From Pseudomonas sp. FP1742 (lineage in GTDB: Bacteria > Pseudomonadota > Gammaproteobacteria > Pseudomonadales > Pseudomonadaceae), in NCBI RefSeq assembly GCF_030687145.1, contig NZ_CP117460.1, forward strand, positions 186,001 to 250,000: a stretch of 64,000 nt of DNA. Direction: 5' to 3'. Within the stretch, counting starts at the first letter, position 1, and each line of letters opens with the position of its first letter. The notes under the pieces are model-generated. The model saw only the letters and a program-made list of their open reading frames with translations, had not been told where the DNA came from and ran no database searches. Made by a program: the position numbers and the translations under genes. This document shows, piece by piece, positions 1-64,000 of the stretch.

Positions 1-264
1 GCCTGGCTGGAGCAGGCGATTATCGACGGGCTGGCAACCACGCCGTCGCCGCAAATCGGTCATCAAGCTTTAGAGCAATTCAAGGCACTGTTGGCCAGCG
101 ATCCGCAGCTGTGCAAGACCTTGCAAGGTTTGCCGGACAACGAAGCCTTTATCGCCTGCACCCTGGCGTTGGCCGCCGAGCGTGGCCTCGTGTTCACCCG
201 CGAAGAACTGCGCGCGGCGATGCGCGACGGTCGCCGACAGTGGACTGAACAATGGAGCGCCTGA
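1..264 (+). CDS. Nif11-like domain protein, C-terminal part (5' end outside window)
   Basis: The reading frame is open from base 1 to a TGA at 262-264 and gives 87 residues of the C-terminus. The stretch from about residue 23 (ALEQFKALLASDP) to EEFxFTREEL-like residues near 75 resembles a Nif11 domain, with the usual 'LLASDPxLxxxL...AxxxGLxFTxEEL' pattern. Nif11 domains occur as leader regions of peptide natural products and as C-terminal appendages of larger enzymes. The start is missing, so these cannot be told apart. The stop overlaps the start of the sulfotransferase-like gene (ATG at 252), so the two are probably translationally coupled. Function is inferred from the family only. Confidence 0.6.
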   Translation, partial: AWLEQAIIDGLATTPSPQIGHQALEQFKALLASDPQLCKTLQGLPDNEAFIACTLALAAERGLVFTREELRAAMRDGRRQWTEQWSA

Positions 265-1223
265 ACCTCAAGGGCTGGTTGCCGATTCGCGTGTGGCAAG
301 AGGCTGGAGCATGGCAAGTCGACTGGTGCTGGTTCGGTGACTCGCGGCTGCATCAGCCGTTTTTTCGTGATGCCGTGGAGGATGCGCTGCGGCTGCCGTT
401 CAATCAGGCGTTTCGGCGGAAAACGGCGTTGTCGACCCTCGCGGACTGGCGGGCTTGCAGTCCCGGCCTGACGCCGAGCGCTTTTATCTTTCACGCGTCC
501 CGCTGTGGCTCGACCCTGATCAGCCAGATGCTGGCGCGACTCGACAATCACATTGTCATCAGCGAACCACCGCCACTGGACGTGTTGCTGCGCAGCGATT
601 TGCCTGCCGTCGAGCGTCGTGCCGCGATCAAGGGGTTACTGTCGGCCTACGGACAATGTCGACGTGGTGTGGAGCAACGGTTGGTGATCAAACTCGACGC
701 CTGGAACATCGGTGAACTGCCGTTGCTGCGTGAATGCTTCCCCGAAACGCCGTGGCTGTTTCTTTATCGCGATCCGCTGGAAATCGCTGTCTCGCATCTG
801 CGTCGCCCGGGCGTGCACATGGTGCCGGGGATGATCGGCGCCAGTGTGCTGGATGACGAACTTGCGTTCAGCGGCCGTGAGGATTACATCGCTCGGCGAT
901 TGGCGCGGTTGCTGGCGTCGGGGTTGGCGCAATGCCAGGCGTTTGGTGGCCGGGCGGTGAATTACAGCGAATTGCCGCAGGCCATGGCGGGGCGGTTGGC
1001 AACGTTCTTTGCTTTGGACATCGAGCAGCGCCGGCAGGTGTTTGCGGCGGCGGGGCAACATGCCAAGCAACCGTCGCAGGTGTTTGTCGACGACAGCGAA
1101 GGCAAGCATCGCGAAGCCTCGGCGTTGCTTCGTGAGCGGGTGGAACGCTGGGCGCGGGAACCGTATGAGGCGTTGGAAAAAGATCGGCTCAGGATTTTGA
1201 CGACAAATCCGCCATCCCCTTGA
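252..1223 (+). CDS. sulfotransferase-like P-loop protein
   Basis: The product has 323 residues. A segment near residue 75 ([17 protein letters not shown]) matches the PAPS-binding 5'-phosphosulfate loop of sulfotransferase-like proteins, and a later [14 protein letters not shown] segment matches the 3'-phosphate-binding strand that usually reads RDPxxxxxS. There is no signal peptide, so it is cytoplasmic. The ATG at 252 overlaps the end of the Nif11-like gene, suggesting a two-gene unit that may modify a peptide or protein partner. The substrate is unknown. The 3' end overlaps the convergent slipin gene by 35 bp. Confidence 0.65.
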
Positions 1224-1947
1224 GTAACTCGATCGGCAGCGGGAAGACGATGGTTGAACTCTTGTCCCCCGCGATCGCACTCAGCGTCTGCATGTAACGC
1301 AGCTGCATGGCTCCCGGCTGGCGCCCGAGCATTTCGGCAGCCTGCATGAGTTTTTCCGAGGCCTGCAATTCGCCTTCGGCGTGGATCACCTTGGCCCGGC
1401 GTTCCCGTTCGGCTTCGGCCTGTTTGGCGATGGCGCGAATCATCGATTCGTTGAGGTCTACGTGCTTGATCTCGACGGTGGCCACCTTGATGCCCCAGGC
1501 ATCGGTCTGGGCATCGAGCACTTGCTGGACGTCGACGTTCAGTCGTTCCCGTTCGGCCAGCAACTCATCGAGTTCATGTTTACCGAGCACCGCCCGCAAT
1601 GTGGTCTGGGCCAGTTGGCTGGTGGCCATGAGAAAGTCTTCGACCTGAATGATCGCCTTTTGCGGATCGAGCACGCGAAAATACAGCACTGCATTGACCT
1701 TGACCGAGACGTTGTCGCGGGTGATCACGTCTTGCGGCGGTATGTCGAGCACCACGGTCCGCAGATCGACACGAACCATTTGTTGAACCGCCGGAATCAG
1801 CAGGATCAGACCCGGGCCCTTGACCTGCCAGAAGCGTCCGAGCTGGAACACCACGCCGCGTTCGTATTCGCGCAGAATGCGGAAAGTCGACCCCGCCAGT
1901 GCAATCAGCAATAACAGCAGCGCGGCAAAACCCAATTGCAGACCCAT
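1189..1947 (-). CDS. slipin / SPFH-domain (stomatin-like) membrane protein
   Basis: The product has 252 residues: one N-terminal membrane segment (about residues 5-22), then an SPFH/band-7 domain ([42 protein letters not shown]) and a coiled-coil-rich region with [17 protein letters not shown] typical of slipins. Slipins oligomerise in the membrane and are usually encoded with NfeD partners, as here. The ATG at 1947 follows a GGTGGAG Shine-Dalgarno and starts 2 bases after the nfeD stop, so the pair is one operon. Its 3' end overlaps the convergent sulfotransferase-like gene. Confidence 0.9.
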
Positions 1948-1949
1948 GA

Positions 1950-2483
1950 CTATTCTCCACCCGGTGCCGCGTCAGTCGCGGCCACTTGCAGCAGTAGACC
2001 CTTGCGTGCCACCACCCGGACCTGTTGTCCCGGTTTAAGCGGTGTGGCACTCATGACTTGCCATTGTTCGCCTTGCAGGTGCACCCAGCCGACATAAGCA
2101 TTGCCAGCCTGCAACGACGTTATCGGCGTCACGCTGCCCAGCAATTCGGCGTCGCCGCTGAAGTTGCGGCGCGGTCGGGTTTTCAAGGCGCGAATCAGCA
2201 GGAAAATCAACAGAAGCCCACTGATCAGCCCCAGGCCGATGATCAACGGAACAGGCACTTCGGCATTGGTCAGAATCACCGCGCCGATCACAAACATCAC
2301 AATGCCGCCCAAACCGACCACACCGAAATTGGGCAAGGCCGCCTCGGCGATCATAAACACGATGCCAAAGGTGATCAGCCAGATCCCGATCGGGTCGGGA
2401 ACCAGCACTACAACGGTGTCCGCTGCGAAAACCGGTCCGCTCAGGGCCAACAGCAGCGCAATTACCCAGCAACGAATGTTCAC
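1950..2483 (-). CDS. NfeD-family membrane protein, short form
   Basis: The product has 177 residues. I chose the GTG at 2483 because a GGAGG sits 6 bases upstream; upstream in-frame starts would place that site inside the gene. A signal peptide ends near ALSGPVFAA. Four or so hydrophobic segments follow (about residues 30-110), then a C-terminal OB-fold-like NfeD domain ([28 protein letters not shown]). The N-terminal ClpP-like protease domain of long NfeD proteins is absent. It probably works with the slipin encoded immediately downstream. Confidence 0.85.
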
Positions 2484-2696
2484 TTGACCCTCCGGGAGAG
2501 TCATCCGTCCGCGAGCCGTTCGTGGCTCTGTATACAAGTCTAGTTGAGCCTGCGGCTGTATGATTTTTGACCAGTTGTAGACCGTATCCGACGGGCGGAT
2601 TTCCCGCCGGATCCCACCAGCGGGCCTAGACTTTTAATGGAGAGAAAAATTTCAACCATCGTCCGCCATTCGTTGTTGCGGACACCGAGGTGCATC

Positions 2697-3164
2697 ATGC
2701 GTATGGCAAGAACCGTGCAGAACAGCCTGGAAAAGGCGCACTGCGAATATGACATCGTTTCCCATCCGCACTCGGCCAGCAGCCTTGAAACGGCACGGCT
2801 CGCGGGCATCCCCGCTGAACGGGTGGCCAAATCGGTGATCCTCGACGATCGCCACGGGCATTACTTGATGGCCGTACTGCCCGCCAGCCGTCACCTGGAC
2901 CTGAGCAAAGTCCGTGGCAGCAGCGAATGGCAAGTCACCCGGGAAAGCAATTTGCCGCGCCTGTTCGACGATTGCGAACGCGGCGCCGTGCCTGCATTGG
3001 GCGAATCCTATGGACTGGACATGGTCATTGACCCGATGCTGACCCGGCAGAAAGACATCTACCTCGAAGCCGGCAACCACAACAACCTGGTACACATGAG
3101 CGTACCGGAATATCTGAAAATGGTGCCGCATGCCGAGGTCTGCGAGTTGAGTCTGTCGGCGTAA
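2697..3164 (+). CDS. YbaK/ProX-type aminoacyl-tRNA deacylase family protein
   Basis: The product has 155 residues and a YbaK/EbsC fold: an ARLAGIPAERVAKSVIL segment followed by GHYLMAVLPASRHLDLSKV, the usual core with its conserved Lys. Family members hydrolyse mischarged aminoacyl-tRNA in trans. I chose the ATG at 2697 because GAGGTG lies about 5 bases upstream; earlier in-frame codons lack a ribosome site. It is a single gene diverging from nfeD, and the shared interval probably holds both promoters. Substrate specificity cannot be read from sequence. Confidence 0.8.
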   Translation: MRMARTVQNSLEKAHCEYDIVSHPHSASSLETARLAGIPAERVAKSVILDDRHGHYLMAVLPASRHLDLSKVRGSSEWQVTRESNLPRLFDDCERGAVPALGESYGLDMVIDPMLTRQKDIYLEAGNHNNLVHMSVPEYLKMVPHAEVCELSLSA

Positions 3165-3172
3165 CCGCCGTC

Positions 3173-3235
3173 ATCGCGGGCAAGCCCACCTCCACAGGAA
3201 TTGCAAAAAACCTGTGGCAGCGGGCGTGCCCGCGA
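3173..3235. repeat. REP-type inverted pair, diverged
   Basis: Two arms, tcgcgggcaagcccacctcc and the inverted form ending gcgggcgtgcccgcga, flank a short loop that includes complementary ccacagg/cctgtgg. This is the Pseudomonas REP theme, more diverged than the perfect copies elsewhere in the window. Confidence 0.7.
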
Positions 3236-3284
3236 ATGGCCGCGTCGCGGTCACCCTCATTCAGCCATCACGAAGGAGCCCGAC

Positions 3285-3530
3285 ATGGAATCCCCCACCC
3301 ACAGCCTCCCGGCCCTGTTCAAACAACTCGGCCTGCCTGACGACCCCGAAAGCATTGATAAATTCATCGCCACCCATTCACCGCTAAAACCCGAACTGCA
3401 CCTGGCGGACGCGTTCTTCTGGAGCGAGAGCCAGGCAGAGTTACTGCGTGAGGAAATTCTGGATGACGCGGATTGGGCGGAGGTGGTGGATCAGTTGGAT
3501 GTAATGCTGAGGAAGGGGCGGGGGGTGTAA
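3285..3530 (+). CDS. DUF2789 family small protein
   Basis: The product has 81 residues beginning MESPTHSLPALFKQLGLPDD. It matches the small DUF2789 family common in Pseudomonas and relatives, whose function is unknown. The start is fixed by AAGGAG 7 bases before ATG 3285. It is acidic, without membrane segments or signal peptide. The stop codon lies inside the first of three A-rich repeats that precede the fic gene. Confidence 0.8.
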   Translation: MESPTHSLPALFKQLGLPDDPESIDKFIATHSPLKPELHLADAFFWSESQAELLREEILDDADWAEVVDQLDVMLRKGRGV

Positions 3531-3590
3531 AAAAATCTGGAGAAAAATGGCGAAATGTAAAAAAAACTGGTGAGTGGTAAAAAAATCTGG
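3527..3590 (+). repeat. three A-rich direct repeats upstream of fic
   Basis: The 14-mer GTAAAAAAATCTGG occurs at 3527 and exactly again at 3577, with a one-base variant (GTAAAAAAAACTGG) at 3557. All three are in the same orientation, spaced 30 and 20 bp, and end 42 bp before the fic start. The arrangement looks like an operator or a curved-DNA promoter. No binding protein can be named from sequence. Confidence 0.65.
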
Positions 3591-3631
3591 GCTTTAATCG
3601 CCAAAGTGAATTTTTTCCGTGGAAGCTCGCC

Positions 3632-5107
3632 ATGCCTGTTGTTGGATACGCCTACCTGCGCGATGCGCTGAATCTCAAGGCCTTCGCACCCAAACGCGCG
3701 GCGATGATCAAGCCTGTCACTCGTATCACATTGATCGGTGATTGCTTGGCTGTTCCACAGTCTGTGGCACCCGTTCAAGGTTCAATGCTTGAGCATATTC
3801 TTTTTGCCCTCAAGCACGAAGGCGTCAATCTCTGCATTCTTGCCCAGGCGCTTGAAATTGTTTCTGCTGAGCAACTGCTGGATGAGTTGGCCAAATCCCC
3901 AAATGGCGTATTTATCCGCAAGGCCTGTTTCTTGTGGGAGAGCTTCACCGGGCAGCAGCTTGAGTATTCGGTGCCGGTGCGGGGCGGTGTCGTCGCGCTA
4001 TTTGATCCAAAGCTCTATGTAACCGGCCCGGCTGTGCGCAACAGCCGCTGGCGTATCGATTTCAACGGTTTGGGTTCTCTGCGTTACTGTGCCACCGTGG
4101 AACGAACACCTGAACTCGAAACCCTGCTCAGTCTCGACATTCTCGGTCGAGCCAAAGCCTTCATGGCGACTTTGCCGCCCGAAATGATGGATCGTGCCAT
4201 CAACTGGGCTTATCTCCACGAAACCCGCGACTCCTTCGCCATCGAGAAAGAAGAACCCAGCGAAGAGAAGTCTCGTCGTTTTGTTCAACTGTTGCGCCAG
4301 GCTCATGAGGGGCGCGAGTTGAGTGAAGACTATCTGGTCGAACTGCAGAACAGCACCGTTTCCAACCCTTTCGATAAGGCCGTCCTGTTTCGCCATGAAC
4401 AGAACCACCTGCATAACGGCTTGAGAGGTGCCGCCGGCGTCAGCTATGTCCCTCCCGCTCCGGATCTGTGTCGTGAACTGATGGAAGAGTTGATGACCTT
4501 CGCCAATCGGTCCTCAAAACAGGTCGACCCCTTGGTGGCGGCTGCAGTGACCGCATTTGGCTTCGTCTTCCTTCACCCGTTCATGGACGGCAATGGCCGG
4601 CTATCACGTTTCTTGATCCACCAGACCCTTTGCCATTCCGGTGCGCTGGAAAATGGCCTTTTACTGCCTGTTTCCGTAGCGATGAAACACGAAGAGTCCA
4701 ACTACTTGGCTGCCCTCAAGGACTTCTCGCATTCTGCTCGCGACTTTTGGAATGTCACTTGGCTGGACGTCGATCAAATGGCTTTCGAATTCATCGGCCA
4801 CCCGTCTATTTATCGCTACTGGGACGCCACCCGCTGCGTCGAATTCACCCTGCAAATGGCTCGTCGTGCCTTGGAGGTTGAACTGCGGGAAGAGACCGAG
4901 TTTCTCGACAGGTACGATCGTGTGATCAAGGCGGTGAATCAACGTTTTGATGTGCGCGGGAGTGATCTGTCGAAGCTGGTGATGATGTGTCTGGACAATG
5001 ACGGGAAGGTCTCCAAGAACCGGCGCAAGCAGTTTCAGTACAGCGTGCCGGAGGAGGTTTTTGAGTTTATTGAACAAGAAGCCGGAAGGTTATTGAGTGA
5101 TATCTAG
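3632..5107 (+). CDS. Fic-domain protein (putative AMP-transferase, class II-like)
   Basis: The product has 491 residues. The Fic motif HPFMDGNGRLSR starts at about residue 315 with all catalytic residues present (His, Asn, two Arg). A candidate inhibitory motif, SFAIEK at residues 201-206, fits S-x-x-x-E but has Lys where Gly/Asn is usual; its position N-terminal to the Fic core points to class II self-inhibition. The first 150 residues form an extra N-terminal domain often seen in this Fic group, and a C-terminal helical region follows the core. Start: ATG 3632 with GGAAG 7 bases upstream. The target protein is unknown. The preceding A-rich repeats may control it. Confidence 0.85.
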   Translation: MPVVGYAYLRDALNLKAFAPKRAAMIKPVTRITLIGDCLAVPQSVAPVQGSMLEHILFALKHEGVNLCILAQALEIVSAEQLLDELAKSPNGVFIRKACFLWESFTGQQLEYSVPVRGGVVALFDPKLYVTGPAVRNSRWRIDFNGLGSLRYCATVERTPELETLLSLDILGRAKAFMATLPPEMMDRAINWAYLHETRDSFAIEKEEPSEEKSRRFVQLLRQAHEGRELSEDYLVELQNSTVSNPFDKAVLFRHEQNHLHNGLRGAAGVSYVPPAPDLCRELMEELMTFANRSSKQVDPLVAAAVTAFGFVFLHPFMDGNGRLSRFLIHQTLCHSGALENGLLLPVSVAMKHEESNYLAALKDFSHSARDFWNVTWLDVDQMAFEFIGHPSIYRYWDATRCVEFTLQMARRALEVELREETEFLDRYDRVIKAVNQRFDVRGSDLSKLVMMCLDNDGKVSKNRRKQFQYSVPEEVFEFIEQEAGRLLSDI

Positions 5108-5182
5108 GCACGTCAGATGTGCTTCAGGCATGAGAATTGTTTCAAAACTTGACCAGCTTTCCCCACCAATGCCATATTGATA

Positions 5183-5196
5183 GTTAGCAAACTAAC
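5183..5196. promoter_or_regulatory. perfect inverted repeat, probable MarR operator
   Basis: GTTAG-CAAA-CTAAC is a perfect 5-bp inverted repeat immediately after a -35-like TTGATA (5177-5182). It lies 18 bases before the start of the marR-type gene, where a MarR protein would be expected to repress its own efflux operon. Confidence 0.6.
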
Positions 5197-5213
5197 AGTG
5201 TGTACATTCTCTC

Positions 5214-5669
5214 GTGCCAAAGAATCTCGCCGCTCTCCAGATGAACATCAGCAGCTCCATGGTGGTGGCCGCCAGGCATTGGCGGAAGATCTGCCAGACC
5301 ACGCTGGTCAACTATGGGATCTCCGAAGCCTGCGCCGCCCCGCTATTGATGATCGGGCGTTTGGGCGAGGGTGTGCGGCAGGTGACGGTTGCGCAGGCGG
5401 CGGGGATGGAGAGCCCGTCTCTGGTGCGGCTGCTGGATCAGCTGTGTCATGCCGGTTACGTCTGCCGTACCGAAGACATTCATGACCGACGCGCCAAATG
5501 CCTGAGCCTGACCGCGACCGGTCGCGAGTTGGTGCAGGCGGTCGAAGCTGAGTTGGTGCGTTTGCGCCAGGAGGTGCTCGAAGGCATCGACCAGAGTGAT
5601 CTGGAAGCGGCGCTACGGGTACTCAAAGCCTTCGAAGCGGCCAATCATCTGCCGGTGGTTCAGCCTTGA
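5214..5669 (+). CDS. MarR-family transcriptional regulator
   Basis: The product has 151 residues from GTG 5214 (alternative ATG at 5241; neither has a strong Shine-Dalgarno). It has the MarR winged-helix layout: VTVAQAAGMESPSLVRLLDQLCHAGYVCRTEDIHDRRAKCLSLT is recognition helix plus wing with the conserved DxRxxxxxLT. MarR dimers usually repress an adjacent transporter operon and release it on binding phenolic ligands. The stop overlaps the TTG start of the FUSC gene, so regulator and pump form one operon. The inverted repeat at 5183 is the likely binding site. Confidence 0.88.
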   Translation: MPKNLAALQMNISSSMVVAARHWRKICQTTLVNYGISEACAAPLLMIGRLGEGVRQVTVAQAAGMESPSLVRLLDQLCHAGYVCRTEDIHDRRAKCLSLTATGRELVQAVEAELVRLRQEVLEGIDQSDLEAALRVLKAFEAANHLPVVQP

Positions 5670-7738
5670 GCGGTTTTTTCACCGGCGTGCCCCCGGCGCG
5701 AGACTGGTTCTACGGGGTGCGCACGTTCGCGGCCTCGATGATCGCGCTGTACATCGCCATGCTCATGCAAATGCCTCGTCCGTATTGGGCGATGGCCACG
5801 GTGTATATCGTTTCCAGCCCGTTCCTCGGCCCTACCAGCTCCAAGGCGTTGTACCGCGCGGTAGGCACCTTGCTCGGTGCGGCGGCGGCGGTGTTGTTTG
5901 TGCCGATGTTCGTTCAGAGCCCTTATGTGCTGGTGGTGGTCATCGCACTGTGGACCGGGATTTTGCTGTTCCTGTCCTTGCATCTGCGCACCGCCAACAG
6001 CTATGCCTTGATGCTCGCCGGTTACACCTTGCCGCTGATCGCCTTGCCGGTGGTGAATAATCCGTTGGCGGTGTGGGACGTGGCCGAAGCGCGTACCGAA
6101 GAAATCTTCCTCGGTATCGCCTGCGCGGCAGTGGTCGGCGCCATGTTCTGGCCACGGCGGCTGGCGCCGGTGTTCAACGATTCGGTGAACAAATGGTTTG
6201 CCGATGCCTCGACCTACAGCTTGCGTTTCCTCAGTCGCACCGTGCAGCCGGAGGAAGTCAGCGCCCTGCGTTCATCGATGGTGGCGAACTTCAACAGTCT
6301 GGAATTGATGATCGGTCAGTTGTCCCACGAGGGCGCGCGACCGCAAACAGTGCGCAATACCAAGGAACTGCGCGGTCGGATGATTCATCTGTTGCCGGTG
6401 ATCGACGCCCTCGACGATGCGCTTTATGCCCTCGAGCGGCGCACACCGGAGCTTGTGGATAAGTTCGCGCCACTGCTGACCGCAACCAGTGAGTGGCTCG
6501 CCCATAAAGACTCTGACCTCGATCGTTGGCAGGCTCTGAAAAACCGGCTCCAGGCGCTGCAACCCAGTGCCGAGGCGCTAGACGATCGCAAGCAATTGCT
6601 GTTTTCCAACGCGCTGTATCGCCTCGGCGAGTGGATCGATCTGTGGCAAGACTGTCGCAGCCTGCAATACGCCATTCAGTGCGAGAGCCAGGACAGTTGG
6701 CGCGCGGTGTATCGGCACTGGCGCCTGGGTCGGCTGTCGCCATTTCTCGACCGTGGCTTGATGCTCTATTCGGCGGTTTCTACGGTCACCGCGATCATCG
6801 TCGCCTCGGTGCTGTGGATTCTGCTCGGCTGGACCGACGGCGGCAGCGCGGTGATTCTCGCGGCGGTGGCGTGCAGTTTCTTTGCGTCAATGGACGACCC
6901 GGCACCGCAGATCTACCGGTTCTTTTTCTGGACCGCAATGTCGGTGCTGTTCGCCGGCCTTTATCTGTTTTTGATCCTGCCGAACCTGCATGACTTCCCG
7001 ATGCTGGTGCTGGCGTTCGCCATCCCGTTCATCTGCGTCGGTACCTTGACGGTACAGCCGCGCTTTTATCTGGGGATGTTGCTGACCATCGTCAACACCT
7101 CGTCCTTCATCAGTATTCAGGGCGCCTACGACGCGGATTTTCTCAGTTTCACCAACTCCAACCTGGCCGGGCCCATGGGGTTACTGTTCGCGTTCATCTG
7201 GACCCTGATCGCCCGGCCATTCGGTGCGGAACTGGCGGCCAAGCGCCTGACCCGTTTCAGCTGGCGCGACATCGTCGGCCTGACCGAGCCGGCCACGCTG
7301 GCCGAACACCGGCATATGGGCGTGCAGATGCTCGATCGCCTGATGCAGCATTTGCCGCGACTGGCCATGACCGGCCAGGACACTGGCATCGCCCTGCGCG
7401 AAGTGCGCGTGGCCCTGAATCTGCTGGACCTGCTCGCCTATTCGCCGCGAGTGCCCGGTGCGCCGCAGGCGTTGCTGCGCCAGGTGGTGGCTGAAGTCGG
7501 CGAGTACTTCAAGGCCTGCCTCAAGGCCGGTGAACGTCTGCCGGCGCCTAGCCCGTTGCTGATGACCCTCGATCGCACCCGCCGCGCCCTCGGCGGCCAA
7601 GGTGATGAGGAAACCCGTCTGCATCTGCTGCACGCCTTGAGCGGCCTGCGTCTGGCGCTGTTGCCGGGCGTCGAGTTTGTCGGAACGGGCGAACTCGAGG
7701 AACCGCTTCCCCATGGCATCGATGGAGCGCCTTTATGA
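5666..7738 (+). CDS. FUSC-family inner-membrane efflux protein (AaeB-like)
   Basis: The product has 690 residues starting at TTG 5666, which overlaps the marR stop. There are two blocks of hydrophobic segments (about residues 20-160 and 360-520), each followed by a cytoplasmic helical region, the duplicated layout of FUSC proteins. The family member AaeB exports aromatic carboxylic acids with a HlyD-type partner. Here the downstream genes supply a DUF1656 protein, a HlyD adaptor and an outer-membrane factor, so a complete tripartite pump is encoded. The substrate is not evident. Confidence 0.88.
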   Translation: MSGFFTGVPPARDWFYGVRTFAASMIALYIAMLMQMPRPYWAMATVYIVSSPFLGPTSSKALYRAVGTLLGAAAAVLFVPMFVQSPYVLVVVIALWTGILLFLSLHLRTANSYALMLAGYTLPLIALPVVNNPLAVWDVAEARTEEIFLGIACAAVVGAMFWPRRLAPVFNDSVNKWFADASTYSLRFLSRTVQPEEVSALRSSMVANFNSLELMIGQLSHEGARPQTVRNTKELRGRMIHLLPVIDALDDALYALERRTPELVDKFAPLLTATSEWLAHKDSDLDRWQALKNRLQALQPSAEALDDRKQLLFSNALYRLGEWIDLWQDCRSLQYAIQCESQDSWRAVYRHWRLGRLSPFLDRGLMLYSAVSTVTAIIVASVLWILLGWTDGGSAVILAAVACSFFASMDDPAPQIYRFFFWTAMSVLFAGLYLFLILPNLHDFPMLVLAFAIPFICVGTLTVQPRFYLGMLLTIVNTSSFISIQGAYDADFLSFTNSNLAGPMGLLFAFIWTLIARPFGAELAAKRLTRFSWRDIVGLTEPATLAEHRHMGVQMLDRLMQHLPRLAMTGQDTGIALREVRVALNLLDLLAYSPRVPGAPQALLRQVVAEVGEYFKACLKAGERLPAPSPLLMTLDRTRRALGGQGDEETRLHLLHALSGLRLALLPGVEFVGTGELEEPLPHGIDGAPL

Positions 7739-7944
7739 TCGGTGATCTGGATATCAGCGGGGTGTTCCTGCCCACGCTGCTGGTGCTGATGGGCATTACC
7801 TATGTGTTGTTCCTGTTGGTGCACGGGGTGCTGACGCGCCTGCACTTTTACCGTCTGGTCTGGCACCGGGCATTGTTCAACGTGGCTCTCTACGCTGTGC
7901 TGCTCGGCGTCGTGGACTCACTCAGTCGATACCTGATGACATGA
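7735..7944 (+). CDS. DUF1656 small membrane protein (AaeX-like)
   Basis: The product has 69 residues and two predicted membrane segments (about residues 12-35 and 45-63). DUF1656/AaeX proteins are encoded with FUSC and HlyD genes in this type of operon; their role is unknown. The start overlaps the FUSC stop (ATGA at 7735) and its own stop overlaps the next start (ATGA at 7941), indicating tight coupling. Confidence 0.85.
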   Translation: MIGDLDISGVFLPTLLVLMGITYVLFLLVHGVLTRLHFYRLVWHRALFNVALYAVLLGVVDSLSRYLMT

Positions 7945-8828
7945 AAAAACCTTTTTTGACCCTTGGCCGTGTGGTCCTGACGTTGTTGATCGTGACCTTC
8001 GCCGTTGTCGTGGTCTGGCGCATGGTCATGTATTACATGTTCGCGCCCTGGACCCGGGACGGGCACATCCGTGCCGACATCGTGCAGATTGCCCCGGATG
8101 TATCGGGGCTGATCCAGCAAGTGGAGGTGCGCGACAACCAGTGGGTGAAGCGCGGCCAGGTGCTGTTCAGCATCGATCAGGACCGGTTCAAGCTGGCCCT
8201 GCGCCAAGCCAAAGCGGCGGTCGCCGACCGTCAGGAAACCCTGGCCCAGGCCCAGCGCGAGGCCAAGCGTAACCGAGGCCTGGGCAATCTGGTCCCGGCC
8301 GAGCAACTGGAAGAAAGCCAGTCCCGGGTGGCCCGCGCCGAAGTGGCGTTGATGGAGGCGCAAGTAACGGTGGATAGCGCCCAGCTCAACCTCGACCGCT
8401 CGGTGATCCGCAGCCCGGTGGATGGCTACGTCAACGACCGGGCGCCGCGCTCCCAGGAGTTCGTCAGCGCCGGGCGCCCCGTGTTGTCGGTGGTCGACAG
8501 CAATTCCTTCCACATCGACGGTTATTTCGAAGAAACCAAACTGGACGGCATTCATGTCGGCCAGAGCGTCAACATTCGGGTGATCGGCGACCGTGCGCGC
8601 CTGCGCGGGCATGTCGAAAGCATCGTCGCCGGCATCGAAGACCGCGACCGCAGCAGTGGCAGCAACCTGTTGCCCAACGTCAACCCGGCGTTCAGTTGGG
8701 TGCGGCTGGCCCAGCGGATTCCGGTGCGAATCGCTTTCGATGAGGTGCCGGAAGATTTCCGCATGATTGCCGGTCGTACGGCCACCGTGTCGATCATCGA
8801 CGATCAAACCGGGGAGCCGGCGAAATGA
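7941..8828 (+). CDS. HlyD-family periplasmic adaptor subunit (AaeA-like)
   Basis: The product has 295 residues: an N-terminal membrane anchor (residues 8-30), a biotinyl-lipoyl half (IAPDVSGLIQQVEVRDNQWVKRGQVLFSID), a short coiled-coil hairpin rich in Ala/Gln/Arg, the second lipoyl half (VIRSPVDGYVNDR) and a beta-barrel domain. This is the usual membrane-fusion-protein order. It would bridge the FUSC pump and the outer-membrane factor encoded on either side. Both its ends overlap neighbours by 4 bases. Confidence 0.9.
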   Translation: MKKPFLTLGRVVLTLLIVTFAVVVVWRMVMYYMFAPWTRDGHIRADIVQIAPDVSGLIQQVEVRDNQWVKRGQVLFSIDQDRFKLALRQAKAAVADRQETLAQAQREAKRNRGLGNLVPAEQLEESQSRVARAEVALMEAQVTVDSAQLNLDRSVIRSPVDGYVNDRAPRSQEFVSAGRPVLSVVDSNSFHIDGYFEETKLDGIHVGQSVNIRVIGDRARLRGHVESIVAGIEDRDRSSGSNLLPNVNPAFSWVRLAQRIPVRIAFDEVPEDFRMIAGRTATVSIIDDQTGEPAK

Positions 8829-10273
8829 GCAGGGCCTCGGGTTTGGCGGTTGCCGGATTGGGCTTGCTGCTGTCGGGCTGCCAGGTGGTGGGGCCGGATT
8901 ATCACCTGCCGGATGAGGCAGCCGTGCACCGTGAAGACTTTCAGGGCAACCTGGCGGTGAACGGCAAAAATGTGGTCTCGGCGCCGGTGCCCAGCGATTG
9001 GTGGCGACTGTATCAGGACCCGCGTCTGGACCAATTGGTGCAGCAGGCCATGGCGTCCAATACCGATTTACGGGTGGCGGCGGCGAATCTTTCGCGGGCT
9101 CGCGCTCAGGTCGACGAAGCGCAGGCGGCGGGCGGTTGGAGCGGCGGCGTGAAGGTCGGCGCCCAGCGTTTGCAGGAGTCCGGCGAAGCGTTCTTGCTGC
9201 CGGAGAAAGTGCCCGTGGCCAACGTCGGCGATATCGGCATCGCGACCTCGTATCAGTTCGACCTGTTCGGCACCTTGCAGCGCGGCATCGAAGCGGCCAA
9301 AGCCAATGCCGATGCGACCCAGGCGGCAGCGGATACCGCGCGCATCACCCTGGTGGCCGATGTGGTGCGGGCTTACACCCAGGTCTGCGCGGCCAACGAA
9401 GAGCGGCAGATCGCCCAGCATTCCCTCGACCTGCAAGCCCAGAGCACCTCCCTGACCCAGCGCTTGCGCGATGCCGGACGCGGTGATGAAACCCAGGTCA
9501 CCCGTTCGCAAACCCAATTCAAATCCTTGCGCGCCGAATTGCCGCGCTATGAAGCCGCACGTCAGGCCGGGTTGTTCCGCTTGTCGATGCTGCTGGCCAA
9601 ACCTGTCGAGCAATTGCCGGCGGGCACCAGCGACTGCGCCGAACTGCCGAAAATTGCCCAATTGTTACCGGTGGGAGACGGGGCCACGCTGCTCAAACGT
9701 CGACCCGACGTGCGCCAGGCCGAGCGCAGATTGGCGGCGGCCACCGCCGGCATCGGCATTGCCACCGGCGAGTTGTACCCGGACATCAGTATCGGTGCGA
9801 CCGTGGGTACGGTCGGCATCCTGGAAAACCTCGGCAAACCGTCGACCAATCGCTGGGGCTTCGGTCCGTTGCTGACCTGGACCGTGCCGTCCAACGGCTC
9901 CCGCGCGCGAATCCGTGAGGCCGAGTTCGCAACCCAAGGCGCGCTGGCGCATTTCGATGGCGTGGTGCTCAACGCCATCCGCGAAACTCAGACCGGCCTG
10001 GCGCAATACTCCGCACAACTTCAGCGTCGCGATGCGCTGGCGGATGCCGAACAGTCGGCGCAACTGGCGGCAGACCAGACTCACCGCTTCTTCCAGGCCG
10101 GTCGCGCATCGTTCCTGGCGGACTTGCAAGCCACCCGCACCTACACCGACGTACGGGCGCAACTGGCCTCGGCCAACACCCAGGTTGCCATGAGCCAGAT
10201 CGATTTGTTCCTCGCTTTGGGCGGTGGCTGGGAAAGTGGACGAACGCAAGGCTCACAACCCGGCAAACCCTGA
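8825..10273 (+). CDS. outer-membrane efflux lipoprotein (NodT/OprM-type)
   Basis: The product has 482 residues. The signal peptide ends in the lipobox LLSGC (Cys at about residue 19), followed by VVGPDYHLP, the signature N-terminus of RND/NodT outer-membrane factors. Two TolC-like repeats follow, with the conserved DLFGTLQRGIEAAKAN and RPDVRQAERRLAAATAGIGIATGELYPDIS segments. It forms the outer-membrane channel of the FUSC pump. Last gene of the operon. Confidence 0.92.
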   Translation: MSRASGLAVAGLGLLLSGCQVVGPDYHLPDEAAVHREDFQGNLAVNGKNVVSAPVPSDWWRLYQDPRLDQLVQQAMASNTDLRVAAANLSRARAQVDEAQAAGGWSGGVKVGAQRLQESGEAFLLPEKVPVANVGDIGIATSYQFDLFGTLQRGIEAAKANADATQAAADTARITLVADVVRAYTQVCAANEERQIAQHSLDLQAQSTSLTQRLRDAGRGDETQVTRSQTQFKSLRAELPRYEAARQAGLFRLSMLLAKPVEQLPAGTSDCAELPKIAQLLPVGDGATLLKRRPDVRQAERRLAAATAGIGIATGELYPDISIGATVGTVGILENLGKPSTNRWGFGPLLTWTVPSNGSRARIREAEFATQGALAHFDGVVLNAIRETQTGLAQYSAQLQRRDALADAEQSAQLAADQTHRFFQAGRASFLADLQATRTYTDVRAQLASANTQVAMSQIDLFLALGGGWESGRTQGSQPGKP

Positions 10274-10354
10274 GGCCGTTGCTATGCTTTGATTTGATGG
10301 GGTCGCGCGGCGAACCCGTCGATCAAGGCTTGCGTTGGTCATGGGGATCTAATA

Positions 10355-10990
10355 ATGAAAAACCCTTATGCTCCCGGCTTCTGGTGCGCCATTGCGGCAT
10401 TGGTTTTGCTGTCGGCCACTTATTTCTACGGCGTCATGCTGGCCCACCAGCTCGACAAGGCGCTGATCTTCCTCGACAGCGCGGCGGCGCTGATCGCCGT
10501 CATGGCCATCGTGGTGGTCGCCTGGGCCTCGCTCCAGAACCAGCGCATCAAGAAGCGACAACTCGAACAAGGTAAAACCCTGGTGCTGATCTGGGACACC
10601 AAAGTGGCTTTGCGCCGGGTTGAAACGGTGTTCGACCGGTATTTCTGGGGCAGTTACTGGCAACCGGGGCGCACGTTCCAGGAAGTCATGGGGGAACTCA
10701 CCGGCACGCCACTGGAAAAAAGCCTCGAAACCTTGAAGAAACAATGCCTGGCGCTGGACAAGCAAGTGGCCGACGAGGGGTGGCACTGGCTCAACAATGC
10801 CCGTGAACTGTCCGATGTCGCCACCGCCATGGCCCGCGAACGCTATCAGCTGGACTTCTGCGACCCGCGCGGGGAGGTGACCGGCGGGGCGGTGATCAAT
10901 CGGGATTTTGAAGTGCTGGTGTATACGTGGACCGCTCGATTGAAAAGCTTTGATCATCAGCTTGATGAGATCGAGGTTCAGTATTCGTAA
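10355..10990 (+). CDS. hypothetical protein with two N-terminal membrane segments
   Basis: The product has 211 residues. Two hydrophobic segments (about residues 8-28 and 38-58) are followed by a cytoplasmic, helix-rich domain with many charged residues and a conserved-looking WGSYWQPGRTFQEVM stretch. I do not recognise a family. It stands alone between the efflux operon and a REP pair, so context says little. Confidence 0.6.
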   Translation: MKNPYAPGFWCAIAALVLLSATYFYGVMLAHQLDKALIFLDSAAALIAVMAIVVVAWASLQNQRIKKRQLEQGKTLVLIWDTKVALRRVETVFDRYFWGSYWQPGRTFQEVMGELTGTPLEKSLETLKKQCLALDKQVADEGWHWLNNARELSDVATAMARERYQLDFCDPRGEVTGGAVINRDFEVLVYTWTARLKSFDHQLDEIEVQYS

Positions 10991-11010
10991 GGTTGGATTG
11001 GCAGGGCTGA

Positions 11011-11082
11011 CGCCTTCGCGAGCAAGCCCGCTCCCACAGTGGAACGCATTCCAGTGTGGGAGCGGGCTTGCTCGCGAAGGCG
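11011..11082. repeat. REP inverted pair (perfect)
   Basis: cgccttcgcgagcaagcccg... and its exact inverse ...cgggcttgctcgcgaaggcg lie either side of a short loop. This is the standard two-REP hairpin of fluorescent pseudomonads. Confidence 0.92.
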
Positions 11083-11289
11083 ATTGAACGATCGCCGAAA
11101 CTCTCGACCCCTGCCAGTTGTCCACAGGCAGCCGCACCCTATGGACACTCTTTCACCTTTAATCATTGGGCCGCTCCGCGGCGCAAATGCTAATCTCCTC
11201 GTCACTTTCAGCGCAGTCGTGACCGCGACCTGTCATGGGTTCAGGGAAGACGACCACACTTTCAACAATGGACATTGATCGGGTACTTC

Positions 11290-12795
11290 ATGAATAAATC
11301 AGCAGGCGTGCTTCTAGGAATTGTCGTGGCCATCGGTGCAATCAGCGCTGGCGGCGCCTGGTACACCGGCAGCAAACTCGAGGGGGTGCTGAACAGCTCG
11401 ATCGCCGACGCCAACAAGGAACTGCAAGCTTCGCTGGCAGGTTCCAACGGCACGGCGTCGCTGGAGCTGGTATCGCTGGAGCGTCATGTGTTCAGCAGCA
11501 CCGCCCACTACCGCCTCAAGGGCGAGGGCGAGATGTTTGGTGAAACGCCGATGGAGATGTTGTTCGTCGACCACATCGAACACGGCCCGTTGCCGTTCTC
11601 GCGTCTGATGTCGCTGAAGTGGTTGCCGGTGCTGGCCACCAGTCACTATGAGCTGGAAAAAACGCCGCTGACCGAGAAGTGGTTTGCCGCCGCCAAGGAC
11701 AAATCGCCGGTCAAAGGCGTGGTCAACATCGGTTATGACAACTCCACCAAGGGCACTCTCGAATTTCTGCCGCTGGAAGCGGCACTGGATGACAAGTCCA
11801 ACCTGACGTTCACCGGGTTGAAACTCGACGTGGCCGCCAGTGCCCAGGCGCAAAAGGTCAAGGCCGACGGTTACATGGACAGCCTGAAACTGACCACCGT
11901 GGCTGAAGACCAGACCCCGGTTCAGGTCGAGCTCAACGGCTTGACCCTGGCCAGTAATCTGACCAAAAGCACGTACGGCTATTACGTCGGCGAAAACACC
12001 CTCGAGCTGACCAACAGCAAAACCACCTTCGGCCCCAAACAGTCGGTACTCGGTTTCAAGAACTTTGAAATGAAGAACCAGACCGAGGAGTCGGGCACCA
12101 ACGCTTCGGGGCGTGCCGATTACAAGGTTGGTGAAGTGTCTTTGAACGGCAAGGTTGTCGGTTCCGCGCAGATGGCCATGAGCCTGAAAAACCTCGACAT
12201 CCCGTCCACGATGTCGCTGATGCAGATCTACCAGACCAAACTGCAGCCATATGAAAGGGCTGCTGCTGAAGCCACTGCCGCCGGGCTGCCGGCGCCGCAA
12301 CTGAACCTGACCCCGGCCGAAGAGGCCCAGGTCAAGACCGGTCTGGAAAAGCTGCTGGCCGCGGGCCCTCAGGTGGCGCTGGAAAACCTGTCATTCAATA
12401 CCAGCAACGGTGAAAGTCGCGCCAACCTGGTGCTGGACCTGACCAAGCCGCAATCCATGGACCTGCCGCCAGACCAGTTGGTCAAGCAGTTGATCGCGTT
12501 GCTGGACTTCAACGTACGGGTGTCCAAGCCAATGCTCGTTGATGTGCTCACCGTGCAGTCGCAGATCGACGGCCAGACCGACGCCAAGCTCATCGCCGAT
12601 CAGGCGAGTGCAACCGCCGACATGTTCGGCAGCATGGCGGTCGGTACGCAACTGGCGAAACTGGACGGTAACAATGTCGTCACCAAGCTGCATTACGCCA
12701 ACAATCAGGTGGACTTCAACGGCCAGAAAATGACCCTTGAGGAATTTGTCGGCTTCGTGATGGGCAAACTCGGCGGCACTACCACGATCCAGTAG
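11290..12795 (+). CDS. DUF945 / YdgA-family protein
   Basis: The product has 501 residues from ATG 11290 (MNKSAGVLLG). An N-terminal hydrophobic segment (residues 5-25) serves as signal anchor, followed by a long periplasmic beta-rich region with repeated LKLDVAAS/LELTNSKT-type strands, as in the YdgA/DUF945 family of envelope proteins of unknown function. The earlier in-frame TTG at 11275 has no ribosome site. A good intrinsic terminator follows, so it is monocistronic. Confidence 0.78.
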   Translation: MNKSAGVLLGIVVAIGAISAGGAWYTGSKLEGVLNSSIADANKELQASLAGSNGTASLELVSLERHVFSSTAHYRLKGEGEMFGETPMEMLFVDHIEHGPLPFSRLMSLKWLPVLATSHYELEKTPLTEKWFAAAKDKSPVKGVVNIGYDNSTKGTLEFLPLEAALDDKSNLTFTGLKLDVAASAQAQKVKADGYMDSLKLTTVAEDQTPVQVELNGLTLASNLTKSTYGYYVGENTLELTNSKTTFGPKQSVLGFKNFEMKNQTEESGTNASGRADYKVGEVSLNGKVVGSAQMAMSLKNLDIPSTMSLMQIYQTKLQPYERAAAEATAAGLPAPQLNLTPAEEAQVKTGLEKLLAAGPQVALENLSFNTSNGESRANLVLDLTKPQSMDLPPDQLVKQLIALLDFNVRVSKPMLVDVLTVQSQIDGQTDAKLIADQASATADMFGSMAVGTQLAKLDGNNVVTKLHYANNQVDFNGQKMTLEEFVGFVMGKLGGTTTIQ

Positions 12796-12813
12796 AACCG
12801 CAGGCTCTCGCGC

Positions 12814-12852
12814 AACGCCCGGCCTCTGCAACAAGCAGATGCCGGGCGTTTT
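12814..12852 (+). terminator. intrinsic terminator after the DUF945 gene
   Basis: The stem AACGCCCGGC / GCCGGGCGTT with a loop of about 17 bases ends in TTTT. Confidence 0.8.
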
Positions 12853-12918
12853 GCTGTCTGGGGTTTCGAAACGGGGGTGAGGGGTAAGCCCCAACACCAG
12901 TCAGTTAAGCGTGGAACC

Positions 12919-13007
12919 TGTGGGAGCGGGCTTGCTCGCGAAGGCGGCGGCACATTCAACATCACAGTGACTGAGACGCCGCTTTCGCGAGCAAGCCCGC
13001 TCCCACA
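12919..13007. repeat. REP inverted pair
   Basis: tgtgggagcgggcttgctcg and its inverse cgagcaagcccgctcccaca flank a loop that itself contains complementary gcggc/gccgc segments. Confidence 0.92.
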
Positions 13008-13090
13008 ACTGGCATTGGAGGGCGTCACGAATCTGAAGAAATATTGTGCCCTGAATAATTGACTACGCTTGCATGCAAGACTGCTTCGAT

Positions 13091-13180
13091 AAAGCCTGGC
13101 TGGGTCTTTCGACCCGGCTTTCCGTTACGAGTGGGCAAGGGGACATCAGGACCCGGCTGGCCATGTAAGGATGCTGACGA
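13091..13180 (+). promoter_or_regulatory. pgaA leader: nested hairpin and three GGA motifs
   Basis: A nested hairpin, AAAGCC...GGGTC-TTTC-GACCC-GGCTTT, spans 13091-13121. Downstream, GGA triplets occur at 13141 (within aagGGGAca), 13149 (cAGGAc) and 13169 (aAGGAt), the last being the Shine-Dalgarno of pgaA. In E. coli the pgaA leader is bound by CsrA at several GGA sites. Spaced GGA motifs that include the ribosome site suggest RsmA/RsmE control here. That is inference; hairpin and motifs are seen directly. Confidence 0.5.
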
Positions 13181-15661
13181 ATGCCGCGTATTGCTGGTCC
13201 CTTTATTCATCGTGGGCTGCGCCCCTTGTTTCGCGTTGCGTTGTGCGGCCAATTGCTGTGGCCGGCGCTGGCGCTCGCCGATACCCCTTACGATCAAATG
13301 GTTCGCGATGCGCGGGCCGGCAACTACACGCCTGCGCTGACGGTGTTGCGCCAGGTGCCGGTAAGCCAGGCCTCCACTGGCCAGATCAGCGATCACTTGC
13401 AGATCGCCAGCTGGGCGGGGCTGGATGCGGAAGTGGTACAGGTCTATGAAACCCAAGGGCGAGATCGGGCGTTGCCGGTCCAGGCCCTGACCGCCACCGC
13501 GCGGGCCTATCGCAACCTCAAGCGCTGGGACTCGGCGACCCAGGTGTACAACAAGGCCCTGGCCCTTGAACCGCAAAATGCCGACCTGCAGCTGGGCCTG
13601 GCGATGACCCAGGCCGACGCCGGTAAACCTGACGAGGCGGTTGCCCGCGCCAGGGCACTGGTGGCGGCGAAACCGGATGACCCCTCCCGCCGCCTGGCCC
13701 TGGCCTACGCCTTGACCCGCGCCGGTGCCACCTACGACGCACTGTTTGAATACGACCAGGCTTTCATTCGCGCCGGCAGTAAACCCGAAGTCGCTCGCGA
13801 ATACGTGATTGCCCTGCAACGTGCCCGTTTGCCGGAACCGGCCTTGCGCCTGGCGCGTCAGCGGCCGGGGTTGATTGATCCGGTCACGCAACGCCGTCTC
13901 GAAGGTGACCTGGCCGCCGAACGCGTGCGCCTGGCGGAGCTGGCCACCCGCAGCGAAACGGAACGGTATGTGATCGCCGACCGGGCCCTGGGCGATTACG
14001 ACCAGTTACTGGCGACCTGGACGCCGGACCCTGCGGCCCACGATGACGTCATCCGCTGGCGAATCGATCGCATGGGCGCCCTCAAGGCCCGTGCACGCAC
14101 CGCCGATGTGATCACCGAATACCAGAAACTGCTCGCCGAAGGCGTGAAGATTCCGACCTATGCCCTGCGTTGGGTGGCGTCGTCCTATCTGGATCAGCGT
14201 CAGCCGGAAATCGCCACCGATTTGTATCGCCAGGTGCTGGTAGCGCCGGATGCCGATGTCGGCGATCGCCTGGAAGACAGCACCGCGCTCTATTACGCCT
14301 TGCTCGAAAGTGACAAGGCCGATGACGCGCGCAAGGTCGCCGAGGACCTGGCCAAGACCCAAAAGCCACGGGTCGAGCTCAAGGGCTTGCCGGTGGGTAA
14401 CCCCAACGATGAATGGATGGACGCGCAGCAACTCGCCGCCCAGGCCGGCACCTATGGCGCCGACCTGCCGTCGGGCGAGCAGCGATTGCAGACGCTGGTG
14501 GATCAGGCGCCGGGCAACGTCGGACTGCGTCTGGCCCAGGCTGATCTGTACCTGGCCCGGGACTGGCCACGGCGCGCCGAGAATCAACTCAAGGAAACCG
14601 AAAGCATGGCCCCGCGGGATATCGGCCTGGAAGTCGCTCAGGGCCACACGGCCATGGACCTGCAGGAATGGCGGCAGATGGACGCGCTGACCGACGATGT
14701 GGTCGCGCGTTTCCCGGACAACCGTCAGGTGCAGCGTTTGCAGCGTCAGCGTGCGGTCCATGACATGGCTGAGCTGCGGGTGGAGGCCTATGGCGGCAAG
14801 AGTTATGGCGGTGGCAACGGCGACGCCGGGGCGGTCAACGGCAGTCGCGATTTCGGCATCGAAACCACACTGTACAGCCCGCCCATCAATGAAGACTGGC
14901 GCCTGTTCGCCGGTGCCGGTTACGCCACCGGCGACTTCCAGGAAGGCACTGGCCACCATCGCTTCCAGCGCGTCGGGCTCGAACGGCGGACCCGTGACAT
15001 GTCTCTGGAAGCGGAAGTCTCCAACCATTCCTATGGCTTCGGCGATAAACAGGGCGCGCGCCTGGCGATTGCCCGAGACATCGACGATCACTGGCAGTAC
15101 GGCGGCAGCCTCGAATACCTGTCGGCACAAACGCCGTTGCGAGCGTTGAACAGCGACATCACGGCCAACGGCGGCAGCGGCTTTATCCGCTGGCGCGCCA
15201 ATGAAAGCCGTGAGTGGAGACTGGCGGTCAGCCCCTCGCACTTCAGCGACGGCAACAACCGTGTCGAAGCGGTGCTCACCGGTCGCGAGGGCGTTTACCG
15301 CGCGCCGGGGTTGCAGGTCGACCTCGGCCTGGAAGTCGGCAGCAGCCATAACTCCAAGTCCGACGACGTGCCGTACTTCAACCCCAAATCCGACTTCAGC
15401 GTGCTGCCGACGGTGAACGTCAACCATGTGCTCTATCACCGCTACGAAACCTCCTGGAGCCAGCAGTTCCAGGCCGGTGCGGGCACCTATAGCCAACGTG
15501 ATCACGGCACCGGCGGCATCGCCCTGCTGGGTTACGGCCAGCGCTACAGCTGGAACGACGTGTTCGAGGTGGGCGGCCTGCTGAGCGTGATCAACCGGCC
15601 TTATGACGGCGACCGCGAAACCGATCTGCGCCTGCTCGTCGACCTTACTTACCGCTTCTAG
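13181..15661 (+). CDS. pgaA: PgaA, PNAG export outer-membrane porin
   Basis: The product has 826 residues. A signal peptide (cleavage near ALALA-DTP) precedes a periplasmic superhelix of TPR repeats (about residues 30-510; e.g. LKRWDSATQVYNKALALEPQNADLQLGLA). A C-terminal 16-strand-type beta-barrel follows, ending in LLVDLTYRF with the terminal Phe of outer-membrane proteins. PgaA exports de-N-acetylated poly-beta-1,6-N-acetylglucosamine. It is the first gene of pgaABCD, 12 bases before pgaB. Confidence 0.93.
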   Translation: MPRIAGPFIHRGLRPLFRVALCGQLLWPALALADTPYDQMVRDARAGNYTPALTVLRQVPVSQASTGQISDHLQIASWAGLDAEVVQVYETQGRDRALPVQALTATARAYRNLKRWDSATQVYNKALALEPQNADLQLGLAMTQADAGKPDEAVARARALVAAKPDDPSRRLALAYALTRAGATYDALFEYDQAFIRAGSKPEVAREYVIALQRARLPEPALRLARQRPGLIDPVTQRRLEGDLAAERVRLAELATRSETERYVIADRALGDYDQLLATWTPDPAAHDDVIRWRIDRMGALKARARTADVITEYQKLLAEGVKIPTYALRWVASSYLDQRQPEIATDLYRQVLVAPDADVGDRLEDSTALYYALLESDKADDARKVAEDLAKTQKPRVELKGLPVGNPNDEWMDAQQLAAQAGTYGADLPSGEQRLQTLVDQAPGNVGLRLAQADLYLARDWPRRAENQLKETESMAPRDIGLEVAQGHTAMDLQEWRQMDALTDDVVARFPDNRQVQRLQRQRAVHDMAELRVEAYGGKSYGGGNGDAGAVNGSRDFGIETTLYSPPINEDWRLFAGAGYATGDFQEGTGHHRFQRVGLERRTRDMSLEAEVSNHSYGFGDKQGARLAIARDIDDHWQYGGSLEYLSAQTPLRALNSDITANGGSGFIRWRANESREWRLAVSPSHFSDGNNRVEAVLTGREGVYRAPGLQVDLGLEVGSSHNSKSDDVPYFNPKSDFSVLPTVNVNHVLYHRYETSWSQQFQAGAGTYSQRDHGTGGIALLGYGQRYSWNDVFEVGGLLSVINRPYDGDRETDLRLLVDLTYRF

Positions 15662-15673
15662 AAGAGTTTGAAG

Positions 15674-17671
15674 ATGCCTTTTATTTTGCGTTTCATCCTC
15701 CTGCTGGGAGTGCTGTTGATCAGCGCCTGTGCCCAGCAAGCCCCAACCTTCGCGCCGCCGTCCGAACGCCCGGTGTCGGCCAATGAAAAGCCCTGGCCGA
15801 AAAACCATGTATTGGGGATCGCTTACCACGATGTCGAAGACCGCGACCCCGATCAGGCGGTGGTGGCCGTGCGCACCGAGCGCCTGCTCGAGCAACTGGC
15901 GTGGCTACGGGAGAACAACTACACACCGGTCACCGTCGATCAGGTCATGGCCGCTCGCAACGGCGGCCCCGAGCTGCCGCCACGGGCGATCGTGCTGAGT
16001 TTCGATGATGGTTACTCGAGCTTCTACACCCGCGTAATGCCGGTGCTGCGCGCCTATAACTGGCACGCCTTGCTGGCGCCGGTGGGGGTGTGGATCGACA
16101 CGCCGCAGAACCAGCCGGTGGATTTCGCCGGTACACCGCGCAAGCGTTCGGACTTCCTGACCTGGGAGCAGATCCGCGAGATTTCCCGATCCGGCCTGGT
16201 GGAAATCGCCGCCCACACCGACGCCAGCCACAAAGGCGTGCTGGCTAACCCACAAGGCAACCTGCAGCCGGCGGCCGCGACCCGGCGTTATGACGCCGCG
16301 ACCGGGCGCTACGAAACCGAAGCCCAATTCCAGGCCCGGATGCGCGCTGACGTAGCGGCCATCTCGGAGAAGATCCGCAAGGTCACTGGCTACAAACCGC
16401 GAGTCTGGGTGTGGCCGTACGGCGTGGCGGATGGCACCTCGCTGCAAGTAATCAACGACCAGGGTTATCAGATGGCCCTGACCCTGGACGACGGTCTCGA
16501 TACCCTTAACAACCTGATGAGCGGCCCGCGCTTTCTGGTGGCCTCGGACCCGGATGGTGAACACTTCGCCAACAGCATCGTCGCGGTGCAGGCCGAATCG
16601 CCGATGCGGGTGGTGCATGTGGACTTGGACAACGTCTACGACCCGGACCCGGCCCAACAGGAAATCAACCTCGGCAAACTGATCCAGCGCATGGCCGACA
16701 TGGGCGCCAACACGGTGTTCCTGCAAGCTTTCGCCGACCCTGTGGGCGATGGCCTGGTGCATTCGCTGTACTTCCCCAACCGCCACCTGCCGATGCGTGC
16801 CGACCTCTTTGACCGCGTGGCCTGGCAGTTGCGCACCCGGGCTCACGTCAAAGTCTATGCCTGGATGCCGGTACTGAGTTTTGCCCTGGATTCGAAGCTG
16901 CCGCGAGTCACCCGTTGGGACCCGAAAACCGGCACCACGTCAGTCGATCCTGACCAGTACAAACGCTTGTCACCGTTCGATCCGAACGTGCGGCGCATCA
17001 TCGGTGAAATCTACGAAGACGTGGCGCGCCTGACCTCGGTCGACGGCATCCTCTATCACGATGACGCGGTGCTGTCGGACTTCGAAGACGCCGGCCCCGA
17101 AGCCCTGAAGGTCTATGCCGCCAACGGTCTGCCCGGTTCGATTGCCACCCTGCGCGACGATCCGGCCACCCTGCAACGCTGGACGCGCTTCAAGAGTCGC
17201 TACCTGATCGACTTCACTCATGAGCTGACCGCCAAGGTCCGTGCCATTCGCGGCCCGCAAGTGCAGACGGCGCGCAATATTTTCGCCGAACCAATGCTCA
17301 ATCCCGAGAGCGAAGCCTGGTTCGCGCAGAACCTCGACGACTTCCTGGGCGCCTACGACTGGACAGCGCCGATGGCCATGCCACTGATGGAAAAACAGAG
17401 CCTCCAGCAATCCGGCCCCTGGCTCGAAACGCTGGTGGCGACGGTCAAATCGCGCCCCGGCGCCCTCGATCGCACGGTGTTCGAGCTGCAGGCCCGCGAC
17501 TGGAGGAAAAACAAAGACGCCGACATCGACGGCGAGCAGTTGGCTGACTGGATGGGCCGCCTCAAGCGTCAGGGCGCCACCAGTTTCGGCTACTACCCGG
17601 ACAACTTTCTCGAAAACCAGCCGGACCTGAAAACCGTGCGGCCCGCGCTCTCCAACAAGTGGAATCCATAA
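15674..17671 (+). CDS. pgaB: PgaB, PNAG N-deacetylase lipoprotein
   Basis: The product has 665 residues from ATG 15674, chosen because GAAGAG lies 7 bases upstream; the in-frame TTG at 15668 does not have it. The lipobox LLISAC places it on the periplasmic face of the outer membrane. The N-terminal NodB-type deacetylase domain shows [11 protein letters not shown] and the metal-binding AHTDASHKG motif. The C-terminal half is the (beta/alpha)8 hydrolase-like domain that binds PNAG. It deacetylates the polymer before export through PgaA. Confidence 0.93.
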
Positions 17672-17672
17672 C

Positions 17673-19028
17673 ATGCTGGACAGACTTCTGGCCCTATTGG
17701 TTCTGGCGATCGTCCTGGGGGTTCCCCTCGGGCTGATCTTTCTGGTCACCGGGCAATTCCTGATGGACTTCGTGTTCTTCTACCCACTGTTCATGTCGGG
17801 GTTGTGGATCGCTGGCGGCCTGTATTTCTGGCTGCACTGGGAGCGGCACTGGCCGTGGCAGGACGACACCTTGCCGCCACCATTGGCCGGCGAACCGCTG
17901 ATTTCGATCCTGATCCCTTGCTACAACGAAGGCGACAACGCTGCCGATACCATCCACGCGGCGCTGGCCCAGCATTACCCGAACATCGAAGTGATCGCGA
18001 TCAACGACGGCTCCAAGGACAACACCGCTGCGGTGCTCGACGCACTGGCGGCGCAGGATCCGCGTTTACGGGTGCTGCACCTGGCGGAAAACCAGGGCAA
18101 AGCCGTGGCCCTGCGCATGGGCGCCATCGCGGCGCGCAGCGAGTACCTGGTATGCATCGACGGTGACGCGCTGCTGGCGCCGAATACCGCGGCCTATCTG
18201 GTGGCGCCGATGCTCGACAACGCACGACTGGGCGCTGTGACCGGCAACCCGCGAATCCGTACCCGTTCGACCTTGATCGGCCGGGTGCAGGTCGGCGAGT
18301 TCTCCTCGATCATCGGCCTGATCAAGCGCACCCAGCGGGTGTTCGGGCGGATCTTCACCGTCTCCGGGGTGATCGTCGCCTTCCGTCGCACGGCTCTGAA
18401 CCGGGTCGGCTACTGGAGCCCGGACATGATCACCGAAGACATCGACATCAGTTGGAAGCTGCAGCTGGATCACTGGAGCATTTTCTACGAGCCCCGCGCG
18501 TTGTGCTGGATCCTCATGCCCGAAACCCTCGGCGGCCTGTGGAAGCAACGTCTGCGCTGGGCCCAGGGCGGTGCCGAGGTGCTGTTCAAGAACATCCGGG
18601 GCATCTGGCAATACCGCCATCGTTACCTCTGGCCGCTGCTGTTCGAGTACTGCCTGTCCACCGGTTGGGCCTTCACCTTTCTGCTGTCGGTGATCTTCTG
18701 GAGCGTCGGCAAATTCGTCGACATGCCGCCCGCCATTGCCGTCCATCACCTGATGCCACCGGCCTTTACCGGGCTGCTGTTGGCGGTGGTCTGCCTGGTG
18801 CAGTTCGCGGTCAGCATCATGATCGACCGACGTTACGAAAAGGGGCTCGGCAGGACCATGTTCTGGGTGGTCTGGTATCCGCTGGTGTTCTGGTTCATCA
18901 GCCTGCTCACCACCCTGGTCAGCTTTCCCAAAGTGCTGTTCGGCCAACATCAGAAGCGCGCGCGCTGGGTCAGTCCGGACCGGGGCATCAAGCCGCTGGA
19001 TGACGATGAAGAGGAGGTCATCAAATGA
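17673..19028 (+). CDS. pgaC: PgaC, poly-beta-1,6-N-acetylglucosamine synthase
   Basis: The product has 451 residues of a processive family-2 glycosyltransferase. Two N-terminal membrane segments precede the catalytic domain with [16 protein letters not shown] and QRLRWAQGG (the QxxRW motif), and C-terminal membrane segments follow. It polymerises UDP-GlcNAc at the inner membrane with PgaD. It starts one base after the pgaB stop and overlaps pgaD by 4 bases. Confidence 0.95.
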
Positions 19029-19552
19029 AAATCATCAGGACCCGGCAACGGCCTTTTCTGGTCGTGATCGATGTTGTCTTCACCGTGCTGGCCTGGATCG
19101 GGCTGCTGTATTTGCTGGCGCGGGGTCTGTGGCCGCTGATCGATACCCATGACGGCCCGCGCATCGATGCATCGTTTTTCGACGCCCTCGGCACGTTGCA
19201 GATTTACCTGTGGGTGGCGCTGGTGAATGCGGTGATCCTGATTGGCTGGGCGCGTTATCAACAGCGCAAAAGCAAGAGCTTCGCCCAGCGCCGATTGCCG
19301 GCGCCAGTGGTGGACGATCAGGGGCTGAGCAAAAGCTTCAAGCTCACCGGTGACCGGCTGGAGAAGCTGCGCACACCGGGCTCAATCACCATTCACAACG
19401 ATCAGGATGGCGACGTCAGCCATGTCGTTACGCACTTCACCCCAGTCGACCCGTCTCAACTGCCGCTGCCCTTGGCGCCATTGGAACATCCACTGGTGAT
19501 CCGCCTGCCGGCTGAAGATGACGACAACCGCGAGCCGATAAGCCACATCTGA
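19025..19552 (+). CDS. pgaD: PgaD, PNAG synthase accessory membrane protein
   Basis: The product has 175 residues, with two membrane segments (about residues 13-35 and 60-80) and a charged cytoplasmic tail. PgaD stabilises PgaC, and in E. coli the PgaC-PgaD complex binds c-di-GMP. The tail here is longer than in the enterobacterial protein. The start overlaps pgaC (ATGA). This completes the operon. Confidence 0.88.
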
Positions 19553-19581
19553 GCCTGACGCGTTGCAGACGTGCGTCAGGC
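19553..19581. terminator. hairpin between convergent pgaD and reductase genes
   Basis: GCCTGACGC / GCGTCAGGC form a perfect 9-bp stem with an 11-base loop. There is no T-run, and the stem contains the stop codon of the minus-strand gene. It may end transcripts weakly on both strands. Confidence 0.45.
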
Positions 19582-21105
19582 AAAATCCCGAACCAGGCGC
19601 CACGCCTCGTCCATCGACAGCGGTTGTTTCATCCGTTCGGCGAGCATCGCCATGGCCCGTTCTTGATCGCAGGCAACGGCCGCCGCCACCACGCCGTTTT
19701 TGGCGAACAGGCCAATAAACGGTGGATGCTCTGGGTCGCCTTTGAATTCGACCTCGTCCCAGGCCTCGGCGTGTCCGAGGTAGTCGTAGTTTTTGCCGAA
19801 GTGCCAGGTCCAGAAATACGGCACATCGAGGTAGCGTTCGTCGCCGCCGAGCATATTCGCCGCCGCAATCCGCGCCTGTTGCTGGGCCAGGCGCCAGTGC
19901 TCGATCCGTTGGGGCTGGCCGTTGAGCGGGAAGGTCGCGATATCGCCGACGGCCCAGAGCCCGTCAGTCACGCGCATGCCGCCGTCGACCTTCAATGACT
20001 GATCTTTTTCCTTCGGCAGATCGGTAAACGGGGTGGTCGCCGGGGTGACGCCAATGCCGACCAGCACCAGATCCGCCGGCAAGCGCTGACCGTTGTCCAG
20101 CAGCACTGCTTCGACCTTGCCTGCGCCTTCGATCTTCGCCGCTTCGCCATCGGTATGAAACACCACGCCATTGGCCTCGTGCAGGGCACGAATCGCCTTG
20201 CCGACGGCCTCGCCGAATTGCGCCTCGAAAGGGATGGCATGGCGGGCCAGGACGGTGACGTCCAGGCCGTACTGACGCAAGGATGAAGCGGATTCCAGAC
20301 CAATGAAGCTGCCGCCCACAATCACTGCCCGTTGACCCGGTTTTGCGGCTGCCAGAATCTGCTGCGCCTGCGCCTTGGAACGCAGCACGAATACCTGCGG
20401 CAGGTCCGCGCCAGGCAGCGATAAGGGCTTGGGGATGCCGCCGGTGGCGATCACCGCGGCGTCATAGCTCAGCGATTGGCCATCGGCCAGGCGCAGCGTC
20501 CGGTTCGGTGCATCCAGGCCCATCACATCGCTGTTTATCCGTTCAATGCGCTGTTCACGATAAAAATCTTCATCCCGCAGCGGCGGAATTTCGTCCGGCG
20601 GCATCTCCCCGGCAATCACGAATTTGCTCAATGCCGTACGGTCGTATCCGGCTTCGGGTTCCCGGTCGATCAGCAGCACCCGGCCGCCGAAGCCTTTCTC
20701 CCGCAGCGCCGCCGCGCAGGCCGTACCGGCGGCACCAGCGCCGATGATCGCAAAGGTGCGCTTATCGTCCGCCGGCGGTGTGCTGGGGCTGGGCATCGGC
20801 TGGTCATCGACCCAGACCTCATCGTCGCGCAATTCCAGCGGGTAGCGCCGCAGACTGTCCAGGGACGGTGGCTCGCACAGCGCGCCGTCTTCGAGCCGAT
20901 AGGCTGCCTTGTGCCACGGGCAGATCAGCCGTCCCTCACACAGCGCACCTTTGGCCAAAGGAGCCCCGGCGTGGGGACATTTGCCCTGATAGGCGCGCAA
21001 TTGATCGCCGACCCGCAGCAAGACGATTTTCATCTTGTCGATACGGACCTCAAGGCCACGGTCGAGGGGCACATCGGCAAAACGGGCGACGCGGTGCAGT
21101 GCCAT
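19576..21105 (-). CDS. Rieske-domain FAD-dependent NAD(P)H reductase (AIFM3-like)
   Basis: The product has 509 residues. An N-terminal Rieske 2Fe-2S domain carries CPHAG (about residue 43) and CPWHKAAY (about residue 62), the two Cys-His pairs. It is followed by a pyridine-nucleotide-disulfide oxidoreductase fold with an FAD-binding FAIIGAGAAGTACA, an NAD-binding VIVGGSFIGLESA and a late FAD motif WAVGDIA. This fusion resembles AIFM3-type and ferredoxin-reductase-like proteins. Physiological partner unknown. It is a single gene convergent with pgaD. Confidence 0.88.
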   Translation of the reverse strand: MALHRVARFADVPLDRGLEVRIDKMKIVLLRVGDQLRAYQGKCPHAGAPLAKGALCEGRLICPWHKAAYRLEDGALCEPPSLDSLRRYPLELRDDEVWVDDQPMPSPSTPPADDKRTFAIIGAGAAGTACAAALREKGFGGRVLLIDREPEAGYDRTALSKFVIAGEMPPDEIPPLRDEDFYREQRIERINSDVMGLDAPNRTLRLADGQSLSYDAAVIATGGIPKPLSLPGADLPQVFVLRSKAQAQQILAAAKPGQRAVIVGGSFIGLESASSLRQYGLDVTVLARHAIPFEAQFGEAVGKAIRALHEANGVVFHTDGEAAKIEGAGKVEAVLLDNGQRLPADLVLVGIGVTPATTPFTDLPKEKDQSLKVDGGMRVTDGLWAVGDIATFPLNGQPQRIEHWRLAQQQARIAAANMLGGDERYLDVPYFWTWHFGKNYDYLGHAEAWDEVEFKGDPEHPPFIGLFAKNGVVAAAVACDQERAMAMLAERMKQPLSMDEAWRLVRDFA

Positions 21106-21245
21106 GATCGATCTCCAGGCAGGTGTTTCACTTAGGAGTTTGGTGCTTATTCACAGGTTCAGCCAATTCCCTCTGCCACCGCACGAACGGTCCGGCTATA
21201 GTTTGCGTGCCGACGACGGCCCCACCCCGCACAAGGTGCTCCGGT

Positions 21246-21806
21246 ATGACCCGATTGACCTCTTTGAACCCTTGGCTGGCGGCCGTTGCAGTCGCCCTTT
21301 GCGTGCAGTTGCCGGCGCAGGCCCAGGAGCGTTTCACCCTCAGCATCCCCGGTGTTTCGGACAATCGGCTGTTCACGTCGGCGGAAGCCAGCGATGCCAG
21401 CGGTTGCGGCGGCAAGAATCAGTCCCCGGCCCTGAGCTGGAGCGCCGGGCCCCCGGGCACCCTCAGCTACGCCATCGTCATGCACGACCCGGACGGCCAG
21501 AAAGGCTTGGGCGTCGATCACTGGATTCATTACGGCATCAAGGCCACGACACGGCAGATCCCGGCTGGTGTCGGCGCCAAATCCACTCTCGAAGGCGTGG
21601 GTGGCACCAACATCAAAGGCACCACTCACTACGTTGGCCCGTGCCCGCCCATCGGTGACAGCTCCCATCACTACATCATCCAGATCTACGCCCTGGACCT
21701 GGCGCCAGAAGCCTTGCCTGCCGGCCTGACCCGCGCGCAGTTGCTGGAACAGATCAAAGGCCATGTGCTGAAAAACAGCAGTGTGGTGCGGCGTTATCAC
21801 CGCTGA
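21246..21806 (+). CDS. YbhB/YbcL-family PEBP-like secreted protein
   Basis: The product has 186 residues from ATG 21246, chosen because it begins a clear signal peptide (cleavage after QLPAQAQ). The mature part has the PEBP signature: ALSWSAGPPGTLSYAIVMHDPD and HYVGPCPPIGDSSHHYIIQIYALD. Family function is unclear; bacterial members are sometimes called Raf-kinase-inhibitor-like. The periplasmic location is inferred. Confidence 0.85.
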   Translation: MTRLTSLNPWLAAVAVALCVQLPAQAQERFTLSIPGVSDNRLFTSAEASDASGCGGKNQSPALSWSAGPPGTLSYAIVMHDPDGQKGLGVDHWIHYGIKATTRQIPAGVGAKSTLEGVGGTNIKGTTHYVGPCPPIGDSSHHYIIQIYALDLAPEALPAGLTRAQLLEQIKGHVLKNSSVVRRYHR

Positions 21807-21893
21807 AGATTTTTCACTTCGGCTTAACCCGAACCCGGCGGGCTGTCCGTCTCAGAGGATGAATGAGTCAATTTCCTCCTGAGGTCAGCCCCC

Positions 21894-23627
21894 ATGTCCC
21901 TTCCTCTGCATGTCCTCCGCCCGGCCGCCCAGGGTTTCGCCGTCGGGTTACTGCTGGCCGTTGCCGGTTGCGGCGGTTCATCCACACCAGCCTCTGAGAC
22001 GGGCAACCCGGCAGCGGCTGCGCCCCCGGCTCAAAATGCGCCGAAAACTGAAGCATTAGTGCGCGAATCGGCCATGGCGGACACCGCGATGGCCAAACGC
22101 AACGCAAGACCGGGCCCGCTGGTCGCTTTCGCGCCAGTGCCCGCCGGTGAAACTTATCCACAGGGCTACCGGGATGAACAGCGCGAGCAATATCAGGCGC
22201 TGGCCGATAACCCGATTCACAGCGTGGCCGAAGCGCCGGTCTCGACTTTCAGCGCCGACGTCGATACCGGCGCGTACGCCAATGTCCGGCGCTTGCTCAA
22301 TCAGGGGCGTTTACCGCCAGAAGGGGCGGTGCGGCTGGAAGAAATGGTCAATTACTTCCCCTACGATTACGCCTTGCCCACTGACGGCTCACCGTTCGGT
22401 GTGACCACCGAGCTGGCACCGTCACCCTGGAACCCGCATACCCGATTGCTGCGTATCGGCATCAAGGCCTCCGATCGCGCGGTGGCAACGCTGGCCCCAG
22501 CGAACCTGGTATTTCTGGTGGACGTGTCCGGTTCCATGGACCGTCGTGAAGGCTTGCCTCTGGTCAAAAGCACCCTGAAATTGCTGGTCGATCAACTGCG
22601 CGAGCAGGACCGGGTTTCGCTGGTGGTGTACGCCGGAGAATCCCATGTGGTGCTGGAGCCGACTTCCGGACGGGAAAAAGCGAAAATTCGTACCGCCATC
22701 GAGCAATTGACGGCGGGCGGTTCGACGGCCGGCGCGTCGGGTATCGAACTGGCTTACCAAATGGCGCAACAGGCGTTTATCCCCAAAGGCATCAACCGCA
22801 TCCTGCTAGCCACCGACGGTGACTTCAACGTCGGCATCAGCGACTTCGACAGCCTCAAGCAAATGGCTGTGGATAAACGCAAGACTGGCGTGTCCCTGAC
22901 CACCCTGGGTTTTGGTGTGGATAACTACAATGAACACCTGATGGAACAACTGGCCGACGCCGGCGACGGTAACTACGCCTACATCGACAACCTGCGCGAA
23001 GCGCGCAAAGTGCTGGTGGATCAACTCGGCTCAACCCTCGCAGTAGTGGCGAAAAACGTGAAGCTGCAGGTGGAGTTCAACCCCGCTCAGATCAGCGAAT
23101 ATCGGCTGTTGGGTTATGAGAACCGCGCCTTGAAGCGTGAGGATTTCAGCAACGACAAAGTCGACGCCGGAGAAATCGGCGCAGGGCACACGGTGACGGC
23201 GCTGTACGAAATTGTGCCCAAGGGCGAGAAGGGCTGGCTGGAACCGCTGCGCTACGGCAATTCCGGGGCAGAAGTTTCCGCAAAAACCGGAGAATTGGCG
23301 ATGCTGCGGGTGCGTTATCAGTTGCCGGAAGGTGGGAACAGTCGCTTGATCGAACGGCCAATACTGAAGGGCGAGACCGGCAAACTCTCGACCGCCAGCG
23401 ATGATCTGCGTTTTGCCGCCGCCGTCGCTGCCTTTTCCCAGCAGCTCAAGGACGGGCGCTACACCGGTGATTTCAGCCTGAAAGACACCGAAACCCTGGC
23501 CCGTGGCGCACGGGGTGATGATCAGTTCGGCCTGCGCGGAGAGTTCGTGCAATTGGTGGAATTGGCGCAGAGCCTGCGAGCCTCCACCGCCTCGAATCAA
23601 CCGCCCAACGACAACCGGATAGAGTGA
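21894..23627 (+). CDS. von Willebrand factor A-domain lipoprotein (YfbK-like)
   Basis: The product has 577 residues. The signal peptide ends in the lipobox AVAGC (about residue 25). An N-terminal vWF-like region (FSADVDTGAYANVRRLL) is followed by a VWA domain whose metal site reads LVDVSGSMDRREG (DxSxS) and a DUF3520-type C-terminus. The stop overlaps the alternative GTG start of the sigma gene. VWA lipoproteins of this type often sit beside ECF sigma genes; how they act together is unknown. Confidence 0.87.
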   Translation: MSLPLHVLRPAAQGFAVGLLLAVAGCGGSSTPASETGNPAAAAPPAQNAPKTEALVRESAMADTAMAKRNARPGPLVAFAPVPAGETYPQGYRDEQREQYQALADNPIHSVAEAPVSTFSADVDTGAYANVRRLLNQGRLPPEGAVRLEEMVNYFPYDYALPTDGSPFGVTTELAPSPWNPHTRLLRIGIKASDRAVATLAPANLVFLVDVSGSMDRREGLPLVKSTLKLLVDQLREQDRVSLVVYAGESHVVLEPTSGREKAKIRTAIEQLTAGGSTAGASGIELAYQMAQQAFIPKGINRILLATDGDFNVGISDFDSLKQMAVDKRKTGVSLTTLGFGVDNYNEHLMEQLADAGDGNYAYIDNLREARKVLVDQLGSTLAVVAKNVKLQVEFNPAQISEYRLLGYENRALKREDFSNDKVDAGEIGAGHTVTALYEIVPKGEKGWLEPLRYGNSGAEVSAKTGELAMLRVRYQLPEGGNSRLIERPILKGETGKLSTASDDLRFAAAVAAFSQQLKDGRYTGDFSLKDTETLARGARGDDQFGLRGEFVQLVELAQSLRASTASNQPPNDNRIE

Positions 23628-23635
23628 AAGCTGAC

Positions 23636-24217
23636 ATGTCCGATCCTGCAATCAGCTCAACCGCCAGCAGCGACGAGTCGCTGCTGGCGCGCTACCGCTC
23701 GGGCGACGGGCCGGCGTTCGAAGTTTTGTACGCCCGCCACCGCCAGGGCCTGTATCGATTCCTTCTCGGCCTCAGCGGTAAACCCGAACTGGCCGAAGAG
23801 GTGTACCAGGAAACCTGGCTGAGCCTGATCCGCAGCACCAGTCAGCCACAAGGCCGGGCGAACTTTCGTACCTGGCTCTACCAGATCGCCCGCAACCGCC
23901 TGATCGATCACTGGCGCAAACACGGCATCCACAACCCCTTGCACGACAGCTACGACGAACAGGCCCACGCCCTGATCGACGACGCAGCCGACCCCGAACA
24001 ACTGCTGAGCCTGAGCCGCGACGGTCAACGCCTCGAAACCGCCCTGCAAACCCTGCCCGCGGACCAGCGCGAAGTGTTCCTGCTACGCGCCCACGGCGAC
24101 CTCGACCTGCCGCAGATCGCCACCCTCACCGAAACACCGCTGGAAACCGTTAAAAGCCGCTTGCGCTACGCCCAGCAAAAACTGCGTCGGCTGCTGGCCG
24201 AGGAGGTACTGACATGA
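23636..24217 (+). CDS. ECF-type RNA polymerase sigma factor
   Basis: The product has 193 residues from ATG 23636; a GTG at 23624 overlapping the VWA stop is an alternative. Sigma region 2 is seen at FEVLYARHRQGLYRFLLGLSG...FRTWLYQIARNRLIDHWR, and region 4 at LPADQREVFLLRAHGDLDLPQIATLTETPLETVKSRLRYAQQKLRR. It would direct RNA polymerase to a small regulon. The adjacent downstream gene, overlapping by 4 bases, probably encodes its anti-sigma factor. Confidence 0.85.
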   Translation: MSDPAISSTASSDESLLARYRSGDGPAFEVLYARHRQGLYRFLLGLSGKPELAEEVYQETWLSLIRSTSQPQGRANFRTWLYQIARNRLIDHWRKHGIHNPLHDSYDEQAHALIDDAADPEQLLSLSRDGQRLETALQTLPADQREVFLLRAHGDLDLPQIATLTETPLETVKSRLRYAQQKLRRLLAEEVLT

Positions 24218-24834
24218 CTGACGCCAAACAGACACCGCCATCGCCTGACGATGAAGTGCTCAAGCATTTCCGCGACCACAGCAGCGGCGAACCACCGGCG
24301 CACCTCGACGCCTTCATTCTCGCCACTGCGCACCGCGAAGCCCCCGCGCCGAAGCCCAGCCTGTGGCAACGCTGGCTCCGCGCCTGCCAACAGCCCCGTT
24401 GGCAAGTGGCATTCGCCAGTCTCGTCGGCGTCGCACTGATGCTGGCATTGGTGCAACGCACGCCGGAACAACTGCCGAGTTACGACTTCGCCCCTGCGCC
24501 CAAAGCTTCCGCACCGCTCGCCAAACCGGAAGCCGCTGCCCGCTCCCAGGCCGCACCGGCCGAGGCCTTGTCCGCGCCCGCACCGGCTGCGCCGATGGCG
24601 GATTTTGCTGCACCAATGCAACGAGAGTCGATCAACAGCGAAATGGCCGACGAAGCCAAACTCAGCAAACGCGCCGCCGCGCCGGTTAAGTCACTGGATG
24701 ATCAATTACGTGAAGTGATACGCCTGCAAGAGGCCGGACAAACCCAAGCCGCCGAAGCGCTGATGACGACATTGCACAAGCGCTTTTCCAAGGAAAACCT
24801 GGCGGCCAAACTCAAGGAATTGCAGAAGAAATGA
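24214..24834 (+). CDS. putative anti-sigma factor, single-pass membrane protein
   Basis: The product has 206 residues. A cytoplasmic N-terminus (about 65 residues) is followed by one hydrophobic segment (VAFASLVGVALMLALV), then an Ala/Pro-rich periplasmic linker and a C-terminal helical region. The topology and the 4-base overlap with the sigma gene fit an anti-sigma factor. No canonical zinc-binding ASD motif is visible, so the role is by position. Confidence 0.6.
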   Translation: MTDAKQTPPSPDDEVLKHFRDHSSGEPPAHLDAFILATAHREAPAPKPSLWQRWLRACQQPRWQVAFASLVGVALMLALVQRTPEQLPSYDFAPAPKASAPLAKPEAAARSQAAPAEALSAPAPAAPMADFAAPMQRESINSEMADEAKLSKRAAAPVKSLDDQLREVIRLQEAGQTQAAEALMTTLHKRFSKENLAAKLKELQKK

Positions 24835-24914
24835 GCTGAACAGCGGTCGACAATTTGGCAACAACACCCGAAAGCGCGCACTATCGGCCTATAGCCGATG
24901 CGTTGGAGGATGCC

Positions 24915-25124
24915 GTGGCCCAAAAAATCGACCGCATCGCCCAAATGCTCAACTGCCCGGTGAAGGGTGAGGAACTGCGGCGAGCAGTGACTGAGAGTCG
25001 TAAGGAGTTTCTTCTGGCGAAGCAGGCAGAAGATGATCTTGAGGAAGACGTTCTTGATGATGAGTTGATCGAGGACGAAGAAGACGATGATGAATACGAC
25101 GAGTTTGATTGGACGACAGAATGA
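24915..25124 (+). CDS. small acidic hypothetical protein
   Basis: The product has 69 residues from GTG 24915, chosen because a perfect GGAGG lies 5 bases upstream. A basic N-terminal half (RIAQMLNCPVKGEELRRAVTESRKEF) is followed by a run of Asp/Glu (DDLEEDVLDDELIEDEEDDDEYDEFDW). Function unknown. A terminator follows at once. This appears to be the last core gene before the variable region. Confidence 0.7.
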   Translation: MAQKIDRIAQMLNCPVKGEELRRAVTESRKEFLLAKQAEDDLEEDVLDDELIEDEEDDDEYDEFDWTTE

Positions 25125-25147
25125 AAAAACCGCTTTGGCGGTTTTTT
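25124..25147 (+). terminator. intrinsic terminator
   Basis: AAAAAACCGC-TTT-GGCGGTTTTTT directly follows the small acidic gene. The flanking A and T runs make it potentially bidirectional. Confidence 0.88.
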
Positions 25148-25508
25148 GTCATTTAAGAAACACTGTTTGATCTGGAGTCATCAGGGCGTGTTTTACGCAA
25201 CAGGTGTAGGGGGGCGGTGGCAGCAACGCCGCTGACTACCCAAGAAACTACCCAAGAAACCGCCCAAGAAACTACCCAAGAACTACCCAGAAAATGTTGT
25301 GGGGTAAGGCGATGAGCGTCGGCAGCGACTGGTTCATCCGCACGCGGCTGACCTGAAACGAGTCAGCGATTTGAACCGTCAAGTTTTCCTTTACGGTTGC
25401 CTCTGCCTTGACTGGATCACCAGTGCCTACCGGCAGTTGACGAGAAGTCCTCAACGCTTACAATCGCCCACAACACGGCCCCTGTCGGTTGATGCGCTTC
25501 GGCGCTGA
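25148..25508. other. non-coding boundary stretch, no gene seen
   Basis: About 360 bases without a convincing gene. It holds a 12-bp tandem repeat (25235-25292) and the first arm of a terminator. A 60-codon minus-strand frame (25272-25454) has no ribosome site and no recognisable family. Position and composition suggest the left edge of the variable region, but I find no copy of the tRNA-Arg 3' end here. Confidence 0.5.
25235..25292 (+). repeat. 12-bp tandem repeat, five units
   Basis: ACTACCCAAGAA is repeated exactly at 25235 and 25247, then as ACCGCCCAAGAA, ACTACCCAAGA and ACTACCCAGAA. No function is apparent; such repeats can arise at recombination edges. Confidence 0.75.
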
Positions 25509-25527
25509 GACTGCTCAGGGGTTTTTT
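25479..25527 (+). terminator. intrinsic terminator
   Basis: CCCCTG ... CAGGGG followed by TTTTTT, with an inner hairpin GCGC-TTCG-GCGC. It has no gene directly upstream and reads into the truncated hicA, so it looks like a leftover from DNA lost at this junction. Confidence 0.65.
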
Positions 25528-25556
25528 ATTGCTTGGGATTTCTCCGCCTTACCAAT

Positions 25557-25685
25557 CGCGTTGGGTCCCGGGTACGCTTTGAGCTGAACGGTGTTGTCGG
25601 CACCTTTCATCGAACACACCCGGATAAAGAAGCAAAGCCCTACCAGGTTCGCGCTTTCCTTGAGCAATCAGGAGTCACCGCATGA
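25557..25685 (+). pseudogene. hicA remnant (toxin), 5' part lost
   Basis: The last 42 codons before TGA 25683-25685 read RVGSRVRFELNGVVGTFHRTHPDKEAKPYQVRAFLEQSGVTA. This resembles the C-terminal half of HicA mRNA-interferase toxins, including the His-containing strand. The frame runs back to a stop at 25506 without a usable start, and about 40 N-terminal residues are missing. The stop overlaps the hicB-like start (ATGA at 25682), the normal arrangement. Broken toxin. Confidence 0.65.
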
Positions 25686-25867
25686 ACGTAATGAATTACA
25701 AAGGCTATGCCGCCCGAATTGAGCACAGCGAGGAAGATGGCCTGTTTGTCGGCCATATTGCTGATATCAGAGATGTCGTTGGATTTCATGGCGAGTCAGT
25801 ACAGGAGCTTCGAAACGCATTTGAAGAGGCTGTCACTGATTATCTGGAAACTTGCGCCAAGCTCTGA
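25682..25867 (+). pseudogene. truncated hicB-like antitoxin
   Basis: The product has 61 residues: MNVMNYKGYAARIEHSEEDGLFVGHIADIRDVVGFHGESVQELRNAFEEAVTDYLETCAKL. This is the HicB N-terminal RNase-H-like domain and ends abruptly. Usual HicB proteins carry about 45 more residues with a DNA-binding ribbon-helix-helix or HTH end. With hicA also broken, the pair is probably inactive. It could still be translated as a free antitoxin-like domain. Confidence 0.65.
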
Positions 25868-26022
25868 TGAAGACCGGGCGCATGCCTGACCACTGCCATT
25901 GCACGACTATGCAGTTGCATGAGTGGTAGGACGCCAGAAGTCAGCATCAACACGCATCCGCTCACATCTGACAGTTTTGGAGGCCCCGAAAAATCGAGGC
26001 GCATTTCATGGGTGAGTCGCCG

Positions 26023-26316
26023 CTATTCTGCGGTTTGTTGCGTCGCCGTCTGCGGTGGTTGCGTCAGAACTTTCACCACATCATCAACCACCGCCTTACC
26101 CATCGCCGTCAAATAGTGCGCGGCCCAGGCGTGGCGGTCGGTGTCTTTTGCGTAGGCCGCATCCTCAGCAAACGACTTAGCCAGGAACAACAGGTCGGAC
26201 GCCTGCGCCAACGCTTCGCTGATGGGCACACCACCATTCACTCGAAACAGCGGTTCAACAGAGCCGTAGTGGAAGGGTGTGAAACCGATGGTTTTCAGTT
26301 CAGATTGCTTGGTCAT
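26023..26316 (-). CDS. DUF3077 family protein (satellite 1)
   Basis: The product has 97 residues with the DUF3077 pattern LFRVNGGVPISEALAQASDLLFLA...WAAHYLTAMGKAVVDDVV. Function unknown; the family is common in Pseudomonas prophage-like islands. GGAGG lies about 6 bases before ATG 26316. It is the second ORF after the CI-like leader RNA at 26482, just as a paralogue at 49514 follows the second leader. No replication gene follows here, so this early region is cut off. Confidence 0.8.
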   Translation of the reverse strand: MTKQSELKTIGFTPFHYGSVEPLFRVNGGVPISEALAQASDLLFLAKSFAEDAAYAKDTDRHAWAAHYLTAMGKAVVDDVVKVLTQPPQTATQQTAE

Positions 26317-26428
26317 TGACCACCTCCGATGTTGGCGAAGCAGTGCATGGGAACAAGCGATGGGGCGTTACGCGATGTGGAAACGAGGTGAGGGAAAGCC
26401 GAAATTTGTACGGATTAATGCTGCGCAT
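26300..26428 (-). CDS. small leader ORF, 42 aa (satellite 1)
   Basis: ATG 26428 with AAGGAAG 7 bases upstream opens a 42-codon frame beginning MRSINPYKFR. It aligns with MHTLNPSKIR, the start of the 52-aa ORF at 50222 in the same position of the second element. The rest diverges, and the end overlaps the DUF3077 start. The ribosome site lies inside the seqC segment (26436-26445) complementary to the CI-like RNA loop. Function unknown. Confidence 0.5.
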   Translation of the reverse strand: MRSINPYKFRLSLTSFPHRVTPHRLFPCTASPTSEVVNDQAI

Positions 26429-26435
26429 AATTCAC

Positions 26436-26445
26436 TTCCTTGATT
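26436..26445 (-). promoter_or_regulatory. seqC-like target of the CI-like RNA, satellite 1
   Basis: On the minus strand AATCAAGGAA is exactly complementary, over 10 bases, to the seqB loop TTCCTTGATT (26512-26521). It contains the Shine-Dalgarno of the 42-aa ORF. A seqA-like GGAATAAGG at 26617-26625 pairs with seqB with a single bulged base. Confidence 0.7.
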
Positions 26446-26481
26446 TGAGAAGCTGCCGCATCCGATACCAAGCGAATGGGT

Positions 26482-26557
26482 GGCAGCTGTGCGCAGGTTG
26501 GTAAACCGGGGAATCAAGGAAACCGGCACGCCCGAAGGCGTCCCACGCACAGCCGCC
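26482..26557 (-). ncRNA. P4 CI-like immunity RNA, copy 1
   Basis: A 76-nt core read on the minus strand. The outer 16 bases at each end (GGCGGCUGUGCGUGGG and CCUGCGCACAGCUGCC) pair fully, with three G-U pairs. Inside are a hairpin ACGCC-UUCG-GGCGU and a CCGG/CCGG hairpin presenting seqB (UUCCUUGAUU). Phage P4's CI RNA is 69 nt and works by pairing its seqB with seqA and seqC in the leader, causing early termination. The same arrangement of seqA, seqB and seqC is present here. The UUCG tetraloop forms only on the minus strand, which sets the orientation. The name is by analogy of structure and position. Confidence 0.72.
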
Positions 26558-26577
26558 ATAACACAAGACCACAGACG

Positions 26578-26608
26578 AAAAAAAACGCCTGCAATCGTGT
26601 TGGGGGCG
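26578..26608 (-). terminator. leader terminator, satellite 1
   Basis: On the minus strand CGCCCCCAACACGATTGCAGGCG is followed by eight T. The same stem, loop core CGATTGCAG and T-run occur in copy 2 at 50377-50408, between seqA and the CI-like RNA. Confidence 0.7.
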
Positions 26609-26669
26609 CTGTTGCGCCTTATTCCATCGGGTTACCAAGCCCGGTCGCTGAATTGGCAGCGACGGCAGA

Positions 26670-26698
26670 AGGGTATCGTGCAGGCTGAGCTCCTGCAA
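26670..26698 (-). promoter_or_regulatory. leader promoter, satellite 1
   Basis: -35 TTGCAG (26698-26693), 17-base spacer, -10 TACCCT (26675-26670), followed by a GTCGCTG/CAGCGAC hairpin. The same layout (TTGCAC-17-TACTCT, same hairpin) is found in copy 2, although the spacers differ. Confidence 0.6.
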
Positions 26699-26893
26699 CC
26701 TCCGAGATTCGTAGGGATTTTCTGCTGAATCAGTCGGAAGGAGATGACGTCGATGTCTTCAGTTTCGAGGAGCTGTTCCATTGGCCAGATTTCGGCCCTG
26801 CAACGGTGTCATTTGGTTAAGATGCTGCGTTTAGCCAACCCTTGGGCTGCCAAGTCGCCCAGTTGGCCAGCGTTTCGACACGGAGTATCTGCA

Positions 26894-29293
26894 GTGAACC
26901 ACGCGGTCCACAACAAACTGGTTTCTTTCATCTGGTCCATTGCTGACGATTGCCTGCGCGATGTCTATGTGCGCGGCAAGTACCGCGACGTCATTCTGCC
27001 CATGGTGGTGCTGCGCCGCCTGGATGCCCTGCTGGAGCCGAGTAAACCCAAGGTGATGGACGAGTTGGCGCTGCAGCAGAGCGAGATGGGCCTGACCGAA
27101 CTGGATGAGAGCGCCCTGCAAGCCGCTTCCGGCTATGTGTTCTATAACATCAGCAAGTGGACACTGAACCAGCTGCAGAAGACTGCCACCAACAATCAGC
27201 AAATCCTCCTGTCCAACTTTGAGGAATACCTCGACGGCTTCAGCGGCAACGTCAAGGACATCATCCGGCGCTTCAACCTTAAGGCTCAGGTGCGCCACAT
27301 GGCCAGCAAAGACGTGCTGCTGGATGTGCTGGAAAAATTCACCTCCCCCTACATTAACCTGACTCCGAAGGATATCGAGGATCCGGAAGGCAACCGCCTG
27401 CCTGCCTTGAGTAACCTGGGCATGGGCTATGTGTTCGAGGAACTGATCCGCAAGTTCAACGAAGAGAACAACGAGGAAGCGGGCGAGCACTTCACCCCGC
27501 GCGAAGTGATCGAGCTGATGACCCATCTGGTGTTCGACCCAATCAAGGATCGTCTGCCCACGGTCATGACCATTTATGATCCGGCCTGCGGCAGCGGCGG
27601 CATGCTCACCGAGTCGCAGAACTTCATCGAAGAGAAGTATCCGGATCCGAGCACGCAGCGGGACGTCTATCTCTATGGCAAGGAAATCAACGACGAGACC
27701 TATGCCATCTGCAAGTCGGACATGATGATCAAGGGCAATAACCCCGCCCATATCCGCCCCGGCTCCACCCTGTCCGTCGACGAATTTGCCGGCAGCCGCT
27801 TCGACTTCATGCTGTCCAATCCGCCCTATGGCAAGAGCTGGGCCAGCGAACAGAAATTCATCAAGGACGGTGGCGACGTCATCGACCCGCGCTTCAAGGT
27901 CACGCTCCGGGACTACTGGGACAACGCAGAAGTGCAGGACGCTACCCCGCGCTCCAGTGATGGCCAGCTGCTATTCCTGATGGAAATGGTCAGCAAAATG
28001 AAGGCTCCGGGTGAAGCCGGTCTGGGTTCGCGCATCGCCTCGGTGCACAACGGCTCGAGCCTGTTCACCGGCGACGCAGGCGGTGGCGAGAGCAATATCC
28101 GCCGTCACATCATCGAAAACGATCTACTGGACGCAATCATCCAGTTGCCTAACAACCTGTTCTACAACACCGGTATCACCACCTATATCTGGCTGCTGTC
28201 CAGTAACAAGCCGGCACGTCGACGAGGCAAAGTGCAGTTGATTGATGCCAGCCTGTTGTACCGCAAGCTGCGCAAGAACCTGGGCAACAAGAACTGCGAG
28301 TTTGCTGCCGAACATATCGAGCGGATCACCCAGATCTACCTCAATCTGGACAACATCGACCGCCCGGCCGGCGGTGACGGCGTCGCCGCTCGAGTATTCG
28401 ACAACCGCGACTTCGGCTATTACAAGGTCAACATCGAGCGGCCGGACCGGCGTAAGGCGCAGTTCAGTGCCGAGCGCATCGAAACCCTGCGCTTCGACAA
28501 GGCCCTGCGCGAGCCTATGGAGTGGATCTACCAGCAGTGGGGCGAGGCGGTGTACCAGGATCAGACCCTGGCCAAGCATGAAAAGGCCATTCTCGCTTGG
28601 TGCGAAGAGCAGGGCCTGGAGCTTAACGCCAAACAGCGCAAGAAGCTGCTGAATCTCGAAACCTGGATGAAGCAGTCCCTGCTGGTGACTGTGTCTAACT
28701 ACCTGATGCAGGCAGTCGGCACCGATGAGTTCGACGACTTCAACCTGTTCGCTAAGCAGGTTGACAAGGTGCTCAAGCAGTTGGGCCGTGACTCCGGCAT
28801 CAAGCTCGGTGCCAGCGAGCGCAACCAACTGCTCAATGCCGTGAGTTGGTACGACGAAAACGCTGCAAAGGTAATCCGCAAGATCGAGAAGTTAGACCGC
28901 GAGGAACTGCCGGCCCTGCTGCACAGGCTGGGTTGCCGCGAGCCGGAACTGCCCGACTTCGGCTACTACTCCAACGGCAAGCCCGGCGAGTTCATTACCT
29001 ACGAGTCCAGCAGCGAACTGCGTGACAGCGAGAGCATCCCGCTGGCGGACTCTATCCACCGCTTTTTCCAGGCCGAAGTGCAGCCCCATGTCGAGGAGGC
29101 CTGGATCAATCTGGAGTCGGTCAAGATCGGCTACGAGATCAGCTTTAACAAGTACTTCTACAAGCACCAGCCGTTGCGCAGCATGGGGGAAGTAGCACGG
29201 GAGATCGTGGCGCTGGAGCAGCAGGCGGAGGGGTTGATTGCAGAGATTCTCGGGATTCGGGTCAAGGATGTTTCGGGGGTGAGGAATGACTAA
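26894..29293 (+). CDS. hsdM: type I restriction-modification DNA methyltransferase HsdM
   Basis: The product has 799 residues from GTG 26894 (MNHAVHNKLVSFIW; GGAG 8 bases upstream). HsdM N-terminal helical domain, then AdoMet motif I DPACGSGGML and catalytic NPPY (LSNPPYGKSW), which indicate N6-adenine methylation. An unusually long C-terminal extension continues to the end. It works as HsdM2S with the overlapping hsdS. The coding style is GC-rich and close to the chromosome, unlike hsdS. Confidence 0.93.
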   Translation: MNHAVHNKLVSFIWSIADDCLRDVYVRGKYRDVILPMVVLRRLDALLEPSKPKVMDELALQQSEMGLTELDESALQAASGYVFYNISKWTLNQLQKTATNNQQILLSNFEEYLDGFSGNVKDIIRRFNLKAQVRHMASKDVLLDVLEKFTSPYINLTPKDIEDPEGNRLPALSNLGMGYVFEELIRKFNEENNEEAGEHFTPREVIELMTHLVFDPIKDRLPTVMTIYDPACGSGGMLTESQNFIEEKYPDPSTQRDVYLYGKEINDETYAICKSDMMIKGNNPAHIRPGSTLSVDEFAGSRFDFMLSNPPYGKSWASEQKFIKDGGDVIDPRFKVTLRDYWDNAEVQDATPRSSDGQLLFLMEMVSKMKAPGEAGLGSRIASVHNGSSLFTGDAGGGESNIRRHIIENDLLDAIIQLPNNLFYNTGITTYIWLLSSNKPARRRGKVQLIDASLLYRKLRKNLGNKNCEFAAEHIERITQIYLNLDNIDRPAGGDGVAARVFDNRDFGYYKVNIERPDRRKAQFSAERIETLRFDKALREPMEWIYQQWGEAVYQDQTLAKHEKAILAWCEEQGLELNAKQRKKLLNLETWMKQSLLVTVSNYLMQAVGTDEFDDFNLFAKQVDKVLKQLGRDSGIKLGASERNQLLNAVSWYDENAAKVIRKIEKLDREELPALLHRLGCREPELPDFGYYSNGKPGEFITYESSSELRDSESIPLADSIHRFFQAEVQPHVEEAWINLESVKIGYEISFNKYFYKHQPLRSMGEVAREIVALEQQAEGLIAEILGIRVKDVSGVRND

Positions 29294-30596
29294 TTTCTTA
29301 GAGGTAATGCCTAAGTACGCGGCATATAAGAAGTCGACAATAGAAAATATTGAATGTATTCCTCAAGGATGGAGCGTTAAATCCATTCGTTACGCTTTTA
29401 AGTTTTTGAACAGCCGGCGTATCCCTCTGAGCGCTTCTCAGCGAGAGGCTCGTAAAGGAGAGTACCCATATTATGGTGCGAGCGGAATAATTGATTATGT
29501 AGATGGGTATCTATTTGACGAGTCCTTGATTTTGATTGCTGAGGACGGCGCAAATCTTCTAAGCAAGTCTACACCGCTAGCATTTGTCGCCGAGGGTAGA
29601 TACTGGGTAAATAATCACGCACACATTCTTAGGCCGAATTCTTTTGGATTCATTTATTGGGCTGAATTGCTTAGCTCTCTTGATTATACCGCTTTCATTT
29701 CTGGTGCCGCTCAGCCGAAATTGACACGCGACAGATTAGGTGGCGTGAGAATACCTGTTCCGCCAACAGATGAAATAACGCATATAGCCAACTTTTTAAA
29801 CAGCAAAACGGCGCAAATCAACCAGGCTATCAGTGTTAAAGAAAGGCAGGTGAATCTGCTTAAAGAGCGCGAGCAAATACTGATACAACGTGCTGTAACC
29901 CGTGGCCTTAACCCTGATGCGCCCATGCGGGATTCCGGCAGTGAATGGATTGGCGAGATTCCGACGCATTGGGGGATTATGGCCAACCGTGCCTTGTTCC
30001 GTGAGCGAGTCGAACCTGGAAAAGAGGAACTGCCTCTGCTTTCGGTTTCCATCCATTCCGGCGTGTCCGACGAAGAGATGTCCGAGGACGAGAACATCCG
30101 TGGTCGCGTAAAGATAGAAGATAAAACCAAGTACATCCGTGTTCGACCAGGCGATATCGCCTTCAACATGATGAGGGCGTGGCAGGGGGCAATTGGTGCG
30201 GTGCGCGTGGAGGGTATGGTCAGCCCCGCTTATACCATTGCGGTTCCTTGCTCGCGCCTCGATGCCCGGTTCTTCGAGTACCAGTACCGTACGCCCGGCT
30301 TTATCCAGCAGATGGATCGTTACTCAAAAGGCATTACAGATTTCCGCAAAAGGCTCTACTGGGATGGCTTCAAGCAACTGATAACCCTGGTACCCCCTGT
30401 TGAGGAACAACGGGCCATCGTTGAGTTTATCGAGCAGGCGATGCTGAAGCAGGAGGCTGCCGTTGCCTTGCTTGAACAACAAATCACCAAACTCAAAGAA
30501 TATAAATCCACCGTGATTAATAGCGCCGTCACCGGCAAGATCAAGGTGCCGGGCGTGGTGGAGCCTACCGAGATAAAGGAACGGGAGATCGCCTGA
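29286..30596 (+). CDS. hsdS: type I restriction specificity subunit HsdS
   Basis: The product has 436 residues with two target-recognition domains. TRD1 covers about residues 20-185 and ends PTDEITHIANFLNSKTAQINQAI. TRD2 covers about residues 215-390 and ends PVEEQRAIVEFIEQAMLKQE; each TRD is followed by a conserved dimerising helix. The first TRD is clearly AT-rich against its neighbours, a usual sign of TRD replacement by recombination. It overlaps hsdM by 8 bases and the next gene by one. Confidence 0.92.
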   Translation: MTNFLEVMPKYAAYKKSTIENIECIPQGWSVKSIRYAFKFLNSRRIPLSASQREARKGEYPYYGASGIIDYVDGYLFDESLILIAEDGANLLSKSTPLAFVAEGRYWVNNHAHILRPNSFGFIYWAELLSSLDYTAFISGAAQPKLTRDRLGGVRIPVPPTDEITHIANFLNSKTAQINQAISVKERQVNLLKEREQILIQRAVTRGLNPDAPMRDSGSEWIGEIPTHWGIMANRALFRERVEPGKEELPLLSVSIHSGVSDEEMSEDENIRGRVKIEDKTKYIRVRPGDIAFNMMRAWQGAIGAVRVEGMVSPAYTIAVPCSRLDARFFEYQYRTPGFIQQMDRYSKGITDFRKRLYWDGFKQLITLVPPVEEQRAIVEFIEQAMLKQEAAVALLEQQITKLKEYKSTVINSAVTGKIKVPGVVEPTEIKEREIA

Positions 30597-32065
30597 TGAC
30601 GGTGGAGCGTGACCTTGGCTATCTGCAATCCCTGCTCAGGGAGCTGTGCGCATTGCCGCAGGAAACCGAGTGGGTGGAGTTCAAGCAGGACAACGACGAT
30701 GCGCCGATGATCGGCGAATACATCTCGGCGCTGGCCAATGCCGCCGCTCTGCTCGGCAAGCAGTATGGCTATCTGCTCTGGGGCATCGACGATGCCAGTC
30801 ATGCCGTGATTGGTACGGCTTTCAAGCCCGCCGCCTCCCGTTACAAGCAGCAGGAGCTGGAAAGCTGGCTGCTGCAGAAAACCGCGCCGAAGATCCATTT
30901 TCGCTTTTTCGAGTTTGCCGCCACTGATGGCCAGCCGGTAGTGATACTGGAAGTCCAGGCCGCCAGCCATACCCCGGTGCAGTTCGATGGCGTCGAATAT
31001 ATCCGGGTCGGCTCCTACAAGAAGAAGTTGCGCGAGTTTCCCGAAAAGGAGCGGGCGCTCTGGCGCGTGTTCGACCGAGTGCCCTTCGAACAGCAATTGG
31101 CCGCACAGAACCTTGGCGTTGATCAGGTGCTCAAGCTGCTCAACTATCCGGTTTACTTCGACCTGACCAACCAGCCCTTGCCGGAGGGGCGCGACGCAAT
31201 TCTTGCGGCGCTGGCGGCCGACCGGATGATCCAGCGCAGCGACAGTGGGCAATGGCATATCACCAACTTGGGCGCCATTCTGTTCGCCAAGCGCTTGCAG
31301 GATTTCCCCGCCCTGGGACGCAAAGCTGTACGCCTGATCCACTATAAGGGCAGTGGCAGACTGGAAACCAATCGTGAAATCACTGGCAATAAGGGCTACG
31401 CCTTGGGCTTCGAAGGGGTGATCGACACCCTGAAAACCCTGCTGCCGACCAACGAGGAAATTGGCAAGGCTTTCCGTCAGGAAGTGCCTATGTACCCGGA
31501 ACTGGCCCTGCGCGAGCTGGTGGCCAATGCCATCATTCACCAGGACTTCAACCTGAGCGGTACCGGGCCGATGATCGAGCTGTTCGAGCGGCGGATGGAA
31601 ATTACCAACCCCGGAGTGCCTCTGGTGGACCCGCAGCGCTTTCTCGACAGTCCCCCGCGCAGCCGCAACGAGGCGTTGGCCTCGTTCATGCGCCGTATCG
31701 GCATCTGCGAAGAGCGCGGCAGCGGCATCGACAAGGTGATCGCCCAGATCGAGCTGTACCAGCTCCCGGCGCCCATCTTCGAGCAAACCGACGAACACAC
31801 TCGCGTGGTGCTGTTTGCCCACAAGGACTACAGGGACATGGAGCCGGAGGACCGCATTCGCGCCTGTTACCAGCACTGCTGCCTGAGTTACGTGAACCGC
31901 GAGCCAATGAACAACACCTCGCTGCGCAAACGCTTCCAGATCGACGAGGGCAACAGCGCTATGGCCAGCCGGATTATCAAGCAGACCATCGAAGCGGGCC
32001 TGATCCGATTGTATGATCCTAAGGCCAATCGCAAAGCTTATCGCTATGTACCTGGCTGGGCATGA
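30596..32065 (+). CDS. Schlafen/AlbA_2-type ATP-binding protein inside the hsd locus
   Basis: The product has 489 residues. The N-terminal AlbA_2 (Schlafen-like) domain is seen at ETEWVEFKQDNDDAPMIGEYISALANAAALLGKQYGYLLWGIDDASH. The middle has the HATPase_c_4-type segment ELALRELVANAIIHQDF (N-box) and ICEERGSGIDKVI. A winged-helix-like C-terminus follows. Such proteins are often annotated as ATP-binding or putative transcriptional regulators and recur between hsdS and hsdR in type I loci, where their role is unclear. The start overlaps the hsdS stop (TGATG). Confidence 0.85.
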   Translation: MTVERDLGYLQSLLRELCALPQETEWVEFKQDNDDAPMIGEYISALANAAALLGKQYGYLLWGIDDASHAVIGTAFKPAASRYKQQELESWLLQKTAPKIHFRFFEFAATDGQPVVILEVQAASHTPVQFDGVEYIRVGSYKKKLREFPEKERALWRVFDRVPFEQQLAAQNLGVDQVLKLLNYPVYFDLTNQPLPEGRDAILAALAADRMIQRSDSGQWHITNLGAILFAKRLQDFPALGRKAVRLIHYKGSGRLETNREITGNKGYALGFEGVIDTLKTLLPTNEEIGKAFRQEVPMYPELALRELVANAIIHQDFNLSGTGPMIELFERRMEITNPGVPLVDPQRFLDSPPRSRNEALASFMRRIGICEERGSGIDKVIAQIELYQLPAPIFEQTDEHTRVVLFAHKDYRDMEPEDRIRACYQHCCLSYVNREPMNNTSLRKRFQIDEGNSAMASRIIKQTIEAGLIRLYDPKANRKAYRYVPGWA

Positions 32066-32376
32066 CCTCATTTGACGGTCATTTGACTGAGGCGCCCATA
32101 ACCGCCGGGGAAAGCCTCCAAACCCAGTATTTTCAGGGGGTTGGAAAAAAGCGCTCATTTGACTGAAAGGGATGTCGTTGGACGAACTGCCCAAGTGGGT
32201 GGACCAGCAGTGGGCTATCAGTAAGACCAGATTTGAAATCAAGGCCTCGATAAATCGATGGATTAGCCTGAGTCGGCGAATGTCTAAGCTTCCGCCACCT
32301 GGACATTTTCAGATATTCGTATGCCGTGTCGGGGTAGCCTTGCACCGACGGGCAAGCAAGGCATAAGGAAACCGGC
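32066..32376. other. interval before hsdR
   Basis: A 311-base gap. A 64-codon frame from ATG 32172 has no proper ribosome site and no recognisable family, so I do not call it. No terminator is seen, so hsdR may be read through from hsdMS or have its own promoter here. Confidence 0.5.
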
Positions 32377-35300
32377 ATGGTAAGCAAGACCAATGAACAG
32401 GCGCTGGAAGCGAGCATCGAGAAACACCTGACCGGCACCTGTTTAGAAGAGCAGGTGATGGTACGCGACGGCGCGGCTGAGCGGCCTTTTGATCCCAACC
32501 ACGGATACTGGCTGGGCCGCGCCCAGGACTTCAATGCCCGTTATGCGGTGGATACCCGCTGGCTATGGAAGTTCCTGCATGACAGCCAGGCCGATGAGCT
32601 GGAGCGCCTCAAACAACGTTACGACGATTGGGATCTGCGTATCCTGGAGCGCTTCGACCGGCTGGCGAAGAAGTACGGCGTACTGCATCTGCTCAAACGC
32701 GGCTTGGCCATCGACGATGTGCACTTCAACCTGATGTACCCCGCGCCGCTGGCCAGCAGCTCGGAGCGGGTCAAGCGCAATTTCGCGGCGAATATCTTCA
32801 GCAGCACCCGCCAGGTGCGGTATTCCCTGAGCAATACCCTGGAAGAGATCGACATGGTGCTCTTCATCAATGGGCTGCCCTTCGCCACCTTGGAACTGAA
32901 GAATCCCTGGACCGGCCAGACCGCCCGTTATCACGGACAGAAGCAGTACAAGCAGGATCGCGACAGCAGTCAGCCTCTGCTGCAATTCGGCCGTTGCCTG
33001 GTGCATATGACGGTGGATACCGATGAGGTCTATATGACCACCAAACTGGCCGGTGCCGCGACCTTCTTTCTGCCATTCAACAAGGGTCACAACCATGGTG
33101 CAGGCAACCCGCCCAACCCTAACGGCCACAGGAGCGCCTACCTGTGGCGGGAAATCTTCAGCCGTGAAAGCGTGGCCAACATCATCCAGCACTTCGTTCG
33201 TCTGGATGGCAGCAGCAAAACGCTGCTGACCAAACGAACGCTATTCTTTCCGCGCTACCACCAACTGGATGTGGTTCGGCAACTGGTGGCGCATGCCAGC
33301 AATCATGGAGTGGGTCAGCGCTATCTGATCCAACATTCGGCCGGTTCGGGCAAGTCGAACTCCATCACCTGGGTTGCCTATCAGCTGATCGAAACCTACC
33401 CGGCCTCGCTGGAAGTAGCTGGGGCCAGGGGCCTGGATGTGCCGCTGTTCGATTCAGTGATTGTGGTGACCGACCGGCGCCTGCTGGACAAGCAATTGCG
33501 CGAGAACATCCGCGAGTTCTCTGAGGTCAAGAACATCATCGCCCCGGCGCTGAAATCTTCGGATCTCAAGCAGGCACTGGAGCAAGGTAAGAAAATTATC
33601 ATCACCACCATCCAGAAATTCCCGGTAATCGTCGATGGTATCGACGACATGGGCAGCAAGCGCTTCGCCGTGATTATTGACGAGGCACACAGCTCGCAGG
33701 ATGGTAGCTCCCACGGGACGATGAATAAGGTGATGGGCGGTGACGAGCTGGATGATGCCCAGGAGAAGGTCCTTAGCGCCATCAAGAAGAGCAAGATGCG
33801 TGGCAACGCCTCTTACTTCGCCTTCACCGCTACGCCGAAGAGCAGCACCTTGGAGAAGTTTGGTCAACAACAGGCCGATGGCCGCTTCGAGCCGTTCCAT
33901 CTGTATTCGATGAAGCAAGCCATTGAGGAGCGCTTCATTCTTGATGTACTGGCCAACTACACCACTTACAAAAGCTATTACGAAATCCGCAAGTCCATTG
34001 AGGACAACCCGCTGTTCGACAAGCTTAAGGCACAGAAGAAGCTGCGTAGTTATGTAGAGCGCGACCAGCAGACCATCAACGCCAAGGCCGAGATCATGCT
34101 GGATCACTTCATCGATCAGGTAGTGATCCCGAAGAAGCTCAAGAATCTGGCCAAGGGCATGATCATCACTCAAAACATCGAGGCGGCCATCCGTTATCAC
34201 AAGGCCATCTGCCGGCTGCTGGATGCGCGGGGTAACCCGTTCAAGGCGTTGATCGCCTTCTCCGGCGACAAGATGGTTGATGGCATCGAATACAGCGAAG
34301 CTCAGGTCAACGGCTTCGCTGAGGCAGATACCCGTGACAAGTTTGACACCGATGAGTACCGCCTGCTGGTCGTAGCCAACAAGTACCTGACCGGTTTCGA
34401 CCAGCCTAAGCTATGTGCCATGTACGTCGACAAGAAGTTGCAGGACGTGCTCGCCGTGCAGGCGTTGTCACGCCTCAACCGCGCCGCGCCCAAATGGGGC
34501 AAGAAGACCGAAGATCTGTTCGTTCTCGACTTCTTCAACCCAGTGGAGGACATCAAGACGTCCTTCGACCCCTTCTACACAGCCACCAGCCTATCCGGCG
34601 CCACGGACATCAATGTGCTCCATGAACTCAAGGATCAACTGGACGAAGTGGGCGTCTACGAGTGGCCGGAGGTGGAGGCGTTCGCCGCGCAGTACTTCGA
34701 CAATGTAGATGCCGAGCAGTTGGCTGTGCTGATCGATATCGCCGTCGAGCGTTTCGATGTGGAACTGGAGCTGGAGGATGAGGAGAAAGTCGATTTCAAG
34801 ATCAAGGCCAAGCAGTTCGTGAAGATCTACGGCCAGATGGCCTCGATCATGCCTTACGAAATCATCGCTTGGGAAAAGCTCTTTTGGTTCCTCAAATTCC
34901 TGATCCCGAAGCTAAAGGTCAAGGATAAGCACGCCGACGAGATCGACGCCCTGCTCAACTCGGTGGATCTTTCCTCGTACGGGCTAGAGCGGGTAAAGCT
35001 CAACCACTCAATTGTGTTAGACGACTCCGAGACCACACTGGATCCGGCCAACCCCAATCCGAGAGGGATACATGGCGTTGATCAGGAAAGTGACCCGCTG
35101 GATCAGATCATCCAGTCTTTCAATGAACGCTGGTTCCAGGCCTGGGGCGTAACGAACGAAGAAAAACGCGTGAAGTTCCTGAGCATTGTTAAGGGTATTC
35201 AAGAGCATCCGGACTTCGAAACGAAGTATCAGAAGAGTCAGGACGAAGACCACCGCAATCTGGCTTTCGAGAAGATCTTTGATGAAGTAATGCTGATGCG

Positions 35301-35394
35301 CCGACGCCAGGATCTAGAACTGTACCGATTGGTGGCCAGCGATCCCGCACTCAAGTCGACGTTGCAGGGGAATATACGAGGGTTGTTGGGGTGA
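32377..35394 (+). CDS. hsdR: type I restriction endonuclease subunit HsdR
   Basis: The product has 1005 residues. The N-terminal nuclease domain includes LPFATLELKNPWTG (the D...ExK-type core). The SF2 translocase has Walker A QHSAGSGKSNSITW and DEAH (IIDEAHSSQDG), then motif III FTATPK and later ALSRLNRAAP helicase motifs. The C-terminal helical domain binds the methylase. It cuts unmodified foreign DNA after translocation. Complete and apparently functional. Confidence 0.93.
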   Translation: MVSKTNEQALEASIEKHLTGTCLEEQVMVRDGAAERPFDPNHGYWLGRAQDFNARYAVDTRWLWKFLHDSQADELERLKQRYDDWDLRILERFDRLAKKYGVLHLLKRGLAIDDVHFNLMYPAPLASSSERVKRNFAANIFSSTRQVRYSLSNTLEEIDMVLFINGLPFATLELKNPWTGQTARYHGQKQYKQDRDSSQPLLQFGRCLVHMTVDTDEVYMTTKLAGAATFFLPFNKGHNHGAGNPPNPNGHRSAYLWREIFSRESVANIIQHFVRLDGSSKTLLTKRTLFFPRYHQLDVVRQLVAHASNHGVGQRYLIQHSAGSGKSNSITWVAYQLIETYPASLEVAGARGLDVPLFDSVIVVTDRRLLDKQLRENIREFSEVKNIIAPALKSSDLKQALEQGKKIIITTIQKFPVIVDGIDDMGSKRFAVIIDEAHSSQDGSSHGTMNKVMGGDELDDAQEKVLSAIKKSKMRGNASYFAFTATPKSSTLEKFGQQQADGRFEPFHLYSMKQAIEERFILDVLANYTTYKSYYEIRKSIEDNPLFDKLKAQKKLRSYVERDQQTINAKAEIMLDHFIDQVVIPKKLKNLAKGMIITQNIEAAIRYHKAICRLLDARGNPFKALIAFSGDKMVDGIEYSEAQVNGFAEADTRDKFDTDEYRLLVVANKYLTGFDQPKLCAMYVDKKLQDVLAVQALSRLNRAAPKWGKKTEDLFVLDFFNPVEDIKTSFDPFYTATSLSGATDINVLHELKDQLDEVGVYEWPEVEAFAAQYFDNVDAEQLAVLIDIAVERFDVELELEDEEKVDFKIKAKQFVKIYGQMASIMPYEIIAWEKLFWFLKFLIPKLKVKDKHADEIDALLNSVDLSSYGLERVKLNHSIVLDDSETTLDPANPNPRGIHGVDQESDPLDQIIQSFNERWFQAWGVTNEEKRVKFLSIVKGIQEHPDFETKYQKSQDEDHRNLAFEKIFDEVMLMRRRQDLELYRLVASDPALKSTLQGNIRGLLG

Positions 35395-35583
35395 GCGCCG
35401 GCCTGCTGTTTCTCGAGGCTAGCTCTCCGGTATGAGTGGTTAAACCTCGAAATGGATTCACAGAAGGCCCCGGCATATTCCCAGAGAGGGTCTTTTTCGC
35501 ATGTATTTGATGGGTAAGCGGGATTCGAGTAATCCAGCACCTGATACCGGTATCGTATACGCGGGTTGTTAAAAGGATTTTGT

Positions 35584-36510
35584 ATGAGCGATATCCAGCT
35601 CTTTCGTTTGAACACCGCCAACGGCGCCTGTGAATTACCTAGCCGTGCAGTGGCGGTAGAAAAACAGCTACAAAGCTTAATCGAAGCGCAGATGGAAGCC
35701 TTCCTCGGGGTGCGCTTTCTCGCTACCGAATACACCACCGGCAAAACCCACAAGGGGCGCATCGACTCCCTCGGGCTCGATGAGAATGGCTGTCCGGTCA
35801 TCATCGAATATAAGCGTCACAGTAACGAGAATGTGATTAATCAGGGCCTGTTCTACCTCGACTGGTTGCTGGATCATCAGGCCGAGTTTCGCTGGTTGGT
35901 GATGGAAAAACTGGGGAAAGAGGCCGCTGAGCAGATTGAGTGGAGTGGTACGCGACTGCTTTGTATCGCCGCTGACTTCACCCGTTACGATCAGCACGCC
36001 GTGCAGCTGATACAGCGCAACATCGAGTTGATCCGCTACAAGCTGTTCGCAGATGATCTATTGCTGCTTGAGCTGGTCAATGTGGTGAGCGTGGCGGATA
36101 CCTCCGCAGCAGCCAAGTCTTTAGAGAGTGGAGCAGACAAGCCGATTCCTGCTGGAAGAGACAAGACTTGGCAGGAACAACTGTCCCAAGCGACGTTGGA
36201 AATCTCTGTACTCTTCGAACAGACCACCAGCTACCTGCAGTCTCTCGGTGATGATGTGCAGGAGAAGCCCCTGAAGGTCTACCTTGCATTCCGTCGTTTG
36301 AAAAACTTCGCCAGCTTAGTGGTGCAGTCCAAGCGGCTGCAGCTTTACCTCAAACTCAATCCTGATTCTGTCGAGCTTGTTGAGGGTTTCAGTCGTGATG
36401 TACGCAACATCGGTCACTGGGGTACCGGCGATTTGGAGTTGAGCCTGCGCACTCAGGCCGATCTGGAAAGAGCCAAGGTGTTGATTGAGCGCAGCTACCG
36501 GGAGAACTAG
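35584..36510 (+). CDS. NucS-like / DUF5655 putative nuclease
   Basis: The product has 308 residues from ATG 35584. The N-terminal part has the PD-(D/E)xK core of NucS/DUF91-type nucleases: GRIDSLGLDENGCPVIIEYKR (Asp, then E-x-K). The C-terminal 100 residues match DUF5655 (LKVYLAFRRLKNFASLVVQSKRLQLYLKLNP). Usually found beside restriction loci; it may add a nuclease or a recognition function. Single gene downstream of hsdR with its own leader, ending at a hairpin terminator. Confidence 0.75.
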   Translation: MSDIQLFRLNTANGACELPSRAVAVEKQLQSLIEAQMEAFLGVRFLATEYTTGKTHKGRIDSLGLDENGCPVIIEYKRHSNENVINQGLFYLDWLLDHQAEFRWLVMEKLGKEAAEQIEWSGTRLLCIAADFTRYDQHAVQLIQRNIELIRYKLFADDLLLLELVNVVSVADTSAAAKSLESGADKPIPAGRDKTWQEQLSQATLEISVLFEQTTSYLQSLGDDVQEKPLKVYLAFRRLKNFASLVVQSKRLQLYLKLNPDSVELVEGFSRDVRNIGHWGTGDLELSLRTQADLERAKVLIERSYREN

Positions 36511-36537
36511 AGCGGAGGGCTTGCCGAATCTCAGCCA

Positions 36538-36578
36538 CAAAAAAGCCCCAGACCCAACGGCCTGAGGCTTTCTCGTTT
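36538..36578. terminator. bidirectional hairpin terminator
   Basis: AAAAAAGCCCCAG ... CCTGAGGCTTT has A- and T-runs on both sides. It ends the nuclease gene on the plus strand and would also stop minus-strand transcripts coming from satellite 2. Confidence 0.7.
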
Positions 36579-36582
36579 CTAC

Positions 36583-36605
36583 ATATGGCCAGGCGTCGTT
36601 TGAAC
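36583..36605. other. possible degenerate tRNA-Arg 3' end (attL core candidate)
   Basis: atatgg-ccaggcg...tttgaac can be aligned with atatggtgcaccaggcgggattcgaacc, the flank and 3' end of tRNA-Arg at 53624. Thirteen bases match around a 4-base gap, then TTyGAAC. It lies between a terminator and an integrase-arm repeat, where a core site would be expected, but similarity is weak. Confidence 0.3.
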
Positions 36606-36658
36606 TGAAGGCTGCGAGGCCCATTCTGTAAGGGGTTGTCTGGTCGTGCTTCAGCAAG

Positions 36659-36679
36659 GCATACACGTGGGCATACACG
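36659..36679 (+). repeat. integrase arm-like direct repeat, left end of satellite 2
   Basis: GCATACAC-GTGG-GCATACAC followed by G is identical over 21 bases to 53492-53512, in the same orientation, 16,833 bp away. It is built of two 8-bp direct repeats. Both copies lie at the presumed ends of one element. Confidence 0.75.
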
Positions 36680-36686
36680 CTCCGGG

Positions 36687-37433
36687 CTACTGGTCCTCAT
36701 TTCCCATAGCGGAGAACGTTCTTTGAGCGTCGACAAAGCTGGGTGCGAGCTCATCTAGTAGCGCCTTCAGAGCTCCGACCAGTTCTGCTATTGCAATGGC
36801 AACCTCTGATACCCCGCTCATGATGTGCTCTCGCTTCAGCTCTTTCACATCAATTTCACCAGTGTCGATGCTTAACGTACTGACCGCCAAATATAGTCCT
36901 AGCTCGCGGTTTGAGTAGGCGCTTGAGTGGATCAATTCGTTTCTAGGTTCTCGATATTTCTCAACGACGTCGGTTACCCCAATCAGAGCGGAGTGAATAC
37001 CAGGGTGATTGATCTTCGTTTGTTTCTTGACGAACGTATTGCCCCCTATGGACTCAAATTTCTTCGGTGGCATGAAGAGGGCTGCACCAACCAGCCGATG
37101 GGCACGGTCAATGAAACCGATCACTCGAAGCATGAAGTTTTCGTAGTGATAGCGGTATGCTTCTGGATCTGCGTTGGTTTCCGACCCAAGGTCCATCAGG
37201 AATTGCAAGGTTAGCCTTAACGAGGCCAATGCATTATCCAGTTCGCAGACCTTGTCAAATACGAAGGAGGAATAGCTTTCAGTCGCTAGAGGAGACGGTT
37301 TCTCCCCTTCTGATCTATGTGCCTTAAGGCACTTCCAGTAATAACTCTGCAGGTGAGGAAGCAAGATCTTTAAGGCTGGGTGTTCAACCAGGGCTTGTTT
37401 ATGGGCATCTTGCCCTTCGGTCGATGTGCTCAT
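36687..37433 (-). CDS. HEPN-like hypothetical protein (Cthe_2314-type)
   Basis: The product has 248 residues, all helical in character. REPRNELIHSS contains R164-N-E-L-I-H169, fitting the Rx4-6H motif of HEPN ribonucleases and resembling Cthe_2314-like HEPN proteins. No minimal nucleotidyltransferase partner is adjacent. HEPN proteins in mobile elements often act as RNases in defence or toxin systems; whether this one is active is unknown. It ends 8 bases from the left integrase-arm repeat. Confidence 0.55.
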   Translation of the reverse strand: MSTSTEGQDAHKQALVEHPALKILLPHLQSYYWKCLKAHRSEGEKPSPLATESYSSFVFDKVCELDNALASLRLTLQFLMDLGSETNADPEAYRYHYENFMLRVIGFIDRAHRLVGAALFMPPKKFESIGGNTFVKKQTKINHPGIHSALIGVTDVVEKYREPRNELIHSSAYSNRELGLYLAVSTLSIDTGEIDVKELKREHIMSGVSEVAIAIAELVGALKALLDELAPSFVDAQRTFSAMGNEDQ

Positions 37434-37536
37434 CTCTTTCCTATCGGCGGTAGTGACTCGGCCCTACGGGAATACGATTGCTTTGGTCCCGAATCGCATT
37501 GGTGAGGGAGCTTTATCCGAATACGGCTCCAAAACT

Positions 37537-37599
37537 GCTGGGGCCCCTGTGGATCTTAGGATCATACGGGGTCGGAAACCCGCGAGATCTTGTTAGCGG
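37537..37599 (+). repeat. 63-bp GNPR repeat, copy a
   Basis: First of three 63-bp relatives, in inverted orientation to the other two. Shared ends are GCTGGGG and GTTAGCGG. The centre ACGGGGTCGGAAACCCGCG is a hairpin (GGGT/ACCC). One frame reads GSYGVGNPRDLVSG. A perfect 18-bp palindrome follows at 37620. Confidence 0.75.
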
Positions 37600-37619
37600 T
37601 AGTTTCCCCAGCTTACTGA

Positions 37620-37637
37620 AATTTCAACGTTGAAATT
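37620..37637. repeat. perfect 18-bp palindrome
   Basis: AATTTCAACGTTGAAATT reads the same on both strands. Its position after GNPR repeat copy a corresponds to the iteron arrays after copies b and c. Probably a protein-binding site. Confidence 0.75.
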
Positions 37638-37652
37638 GAAAGGATATTGAAG

Positions 37653-37690
37653 AAAAAAGGGCATCGTTACCGTGTTGGTAAAGATGCCCC
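37653..37690 (-). terminator. strong intrinsic terminator
   Basis: On the minus strand GGGCATC...TTACC-aacac-GGTAA...GATGCCC is followed by TTTTTT. It ends any transcript that passes through GNPR copies c and b and their iterons. Confidence 0.85.
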
Positions 37691-37722
37691 TTTGTGTTGC
37701 TGATAACGCACGCATGGCGTTC

Positions 37723-37755
37723 GTCAACCGAGTCAACTCCGTCAACCTGTCAACC
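37723..37755 (-). repeat. iteron array, GGTTGAC type
   Basis: On the minus strand four TTGAC cores lie in GGTTGACA, GGTTGACGG, AGTTGACTC and GGTTGACGA, with 8-9-9 bp spacing, directly after GNPR copy b. Spacing and length resemble primase/helicase-binding iterons of P4-like replicons. Confidence 0.7.
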
Positions 37756-37848
37756 AACTTCAAAAATCCAGCCGCTAACACGAACGCGCGGGTTCTCTGC
37801 CCCGTGTCTATCCGAAATGCCCAGGGTCCCCAGCGACATTTGATTCAT
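37750..37848 (-). CDS. possible 32-aa peptide ORF over GNPR repeat b
   Basis: ATG 37848 to TGA 37750 encodes MNQMSLGTLGISDRHGAENP and then RVRVSGWIFEVG. The corresponding frame is kept in repeat a (GVGNPRDLVSG) and repeat c (GVGNPRHRVSG, with a stop before it). No clear ribosome site. It may be a real micro-ORF or simply the frame of a structured DNA/RNA element. Confidence 0.3.
   Translation of the reverse strand: MNQMSLGTLGISDRHGAENPRVRVSGWIFEVG
37772..37834 (-). repeat. 63-bp GNPR repeat, copy b
   Basis: Read on the minus strand: GCTGGGGACCCTG...ACACGGGGCAGAGAACCCGCG...CGTGTTAGCGG. The outer ACACG/CGTGT arms enclose the inner GGG/CCC hairpin. It precedes the GGTTGAC iterons. Confidence 0.75.
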
Positions 37849-37862
37849 AGTGCAAACGCACT

Positions 37863-37897
37863 GGTGAACAGCAGTTCACCCGGTTCACCTGTTCACT
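37863..37897. repeat. iteron array, GGTGAAC type
   Basis: Minus strand: AGTGAACA, GGTGAACCG, GGTGAACTG at 8-9 bp spacing; plus strand: GGTGAACAG at 37863-37871. GGTGAACAG is, to my knowledge, the type I iteron bound by the phage P4 alpha protein at its origin and crr. Follows GNPR copy c on the minus strand. Confidence 0.7.
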
Positions 37898-37912
37898 AAG
37901 CTGGGCACTTTT

Positions 37913-37975
37913 CCGCTAACACGATGACGCGGGTTTCCGACCCCGTGTAACTACAAAGCTTGCAGGGTCCCCGGC
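37913..37975 (-). repeat. 63-bp GNPR repeat, copy c
   Basis: Read on the minus strand: GCCGGGGACCCTG...ACACGGGGTCGGAAACCCGCG...CGTGTTAGCGG. It lies just after the end of the 203-aa gene and just before the GGTGAAC iterons. Confidence 0.75.
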
Positions 37976-37977
37976 AC

Positions 37978-38589
37978 CTATTTAGAACTCAAAATCGGAT
38001 GACCTCGAAAATCGAATCCCGGCAACGCCCGCTCTAAGTAGCTAATGGTGCGCTCTTCTAAAAGGGCTTTGGCAGAGGGCAGCAGTGCGTGAACCTCACC
38101 TGGTGTGGGAGCTCTGTCCAACCGCTTGTCCTTCACCAGTTCAGCTAGCTCGTGACGAAGTCGACTAGCTCCCTGTTTGGGATCAATCCTCGCATAGACC
38201 GAACCTCTAACCAGAAAAGTCGGGAACGCCTCTTGGTAGATTTCAATCAGCGCGCTCCAACGTGGATCATGAAACTCTTTCCCCACCAGTTCTTTCACCA
38301 TTACATACGCCTGCCTGTGCTTCTCTTGTGAAGCATCCCAAGCGGCGTGACTGTCGGCCATGTACTGCGCGTCCTGCTCGTCTTGAAGCTCACGCCAACG
38401 GTTAATGGTCGTGAGGACCTCTTGTGCCTGGGCGATCAGTAAGGGGTCATTCGTTATGATTCCGATGTCCAAAGCAAGATGAGCAGCGCCATGAGCTATG
38501 TCTTCACTTTCGTAATCATCCTCCTTGCGCCGTTCGAAAGTAGCGAATCTAATTTGCAAAGCTTGGCTTACTGCTTGGTTGGAATGCAT
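37978..38589 (-). CDS. hypothetical protein, 203 aa
   Basis: A soluble, helix-rich, charged protein starting MHSNQAVSQALQIRFATFERRKEDD. I recognise no family and no catalytic motif. Its stop lies 3 bases from GNPR repeat copy c. Diverges from the AbiV-like fragment. Accessory gene of the island. Confidence 0.65.
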   Translation of the reverse strand: MHSNQAVSQALQIRFATFERRKEDDYESEDIAHGAAHLALDIGIITNDPLLIAQAQEVLTTINRWRELQDEQDAQYMADSHAAWDASQEKHRQAYVMVKELVGKEFHDPRWSALIEIYQEAFPTFLVRGSVYARIDPKQGASRLRHELAELVKDKRLDRAPTPGEVHALLPSAKALLEERTISYLERALPGFDFRGHPILSSK

Positions 38590-38710
38590 TGTTGATCACT
38601 CTTCTCTTGGTTTTGGACAAGCCGCCACACCGGCAAATGTCCGGTGGCAGCGGAAACTTCCACCGGCCCAGCTAACGTCACTCATCCATAAAACGCATGA
38701 GGGGACCGCC

Positions 38711-39064
38711 ATGCAGAAAAAACTCGACAGCTACAAGGGTCCACTTTCCAATTCTCAAACAGCGAATGGAATGAACGCCGCGTTAAGAAACGCGGTACGG
38801 CTTGCCAAGGATGCCAGATTACTTCTTGACGCAGATCGGCTCAACGCGGATGAGGTTCGTGACGATCGCGAGGTATCGGTAACGCCCGACCCGCGTTGGT
38901 TGGCAGCCCTTCAATCCTTGAGTCGGCCCAAAACATCTCTAGCGCTCGAAAAATCTGCCGTGAATCGGCGTCAAGACTGTGTTGTCTTCGCTGAAGGTGC
39001 TAACAGCTCTGGGGGGGCGGGGGAGGTTGCTCGAAAATTGGTGTTACAGGTGTTTCAGGTGTAA
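38711..39064 (+). pseudogene. AbiV-like fragment
   Basis: The product has 117 residues from ATG 38711. The first half, GMNAALRNAVRLAKDARLLLDADR, resembles the N-terminus of AbiV abortive-infection proteins, but the following SIEEAGK-type helices are absent. Instead it continues into unrelated sequence whose last codons are the GGTGTTACAG iterons. Likely a remnant fused by chance to the origin region. Confidence 0.4.
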
Positions 39065-39066
39065 CG
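39040..39066 (+). repeat. iteron array A (GGTGTWACA, 9-bp tandem)
   Basis: GGTGTTACA, GGTGTTTCA and GGTGTAACG follow one another without gaps. Related single copies lie at 39102-39111 (inverted ctgttacaca) and 39156-39165 (gcgtgttaca), around an AT-rich stretch at 39067-39100. The same 9-bp unit recurs, inverted, at 52173-52199. Probable replication-control region of the P4-like satellite. Confidence 0.75.
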
Positions 39067-39665
39067 AATTTTATTAACCTATTGAATTTAATAGATTTAA
39101 CTGCTGTTACACATTGGTCGTGCTTCACTGGAGCCGGCGTGTTGCAGACCTGATGCGTGTTACAGAAAAATCGAGCAATTGGGGACAGGCGTGGGCTGTA
39201 ATCAGCGAGTAGCGAGCGCTCGAACCAGGTTCGTACCCACCTTAAAACATCCATTCTGACGGTTGCCCTGCTACAACGATTATTTTGAGGCTCCTTTCCT
39301 GACGGATCGCTCGCTTCACACCGTACCGTGTGCCAGCGGCTAAAAATGGCAGATGCCGCTACTCAGTTATGCCCGATTTTCAGAGGACATTGAGAATGAC
39401 GAGGAGCAAAATCTCCATTTGACGTGTTAGATTTGGCTATCAACAGCGGGCTTTTATGTCATCATGTAAAGACTGCGAGAGAAGGTATGGTGTTGTGTTT
39501 TAGTGATTGGTTAACTAGTTTCGAAACGCTCATGCTCCTAAGTCGCTTTCATAAGATTTTTGTTACGGGTTTTTGTATGGAAGGTAGATAATAAATAATC
39601 ATAGTAGTGGGGGTGCGAACCTTTGCTTGTTAAAAATTTTCAGTAGAGTTTGGTAATATTTTGAG
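39067..39665. other. AT-rich non-coding interval before the cargo module
   Basis: About 600 bases with no gene. It contains the AT-rich part and outlying iterons of array A up to 39165, and a perfect inverted repeat CGAACC-A-GGTTCG near 39220. The last 150 bases before the methyltransferase gene are AT-rich and probably carry its promoter, but no clear -35/-10 pair stands out. Confidence 0.5.
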
Positions 39666-40976
39666 ATGAAAGAGGCTCATTTAACGCGCTGCCAAGTTGA
39701 AACGCCACCTGACATTGTTCGCTTGGTTTGGTCGTTAGTTTCAAAACAGCGACCTGGTCAAGTCTTTAACTCTGTATTGGATCTTGGCGCTGGTGATGGC
39801 CGCTTTAGCCATGTGGATGGGGCTTATAGAGAATATACAGGTGTTGAACGGGATGTGGCGAAAGTCTCTCAAGCCAAGCTTCCTCCCGGAGCTCAGCTAG
39901 TAGTAGCCGACGCCTTGCAATGGAAAGGATCGGATTACGAGATTTGCGTTGGAAATCCGCCTTATATTCGTCATCACGGTCTTGAGACTGTCTGGCGTGA
40001 CTCGGCTTTGGAAAGTATTCGAACTGCTGGTGGCCCTGCGCTGAAGAAGACCGCAAACGCGTTCATTATTTTTTTAACTCAAGCGCTTATGCGCACAAAA
40101 GATGATGGAGTTGTTGCTCAAGTAGTTCCTTATGAGTGGGTGACTCGGCCGAGTGCTAGCGAACTTCGGGCGTTTATCGAGGGTAAAGGCTGGAATGTAT
40201 ATGTATATCGCTTCGATTCGAATATTTTTCCCACCGTGCTTACTACGGCGTCTATAACCATAATTGATAAAAGATCCAGCGACGGCGATTGGAAATTTGG
40301 GGTTATTAACCGGTCTGGTTCGATAAAGTTGGCGAATCATGCCTCCGGAACCCGCTCCAAGGTCCTCTCATATTCCGATGGATCTGACACTTGTAAAGCC
40401 ATTCGAGGCCTGAGTCCGGGTGGGCAGGAGCTTTTCGTATTGACCGAAGAGGAGCGGCTATTCCACTCGCTCAAGAGGGGGAGGGATGTTCGCCCTTGTG
40501 TTACGTCTCTTCGATCCGTCAGCCAAGATATGGAGCTACTTGATAAAGATAGCTTTGAGCGAATCTTCGTGCGCACAGGATCTCGTTGTTGGTTGATCAG
40601 AAGCGACGAAGAGAAACTTTCGCCTGAGCTAACGCGCTACCTTTCTGGCATCAATGAGCCTGCTTGGGCCAGATACAGTACCTGTACGGCTCGTAAAATT
40701 TGGTGGAGGTATCGGGCTCACCCGGCTCCCGCGTTGCTGGTAGCGTCGGGTTTTACTCAGAAGCGCCCCAAAGTGCTAGTGAATGAGGTGGGGGCAGTGG
40801 CGGTCGGGTCCGTATACGGCGTTCTGATTGACGAAACTCTGAATCTGGCCCGAATGATGTTCGATAAGCTGCGAGACTATGATTTCCACAGGCGATTAGT
40901 GCATCATTCCAACGGCCTCAAAAAGATTGAGGTCCGTCAATTGAACGCCGTTTTGGCCGACCTGCTTCCGGCTTGA
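39666..40976 (+). CDS. N6-adenine DNA methyltransferase-like protein
   Basis: The product has 436 residues. AdoMet motif I VLDLGAGDGRF (about residue 40) and the catalytic NPPYIRHHG motif (about residue 97) give a gamma-class, M.TaqI-like order. The C-terminal 200 residues are probably a target-recognition domain (RKIWWRYRAHPAPALLVASGF). No nuclease domain is fused. First gene of a four-gene plus-strand module with 28-, 22- and 5-bp gaps and lower GC than the chromosome. It may mark self DNA for the module or act as a sensor-coupled modifier. Confidence 0.78.
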   Translation: MKEAHLTRCQVETPPDIVRLVWSLVSKQRPGQVFNSVLDLGAGDGRFSHVDGAYREYTGVERDVAKVSQAKLPPGAQLVVADALQWKGSDYEICVGNPPYIRHHGLETVWRDSALESIRTAGGPALKKTANAFIIFLTQALMRTKDDGVVAQVVPYEWVTRPSASELRAFIEGKGWNVYVYRFDSNIFPTVLTTASITIIDKRSSDGDWKFGVINRSGSIKLANHASGTRSKVLSYSDGSDTCKAIRGLSPGGQELFVLTEEERLFHSLKRGRDVRPCVTSLRSVSQDMELLDKDSFERIFVRTGSRCWLIRSDEEKLSPELTRYLSGINEPAWARYSTCTARKIWWRYRAHPAPALLVASGFTQKRPKVLVNEVGAVAVGSVYGVLIDETLNLARMMFDKLRDYDFHRRLVHHSNGLKKIEVRQLNAVLADLLPA

Positions 40977-41004
40977 AGCATTGAAAAATTTTGAGCGCGA
41001 TCAT

Positions 41005-43350
41005 ATGGCTAAGGATGACCAGAAAGACGTCAAGTTTGCGCAGTTCCACATTAGCGCGGCCTTGTTCGAAGAGCTTGGCGAACGGTTGGTCAGCAAGCCT
41101 GAGATCGCGCTCGCTGAGTTGATCAAGAATAGCTATGACGCTGACGCAATTTCCTGCACGGTGCAGATCGCTAATGATCAGATCGTCGTTAGTGATGACG
41201 GCCACGGGCTGACCGAAAAAGAGTTTCTCGAAAACTGGATGGTCGTCAGTAGCACCAATAAAGCCAAGCGTAGGAACTCGCGCAAATTTCAGCGCCACAT
41301 GGCCGGGTCCAAGGGCGTGGGTCGATTTTCTGCTCGTTTTTTGGGTACCGTGCTCGTGGTGGAGACCACTGCACTTGACCCCAGTACCGGCAAACTCAGG
41401 ACGTTGAAAGCTACGTTCGATTGGCTTGAGATATCCAAAAAGAATGATGTCGCGGATATTCAAATTGAATACACGGTAGTGCCCGCCGCAAAAGGCGTAT
41501 CTACAGGAACGACGCTATCGATTCGTTCCCTCCGTGAGAATGTTTCTGACTTGCCTGTGACCAAAGTACGTACCGATGTGCTTCGATTGGTCAAAGCTGA
41601 CGGTGGCCTTGAGCAGCCGGACTTCGGCAGTAGCCCGCCTGGCACTGAAGAGGACCCCGGTTTCCGTGTTGTATTCCCCCAGGGTGCATCAAATGATGCG
41701 CAGCAGGAAGATTTGGCCGAATCCATCCTTGGTCGGTATGTCGCACGTGCACGCGTAAGTGTTGATGAAAAAGGCGTGGTTGATTTTCGGATTTACTGGA
41801 AAGGTTTGGCCAAGCCTGTGGAGAAGCGCACTCTGCACCTAGATCGTCTGGCCAAACCTTATTCGTCAAAAGCTCTATCGGCCCACGCCGGCGATAAAGA
41901 CCCCCGGGGCTTGCCTGAGGATCTTGCAGGCGTTGATTACCTGCCCCTCGCTAACACCCTTAATAGTCCAGTTTTTTTGGACCTTCGATTCTTCCCGAGC
42001 CGCCAAGGTACATTTACCGGTCTCTCGGTCAATGGCAAAAAGGCCATGGCATGGGTCAAGCAGAACTCTGGCGTTGCCGTGGTGGACAATGGTTTCGCGA
42101 TGCCGGCTTATGCCGATGAAAACAGTGACTGGCTCGCAATTGAAGCATCCAAGGCTTCGAACGAACGCAACTGGCAGTCTATTTTCACACCATCAATTTA
42201 TCCGATGGACCCTACAGCAAAGCGCAGTCCTGCACTGAACCCTATGCTAGCGCTGCCTCGGATGTCGCAGTTAATAGGCCGCGTCCATGTGGCGACGCGT
42301 AAGGTGCCCGCAGGCAATCAGGAAGACGATAATTGGCTGCAGCCCAACATGGACCGCGAGCAGCTCAGGGATAATGGCGCATTTCGACTGTTGTGGCATC
42401 TGGTCAGGTTCACTGTAGAGGCGCTGGCACACTTTGACCGGTCTTTTCGTCTGAAGGACGATGAAGACAGAGACGAAGAGGCCCGGCAGAACGCGCGGTC
42501 AGGGCTTGCCTCTGCCATTGCTCAGATCAGTTCGTCTCCCGAGATCAACGTCGAGCACAAGCAGGCCATGTTGCGGCAGCTTCAGGAGGTGGAGCAGCAG
42601 TTCTCGATCGCTGAGGAGCATGACAAGAGCGTTCGGATGTCTCTTGAACTCATGTCAATGATGGGGGTAATGGCCGGCTTCATGACCCATGAGTTCGACA
42701 AGACACTCGAGAGTATCCACAACGTAGGTAGCATCCTGCAGCGGTTGGCAGTTGATCATCCTGAACTCGCCGATGATGCCGCGTTGGTACTGAAGAACGA
42801 AGTTGCTCTTGCCCAACAGGCAGAGTACATGCGGCTGTATGTTGGGGCTTCCCGCAACATAACAGTGACTCCGTTCAAGGCGAAATCCCAGTTGAATGTC
42901 GCGATTAGAACCTTGACAGCCTTGGCGGAGGAGCACGATATCGATATTGAGATCGATGTCGACGCAAGGCTACCTGGGCCTGCCGTGCCATTGGCTGCTT
43001 ACCATGGCGTTGCTATCAATCTTATCTCCAACGCGATGAAGGCCCTCGTGGCCAGAGTTAACAGCAGTAATCGAAAAATCAAGGTTTACGCGGTCAATGA
43101 TGAGACCAAGCACGTCCTGGTCTGCGCTGACAACGGTATTGGCATTCCAGAGTATCTCCAGGGTCGAATCTGGGACCCACTCTTCACCACGACGGAGAAC
43201 CTAGACGAGAGGAACCCATTAAATTCGGGACTGGGCTTGGGGCTTGCGGTAGTGAAGCGCGTCGTTGATGGCGTTGGCGGGAAGGTTGAACTTATGAAGA
43301 AGTCGCCTCCAGGGTTTGTGACGGCGTTCAGGGTTTCGTTTCCAGTTTAA
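41005..43350 (+). CDS. double GHKL protein: HSP90/MORC-like ATPase fused to histidine kinase core
   Basis: The product has 781 residues from ATG 41005. The N-terminal ATPase has an N-box ELIKNSYDADA (residues 38-48), DDGHGL (64-69) and GSKGVGRFSA (from 101), as in HSP90/MutL/MORC-type ATPases. A middle domain follows, then a coiled-coil with FMTHEF (His near residue 562, the likely H-box), and a second GHKL domain with NLISNAMKAL (about 671), DNGIGI (about 709) and GLGLGLAVV (about 742). No membrane segment. The next gene encodes a receiver domain, the natural phosphorylation partner. The fusion of two GHKL ATPases is unusual. Confidence 0.8.
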   Translation: MAKDDQKDVKFAQFHISAALFEELGERLVSKPEIALAELIKNSYDADAISCTVQIANDQIVVSDDGHGLTEKEFLENWMVVSSTNKAKRRNSRKFQRHMAGSKGVGRFSARFLGTVLVVETTALDPSTGKLRTLKATFDWLEISKKNDVADIQIEYTVVPAAKGVSTGTTLSIRSLRENVSDLPVTKVRTDVLRLVKADGGLEQPDFGSSPPGTEEDPGFRVVFPQGASNDAQQEDLAESILGRYVARARVSVDEKGVVDFRIYWKGLAKPVEKRTLHLDRLAKPYSSKALSAHAGDKDPRGLPEDLAGVDYLPLANTLNSPVFLDLRFFPSRQGTFTGLSVNGKKAMAWVKQNSGVAVVDNGFAMPAYADENSDWLAIEASKASNERNWQSIFTPSIYPMDPTAKRSPALNPMLALPRMSQLIGRVHVATRKVPAGNQEDDNWLQPNMDREQLRDNGAFRLLWHLVRFTVEALAHFDRSFRLKDDEDRDEEARQNARSGLASAIAQISSSPEINVEHKQAMLRQLQEVEQQFSIAEEHDKSVRMSLELMSMMGVMAGFMTHEFDKTLESIHNVGSILQRLAVDHPELADDAALVLKNEVALAQQAEYMRLYVGASRNITVTPFKAKSQLNVAIRTLTALAEEHDIDIEIDVDARLPGPAVPLAAYHGVAINLISNAMKALVARVNSSNRKIKVYAVNDETKHVLVCADNGIGIPEYLQGRIWDPLFTTTENLDERNPLNSGLGLGLAVVKRVVDGVGGKVELMKKSPPGFVTAFRVSFPV

Positions 43351-43372
43351 ATAAAGATTGATAGGGGGCGCT

Positions 43373-44464
43373 GTGTGTAAGGTACTGATCATTGAAGACC
43401 AACTGGAAACGATCGAGAAATTCAAGGCTTTGGCGGCAGGTACGGGGCTTACCTTTCTGGCTCCCTCCGAGGTGGGGCTCACCGAGCTAGATACCGAAGA
43501 GGGTGAGTCCGTCGAAGAGCAACTCGCAAAGTACCTAAAAGAAAAGATTGCTGAGCACGACATTGATTTGGTTCTGCTTGATACAGATCTCTCGCGTGGG
43601 CGTTCGTTGCAGACCCATTCTAGTTACAAAGCGGCCTTGCGAGAGCTTGGGATGCCAGTGTGCAGGTATCAGAAAGGAGGCAGCGCAACTCAACTGGCAC
43701 AATTGCCTCAGCTGCAACGAACCATCCGAGATGGAGCGTCAGCGATCTGGATCCCGAAGGCTCTTGTGAGTGGGGACCGCATTAACGAGCTTGTTCCTCG
43801 CTTGATTGCTCTCAGCAAAGGGTTCAAAGACATCCTCAGCGCGCTCAATGCACAGCCGGAGTTGTTGGCGAGTGCACACAGCCCTAATGATGTTATGGCT
43901 ACAGTGCTCGGCGATCCAGAAATTTCCTATGAGTTTCTGGGATATGCCGCGCAGAATCTTGTCTATTTTGCCAAGCCAGAGGCTGATGTCGAAGATCATC
44001 AGATCTCAAAAGTACGACGCTATGCCACGCAGCTGGGCTACTGGTTGTTCAATTACATTATTACTTTCCCTGGGCCGATCCTGCGGGATGATGCCGCAGC
44101 GGCTTACATCAACGTCCACCCAGACGAGCTCTCCGCGCAGGCTGAGCTACTAAAGACGATGGAGCCTGCTCAGTATCACGGACCTTTTGACAAGGTCGAG
44201 CGTTACTACTGGCGATCCCGACTGATCGAGCTACTGGAAGCGACTGGTGGAGATATCGGAAAGCATGAAATTTTAACCGGTAAATCACTTCGCCGCGTTG
44301 ATCCTGAAAATATGGGCGCGCCAACTTATGTTTGTATGATTTCCGGCGAGCCAATTACGCTGGACCAAGCTGCTGTGAACCCTGACTGGGTCCCCTCCGG
44401 CGCAAGCGAGGCGAAGATCAAAGAAGACGTCTTGGACGAGCTTGGGCCGTTGGCAGGGATCTGA
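43373..44464 (+). CDS. receiver-domain protein with uncharacterised C-terminal domain
   Basis: The product has 363 residues from GTG 43373 (AGGGGG 4 bases upstream). The N-terminal 130 residues look like a response-regulator receiver: KVLIIEDQ (acidic pair), a long insertion, then LVLLDTDLS with phospho-acceptor Asp70, and a C-terminal Lys (IWIPKAL). The remaining 230 residues are not a DNA-binding domain I recognise and may be the effector. Pairs with the upstream kinase-like protein. Confidence 0.65.
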   Translation: MCKVLIIEDQLETIEKFKALAAGTGLTFLAPSEVGLTELDTEEGESVEEQLAKYLKEKIAEHDIDLVLLDTDLSRGRSLQTHSSYKAALRELGMPVCRYQKGGSATQLAQLPQLQRTIRDGASAIWIPKALVSGDRINELVPRLIALSKGFKDILSALNAQPELLASAHSPNDVMATVLGDPEISYEFLGYAAQNLVYFAKPEADVEDHQISKVRRYATQLGYWLFNYIITFPGPILRDDAAAAYINVHPDELSAQAELLKTMEPAQYHGPFDKVERYYWRSRLIELLEATGGDIGKHEILTGKSLRRVDPENMGAPTYVCMISGEPITLDQAAVNPDWVPSGASEAKIKEDVLDELGPLAGI

Positions 44465-44469
44465 ATATC

Positions 44470-45234
44470 ATGGAAGAGCTCGCATTGTTCAAACGGCATG
44501 TGCATGAAATCCACAATGCCGCCGGCATCGTGATCGCCAAACAGCAGCTTACAAAGGCGGTATGGCCCGATCTCATAACGAGCGACGCTGGAGATGAAGG
44601 TATAAAGTTGGAGTTTTCTCAGCCAGCGATCATTTGGAATGCTCCCCTTAGAGCGTCCTCAAGTGCTTTGGCCAAGCGCGCGATCGTGATGGATGGCTGC
44701 TTTTATTTCAAAGATGGTACTTTTGACAAAGGAGGTGCATCTCTTGAAGTCTACAGCGCGTCCCGCTCTTCAGAGGGGTACAAGCTCGAGCTCCTTGAAG
44801 CGATGCACTTCGACATCGAACCTCATGCTCAGCAGTCTCCATTTCATCCAATGTTTCATGTCCAGTTCGGAAAAAACCACCGCTGGGATCTTGGTGCGCT
44901 CCAAGGTCGAGTTGCCGAACTAACAAGACTAGATGTTTCAAAGGTTGCGATAAATAGGGATATGGACATGCCTACCCGAGACGTTCGCATACCGACTCCT
45001 CAGATGGATTATCTATCGATGCTAGTGATGGTTGTCGCGGATTATTTCTGCGAGAAAAACAGCACTCACGAGGTAAAGTCTGGGTTCAAAAGACTTCTGC
45101 AGAAGGTCATGGACTCAAGGAACGAAGCACGAGTTGGAAGGCAGTCGATTCGTTTGGAGCAACGCTGGGCGAATGCCGGGCAAAACACCCCTCCTTTCTC
45201 CGCCGCCCATTGGTATCAAGAGAGCTGTAGGTAA
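44470..45234 (+). CDS. unknown protein, fourth gene of the methyltransferase-GHKL module
   Basis: The product has 254 residues and no recognised family. A mixed alpha/beta N-terminal half (IIWNAPLRASSSALAKRAIVMDGCFYFKDG) is followed by RWDLGALQGRVAELTRLDVSKVAINRDMDMPTRDVRIP and a helical end. It starts 5 bases after the receiver-domain gene, so it is certainly in the same operon. It is conceivably the effector or an adaptor; I see no nuclease motif. Confidence 0.6.
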   Translation: MEELALFKRHVHEIHNAAGIVIAKQQLTKAVWPDLITSDAGDEGIKLEFSQPAIIWNAPLRASSSALAKRAIVMDGCFYFKDGTFDKGGASLEVYSASRSSEGYKLELLEAMHFDIEPHAQQSPFHPMFHVQFGKNHRWDLGALQGRVAELTRLDVSKVAINRDMDMPTRDVRIPTPQMDYLSMLVMVVADYFCEKNSTHEVKSGFKRLLQKVMDSRNEARVGRQSIRLEQRWANAGQNTPPFSAAHWYQESCR

Positions 45235-45434
45235 CTACGGCATTCATTGTCTGACTGGGTCAGTAACCTGCATCCGAGTTGCAGAGACGATAACGAAGTC
45301 AAAGCAAGGATTAAACTCCCCTTCATTTGGATGGGCCCGCTATTGAACTTCTAGCTGCCCCTGTGACGTGCGTTGATCGGCATCCAGTCCTTGCACGGCG
45401 TCGGTGCGGAAGCTTGGCGGGCTTCCGCTTGGCG

Positions 45435-45623
45435 TTATATTCGCTTTTTTAACTTATTTTCTATAAGCCCTATTTCTGCCTCGATTGCATTGATGGTGAA
45501 CTTTTGCATCGCTGTGCTTTTTCCGTTTTTGGTATCCACGATCTTGAGCAGGGCGGTCAGGTGAGCTTTTCTCGATTTAAGCGTTTCGGATATGGATGAG
45601 CTGTTTTGTGTCGCTGCGTTCAT
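45435..45623 (-). CDS. small hypothetical protein, 62 aa
   Basis: MNAATQNSSSISETLKSRKA begins a Lys/Glu-rich helical protein ending IGLIENKLKKRI. Follows the coiled-coil gene on the minus strand, separated by a hairpin. AGGAT lies upstream of ATG 45623. Function unknown. Confidence 0.5.
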   Translation of the reverse strand: MNAATQNSSSISETLKSRKAHLTALLKIVDTKNGKSTAMQKFTINAIEAEIGLIENKLKKRI

Positions 45624-45646
45624 GGCTTCGATCCTTGGAGTGATTT

Positions 45647-45672
45647 AAACAGCCCGCGAAAGCAGGCTGTTT
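45647..45672 (-). terminator. hairpin, possible attenuator
   Basis: AAACAGCC / GGCTGTTT stem with a 10-base loop between the 280-aa and 62-aa genes. On the minus strand it ends TTTAAAT. Confidence 0.6.
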
Positions 45673-45687
45673 CAGGGGAGTCGGTAG

Positions 45688-46530
45688 TTACATCGAGAGC
45701 AGATCGCGCGTGCAATGCTTGCTCCCACGGTCTGCCAAGTCGCGCCATTTCCAACTGCCAAAGTCTCCACCCTGTTCGGGAATGTCGAGCTTGAGCAACG
45801 ACATTGGGTCGCGGCCGATCAGTCGAGCGGCGGCATAGAGTTTACCCCCTGCATCGAGCAGCGCCTGAGCGGCTTCATTCCACTTTTCTTGTAGGGCGTC
45901 GTGGGCGAGCTGTAAGGCTTTTCGCTCGATTTTCTGGTGTTCCTCCTGAGCCTCGGCGATATGATGGTCGACGGTGGCCAACTCCTGCTCCAGGGCTGTG
46001 ATAATCAGTTGCTGACGGCGATGCTGTTCCGTGGCAGTAGTGAGATTTTTCGCAGCTTTCTGAGCGTCGCTGCTAGCAACTTTTTCGCCTTCTACGTCGC
46101 CCCACGCCACGGCTTGTGCGTAAGCGGTGGCCGCCAGGGTCTCAGCCTGCCGTGCACTCGCTATCTCTTCTTGAGACAGCTTGCGAACTTCCTCCAAGCG
46201 AGTGCTGAGGCTTTCCCGTTTTGCATTGAGTTCGAGCTCATCCGCCACCCAATTTGCCATGTCGGCAATGTAGCCCGCCATCAAGCTTTCTCGATTGGCC
46301 AGCGTCTCTAGGCGATTAAGTTTTTGATCCAACATGTGAATCTCAAGCTTGATTGAATCGATCCTTCGTTTGCGATCGCTGGAGTTGAACTCGACCGCGC
46401 TTTCTTGGCCAGAGTTGATGACGTCTTCGCTGTCAAGCGAAGCCTTAAGGGATGGAAGCACCGTGTTGATGGCTTCCATTTCAATGACCAATTTGGCGCG
46501 AGCGTCTTTCAATTGCTGAATGCTGTTCAT
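45688..46530 (-). CDS. coiled-coil hypothetical protein, 280 aa
   Basis: From ATG 46530. Long heptad-like helices (LDQKLNRLETLANRESLMAGYIADMANW, then a second coil) and a C-terminal basic, Trp-containing segment. I recognise no family. Downstream of the primase gene on the same strand, so probably part of the satellite's early operon. It may be structural or bind DNA. Confidence 0.6.
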   Translation of the reverse strand: MNSIQQLKDARAKLVIEMEAINTVLPSLKASLDSEDVINSGQESAVEFNSSDRKRRIDSIKLEIHMLDQKLNRLETLANRESLMAGYIADMANWVADELELNAKRESLSTRLEEVRKLSQEEIASARQAETLAATAYAQAVAWGDVEGEKVASSDAQKAAKNLTTATEQHRRQQLIITALEQELATVDHHIAEAQEEHQKIERKALQLAHDALQEKWNEAAQALLDAGGKLYAAARLIGRDPMSLLKLDIPEQGGDFGSWKWRDLADRGSKHCTRDLLSM

Positions 46531-46622
46531 GTGTTTGGTCCTGTGCAATATGTATGTGGGTTCAATGAGTGGCTGGCGAGGCCGGAATCGGGCCGGCTCT
46601 ACCTCTGTCAGTAGGCTGGCCA

Positions 46623-49517
46623 CTAGGCGGCCTGTGCCTCGCTCTCATCCGCTACCGGTACGGTCTTCACTACATAGCAACGCTGGGTGCCCATCCCTGG
46701 TAAGCGGACGGAGCAGGAGGCTTTGCCGTTGGGACCCGGCTCAAGGACGCCACGGCGAATCAGCTCCTTGTTCACTGCATTGATGTTCATGCCTTTGAAC
46801 ACTTCGGAGCGCCATGACTCGGGCAGCACGTAGTAGGTGTTGGTGGTGTGCAATGCGTCGCCCAAGCCGTGCTCCAGCGTCTTGCGGAAGCCCAAGCGGT
46901 CGATGGTGCGGGGGCCGTGTTCATCGACCTTCGCGGCCGCCGACTCCCAGCGGGTGAAGCGGCTTTCGCCGAAGCGCTCGATGACTTGGCGCAGCCGTGC
47001 CAGGATCGCATCACCTTCAAGATTTCCGGCGCCCCCGCGTTCGTTGAGCCAGGCGCTGAGGCAAACTCGGGCGGCGGTGGTGGCTGTGCCATCGGGCCAG
47101 CCCGTTATGCCCATTGCGGTGGCCAGCTCGCCGGCAGCTGCAGCCAGACCAAAGCGAGTGGCGGCACGGTGCGCTTGGCCGCTAGCCGAGGCAGGCAGTG
47201 CTTTGGTGATGAACCTCTCCAAGGTGTGGCGCAAGATGGCCGACCAACCGTGCAGCTTGCCTGGTTCACAGAGAGCCGACAGGAGCGCGGTGAGCGGTGT
47301 GCCGTAGTACTTGGCTACCCGTGCCTTGAGTGCATCGGAGAGGGCCGCCGCATCATCAAAACCGTTCAGCACGTCGAACATGCCTAGGCCTTTACTGGCG
47401 TCCGCTGGCACGGCGAGCATGCGCACTTCCATGCCGGCTTTCAGCTCTTTGTTGGCTTCGGCCATGTGCTGCGCCAAGGTCTTCTCTCCGGTCGAGAGAA
47501 ACAGCACGCGCCACTCCTGCACCTGTCGGCCTGCTTGTCCTCGATCATTGGCGCGAGCCTTGCCGGTGCCGTTACCGAGCATGTACACCGTTTCGCCAAT
47601 GATGCGCGGGTCGCACATGCCGATTTCATCCAGCACCAAGAGCCCGTCCGAATGCGCGGCGGCGATGGATTCTAAAGCGTTATCCGTAGAGCGCCAGGAG
47701 CGCACCAGACGCGGCCCGCCGTAGATCGAAGCGGCCACTTGCAGGTGCGTGGTCTTGCCACCTGAGCTGTCGCCATAGAGGTGAAAACCGCCCGACTCGT
47801 GGCCGAGTAGGTGCAGCAGTGGACCGGCAAACGCCACGCTGGCCACAAACGCCAAGCGGTGGTTGCCGATGCACAAGGCTCCGATTTGCTCTTGCCATTG
47901 CTCCAAGGTGCCGGCTTCGCTGATCGGCGGCAGCTGCGCGCCGGCCTCATAAAAGTGCAGGTGTTCGGCGTGTGAACCGACCTGCTGTTCGGGCAGCAAG
48001 AAGGCGCTGTCGTGCCAACCCAAACGGGTGACCAGTCGAGCGCGCTGGGCGCTGTCGAAGCCGCCAAGGTAACTCTGCAGATCGTTGCGGGCATTGCGAC
48101 CTGAGCGACTGCCGGCGAGACGCAAACCCATGTCGACGAGCGGGCCGAGCACGTCCTTGCCGAAGTCTCCGGTCATGGTTCGCGCCGGGATGTTCCAGCG
48201 CTTTTTCGCCCCGTCCGGGTCGTCGAACTCGACCAGCAGACCCCAGTTGTGACCCTGCGCATCTCGGGTGCGCGCTAGGATCTCCAGTGGCGAGCACACT
48301 GGACGTGCCTCGCCATCGTCACCGGAATAAAACACGCCTTCGGGCGTCAGGCGGAAGCCGCCGGGCAACAGATCGTTTTTGGGTTTCGCGGCGCGCTTGG
48401 TCGCCGGCTTAGTCTTGGCTTCGGGTGGTTCGGCCGGTGCTTTCTCCGGCTCGACGCCAAACAATTCACCGCTGCGTTCCAGCTCGGCGACGTGCGCCGC
48501 CGTCCAACCTTTGGCCTGTGCATCGGCTGCGTCGTCGCCGTCATCCCATTGACCACCTTTGGCGAAGGTCGGTTGGTCACTTTTGAAGGTGGGCTTGCGT
48601 TTGAAGACGTCTAGGGCGATCACGCGAACCGACGCGGCGCCGATCTGTTGCAGTTGTTCGGCTACGGCGCTCATGCAGCTTTTGCCGCTGGCGTCGTTGT
48701 CGGGCCACAACACCACTGTCCGACCTATGATCGGTGTGAGGTCGGCTTTGTGCCAGGAGTTCGAGCCATTCGGCCAGCACGTGGCCACGTAGCTGGGCAG
48801 CAGCTCCGCTGCGGCGTCGGCGGCCTTTTCGCCTTCGCACAGAATGACCGGAGCCTCTGTGCGTTGTGTCAGTTCATCCAAGCGCAGCAGAGGACGTGGC
48901 TCAGGCAGACCTTGCCAACGCCATTGCTGCGTTTGACCGTCGGTACGCTGGCACCAGGTCAAGGGGGCAAACACCTTACGCGGTTTGCCGTCTTCGTCCG
49001 GGCTCAAATCGAAGCGATAGAGCGCCATGACCGGCTGGCCTTGAGCGTCGCGGTAAATCCAGATATTGGACGGCGTTCCGTGTTGCCGGTGTTTGGTCGG
49101 GCACTTGTTCATGGCCTCGGCCGGGATCGGCTGGATGGCGAGCCATTCCGGTGTTTTGCTTTTGCTGGGGCTCGGCTTCGATTGGTCCGTCCTTGCGGTA
49201 ATGTGCAGCAGATCTGCCAGCTTGTTGCAGGCTCCGACGTCGGTGCCACCATCCAGATAGCGCACCAGATCGATCAGGTCGCCGCCCTTGTCGCCGGTGG
49301 CAAAATCAGCCCAAGTGCCTTTGCTCAAATTGACCTTGAGGGAGCCGGCCCGCATGTCGGCGCGTGTTGGATTGGGAGCTGTGTATTCCTTGCCGCCGTC
49401 GATGCGTTTGCCGTTCGGTAGCCAGTGAGACAAGACGCGATCAATGTCCTTCAGAGAGGCGGCTTTTACGTCGGCGAAGCTCGGACGTTTCGCAGTGCTG
49501 TTCGGGCGTTGGCTCAT
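46623..49517 (-). CDS. P4-like primase-helicase (TOPRIM + DUF927)
   Basis: The product has 964 residues. The N-terminal region has GSLKVNLSKGTWADFATGDKGGDLIDLVRYL, typical of P4-type primases. A TOPRIM domain follows (PVILCEGEKAADAAAE, about residue 220; VVLWPDNDASG). The C-terminal half is a DUF927 helicase with Walker A YGDSSGGKTT (about residue 580) and Walker B LLVLDEIG. It would unwind and prime the satellite's replication origin, most likely at the GGTGTWACA iterons. Start ATG 49517 overlaps the DUF3077 stop. Confidence 0.88.
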   Translation of the reverse strand: MSQRPNSTAKRPSFADVKAASLKDIDRVLSHWLPNGKRIDGGKEYTAPNPTRADMRAGSLKVNLSKGTWADFATGDKGGDLIDLVRYLDGGTDVGACNKLADLLHITARTDQSKPSPSKSKTPEWLAIQPIPAEAMNKCPTKHRQHGTPSNIWIYRDAQGQPVMALYRFDLSPDEDGKPRKVFAPLTWCQRTDGQTQQWRWQGLPEPRPLLRLDELTQRTEAPVILCEGEKAADAAAELLPSYVATCWPNGSNSWHKADLTPIIGRTVVLWPDNDASGKSCMSAVAEQLQQIGAASVRVIALDVFKRKPTFKSDQPTFAKGGQWDDGDDAADAQAKGWTAAHVAELERSGELFGVEPEKAPAEPPEAKTKPATKRAAKPKNDLLPGGFRLTPEGVFYSGDDGEARPVCSPLEILARTRDAQGHNWGLLVEFDDPDGAKKRWNIPARTMTGDFGKDVLGPLVDMGLRLAGSRSGRNARNDLQSYLGGFDSAQRARLVTRLGWHDSAFLLPEQQVGSHAEHLHFYEAGAQLPPISEAGTLEQWQEQIGALCIGNHRLAFVASVAFAGPLLHLLGHESGGFHLYGDSSGGKTTHLQVAASIYGGPRLVRSWRSTDNALESIAAAHSDGLLVLDEIGMCDPRIIGETVYMLGNGTGKARANDRGQAGRQVQEWRVLFLSTGEKTLAQHMAEANKELKAGMEVRMLAVPADASKGLGMFDVLNGFDDAAALSDALKARVAKYYGTPLTALLSALCEPGKLHGWSAILRHTLERFITKALPASASGQAHRAATRFGLAAAAGELATAMGITGWPDGTATTAARVCLSAWLNERGGAGNLEGDAILARLRQVIERFGESRFTRWESAAAKVDEHGPRTIDRLGFRKTLEHGLGDALHTTNTYYVLPESWRSEVFKGMNINAVNKELIRRGVLEPGPNGKASCSVRLPGMGTQRCYVVKTVPVADESEAQAA

Positions 49518-49786
49518 GCGTTGGCCCTCGGCAGAAACAGCGCGTCATTGATGTCGTCGATCAGGGCTTTGGCCATTTCACCGAGGTACAGGGCTGGCCA
49601 ACTGAAACGCTCGCCTTGGTCGCTCATGGCGGCGTCGAAAGTGAGCTGGTTGGCGTGATGCTGTAGCAGTGACACCATCTCCAAAGCATCCTCTACCGGA
49701 ATGCCGGCATTAACCCGAAACAGCTTCAAATCGGTGGCGTTGACGCGGGAAAAGGTGGCATGGCCCAGTGTGGTTGACGAGGTCAT
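49514..49786 (-). CDS. DUF3077 family protein (satellite 2)
   Basis: The product has 90 residues, with LKLFRVNAGIPVEDALEMVSLLQHHAN...WPALYLGEMAKALIDDIND. Paralogue of the protein at 26023-26316. Overlaps both neighbours by 4 bases in a strictly coupled operon (52 aa, 94 aa, DUF3077, primase). Function unknown. Confidence 0.8.
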   Translation of the reverse strand: MTSSTTLGHATFSRVNATDLKLFRVNAGIPVEDALEMVSLLQHHANQLTFDAAMSDQGERFSWPALYLGEMAKALIDDINDALFLPRANA

Positions 49787-50067
49787 AGCGCACCGCCTTT
49801 CTGCGCCGCAGGAATCGAGGTGATGTCGCCGTGCAAGGCGAGTGTCTTGATCAGGCCGAGGGTGCCGCGCACGTCCCAAAGGACGGCGGCAATGACGTGG
49901 TTGGCAAGACGCGGCGACTCGCTGTCGAAGTGATCTTCAAGTAGTGTCAGCACAGAGTCGGCGCGGTCAATGGCGCAGGTGATGGCGTCGATGGGTACAC
50001 CGGCTTCGGCGGTCGCAGTGACGCACAGCAGATCTTCGGGCAGGGCGAAACTCAGGGGGCTGTTCAT
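49783..50067 (-). CDS. hypothetical protein, 94 aa
   Basis: MNSPLSFALPEDLLCVTATA begins a helical protein whose pattern (AGVPIDAITCAIDRADSVLTLLEDHF) is reminiscent of DUF3077 but too divergent to assign. ATG 50067 overlaps the stop of the 52-aa ORF and its stop overlaps the DUF3077 start. Confidence 0.65.
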   Translation of the reverse strand: MNSPLSFALPEDLLCVTATAEAGVPIDAITCAIDRADSVLTLLEDHFDSESPRLANHVIAAVLWDVRGTLGLIKTLALHGDITSIPAAQKGGAL

Positions 50068-50222
50068 TGGGCACCGCCTGCGGTTTCGAGTTCGCGGGCT
50101 TTGGCCATGTGTGCGTTGTAGCGGCTGAGGCGTGTTGTGAGACTGGAGTTGGCGTGTAAAGCGGCGAGAGCCATTGCACGGTGTGCAGCGGCGCGAATTT
50201 TGGACGGATTGAGGGTGTGCAT
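50064..50222 (-). CDS. small leader ORF, 52 aa (satellite 2)
   Basis: ATG 50222 with AAGGAG 9 bases upstream; MHTLNPSKIRAAAHRAMALA and so on, basic and helical. It aligns at its start with the 42-aa ORF at 26428. The ribosome site is inside the seqC segment that can pair with the CI-like RNA. First gene of the satellite's early operon. Function unknown. Confidence 0.6.
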   Translation of the reverse strand: MHTLNPSKIRAAAHRAMALAALHANSSLTTRLSRYNAHMAKARELETAGGAQ

Positions 50223-50231
50223 AGGTGGAGC

Positions 50232-50240
50232 TCCTTCTTA
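50232..50240 (-). promoter_or_regulatory. seqC-like target of the CI-like RNA, satellite 2
   Basis: Minus strand TAAGAAGGA is exactly complementary to TCCTTCTTA of the seqB loop (50310-50319) and contains part of the Shine-Dalgarno. A second complementary segment, seqA (TTAAGAAGG, 50416-50424), lies upstream in the transcript. Confidence 0.7.
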
Positions 50241-50280
50241 AGTAGGAACTGCCACGATTCGTCGCCAAACGAATTGGGGT

Positions 50281-50355
50281 GGCAGCTGTGCGCAGGTTGG
50301 CGAACCGGGTAAGAAGGAACCCGGCAGACCCGAAGGTCTCCCACGCACAGCCGCC
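50281..50355 (-). ncRNA. P4 CI-like immunity RNA, copy 2
   Basis: A 75-nt core with the same 16-bp closing stem as copy 1, a hairpin AGACC-UUCG-GGUCU and a CCGGGU/ACCCGG hairpin whose loop UCCUUCUU is seqB. Against copy 1, the UUCG stem changes C-G to G-C and G-C to A-U. SeqB changes completely, yet seqA and seqC change with it. These compensatory differences argue for selection on RNA pairing. It lies just upstream of the replication operon, as cI does in phage P4. Confidence 0.75.
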
Positions 50356-50376
50356 ATAAAGCAGGAATGCGGGCAC

Positions 50377-50408
50377 AAAAAAAGCGCCTGCAATCGAGAT
50401 GGGGGCGC
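50377..50408 (-). terminator. leader terminator, satellite 2
   Basis: Minus strand GCGCCCCCATCTCGATTGCAGGCGC followed by seven T, between seqA and the CI-like RNA. Conserved in copy 1. Confidence 0.72.
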
Positions 50409-50469
50409 CTGTGCGCCTTCTTAAACTCGGGTCGCCAAACCCGGTCGCTGATTTTGCAGCGACGGCCAG

Positions 50470-50498
50470 AGAGTAACGTCCCATTTTCGAAAGTGCAA
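50470..50498 (-). promoter_or_regulatory. leader promoter, satellite 2
   Basis: -35 TTGCAC (50498-50493), 17-base spacer, -10 TACTCT (50475-50470). A GTCGCTG/CAGCGAC hairpin follows. The same spacing and downstream hairpin as copy 1. Confidence 0.62.
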
Positions 50499-50566
50499 CC
50501 GTGTGGATGGCTTGTATATTTTTCAAGCGCGGCATAAATTGTTCGGGCATGTAGATTTACCTCAGC

Positions 50567-50596
50567 GCCTCCGGATCGCCCCCGGAGGCGTTTTCA
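50567..50596. terminator. hairpin downstream of the 101-aa gene
   Basis: GCCTCCGG / CCGGAGGC stem, followed on the plus strand by GTTTTCATTTC. It separates the regulator operon from the leader promoter. Confidence 0.65.
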
Positions 50597-50598
50597 TT

Positions 50599-50904
50599 TC
50601 AGGCATGAACTTCCCAGCGCAGGGAAAGCAGGGGCAGGAAGTCTCCATCGATCATGGAGCGAGCATCTTCGTAGGCGGCCGCTTGCTGGCCTTCGTCGAC
50701 AATCACTGCATTGAATTTTTCGCTATGGATGGCTAGGGCGCACCAGGTTCCATCAGGCCACTTCAACACTCCCACGACGCGATTAAGGCGTTCGTGTTTG
50801 GTCCGGTAGCGCTCGAGGCGTTGCATGTAGGATGCCGATAGACCGATCTCGCGAAGGACTGAGAACGGCTTTAGCTCTGCCTTGTAGGCTATGTGTAGTC
50901 TCAT
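50599..50904 (-). CDS. hypothetical protein, 101 aa
   Basis: From ATG 50904, overlapping the AlpA stop. MRLHIAYKAELKPFSVLREI, then RTKHERLNRVVGVLKWPDGTWCALAIHSEKFNAVIVDEGQQAAAYEDA. No family recognised. Translationally coupled to the alpA-like gene, so perhaps part of the lysogeny/excision control set. Confidence 0.65.
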   Translation of the reverse strand: MRLHIAYKAELKPFSVLREIGLSASYMQRLERYRTKHERLNRVVGVLKWPDGTWCALAIHSEKFNAVIVDEGQQAAAYEDARSMIDGDFLPLLSLRWEVHA

Positions 50905-51254
50905 GCAGCAGCCTTGTCGCGAGCGGCAATACGTGCACGTGTCCAATTCAAGACTTCAGACAAAACCCAAGCAACTGGAGCTCCACGGGCATTGCTATCG
51001 GTAAGTTTTACGGGCTGTGGAAAGCCGCTTTCGGGCTGGCTCATGAGCTTGTAAACGGTGGCTCTGCCAATGCCAGTGATGGACATCACCATGGGAACGC
51101 GGATAAGCGTTGCAGCAGGATCGAAGTGTCCTAGCTCTAGATCGCGCGCCTGCATTGCTGAGGTCAAGGGCAACGCATTTTCTTGCAATGCATTGGCTGA
51201 AGGCAGTGCAGGAGCGAGCTTTAAAAGCTTTTGTGTTTGTTCGACTCTACTCAT
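50901..51254 (-). CDS. AlpA-family phage regulatory protein
   Basis: The product has 117 residues from ATG 51254. The C-terminal half has the AlpA HTH: LIRVPMVMSITGIGRATVYKLMSQPESGFPQPVKLTD...VAWVLSEVLNWTRARI. AlpA-type proteins activate integrase or act as excisionases in P4-like elements. Its start overlaps the stop of the upstream HTH gene (TGATG). Confidence 0.85.
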   Translation of the reverse strand: MSRVEQTQKLLKLAPALPSANALQENALPLTSAMQARDLELGHFDPAATLIRVPMVMSITGIGRATVYKLMSQPESGFPQPVKLTDSNARGAPVAWVLSEVLNWTRARIAARDKAAA

Positions 51255-51535
51255 CAAAGAGGCCCTCGCGCAGCATCGACAGCGGAGCACTTCCGACTTT
51301 CGAGCCATGCAAAAACATCCTCTGAGCGATAACGCACCCGAGAACCGAGTCTGAGGAAAGGCAGTGGGCTACGCCCGGAACAACGCCAGGCAGCGAGGGT
51401 TTTGTTGGAGAGTGCCAGCGCGGCGGCAACTTGGCTTGATGTCATCAAACCAAAAACGGGAGTAGAAATGGCGATATTTTGGAGCGCTGATTTTGCGGTT
51501 GTGTCGCGTTTTGAATCTTGGGCGGTGATAGTCAT
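51254..51535 (-). CDS. helix-turn-helix (MerR/excisionase-like) protein
   Basis: The product has 93 residues from ATG 51535 (AGGGG 7 bases upstream). The central HTH_17-type segment reads LMTSSQVAAALALSNKTLAAWRCSGRSPLPFLRLGSRVRYRSEDVFAWLESR. Such small proteins are excisionases or early-gene regulators. Coupled to the AlpA gene. Confidence 0.8.
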   Translation of the reverse strand: MTITAQDSKRDTTAKSALQNIAISTPVFGLMTSSQVAAALALSNKTLAAWRCSGRSPLPFLRLGSRVRYRSEDVFAWLESRKCSAVDAARGPL

Positions 51536-51679
51536 TGATGGTCCCCTGTGGTTGTGGAAGGTCACAGGGCCATCTATTTATGCGGTTTATTCGATAAAGG
51601 AAACGAGCAATATTTTGTTGTGCTGATCTTATCCACATAACATCTAGTTGGCAGTACGACGCCTACTAGACGCACCAGA

Positions 51680-51973
51680 TCACTCCGACGAACGGTCGTC
51701 ATCATTTGGGGTATCGTTCCAGCCTGGTGGATAGATCATTTTCCAATCGGCGCCTTCGATCCACTGCGCGAGGTCGTGAAGATAAACCACTCGCTGCGTC
51801 CGGCCACCCCAGTCCCCTTTCACTACGCGTAGCGTTATCTTCCCTTCTCGGATTTTGCGTAGAAGTTGTGGCATCCCCAGGTGGCTCGCGTAATGGCGTC
51901 TGACGATATCCAGCGGAATGCACACGCTACCGTATTTCTTTGTTAAGAATTCCAACGTCGGAAAATCAGTCAT
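51680..51973 (-). CDS. PrtN-like (pyocin activator family) regulator
   Basis: The product has 97 residues. FLTKKYGSVCIPLDIVRRHYASHLGMPQLLRKIREGKITLRVV...RVVYLHDLAQWIEGADW fits the PrtN family, whose founding member activates pyocin genes. In islands these are probably activators of element genes. Single gene between the HTH gene and iteron array B. Confidence 0.75.
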   Translation of the reverse strand: MTDFPTLEFLTKKYGSVCIPLDIVRRHYASHLGMPQLLRKIREGKITLRVVKGDWGGRTQRVVYLHDLAQWIEGADWKMIYPPGWNDTPNDDDRSSE

Positions 51974-52072
51974 TCAGGCTCCCCGTGCCCCATTTGGTTG
52001 TGGTTAAGCAGCGCGCATTTTCGGCAATTTCCCAGCGCTGGAGGCGCCAGCAGCATGCGATTGGCTCTGGTC

Positions 52073-52199
52073 ATGTGTTACACCCTTTCGTCCTGTTACA
52101 CCAATCTCCAGCATTAAGTTGAATGCGTGTTACGCAGGATAAATCCATATAAATCAATAAGATGATGCAATCTGTAACACGTGACACACCTGTTACACC
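52073..52199 (-). repeat. iteron array B (GGTGTWACA type)
   Basis: On the minus strand a tight 9-bp tandem GGTGTAACA, GGTGTGTCA, CGTGTTACA occupies 52199-52173. Further units lie at about 52128 and as ggtgtaacagg/ggtgtaacaca around 52076-52103, with an AT-rich stretch between. It faces array A at 39040 across the element, like the ori/crr pair of P4. Confidence 0.72.
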
Positions 52200-52222
52200 G
52201 ATATTTCGAGGGTGGCAAACTC

Positions 52223-53458
52223 TTAGACAGCCTTTCCAAACTGGCCCTGAACAATGTTGCCTTGCACCAATTCATCAAGGTGGTCGGCGTACCATTGCAT
52301 CATGACTTTACGCTGCGGCAGGTACACGGCCTTGTTATATACACCTGCAATTCCCTCTTTTACGTGGGAGAGTTGAGCCTCAATGTGGTTCTCGTCGAAT
52401 CCCTGTTCATTCAGGATCGTGCTAGCGATGTGACGGAAACCATGACCAGTTTGCCTGCCTGCATATCCCAGCCTACGCAACGCCATCAGAAATACGGTAT
52501 TGCTACGAGGTATGGTGCGATCTTTTCTTCCAGGAAATAGGAGAGGGTAGGCCCCTGTGAGTGTGCGCAGTTCCGTTATCGCTTCAATGGCCTGGCGAGA
52601 TAGAGGCACTACGTGCTCGCGACGACGCTTCATTCGCTCGGCTGGAATTGTCCAAAGCTTTTTGTTGAGGTCGATTTCTGACCAGCGTGCTTCTCGAATC
52701 TCGCTCGGGCGCGCCGCTAATAAAGCAAGCAAGCGGAGCCCTAGACGAACATCCTTTGCGTGAGGGTAAGAGTTAATCGCCCGGAGCAATGCTGGCAGCT
52801 CTTCTATCGACACGTGCGCATAGTTTTCAGCGCTACGCGTCTGTAGGAATTTATTGAGGCCTTCAAGGGGATTGTGTATGGCTCGGCCTGTCACGCGTGC
52901 CAAGTCGTAGATCTCTTTGCAGAAGGCGCGAACTCTGCCCATTTGCTCGATGATCCCTTTCTGCTCCATGCCGCGCAGAAACTCCATCCATTCAAGGGGC
53001 AGTATTTCTGTGTAGGTGCGTTTGCCGAAAACGGGGAACACATGAAGTTCCAGGGCACCAAGGACTCGACGGGACGTACCGGCTTCCCAGCTTGAGCGCC
53101 TCGCCTCAAACCATTCGCGGCCTAATGCTTCGAATGTGTTGTTGGCAGCCACGCGGTCAGCAATCTTGCGAGCCTGTTTGCTGACTAAAGGATTTTTGCC
53201 AGTCGATGCGTCATCTCGCAGTTGGGCTGCCTTCTGTCTGGCTACTGAGCCACTGATTTCCGGGTAGCCGCCTAGTCCCAGCCAAGACCATTTCCCGTCC
53301 GGCTTTTTGTAGCGCAACTCCCAAGACTTCTGCCCATTGGCTTTGACCCGAAAGTACAGTCCGTTGCCGTCTTGCTCTCGGTAGGTCGCGCTTTCTGGTT
53401 CCAGGCCAGCCAGAGTTGTGTCTGCCAGTGGGCGGCGTTTGATTTCAGTACGCTTCAC
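52223..53458 (-). CDS. tyrosine-type integrase (P4 family)
   Basis: The product has 411 residues. N-terminal DUF4102-type arm-binding domain (GNGLYFRVKANGQKSWELRYKKPDGKWSWLGLGGYPEIS), SAM-like core-binding domain, then a catalytic domain with Arg in ARPSEIREARW, HGFRHIAST, LSH and the Tyr of VYNKAVYL. Starts next to the arm-like repeats and 168 bases from the tRNA-Arg 3' end, the usual place of a tRNA-targeting integrase. Confidence 0.92.
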   Translation of the reverse strand: MKRTEIKRRPLADTTLAGLEPESATYREQDGNGLYFRVKANGQKSWELRYKKPDGKWSWLGLGGYPEISGSVARQKAAQLRDDASTGKNPLVSKQARKIADRVAANNTFEALGREWFEARRSSWEAGTSRRVLGALELHVFPVFGKRTYTEILPLEWMEFLRGMEQKGIIEQMGRVRAFCKEIYDLARVTGRAIHNPLEGLNKFLQTRSAENYAHVSIEELPALLRAINSYPHAKDVRLGLRLLALLAARPSEIREARWSEIDLNKKLWTIPAERMKRRREHVVPLSRQAIEAITELRTLTGAYPLLFPGRKDRTIPRSNTVFLMALRRLGYAGRQTGHGFRHIASTILNEQGFDENHIEAQLSHVKEGIAGVYNKAVYLPQRKVMMQWYADHLDELVQGNIVQGQFGKAV

Positions 53459-53460
53459 TG

Positions 53461-53512
53461 CGTGTATGCCTCCAGTTCAAGGAATCTCAAAGCATACACG
53501 TGGGCATACACG
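53461..53512. other. integrase arm-type sites at the right end of satellite 2
   Basis: The 21-bp repeat at 53492-53512 equals 36659-36679. A single GCATACACG lies on the minus strand at 53461-53469, touching the integrase start. Arrays of short repeats beside int usually bind integrase or excisionase. Confidence 0.65.
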
Positions 53513-53550
53513 GCGTGAAGTTATAGGGGTAGACAGGGATGGATAGCCAG

Positions 53551-53583
53551 AAACAAGAAAGCCCGCACGGGGCGGGCTTCTTG
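53551..53583 (-). terminator. intrinsic terminator after tRNA-Arg
   Basis: Minus strand AAGCCCGC-CCCGT-GCGGGCTT followed by TCTTGTTT, 42 bases beyond the tRNA 3' end. Confidence 0.85.
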
Positions 53584-53625
53584 GGGAGTTTCGTAGACTG
53601 TCTGAGACAGGCCTAGACTGCTATA

Positions 53626-53702
53626 TGGTGCACCAGGCGGGATTCGAACCCACGACCCCTGCCTTCGGAGGGCAGTACTCTATCCAGCTGAGCTACTGGT
53701 GC
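53626..53702 (-). tRNA. tRNA-Arg (anticodon CCG)
   Basis: A 77-nt gene with encoded CCA. Acceptor stem GCACCAG/CTGGTGC, D-arm with AGCTCAGCTGGATAGAG, anticodon stem-loop CTGCC-CTCCGAA-GGCAG (anticodon CCG) and T-arm GTGGG-TTCGAAT-CCCGC. Its 3' end points towards the integrase, making it the likely attachment gene of the neighbouring island. Confidence 0.96.
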
Positions 53703-53879
53703 AATGCGGGCGCCATGATACTCATATGCGCTGCGGGCGTCCATGCCGCTGAATCGCCTGCGTTTTTCCAAAGCGTAACCTGCGTTTGCTACGTTGATCA
53801 GAAAAAATAAGCAAATGCGGCGTTTTCGTTCTTTTTTTCGAACAGCCTATTGTCCTTTACCCCCTTTGATCCTAGGATT

Positions 53880-53897
53880 CGTTTGAGATTTCAAACG
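53880..53897. promoter_or_regulatory. inverted repeat upstream of gabD
   Basis: CGTTTGA-gatt-TCAAACG is a perfect 7-bp inverted repeat, 155 bases before gabD. A regulator-binding site is plausible; the regulator is not identifiable. Confidence 0.45.
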
Positions 53898-54051
53898 CTC
53901 TTGTCTGGGTGCTGAACCGCACGAGTTCGATCAGTGCGCTATTTATGTGCTTCAGCCCGGTGAATGATTTCCCTGACGGCAGCCTATAAGGCGCCTTTCT
54001 ACAATCATAATTCGCTCCGCGCTGGCCGCGGTGCTGTTAAGGAAAGCCGAC

Positions 54052-55494
54052 ATGCAGCTTAAAGACACCCAGTTGTTCCGCCAGCAAGCCTTTATCGATG
54101 GCGCTTGGGTCGATGCGGACAACGGTCAGACGATCAAGGTCAATAACCCGGCAACGGGCGAAATTCTGGGCACTGTGCCGAAAATGGGCGCTGCCGAAAC
54201 CCGCCGTGCGATTGAAGCCGCTGACAAGGCGCTGCCGGCCTGGCGTGGACTGACCGCCAAGGAGCGCGCGAACAAGCTGCGTCGCTGGTTCGAGCTGATC
54301 ATCGAGAACCAGGATGACCTGGCTCGCCTGATGACTCTGGAACAAGGCAAGCCATTGGCCGAAGCCAAGGGCGAGATCGTTTACGCCGCTTCCTTTATCG
54401 AGTGGTTCGCTGAAGAAGCCAAGCGCGTCTACGGCGACGTGATTCCGGGCCACCAGCCAGACAAGCGCCTGATCGTGATCAAGCAGCCAATCGGCGTGAC
54501 CGCTGCGATCACTCCGTGGAACTTCCCGGCCGCGATGATCACCCGTAAAGCCGGCCCGGCCCTGGCCGCCGGTTGCACCATGGTGCTCAAGCCTGCATCG
54601 CAAACCCCGTTTTCCGCGTTCGCCCTGGCTGAACTGGCCCAGCGTGCCGGTATTCCGAACGGCGTGTTCAGTGTAGTGACCGGCAGCGCCGGCGACATCG
54701 GCAGCGAGCTGACCGGCAACCCGATCGTGCGCAAACTGTCGTTCACCGGTTCGACCGAAATCGGGCGTCAGCTGATGACCGAGTGCGCCAAGGACATTAA
54801 GAAAGTCTCGCTGGAACTGGGCGGCAACGCGCCGTTCATCGTGTTCGACGACGCGGACCTGGATAAGGCCGTCGAAGGCGCGATCATTTCCAAGTACCGC
54901 AACAACGGCCAGACCTGCGTCTGCGCCAACCGCCTGTACATTCAGGATTCGGTGTACGACGCGTTCGCCGAAAAACTGAAAGTGGCCGTGGCCAAACTCA
55001 AGATCGGCAACGGTCTGGAAGACGGCACCACCACTGGCCCGCTGATTGACGAAAAAGCCGTGGCCAAGGTGCAAGAGCACATTGCTGACGCCGTTGGCAA
55101 AGGCGCTACCGTGCTGGCGGGTGGCAAGAGCATGCAAGGCAACTTCTTCGAGCCGACCATCCTGACCAACGTGCCGAACAACGCGGCCGTGGCCAAGGAA
55201 GAAACCTTTGGTCCATTGGCGCCGCTCTTCCGCTTCAAAGACGAAGCCGACGTGATTGCGATGTCCAACGACACCGAATTCGGCCTGGCCTCGTACTTCT
55301 ATGCGCGTGACCTGGGCCGTGTGTTCCGTGTGGCTGAAGCCCTGGAATACGGCATGGTCGGCGTCAACACCGGGTTGATCTCCAACGAAGTCGCGCCGTT
55401 CGGCGGCATCAAGGCGTCGGGCCTGGGCCGTGAAGGCTCCAAGTACGGCATCGAGGATTACCTGGAAATCAAATACCTCTGCCTGGGCATCTAA
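54052..55494 (+). CDS. gabD: NADP-dependent succinate-semialdehyde dehydrogenase
   Basis: The product has 480 residues from ATG 54052 (AAGGAA 7 bases upstream). Aldehyde dehydrogenase motifs: NFPAAMITRKAGPALAAGCT, FTGSTEIGRQL (cofactor), ELGGNAPFIVFDDADLD (general-base Glu) and NNGQTCVCANR (catalytic Cys). It oxidises succinic semialdehyde to succinate, the last step of GABA breakdown. Followed by gabT, the step before it. Confidence 0.94.
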   Translation: MQLKDTQLFRQQAFIDGAWVDADNGQTIKVNNPATGEILGTVPKMGAAETRRAIEAADKALPAWRGLTAKERANKLRRWFELIIENQDDLARLMTLEQGKPLAEAKGEIVYAASFIEWFAEEAKRVYGDVIPGHQPDKRLIVIKQPIGVTAAITPWNFPAAMITRKAGPALAAGCTMVLKPASQTPFSAFALAELAQRAGIPNGVFSVVTGSAGDIGSELTGNPIVRKLSFTGSTEIGRQLMTECAKDIKKVSLELGGNAPFIVFDDADLDKAVEGAIISKYRNNGQTCVCANRLYIQDSVYDAFAEKLKVAVAKLKIGNGLEDGTTTGPLIDEKAVAKVQEHIADAVGKGATVLAGGKSMQGNFFEPTILTNVPNNAAVAKEETFGPLAPLFRFKDEADVIAMSNDTEFGLASYFYARDLGRVFRVAEALEYGMVGVNTGLISNEVAPFGGIKASGLGREGSKYGIEDYLEIKYLCLGI

Positions 55495-55530
55495 GCCTGA
55501 AGGGATAAGCCCGGCAAGGCATTGCTTCAA

Positions 55531-55564
55531 GCGCAAAGGGCACGAGAGCGCTGTCCCTTTGCGC
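55531..55564. terminator. stem-loop between gabD and gabT
   Basis: GCGCAAAGGG / CCCTTTGCGC form a perfect 10-bp stem with a 14-base loop. No T-run, so it may stabilise or attenuate the transcript rather than end it. Confidence 0.5.
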
Positions 55565-55692
55565 GCTTCAAAACGGAATTTTCTCTGCGGCCGGGAACGC
55601 TGTGGCAGTCGATCATCGCATGCTGCCGTAGTTGCTTCCCCGCCGCTTAATCCTTGAACCACGCCGACCGATGAGCGGCGAATGAGGAATGT

Positions 55693-56970
55693 ATGAGCAA
55701 GACTAACGCTGAGTTGATGGCCCGCCGCACCGCTGCAGTACCTCGTGGTGTTGGCCAGATTCACCCGATCTTCGCCGACCACGCGAAGAACGCCACCGTG
55801 ACTGACGTTGAAGGTCGTGAGTTCATCGACTTCGCCGGCGGTATCGCCGTGTTGAACACCGGTCACCTGCACCCGAAAGTCATCGCCGCCGTGACTGCGC
55901 AGCTGAACAAGCTGACCCACACCTGCTTCCAGGTGCTGGCCTACGAGCCGTACGTGGAAGTGTGCGAAAAAATCAACGCCAAGGTGCCGGGTGATTTCGC
56001 CAAGAAAACCTTGCTGGTGACCACCGGCTCCGAAGCCGTGGAAAACTCCATCAAGATCGCCCGCGCCGCCACTGGCCGTGCCGGCGTGATCGCGTTCACC
56101 GGCGCGTACCACGGTCGCACCATGATGACCCTGGGCCTGACCGGTAAAGTCGTGCCTTACTCGGCCGGCATGGGCCTGATGCCAGGCGGCATCTTCCGCG
56201 CGCTGTACCCGAACGAGTTGCACGGTGTGAGCATCGACGATTCGATCGCCAGCATCGAGCGCATCTTTAAGAACGACGCCGAGCCGCGTGACATCGCTGC
56301 AATCATCATCGAGCCAGTGCAGGGCGAAGGCGGTTTCTACGTCGCACCTAAAGAGTTCATGAAGCGTCTGCGTGCCCTGTGCGACCAGCACGGCATCCTG
56401 TTGATCGCCGACGAAGTGCAAACCGGCGCTGGCCGTACCGGCACCTTCTTCGCCATGGAACAGATGGGCGTCGCCGCCGACCTGACCACCTTCGCCAAAT
56501 CCATCGCTGGCGGCTTCCCGCTGGCCGGTGTGTGCGGCAAGGCCGAATACATGGACGCCATCGCTCCAGGCGGCCTGGGCGGCACTTACGCCGGTAGCCC
56601 GATCGCTTGCGCCGCGGCCCTGGCCGTGATGGAAGTGTTTGAAGAAGAGCACCTGCTGGACCGTTGCAAAGCGGTTGGCGAGCGTCTGGTGACTGGTCTG
56701 AAAGCCATCCAGGCCAAGTACCCGGTGATCGGTGACGTGCGTGCCCTGGGCGCGATGATCGCTGTCGAGCTGTTCGAAAACGGCGACAGCCACAAGCCGA
56801 ACCCGGCTGCTGTAGCCGCCGTTGTGGCCAAGGCGCGCGACAAGGGCCTGATCCTGCTGTCGTGCGGCACCTACGGCAACGTTCTGCGCGTGCTGGTACC
56901 GCTGACCGCGTCGGACGAGCTGCTGGATAAAGGCCTGGCGATCATGGAAGAGTGCTTCGCCGAGCTCTGA
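55693..56970 (+). CDS. gabT: 4-aminobutyrate aminotransferase
   Basis: The product has 425 residues with GAGGA upstream of ATG 55693. Class III aminotransferase motifs: TGSEAVENSIKIAR, GAYHGRTMMT, IADEVQTGAGRTG and FAKSIAGGFPLAGV (PLP-binding Lys). It converts GABA to succinic semialdehyde for GabD. A strong terminator follows. Confidence 0.95.
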   Translation: MSKTNAELMARRTAAVPRGVGQIHPIFADHAKNATVTDVEGREFIDFAGGIAVLNTGHLHPKVIAAVTAQLNKLTHTCFQVLAYEPYVEVCEKINAKVPGDFAKKTLLVTTGSEAVENSIKIARAATGRAGVIAFTGAYHGRTMMTLGLTGKVVPYSAGMGLMPGGIFRALYPNELHGVSIDDSIASIERIFKNDAEPRDIAAIIIEPVQGEGGFYVAPKEFMKRLRALCDQHGILLIADEVQTGAGRTGTFFAMEQMGVAADLTTFAKSIAGGFPLAGVCGKAEYMDAIAPGGLGGTYAGSPIACAAALAVMEVFEEEHLLDRCKAVGERLVTGLKAIQAKYPVIGDVRALGAMIAVELFENGDSHKPNPAAVAAVVAKARDKGLILLSCGTYGNVLRVLVPLTASDELLDKGLAIMEECFAEL

Positions 56971-56991
56971 TCGGTTTGTGAACTGATCGAC

Positions 56992-57018
56992 AAAAAACCC
57001 GCTTCGGCGGGTTTTTTT
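56992..57018 (+). terminator. intrinsic terminator after gabT
   Basis: AAAAAACCCGC-TTC-GGCGGGTTTTTTT. Confidence 0.92.
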
Positions 57019-57106
57019 ATGTCCCTTGAAACACAACAGGGGCAATCGGGCTGTATCGAATGGCCAGCATTGACTAAGGTGCAAGCATTGCCGTTGGAGT
57101 GTGCAG

Positions 57107-58321
57107 ATGACTGCTGTGGTGTTACCCGCTGTACCGCGTGTGCTGATTGCCGAGGCTGACCCCTGGTCCCGCGACCTGCTCAAGCAGGTGTTGTTGAATG
57201 TGCGCTGCGACGCGCGGCTGGACCTGTGTGCCGATGGCCAGGAGGCCCTGCAGCTGTTGGCGGAAAATCCTTATGACCTGGTGATCGTCGACTGGGAGTT
57301 GCCCGGCGTCGATGGCCTGAATGTGTTGCGCAGTGTTCGTCAGCGCAAACGTAATCCGCCGCTGCCCTTCATTCTGATGAGCAGCCGTAACGACAGCGCC
57401 AGCGTGCGCGAGGTCTTGCCCCTGGCGCCCACGGCGTACCTGACCAAACCCCTGAACATGGAAAACCTGACCCAGCGCCTGCAGGATTTGTTGCTGAATG
57501 CGGGTGAAGAGGTGTCTTGCGAAGTGCCCTCACTGGCGCCGGGCATGACCTTGTCGGTGTACCTGGAGCGGCGGCGTGAACTGGCGGAGGGTGCGCCGCT
57601 GATGACCGATGTACAGGTGGCGATCAAACGTAGCCTCAATCCCGATGGTCTCGATCTGACGCGGCTGGAAGACGAGATCCGCACCGACCCGCAAATCACC
57701 GCCGTGCTGATTGCCGCCGCCAATAGTGCGGCCCAGCATCATGGTGTGGCTGTGCAAACTTTGGCCCAGGCGCTGCATCGCTTGGGCACCGGGCAAAGCA
57801 TGAACCTGATTCTGGGCCTCGCCCTCAAGCGCAGTGCCCGGCTCAGCGATCCACAACTGGCGGACTACGCCGAGCGCTATTGGGAACTGTCCCTGCATAC
57901 CGCTGAATACGCGCGAACGCTGGCGCGCTTGCTGGATCTGGATCAGGAGCGCTGTTATTGCGCGGGCATGCTGCACCGCCTCGGCGATCTGGCGTTGTTG
58001 CGCTGTTTGCAGGAGTGGACGCAGGCCGGTGGTGAGCTGGATGAATGGGAAGAAGTCGGCGATGCCCTGGCCGAATTCGGCGCGGCCTACGGTTCGGCAC
58101 TACGCACCCGCTGGCGCCTGCCGCTGGAGCTGCGTGAGCTGATTGCGGCGGTTTATCAGCTCGGTGGCGGGGTCTACTCCCGCGAAGCGCTGGTGATGAA
58201 CATGGCCGCGCAACTGGCGCGCCTGACCGAGCATGAGGGGATCGAGGCATTGGCCAAGAGCCGCACGGCGCGGTTGCTCAAGATCGGATTGCCGGAGCTG
58301 ATGCGTCTGCGCAAAAAGTGA
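57107..58321 (+). CDS. response regulator with HDOD output domain
   Basis: The product has 404 residues from ATG 57107 (GGAG 5-6 bases upstream; GTG 57101 possible). Receiver domain with LIAEADPW and LVIVDWELPGVDG (phospho-acceptor Asp) and conserved Lys (YLTKPL), followed by an HDOD domain (AGMLHRLGDLALLRCL). HDOD proteins act in signal output without known catalysis. No kinase gene is adjacent. Confidence 0.85.
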   Translation: MTAVVLPAVPRVLIAEADPWSRDLLKQVLLNVRCDARLDLCADGQEALQLLAENPYDLVIVDWELPGVDGLNVLRSVRQRKRNPPLPFILMSSRNDSASVREVLPLAPTAYLTKPLNMENLTQRLQDLLLNAGEEVSCEVPSLAPGMTLSVYLERRRELAEGAPLMTDVQVAIKRSLNPDGLDLTRLEDEIRTDPQITAVLIAAANSAAQHHGVAVQTLAQALHRLGTGQSMNLILGLALKRSARLSDPQLADYAERYWELSLHTAEYARTLARLLDLDQERCYCAGMLHRLGDLALLRCLQEWTQAGGELDEWEEVGDALAEFGAAYGSALRTRWRLPLELRELIAAVYQLGGGVYSREALVMNMAAQLARLTEHEGIEALAKSRTARLLKIGLPELMRLRKK

Positions 58322-58338
58322 ATCCGACACCAAACCTT

Positions 58339-58428
58339 TGTGGGAGCGGGCTTGCTCGCGAAAGCGGTGTGTCAGTCAACATTGATGGTGGCTGACACAC
58401 CGCTTTCGCGAGCAAGCCCGCTCCCACA
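58339..58428. repeat. REP inverted pair (perfect)
   Basis: tgtgggagcgggcttgctcg and its exact inverse, with a loop containing further complementary gtgtgtcag/ctgacacac. Confidence 0.93.
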
Positions 58429-58449
58429 TTAGGTCTGTGTAGGGGGCTG

Positions 58450-59439
58450 TCAGCCGGAGATTATCCGGTTCTTGCCCTGGCGCTTGGCCTGGTACATCGC
58501 CGCATCGGCGCGGGCAAACAGGCTGTCGAGGTTTTCATCCTCGGGTGTGAGGCTGCTCAGGCCCTGGCTGACGGTGATGCCGAACGTCTGGCCGCCATGG
58601 CTGAAACTCAACCGTTGAATCTCCCGTTGCAGGCGCTCAGCCACTTGCATGGCCATATCCGGTGCGCAACCGGGGAACACCGCGGCGAATTCCTCGCCGC
58701 CGATCCGCCCGAACAGATCACCACGCCGCAGGGCCGCGCGGCCACTCTCGGCGATGCGTTGCAGCACCTTATCGCCTTCCGGATGGCCGTAGGTGTCGTT
58801 GATCACTTTGAAGTCATCGATGTCCAGCAGCAGGAAGGCCATCGGCGCACCTTGCAGTCGCGCCTGCTCGAATTCGCGGTGGGCGCAATCGAAGAAGTGC
58901 CGGCGGTTGCTGCTTTGGGTCAGTACGTCGGTGGTGGCCAGGCGGTGCAGCTCGGTTTCCATCTGCTTCTTTTCGGTGATGTCTTCGGCAATGCCGACAA
59001 TGATCACCGGTTGGCCCGGCTCGGCCTGACGGTTGATGAAGCACTTGTCGCTGAGCCAGCGCACCTGGCCGTCGGCCGCGATGATGCGGTATTCGCGGTC
59101 TTCAACGGCGCCGTTGACCAGCACTTGCGCCAGGCTGCGCTCGGCGTAGTCCAGATCGTCGGGATAAACACTGTCGCGCCAGTGGTTGTAGTCGGACAGC
59201 AACAGGCCGGCGGGGCGGCCGAAGATCCGGTCATAGGCCGGGCTGACGTAGAGCACCTGACGGGTTTCCCAGTTGAATGCCCAAAGCACGGCGTTGACAC
59301 TGACCAGCAGCGAGCTGAACAGCTGTTCGCGCTCGCTCAGGCGCGCCACTTCACCCTGGGCATGCATCAGCGCCATCAGCGTTTGCGCGGCCTCGGGCCA
59401 CTGGGGAAGGGATGAGTCTTGTAGGTTTTTATTGACCAT
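58450..59439 (-). CDS. PAS-GGDEF diguanylate cyclase
   Basis: The product has 329 residues from ATG 59439 (upstream in-frame starts lack support). A PAS/PAC domain at about residues 45-160 (LYVSPAYDRIFGRP...EDITEKKQ) precedes a GGDEF domain with an intact GGEEF site and an RxxD I-site (RRGD) five residues before it. So it is a c-di-GMP producer with product inhibition. No membrane segment. Given pgaCD upstream in the window, c-di-GMP output could reach PNAG synthesis, which is inference only. Confidence 0.88.
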   Translation of the reverse strand: MVNKNLQDSSLPQWPEAAQTLMALMHAQGEVARLSEREQLFSSLLVSVNAVLWAFNWETRQVLYVSPAYDRIFGRPAGLLLSDYNHWRDSVYPDDLDYAERSLAQVLVNGAVEDREYRIIAADGQVRWLSDKCFINRQAEPGQPVIIVGIAEDITEKKQMETELHRLATTDVLTQSSNRRHFFDCAHREFEQARLQGAPMAFLLLDIDDFKVINDTYGHPEGDKVLQRIAESGRAALRRGDLFGRIGGEEFAAVFPGCAPDMAMQVAERLQREIQRLSFSHGGQTFGITVSQGLSSLTPEDENLDSLFARADAAMYQAKRQGKNRIISG

Positions 59440-59597
59440 CGGCACAAATCTCAAAGGGCGTGCCGCTATTTCGACAGCGGCCAACACAAAGCCCGCCTGG
59501 ATGGCGAAGTGTCTTTGAGATAGGGGATTTGGGGTGAAGTTCCCGCCTTTTATGGCGAAGGAGCTTGCTCCCGCCGGGCGGTATTGGCGACGCGTTT

Positions 59598-59675
59598 GTA
59601 GGAGCTGCCGCAGGCTGCGATCTTTTGATTTTGCTCTTTCAAGTTCAAAGGATCGCAGCCTGCGGTAGCTCCTAC
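59598..59675. repeat. REP-like inverted pair, second class
   Basis: gtaggagctgccgcaggctg and the inverse cagcctgcggtagctcctac flank a 28-base loop. A different REP sequence class from the tgtgggagcggg type. Confidence 0.88.
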
Positions 59676-59678
59676 AGG

Positions 59679-60860
59679 TCAGGTGGCGGGGCGCAGGGAG
59701 TAGGTTTTCAGCTGGTCGGCGAAATCACGCAGGGATTGAATCCCGCTGGCTTCGGCCTCGTGTACCCAATCCTTGATGGCGGCCAGCATGTCGTGACCAT
59801 TTGAGCTTGTCTTGACCCAGATCTGCTGCAGGGCCAGGCGTTTCTCGTAAATTACCTTCAGCGCCTGGCTGTGTTCGAGCATGGTCTGGATGCGCACATG
59901 GTGTTTGTCGTCCAGCAGGCTGGTTTCCCGCGAGAGCAGGCGCTTGGCCCGGTGGAACTGGTGGCGGACCGAGTGATCGACCTTTTCCAGCTCTTGCTTG
60001 ACCAGCGGCGCGATGACCAGCTTGCGGTACTGGGCCATGATCTGGAATCGGTTGTTGAGGATCGCCATGGCCGTGTCCATGTCCAGGCTGCCTTTGCCTT
60101 CGACACGGTGGGCGATCGGCGCCACCCGCTGGACCTTGGCCAGGCGCAGGAAGCTGAAGACCTGGATCCAGGCCCAGCCGAGGTCGAATTCCCACTTCTT
60201 CACCGACAGTTTGGCCGAGTTAGGGTAGGTGTGATGGTTGTTGTGCAGTTCTTCGCCGCCGATCAGGATGCCCCAGGGCACCAGATTGGTCGCCGCATCG
60301 CGGCATTCGAAGTTGCGGTAGCCGATGGCATGGCCCAGGCCATTGACCACGCCGGCGGCCCAGACCGGGATCCACATCATCTGGATGGCCCAGATGGTGA
60401 TGCCGATGGTGCCGAACAGCAGCAGGTCGATGACACCCATGATCGCCACGCCCAGCAGCGGGAAGCGGCTGTAGAGGTTGCGCTCGATCCAGTCTTCGGG
60501 GCAGTTCTTGCCGTAGATGCGCAGGGTCTCGGGGTTTTCCGCTTCGGCGCGGTACAGCTCGGCGCCTTTGCGCAGAACGGTGGACAACCCTTTGATGACC
60601 GGGCTGTGCGGGTCGTCGACGGTTTCGCATTTGGCGTGATGCTTGCGGTGGATAGCGGTCCACTCGCGGGTGTTCTGTGCGGTGGTCAACCACAGCCAGA
60701 AGCGGAAGAAATGTTTCAGGCCGGCATTGAGCTCAAGCGAGCGATGGGCTGAATAGCGATGCAGATAGACCGTGACACCGACGATCGTCACGTGGGTCAT
60801 CAGTAGGGTGACTGCCACCAGTGACCAGGGCGATAAGCCAAGAAAACCTTCGTACCACAT
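59679..60860 (-). CDS. desA: membrane fatty-acid (acyl-lipid) desaturase, DesA-like
   Basis: The product has 393 residues. Three histidine boxes are present: HRYSAHR, HRKHH and HNNHH, with hydrophobic segments between. The long C-terminal helical tail is typical of the Pseudomonas desaturases. It introduces a double bond into acyl chains of membrane lipids. The position next to a PipA-like GGDEF-EAL gene and oscA-sbp matches P. aeruginosa PA0286-PA0283, supporting desA. Confidence 0.87.
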   Translation of the reverse strand: MWYEGFLGLSPWSLVAVTLLMTHVTIVGVTVYLHRYSAHRSLELNAGLKHFFRFWLWLTTAQNTREWTAIHRKHHAKCETVDDPHSPVIKGLSTVLRKGAELYRAEAENPETLRIYGKNCPEDWIERNLYSRFPLLGVAIMGVIDLLLFGTIGITIWAIQMMWIPVWAAGVVNGLGHAIGYRNFECRDAATNLVPWGILIGGEELHNNHHTYPNSAKLSVKKWEFDLGWAWIQVFSFLRLAKVQRVAPIAHRVEGKGSLDMDTAMAILNNRFQIMAQYRKLVIAPLVKQELEKVDHSVRHQFHRAKRLLSRETSLLDDKHHVRIQTMLEHSQALKVIYEKRLALQQIWVKTSSNGHDMLAAIKDWVHEAEASGIQSLRDFADQLKTYSLRPAT

Positions 60861-60995
60861 AGCCTATAGGACCCTCGATTAAGAAAAAACAGCCGTTGCA
60901 TTATCACTTAGCCCACAGATAAAACCAGTCGCCCTTTCAGATAAGAGTGGCCGGATGTTTCTTTAATCTATAATTCCAGCCTTTTTTGTAGGGAC

Positions 60996-62933
60996 ATGGA
61001 CGCTCTAATGTCAGCCACATATCGCGATGCCTTGCGTGCAACGCTGCTCTATCTGGTGCTTTCTGTAGTCTGGCTGCAGTTTAGTGGTTATTTATTGAAC
61101 AGTTTCTTCGATAACTCCACCGACCTGCTGCGCTGGCAACTGATCAACGGTTATGCCTGGGTGGCCTTCAGTGCCGGGCTTATTTTCATCGCACGGGCAC
61201 GATTGTTTCGCTGCCTGGGCGTCGGCGCCAAATTGCGTGAACGTAATGCCGACCGGGAGCGTTTGCGCCAGGCGGCAGCGGTGTTCGATTGCACCCGCGA
61301 AGGGGTCCTGGTCACCAACAGCAACGGGCTGATCGTCCATGTGAACCGGGCGTTTATCGACATCACCGGCTACCAGCGCGAAGAAGTGCTGGGGCAGCGA
61401 CCGAACATGTTCAAGTCGGGTCATCACCCACCGGCTTTTTACCAGGCGATGTTCGCGACACTCGATAGTCTCGGTGAGTGGAGCGGGGAAATCTGGAACC
61501 GTCGCAAAAGCGGCGAGATTTATCCGCAATGGCAGACGATCCGCCTTGTTCACGATGATCAGGGACGGCTCAGCCAGTACGTTGCGGTATTTTCCGACAT
61601 CAGCGCGATCAAGAACTCCGAGCATGAACTGACGCACCTGGCCCACCACGACCCGCTCACCGATCTGCCCAATCGCCTGCTGTTGACCGACCGTGCCGGG
61701 CAGGCCGTGGCCTCGGCGCAGGTGCATAAGCGCGGTTGTGCATTGCTGATGATCGACCTCGATCACTTCAAATTGATCAACGACAGTCTTGGCCACAGCG
61801 TCGGTGACCAATTGCTCAAGGCCGTGGCGGAGCGTTTGAGAGCCTTGTTCGGTCCGGGCATCACCCTGGCGCGGCTCAGTGGCGACGAGTTCGCGGTATT
61901 GGCTGAAAATTGCCCGCAACCGGGGCATGCCGCGGCGTTGGCTCAGCAGGTCGTCGATGGGCTCAAGGAGCCGTTCCAGATCGACGGGCATTCGTTGTTC
62001 ATCAACGCCAGTGTCGGCATCAGTCTGTTCCCCAGTGATGCCTTGAGTGCCGAGCAATTGTTGCGCAACGCCGACTCGGCGCTGTTCAAGGCCAAGAGCG
62101 CGGGCCGCGACGGTTATGCCCTCTATACCGAAGAGTTGACCGCACATGCCCAACAACGCGTGGAGATTGCGTTCGAGTTGCGCCGAGCACTGGAACAGCA
62201 GGAGTTGCGGGTTTATTACCAACCCGTGCACGACCTCAAGACCAGTCGCCTGATCGGCGTCGAAGCCCTGGTGCGCTGGGAGCATCCGCAGCGTGGGCTG
62301 GTGTCACCGGCTGAATTCATCCCCATTGCCGAACGCACCGGGCTGATTGCCGAGATCGATGCCTGGGTCATGCGCCAGGCCTGTCGGCAAATGTGCCAGT
62401 GGCAAGCGGTGGGCGTGGAGTTGTCATTTGTCGCGGTGAATGTCTCTTCGCGCCTGTTCGCCCGCCGCGAGTTGTATCAGCAGGTGGCTCAGGCGCTGCA
62501 CGACACCGGGCTGGATCCGGCGTATCTGGAGCTGGAAGTCACCGAAAGCGCGGTCATGGAGGACCCGGAAGTAGCCCTGGAGCAGATGCATCGGTTGCGC
62601 GAGTTGGGGGTGCGCCTGGCCATCGATGATTTCGGCACGGGCTATTCGTCGTTGCTGCGGCTCAAGCGTTTGCCGGTGCAAAAACTCAAGATCGACCAGG
62701 GATTCGTCGCGGGCTTGCCAGGTGATGAGGATGACGCGGCGATCGCGCGGGTGATCGTTGCGCTGGCGCAAAGCATGGGGATGCAAGTGCATGCCGAGGG
62801 GATCGAACAGGTCGAGCAGGCGGCTTTCCTGCTCGAGCACGACTGTGATTTGGGGCAGGGGTACTGGTTTGGGCGGCCGGTGCCGGCAGCGTCATTGGAT
62901 TGGGCTCGGGCACCGGTGATTTTCCCGCGCTGA
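60996..62933 (+). CDS. PAS-GGDEF-EAL protein, probable c-di-GMP phosphodiesterase (PipA-like)
   Basis: The product has 645 residues from ATG 60996 (ATG 61008 is an alternative). Two membrane segments (about residues 14-32 and 47-67), a PAS domain (VLVTNSNGLIVHVNRAF), then a GGDEF domain whose site reads LSGDEF, so the first Gly is lost, and a full EAL domain (EALVRWEHP, DDFGTGYSS). The likely activity is c-di-GMP hydrolysis with a regulatory GGDEF. Gene order matches PA0285 beside desA. Confidence 0.87.
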   Translation: MDALMSATYRDALRATLLYLVLSVVWLQFSGYLLNSFFDNSTDLLRWQLINGYAWVAFSAGLIFIARARLFRCLGVGAKLRERNADRERLRQAAAVFDCTREGVLVTNSNGLIVHVNRAFIDITGYQREEVLGQRPNMFKSGHHPPAFYQAMFATLDSLGEWSGEIWNRRKSGEIYPQWQTIRLVHDDQGRLSQYVAVFSDISAIKNSEHELTHLAHHDPLTDLPNRLLLTDRAGQAVASAQVHKRGCALLMIDLDHFKLINDSLGHSVGDQLLKAVAERLRALFGPGITLARLSGDEFAVLAENCPQPGHAAALAQQVVDGLKEPFQIDGHSLFINASVGISLFPSDALSAEQLLRNADSALFKAKSAGRDGYALYTEELTAHAQQRVEIAFELRRALEQQELRVYYQPVHDLKTSRLIGVEALVRWEHPQRGLVSPAEFIPIAERTGLIAEIDAWVMRQACRQMCQWQAVGVELSFVAVNVSSRLFARRELYQQVAQALHDTGLDPAYLELEVTESAVMEDPEVALEQMHRLRELGVRLAIDDFGTGYSSLLRLKRLPVQKLKIDQGFVAGLPGDEDDAAIARVIVALAQSMGMQVHAEGIEQVEQAAFLLEHDCDLGQGYWFGRPVPAASLDWARAPVIFPR

Positions 62934-63007
62934 TCAGGGACGCAGAGCGTCCCGGGCGGCATTCCCACAGGAGCATGGGAACGATCAGTATTCTGGTTAT
63001 ATAAACA

Positions 63008-63030
63008 TTCTTAAATAGTCTTTTTAAGAA
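63008..63030. promoter_or_regulatory. inverted repeat in the oscA promoter region
   Basis: TTCTTAAA / TTTAAGAA separated by 7 bases, about 80 bases upstream of oscA in an AT-rich stretch. CysB sites in sulfur-starvation promoters are often of this AT-rich, TTCTTA-like kind; the assignment is inference. Confidence 0.4.
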
Positions 63031-63110
63031 TAACCGCACCTGTCTACTATTGCTCCAAGCCTTAAGCAGTGCCGCCACTGCCGGGCACATCTCATTAAAG
63101 GAGCAGCACC

Positions 63111-63293
63111 ATGAGCGCATCCCTACGCAGTGTTGACGGGCAGGACGAAGCCACCATTTTGCGTGAAATCCAGAGTGCCCTGCGCGATCTGCGCTTCGGC
63201 GCGGTGGAAATCACCGTGCACAACGCTCAGGTGGTTCAGATCGAACGCAAAGAGAAATTCCGTTTGCAGAATCCGGGTAACAAACCGAGCTAA
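63111..63293 (+). CDS. oscA: OscA-like small protein (YezD/DUF2292 family)
   Basis: The product has 60 residues; AAAGGAG upstream of ATG 63111. DLRFGAVEITVHNAQVVQIERKEKFR is the DUF2292 pattern. OscA is a sulfur-starvation gene of Pseudomonas lying before sbp and the sulfate-transport genes, as here. Its molecular role is not established. Confidence 0.82.
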   Translation: MSASLRSVDGQDEATILREIQSALRDLRFGAVEITVHNAQVVQIERKEKFRLQNPGNKPS

Positions 63294-63294
63294 A

Positions 63295-63355
63295 AGATCG
63301 CAGCCTGCGGTGGTGCCTACAGCCGCGCAGGGGCCGCCGCAGGCCGCGATCCTTT
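63295..63355. repeat. REP-like inverted pair, second class
   Basis: gatcgcagcctgcggtggtg and the partial inverse gccgccgcaggccgcgatc; related to the copy at 59598. Confidence 0.8.
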
Positions 63356-63422
63356 CAAACAGGCAACCCGTTCCAGACCATAAGAAAAAGCCAACACACC
63401 AAGAATTCCAGGAGCTTTCACC

Positions 63423-64000
63423 ATGTCGTCGATTCGCCATTTTGCGTTGGTCGTCCTGGCCAGTGCCCTTTTTGCTGGTTCTGCGGTTGCCAAGGATTAC
63501 GAACTGCTCAATGTGTCGTATGACCCGACCCGTGAGCTGTATCAGGACTACAACGCCGAGTTCATCAACTTCTGGAAGAAAGACCACGCTGGCGACAACG
63601 TGAAAATACAGCAGTCCCATGGTGGTTCGGGCAAGCAGGGCCGGGCGGTGATCGACGGTCTGCGGGCCGACGTGGTGACCCTGGCCCTGGCCGGTGACAT
63701 CGACGAAATCGCCAAACTCGGCAAGAGCCTGCCGGTTGACTGGCAGAAGCGTCTGCCGGAGGCGAGCACGCCTTACACCTCGACCATCGTTTTCCTGGTG
63801 CGCAAGGGCAACCCGAAAGGCATCAAGGACTGGGGTGACCTGACCAAAAACGGCGTGGAGGTCATTACCCCGAACCCGAAAACTTCTGGCGGCGCACGCT
63901 GGAACTTCCTCGCGGCCTGGGCCTATGGCCTGAAAGCCAACGGCGGTAACGAAGCCAAGGCCAAAGAGTACGTGCAGACCCTGTTCAAGCATGTGCCTGT
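63423..64000 (+). CDS. sbp: sulfate ABC transporter periplasmic binding protein, N-terminal part (runs off window)
   Basis: 192 codons are visible. The signal peptide ends at GSAVAK. The mature N-terminus [24 protein letters not shown] and the segments [27 protein letters not shown] and [12 protein letters not shown] are those of the Sbp/CysP sulfate-binding family. CAGGAG precedes the ATG. Downstream cys transport genes are expected outside the window. Confidence 0.93.

Follow-up and report, generated by a model that had tools for sequence, protein, structure and literature searches.

The C4 and CI RNAs are a textbook case of phage immunity that is based on RNA, and only a few of their specificities are known. 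Private pairing is also known from Ibs/Sib, multi-copy type I toxin-antitoxin RNAs in which each paralogous gene is silenced by its own antisense RNA. In the phages P1 and P4, superinfection immunity is conferred by C4/CI (PMC5320573, PMC4825925), and the specificities of P1 and P7 are four nucleotides apart (Citron and Schuster 1990, as cited in PMC5320573). The RNA families RF01695 and RF03163 are both listed in Weinberg 2010 (PMC2864571). IsrK, from a single locus of the Salmonella prophage Gifsy-1 that controls a phage operon, has been termed a structural homolog of the P4 SeqA RNA (PMC4825925). In Acinetobacter baumannii, 21 Group 1 C4-like RNAs with variable target-binding loops have been described in one genome, and these sRNAs are expressed and apparently processed (PMC5320573).

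The CI stretch of phage P4 matches RF01695 with 74.9 bits and isrK with 60.8 bits, with c4-a1b1 at 44.1 bits, below its cut-off of 46.7. The immunity region of phage P1 matches RF01695 with 68.8 bits and c4-a1b1 with 51.0 bits, with isrK at 35.1 bits, below its cut-off of 50. In the GenBank annotation of P1, the order is a1, b1, C4, a2, b2 and icd, and the same element order is present in Pseudomonas sp. FP1742, at the following locus of the window (the whole stretch of 64,000 nucleotides that was analysed):

50424..50476, minus strand: a1/b1 target leader (RF03163, c4-a1b1), 66.3 bits, cut-off 46.7
50377..50463, minus strand: isrK-type leader RNA (RF01394), 60.0 bits, cut-off 50
about 50431-50442, minus strand: a1, read from the sequence
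50416..50424, minus strand: b1 target (seqA) TTAAGAAGG, 8-nt Watson-Crick run with the loop
50275..50361, minus strand: C4 antisense RNA (RF01695), 87.8 bits, cut-off 45
50310..50319, minus strand: b' loop seed (seqB) TTCCTTCTTA, from sequence and fold
50295..50306, minus strand: a' segment GGTTCGCCAACC, read from the sequence, partly unpaired in the fold
50261..50270, minus strand: a2 target GTTTGGCGAC, read from the sequence
50232..50240, minus strand: b2 target (seqC) TAAGAAGGA, 9-nt Watson-Crick run with the loop

Judged from its sequence, the RNA at 50275-50361 is a known C4/CI-family antisense RNA. It scores above the cut-off, it has the closing stem, the tetraloop hairpin and the b' hairpin, and its a' and b' segments are complementary to segments on both sides. 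The covariance-model placement is slightly wider than the core of 50281-50355 that the first-pass annotation had delimited. For this core, a 16-bp closing stem that encloses a UUCG hairpin and another hairpin, with TTCCTTCTTA exposed in the latter, had been proposed, and this fold was reproduced on the minus strand with a minimum free energy of -49.4 kcal/mol (z -6.28), equal stability being reached in 0 of 200 shuffles. The three segments seqA, seqB and seqC had been located correctly on the minus strand, and their proposed complementarity holds, as the seqB loop forms a longest Watson-Crick run of 8 nt with the target upstream and of 9 nt with the one downstream. The latter target and the likely ribosome-binding site of the following ORF overlap. 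A second pairing had been overlooked: the a' motif UCGCCAA is complementary over 7 nt to UUGGCGA on each side, with copies at about 50431-50442 and 50261-50270 (minus strand, read from the sequence). When the 34 copies in this genome were aligned, two-sided changes were found in 16 of the 22 predicted pairs, which bears out the covariation on which the annotation had staked its fold, and 13 of 748 cells were non-canonical. In the consensus of these copies, the stem and the tetraloop hairpin covary, the b' hairpin with its hypervariable loop was not recovered, and one extra pair is doubtful.

Other parts of the first-pass annotation fared less well. A leader promoter had been called visible, and a sigma-70 scan of 50150-50700 returned no promoter. 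For the terminator, also called visible, the isrK match ends in a U run just before the RNA, but this stretch is absent from the terminator scan. The analogy with P4 CI stood, since the RNA is built like P4 CI and the same Rfam model covers the P4 CI region and P1 C4, but the novelty of the RNA did not: the claim that no named immunity RNA was known here is contradicted by RF01695 (87.8 bits) and RF03163 (66.3 bits), which cover the locus, and an unnamed immunity RNA is ruled out by these matches.

The window holds a second C4 unit, and both units lie within one tRNA-Arg island, because homology to close relatives breaks at its ends. The features of this island are as follows:

25142..53625, no strand: tRNA-Arg island with the two C4 units, from homology breaks against the genomes G183 and G237
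52223..53458, minus strand: tyrosine integrase next to tRNA-Arg (PF00589, 7.1e-23)
51680..51973, minus strand: PrtN/excisionase-type gene (PF11112, 4.4e-16; phrog_1300, excisionase)
50901..51308, minus strand: AlpA-type regulator (PF05930, 1.3e-11)
50064..50222, minus strand: 52-aa ORF behind b2, putative coding (open reading frame)
49783..50067, minus strand: 94-aa ORF, starting at MNSPL inside a longer frame (open reading frame)
49514..49786, minus strand: DUF3077 gene, 90 aa, inner start MTSST (PF11275, 6.1e-24)
46623..49517, minus strand: DUF927 gene, primase type, 964 aa (PF06048, 1.2e-81; phrog_1139, DNA primase, 1e-78)
26624-26676, minus strand: a1/b1 leader of the second C4, 56.9 bits
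26476..26563, minus strand: second C4 RNA with another seed (RF01695, 87.3 bits)

Homology to G183 ends at 53625, one base from the tRNA-Arg (53626-53702), and returns at 25141, so that the island measures about 28 kb; homology to G237 returns at 25188, and weaker homology to it is seen in patches as far as 25867 and also at the two C4 units. A search for att repeats near the tRNA-Arg gave no usable result. At the right end of the island, the gene order is integrase, PrtN/excisionase-type gene, AlpA-type regulator, C4 leader, three small ORFs (the third being the DUF3077 gene) and the DUF927 gene, a candidate primase gene in line with the primase-helicase operon that had been placed downstream. 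The 94-aa ORF has no match in Pfam, NCBIfam or PHROGs. A 255-aa open frame at 49783-50550 (minus strand) spans the leader, C4 and b2 into this ORF, and may be due to chance or be a translated leader. The element had been called a satellite, which agrees with the integrase, the AlpA-type and excisionase-type genes and the tRNA insertion, but it is a putative satellite only, and no capsid-remodelling gene was seen among the ORFs scanned. With a tyrosine integrase at a tRNA, an AlpA-type regulator and a C4/CI leader before a replication gene, 'P4-like' is a fair description of the island anatomy as it can be read from the genes.

The second C4 unit adjoins a type I restriction-modification cluster and is followed by a DUF3077-like gene; its product and the DUF3077 protein encoded behind unit C03 share 78% identity in the part that was compared. 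This cluster (M, S, R), followed by a PDC-S18 candidate defence gene, occupies 26744-36510 inside the island. At 39666-45234 there is perhaps a further defence module, made up of an Eco57I-type methylase, a double HATPase protein of 789 aa and two genes that match no family. Elsewhere in the window, a gabT RNA motif (RF01738, 66.5 bits) is present at 55586-55647 (plus strand), between gabD-like and gabT-like genes.

C4 RNAs are numerous in Pseudomonas. The FP1742 genome (6.67 Mb, one contig) contains 34 matches to RF01695, all above the cut-off. Among 40 Pseudomonas genomes, FP1742 included and with up to 82 candidates examined per genome, 36 have a match and 35 have one above the cut-off, with 0-42 matches per genome. 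A match is also present in 275 of 298 Pseudomonas genomes among the matches listed (up to 14 per genome). Under stricter filters, six of 185 genomes of the class have a match besides FP1742, in one to three copies, and in 14 control genomes no match to RF01695 was found. The units share with P1/P7 C4 and P4 CI the covariance model, the three-stem fold, the order of a1/b1, RNA and a2/b2, and the position of b2 at a ribosome-binding site. However, P1/P7 C4 and P4 CI are present as one locus per element, whereas dozens of stand-alone chromosomal units are found per Pseudomonas genome, mostly before DUF6124-type genes and with seeds that differ between syntenic sites. The leader before the FP1742 C4 resembles IsrK (RF01394) in its match of 60 bits, but IsrK is a single prophage locus (PMC4825925). 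In the number of C4-like RNAs per genome and in their variable loops, the Pseudomonas units resemble those of Acinetobacter. Unlike the Pseudomonas findings, the available part of the Acinetobacter paper leaves the targets open and contains no cis-linked a1/b1/a2/b2 sets, no downstream gene family and no seed replacement at syntenic sites (PMC5320573). Multi-copy C4 RNAs are thus already known from Acinetobacter; for switching C4 units of the Pseudomonas type, no description was found in searches of open-licence PMC papers.

Around C4, a repeated block extends from about -205 to +500-680 relative to C4. Clustering of the genes around the 34 copies found no integrase or primase family at three or more loci; because only families reaching this number were listed, an integrase present at a single unit could have been missed. 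Ten units have flanks that resemble host genes, such as Kup, ComM, GspE and LapD types (by reading, not by family search). Behind 22 of the 34 C4 copies there is a gene of the MFKxTPNPP or PDPP type (DUF6124-type), as judged by the start sequence; PF19619 (DUF6124) was matched by all three scanned genes of this type (C04, C07 and C08), and the remaining 19 assignments are by start sequence only. The remaining units precede a DUF3077 gene, a gene for a Bro-N protein, small ORFs or families that Pfam does not name; C26 and C29 have no clear downstream gene. DUF6124 is not confined to chromosomes, although a tblastn search found one phage record and no plasmid. DUF6124 relatives were also found on 43 viral contigs, several near contig ends, and these loci may be host flanks themselves. 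A primase search of the viral contigs gave no pattern match. In an AlphaFold model of the DUF6124-type protein (mean pLDDT 71.3), the N-terminal half is of low confidence, and a two-helix hairpin is confidently predicted behind it. A fold search with this model returned no PDB relative at E <= 0.001, and the scanned examples have no further family match in Pfam or NCBIfam. DUF6124 and DUF3077 were not tied together as one family by hhalign, nor excluded as such (probability 1.2, small alignments).

On average, the C4 RNAs match their own targets far better than those of other units. With fixed windows and the longest Watson-Crick run as the measure, the b' loop reaches on average 7.50 with its own b2 against 4.21 with the b2 of other units in FP1742 (G000, 34 units). 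The corresponding values are 6.67 and 4.20 for the 39 units of G183 and 7.06 and 4.34 for the 32 units of G237, and the observed mean was attained in 0 of 10,000 permutations in each genome. The other targets behave likewise: for b1, the values are 6.62 against 4.24, 6.05 against 4.20 and 6.22 against 4.29, and for a' with a1 they are 6.97 against 4.54, 6.74 against 4.57 and 7.25 against 4.53 (G000, G183 and G237, respectively). The preference for own targets was repeated in G005 (best 30 of 42 matches), in G010 (best 28 of 36 matches) and with 63 of the 80 loci of named strains, with 0 of 5,000 permutations in each case; from these 140 extra loci, 7 without a C4 match and 12 unplaced had been left out before the counts. 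All loops are distinct within G000 (34), G183 (39) and G237 (32), as are 29 of 30 in G005 and 26 of 28 in G010 among the same best matches. The own b2 is strictly the best target in 19 of the 34 units of G000 and jointly the best in 26, and pairing is poor in C19, C29 and C31 (run of 3). The paired segment of b2 lies at a median of -15 to -8 from the start codon, and of the 54 units that have both an ORF and a run of at least 6, 43 show an SD-like 4-mer in or beside the pairing. A b2 run of at least 6 is found in 74 of 105 units; 55 of these 74 share a 5-mer of the run with their own b1, against 16% with the b1 of other units.

A first pairing matrix, which kept the stem bases, was noisy: own b2 exceeded the others (0 of 10,000 permutations) yet ranked first in only 5 of 34 units, and the b1 mean was reached by 112 of 10,000 permutations. 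In a version with hand-cut loops, the a1 locator misplaced the b1 windows of C04, C05, C15, C25 and C26. Avoidance of cross-matching within genomes is not supported, because cross-matches with a run of at least 9 are about as frequent within genomes (5 of 3,596) as between them (18 of 7,252; p 0.28).

The seeds are replaced at syntenic sites. In comparisons among G000, G183 and G237, both flanks are conserved in 36 pairs (15, 10 and 11), and identities were pooled over the 26 pairs in which the CDS is at least 80% identical, leaving out the 10 below 80%. The loop is less than 70% identical ('switched') in 12 of these 26 pairs. The varying parts of the switched pairs are 45% (loop), 65% (b1) and 55% (b2) identical, and the constant parts are 92% (a1), 90% (C4 arms) and 90% (CDS) identical. 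The replaced seeds still fit their own targets: for b2, the own run is 6.71 against 4.50 for the cross-pairing and is higher in 11 of 12 pairs (p 0.0005), and for b1 it is 5.62 against 4.54 and higher in only 7 of 12 (p 0.029), p-values that are generous because pairs share units. One of the 12, A_C22/B_L063, with C4 arms 61-62% identical, may have replaced the whole unit. In A_C12 and B_L069, the replacement can be seen base by base. Among 226 units (G000, G183 and G237 in full, G005 and G010 in part, and named strains), more than one seed class is present at 23 of 37 sites with conserved flanks, although near-alike loops, as at the C33 site, can count as two classes because a seed class is a shared 7-mer. 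At 19 of the 23 multi-seed sites, the downstream gene is similar in at least one pair with different seeds. At some the whole unit differs, as in A_C23/B_L061 (CDS 42%), and a single seed is kept at the sites C15, C25, C27 and C32.

The C12 site was studied closely; it has 11 units with four seed classes, of which nine units were compared. The C4 stems and spacers are 98% identical in same-allele pairs (9) and 82% in different-allele pairs (27), and the CDS is 89.5% and 90.6% identical, respectively. The seed alleles at this site thus track a b1-C4-b2 cassette of about 200 bp, not the downstream gene. L126 and L128 have CDSs that are 97% identical and different seeds, and A_C12 and L128 have CDSs that are 89% identical and cassettes that are 99% identical. 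It follows from these identities that the b1-to-b2 block is replaced as a unit and that its alleles cross strain and species lines. The linkage of seed and cassette holds at this one site, and recombination would be the natural reading of the exchange. Some seeds recur at other sites, namely CCTTGATT, TTTCCAAGTAGC (in A_C20, L144 and L226/L227) and TTATACCT (in L220). The loop of L132 no longer fits its own targets (runs of 5 and 4), and the B_L069 loop fits the L132 b2 with a run of 8; L132 is perhaps a stage of change or of decay.

Neighbouring units are also found in pairs. L226/L227 in G005 and L246/L254 in G010 are about 0.7-0.85 kb apart with one seed per pair, and the b2/start region of one member differs, as if duplication had been followed by loss.

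These results are very probably explained by a C4/CI-family RNA that belongs to the leader of an element with an integrase and by chromosomal units of the same kind that silence themselves and exchange their seeds as cassettes. The sequences themselves show the family and the fold, the cognate pairing and its own-pair specificity, the replacement of seeds at syntenic sites and, at the C12 site, the linkage of seed and cassette; expression, RNase P processing, repression and recombination as the exchange route are what we infer. In the element, pairing of a'/b' with a1/b1 upstream would probably end transcription early, and pairing with a2/b2 downstream would hide the ribosome-binding site. The primase operon would thereby be kept off, and the RNA would repress in trans any incoming element that shares its targets. 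In the chromosome, the module also stands alone, in dozens of copies per genome, and each copy would be kept silent by the C4 and the private seed that it carries, as the anatomy and the known family suggest for a two-site antisense RNA. Seed and targets would be inherited together as a b1-C4-b2 cassette and exchanged between strains, and because the cassette carries both, a site could change its specificity while the leader and the gene stay. On one scaffold, well over a hundred cognate seed-target sets are present, several of them at the same site in sister strains. This opens three questions to direct testing: the evolution of antisense specificity where a change has to involve three sites at once, the role of dozens of such RNAs per cell, and the reason why bacteria retain phage-type immunity RNAs. 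The units also offer a handle on DUF6124 and DUF3077.

As to the force behind the seed turnover, there is only a suggestive link to the seeds of mobile elements. In four of five genomes, a stand-alone unit carries a seed that is common among DUF3077-type viral elements, and this sharing may reflect immunity or shared ancestry. It is possible, and no more than tentatively proposed, that a pool of interchangeable b1-C4-b2 cassettes moves horizontally and is kept diverse by balancing selection as an RNA-coded self/non-self recognition; if so, this pool, spread over dozens of loci, would determine the set of C4-controlled genes and mobile elements that a cell keeps silent.

A chromosomal immune repertoire, in which many C4 RNAs with changing seeds would silence incoming C4-controlled phages and satellites and the downstream gene would be secondary, is rather unlikely as the main explanation, although it has precedent in the superinfection immunity of P1 and P4 described above. 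Nine viral loops of the DUF3077 type find a target of at least 8 nt in 7, 4, 8, 7 and 9 of 9 cases in five genomes, compared with only 21-28% for control loops of other genomes, and with host units of the TPNPP/PDPP type as sole targets they still do so in 6, 2, 7, 6 and 7 of 9. However, these loops are nearly one seed family and close to one observation, because CCTTGA is present in eight of the nine, and the host units that match them are few (A_C05, C_L089, C_L093, L215, L233 and L246, besides some chance matches). With all 29 viral loops (one loop of length 1 dropped), four of the five genomes showed no excess over loops of other Pseudomonas genomes (p 0.33-1), whereas G010 showed one (p 0.005, uncorrected). 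The possible host origin of the DUF6124 loci on viral contigs also speaks against a repertoire.

That the units are toxin modules, with harmful small downstream proteins, C4 as the antitoxin and seed turnover following module duplication, is improbable. The P1 C4 controls icd, annotated as an inhibitor of cell division, and the many paralogs with private RNAs, apparently self-repressed, as well as the tandem same-seed copies with one altered b2/start region (L226/L227 and L246/L254), would suit such modules. Ibs/Sib are similar in having paralogous genes, each with its own silencing antisense RNA, but differ in that their RNA family, structure and proteins are unrelated to the C4 units, for which toxicity is only putative. 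Against toxicity, the DUF6124-type model is a two-helix hairpin without a PDB match at the threshold given above, and the scanned examples match no other Pfam or NCBIfam family.

That the units are neutral remains of old satellites, with drifting seeds and pairing of little importance, agrees with the units without a gene (C26 and C29), the poor fit of some units to their targets and the misfit of L132, but is highly improbable given that replaced seeds still fit their own targets (6.71 against 4.50), that the C4 stems covary and that the CDSs are open and similar at syntenic sites.

On the viral contigs, L286, L287 and their relatives have the same loop with a b2 that is either fully paired (run of 10) or broken (run of 5). 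The break corresponds to a would-be single G-U pair, and is possibly a half-step in a seed change.
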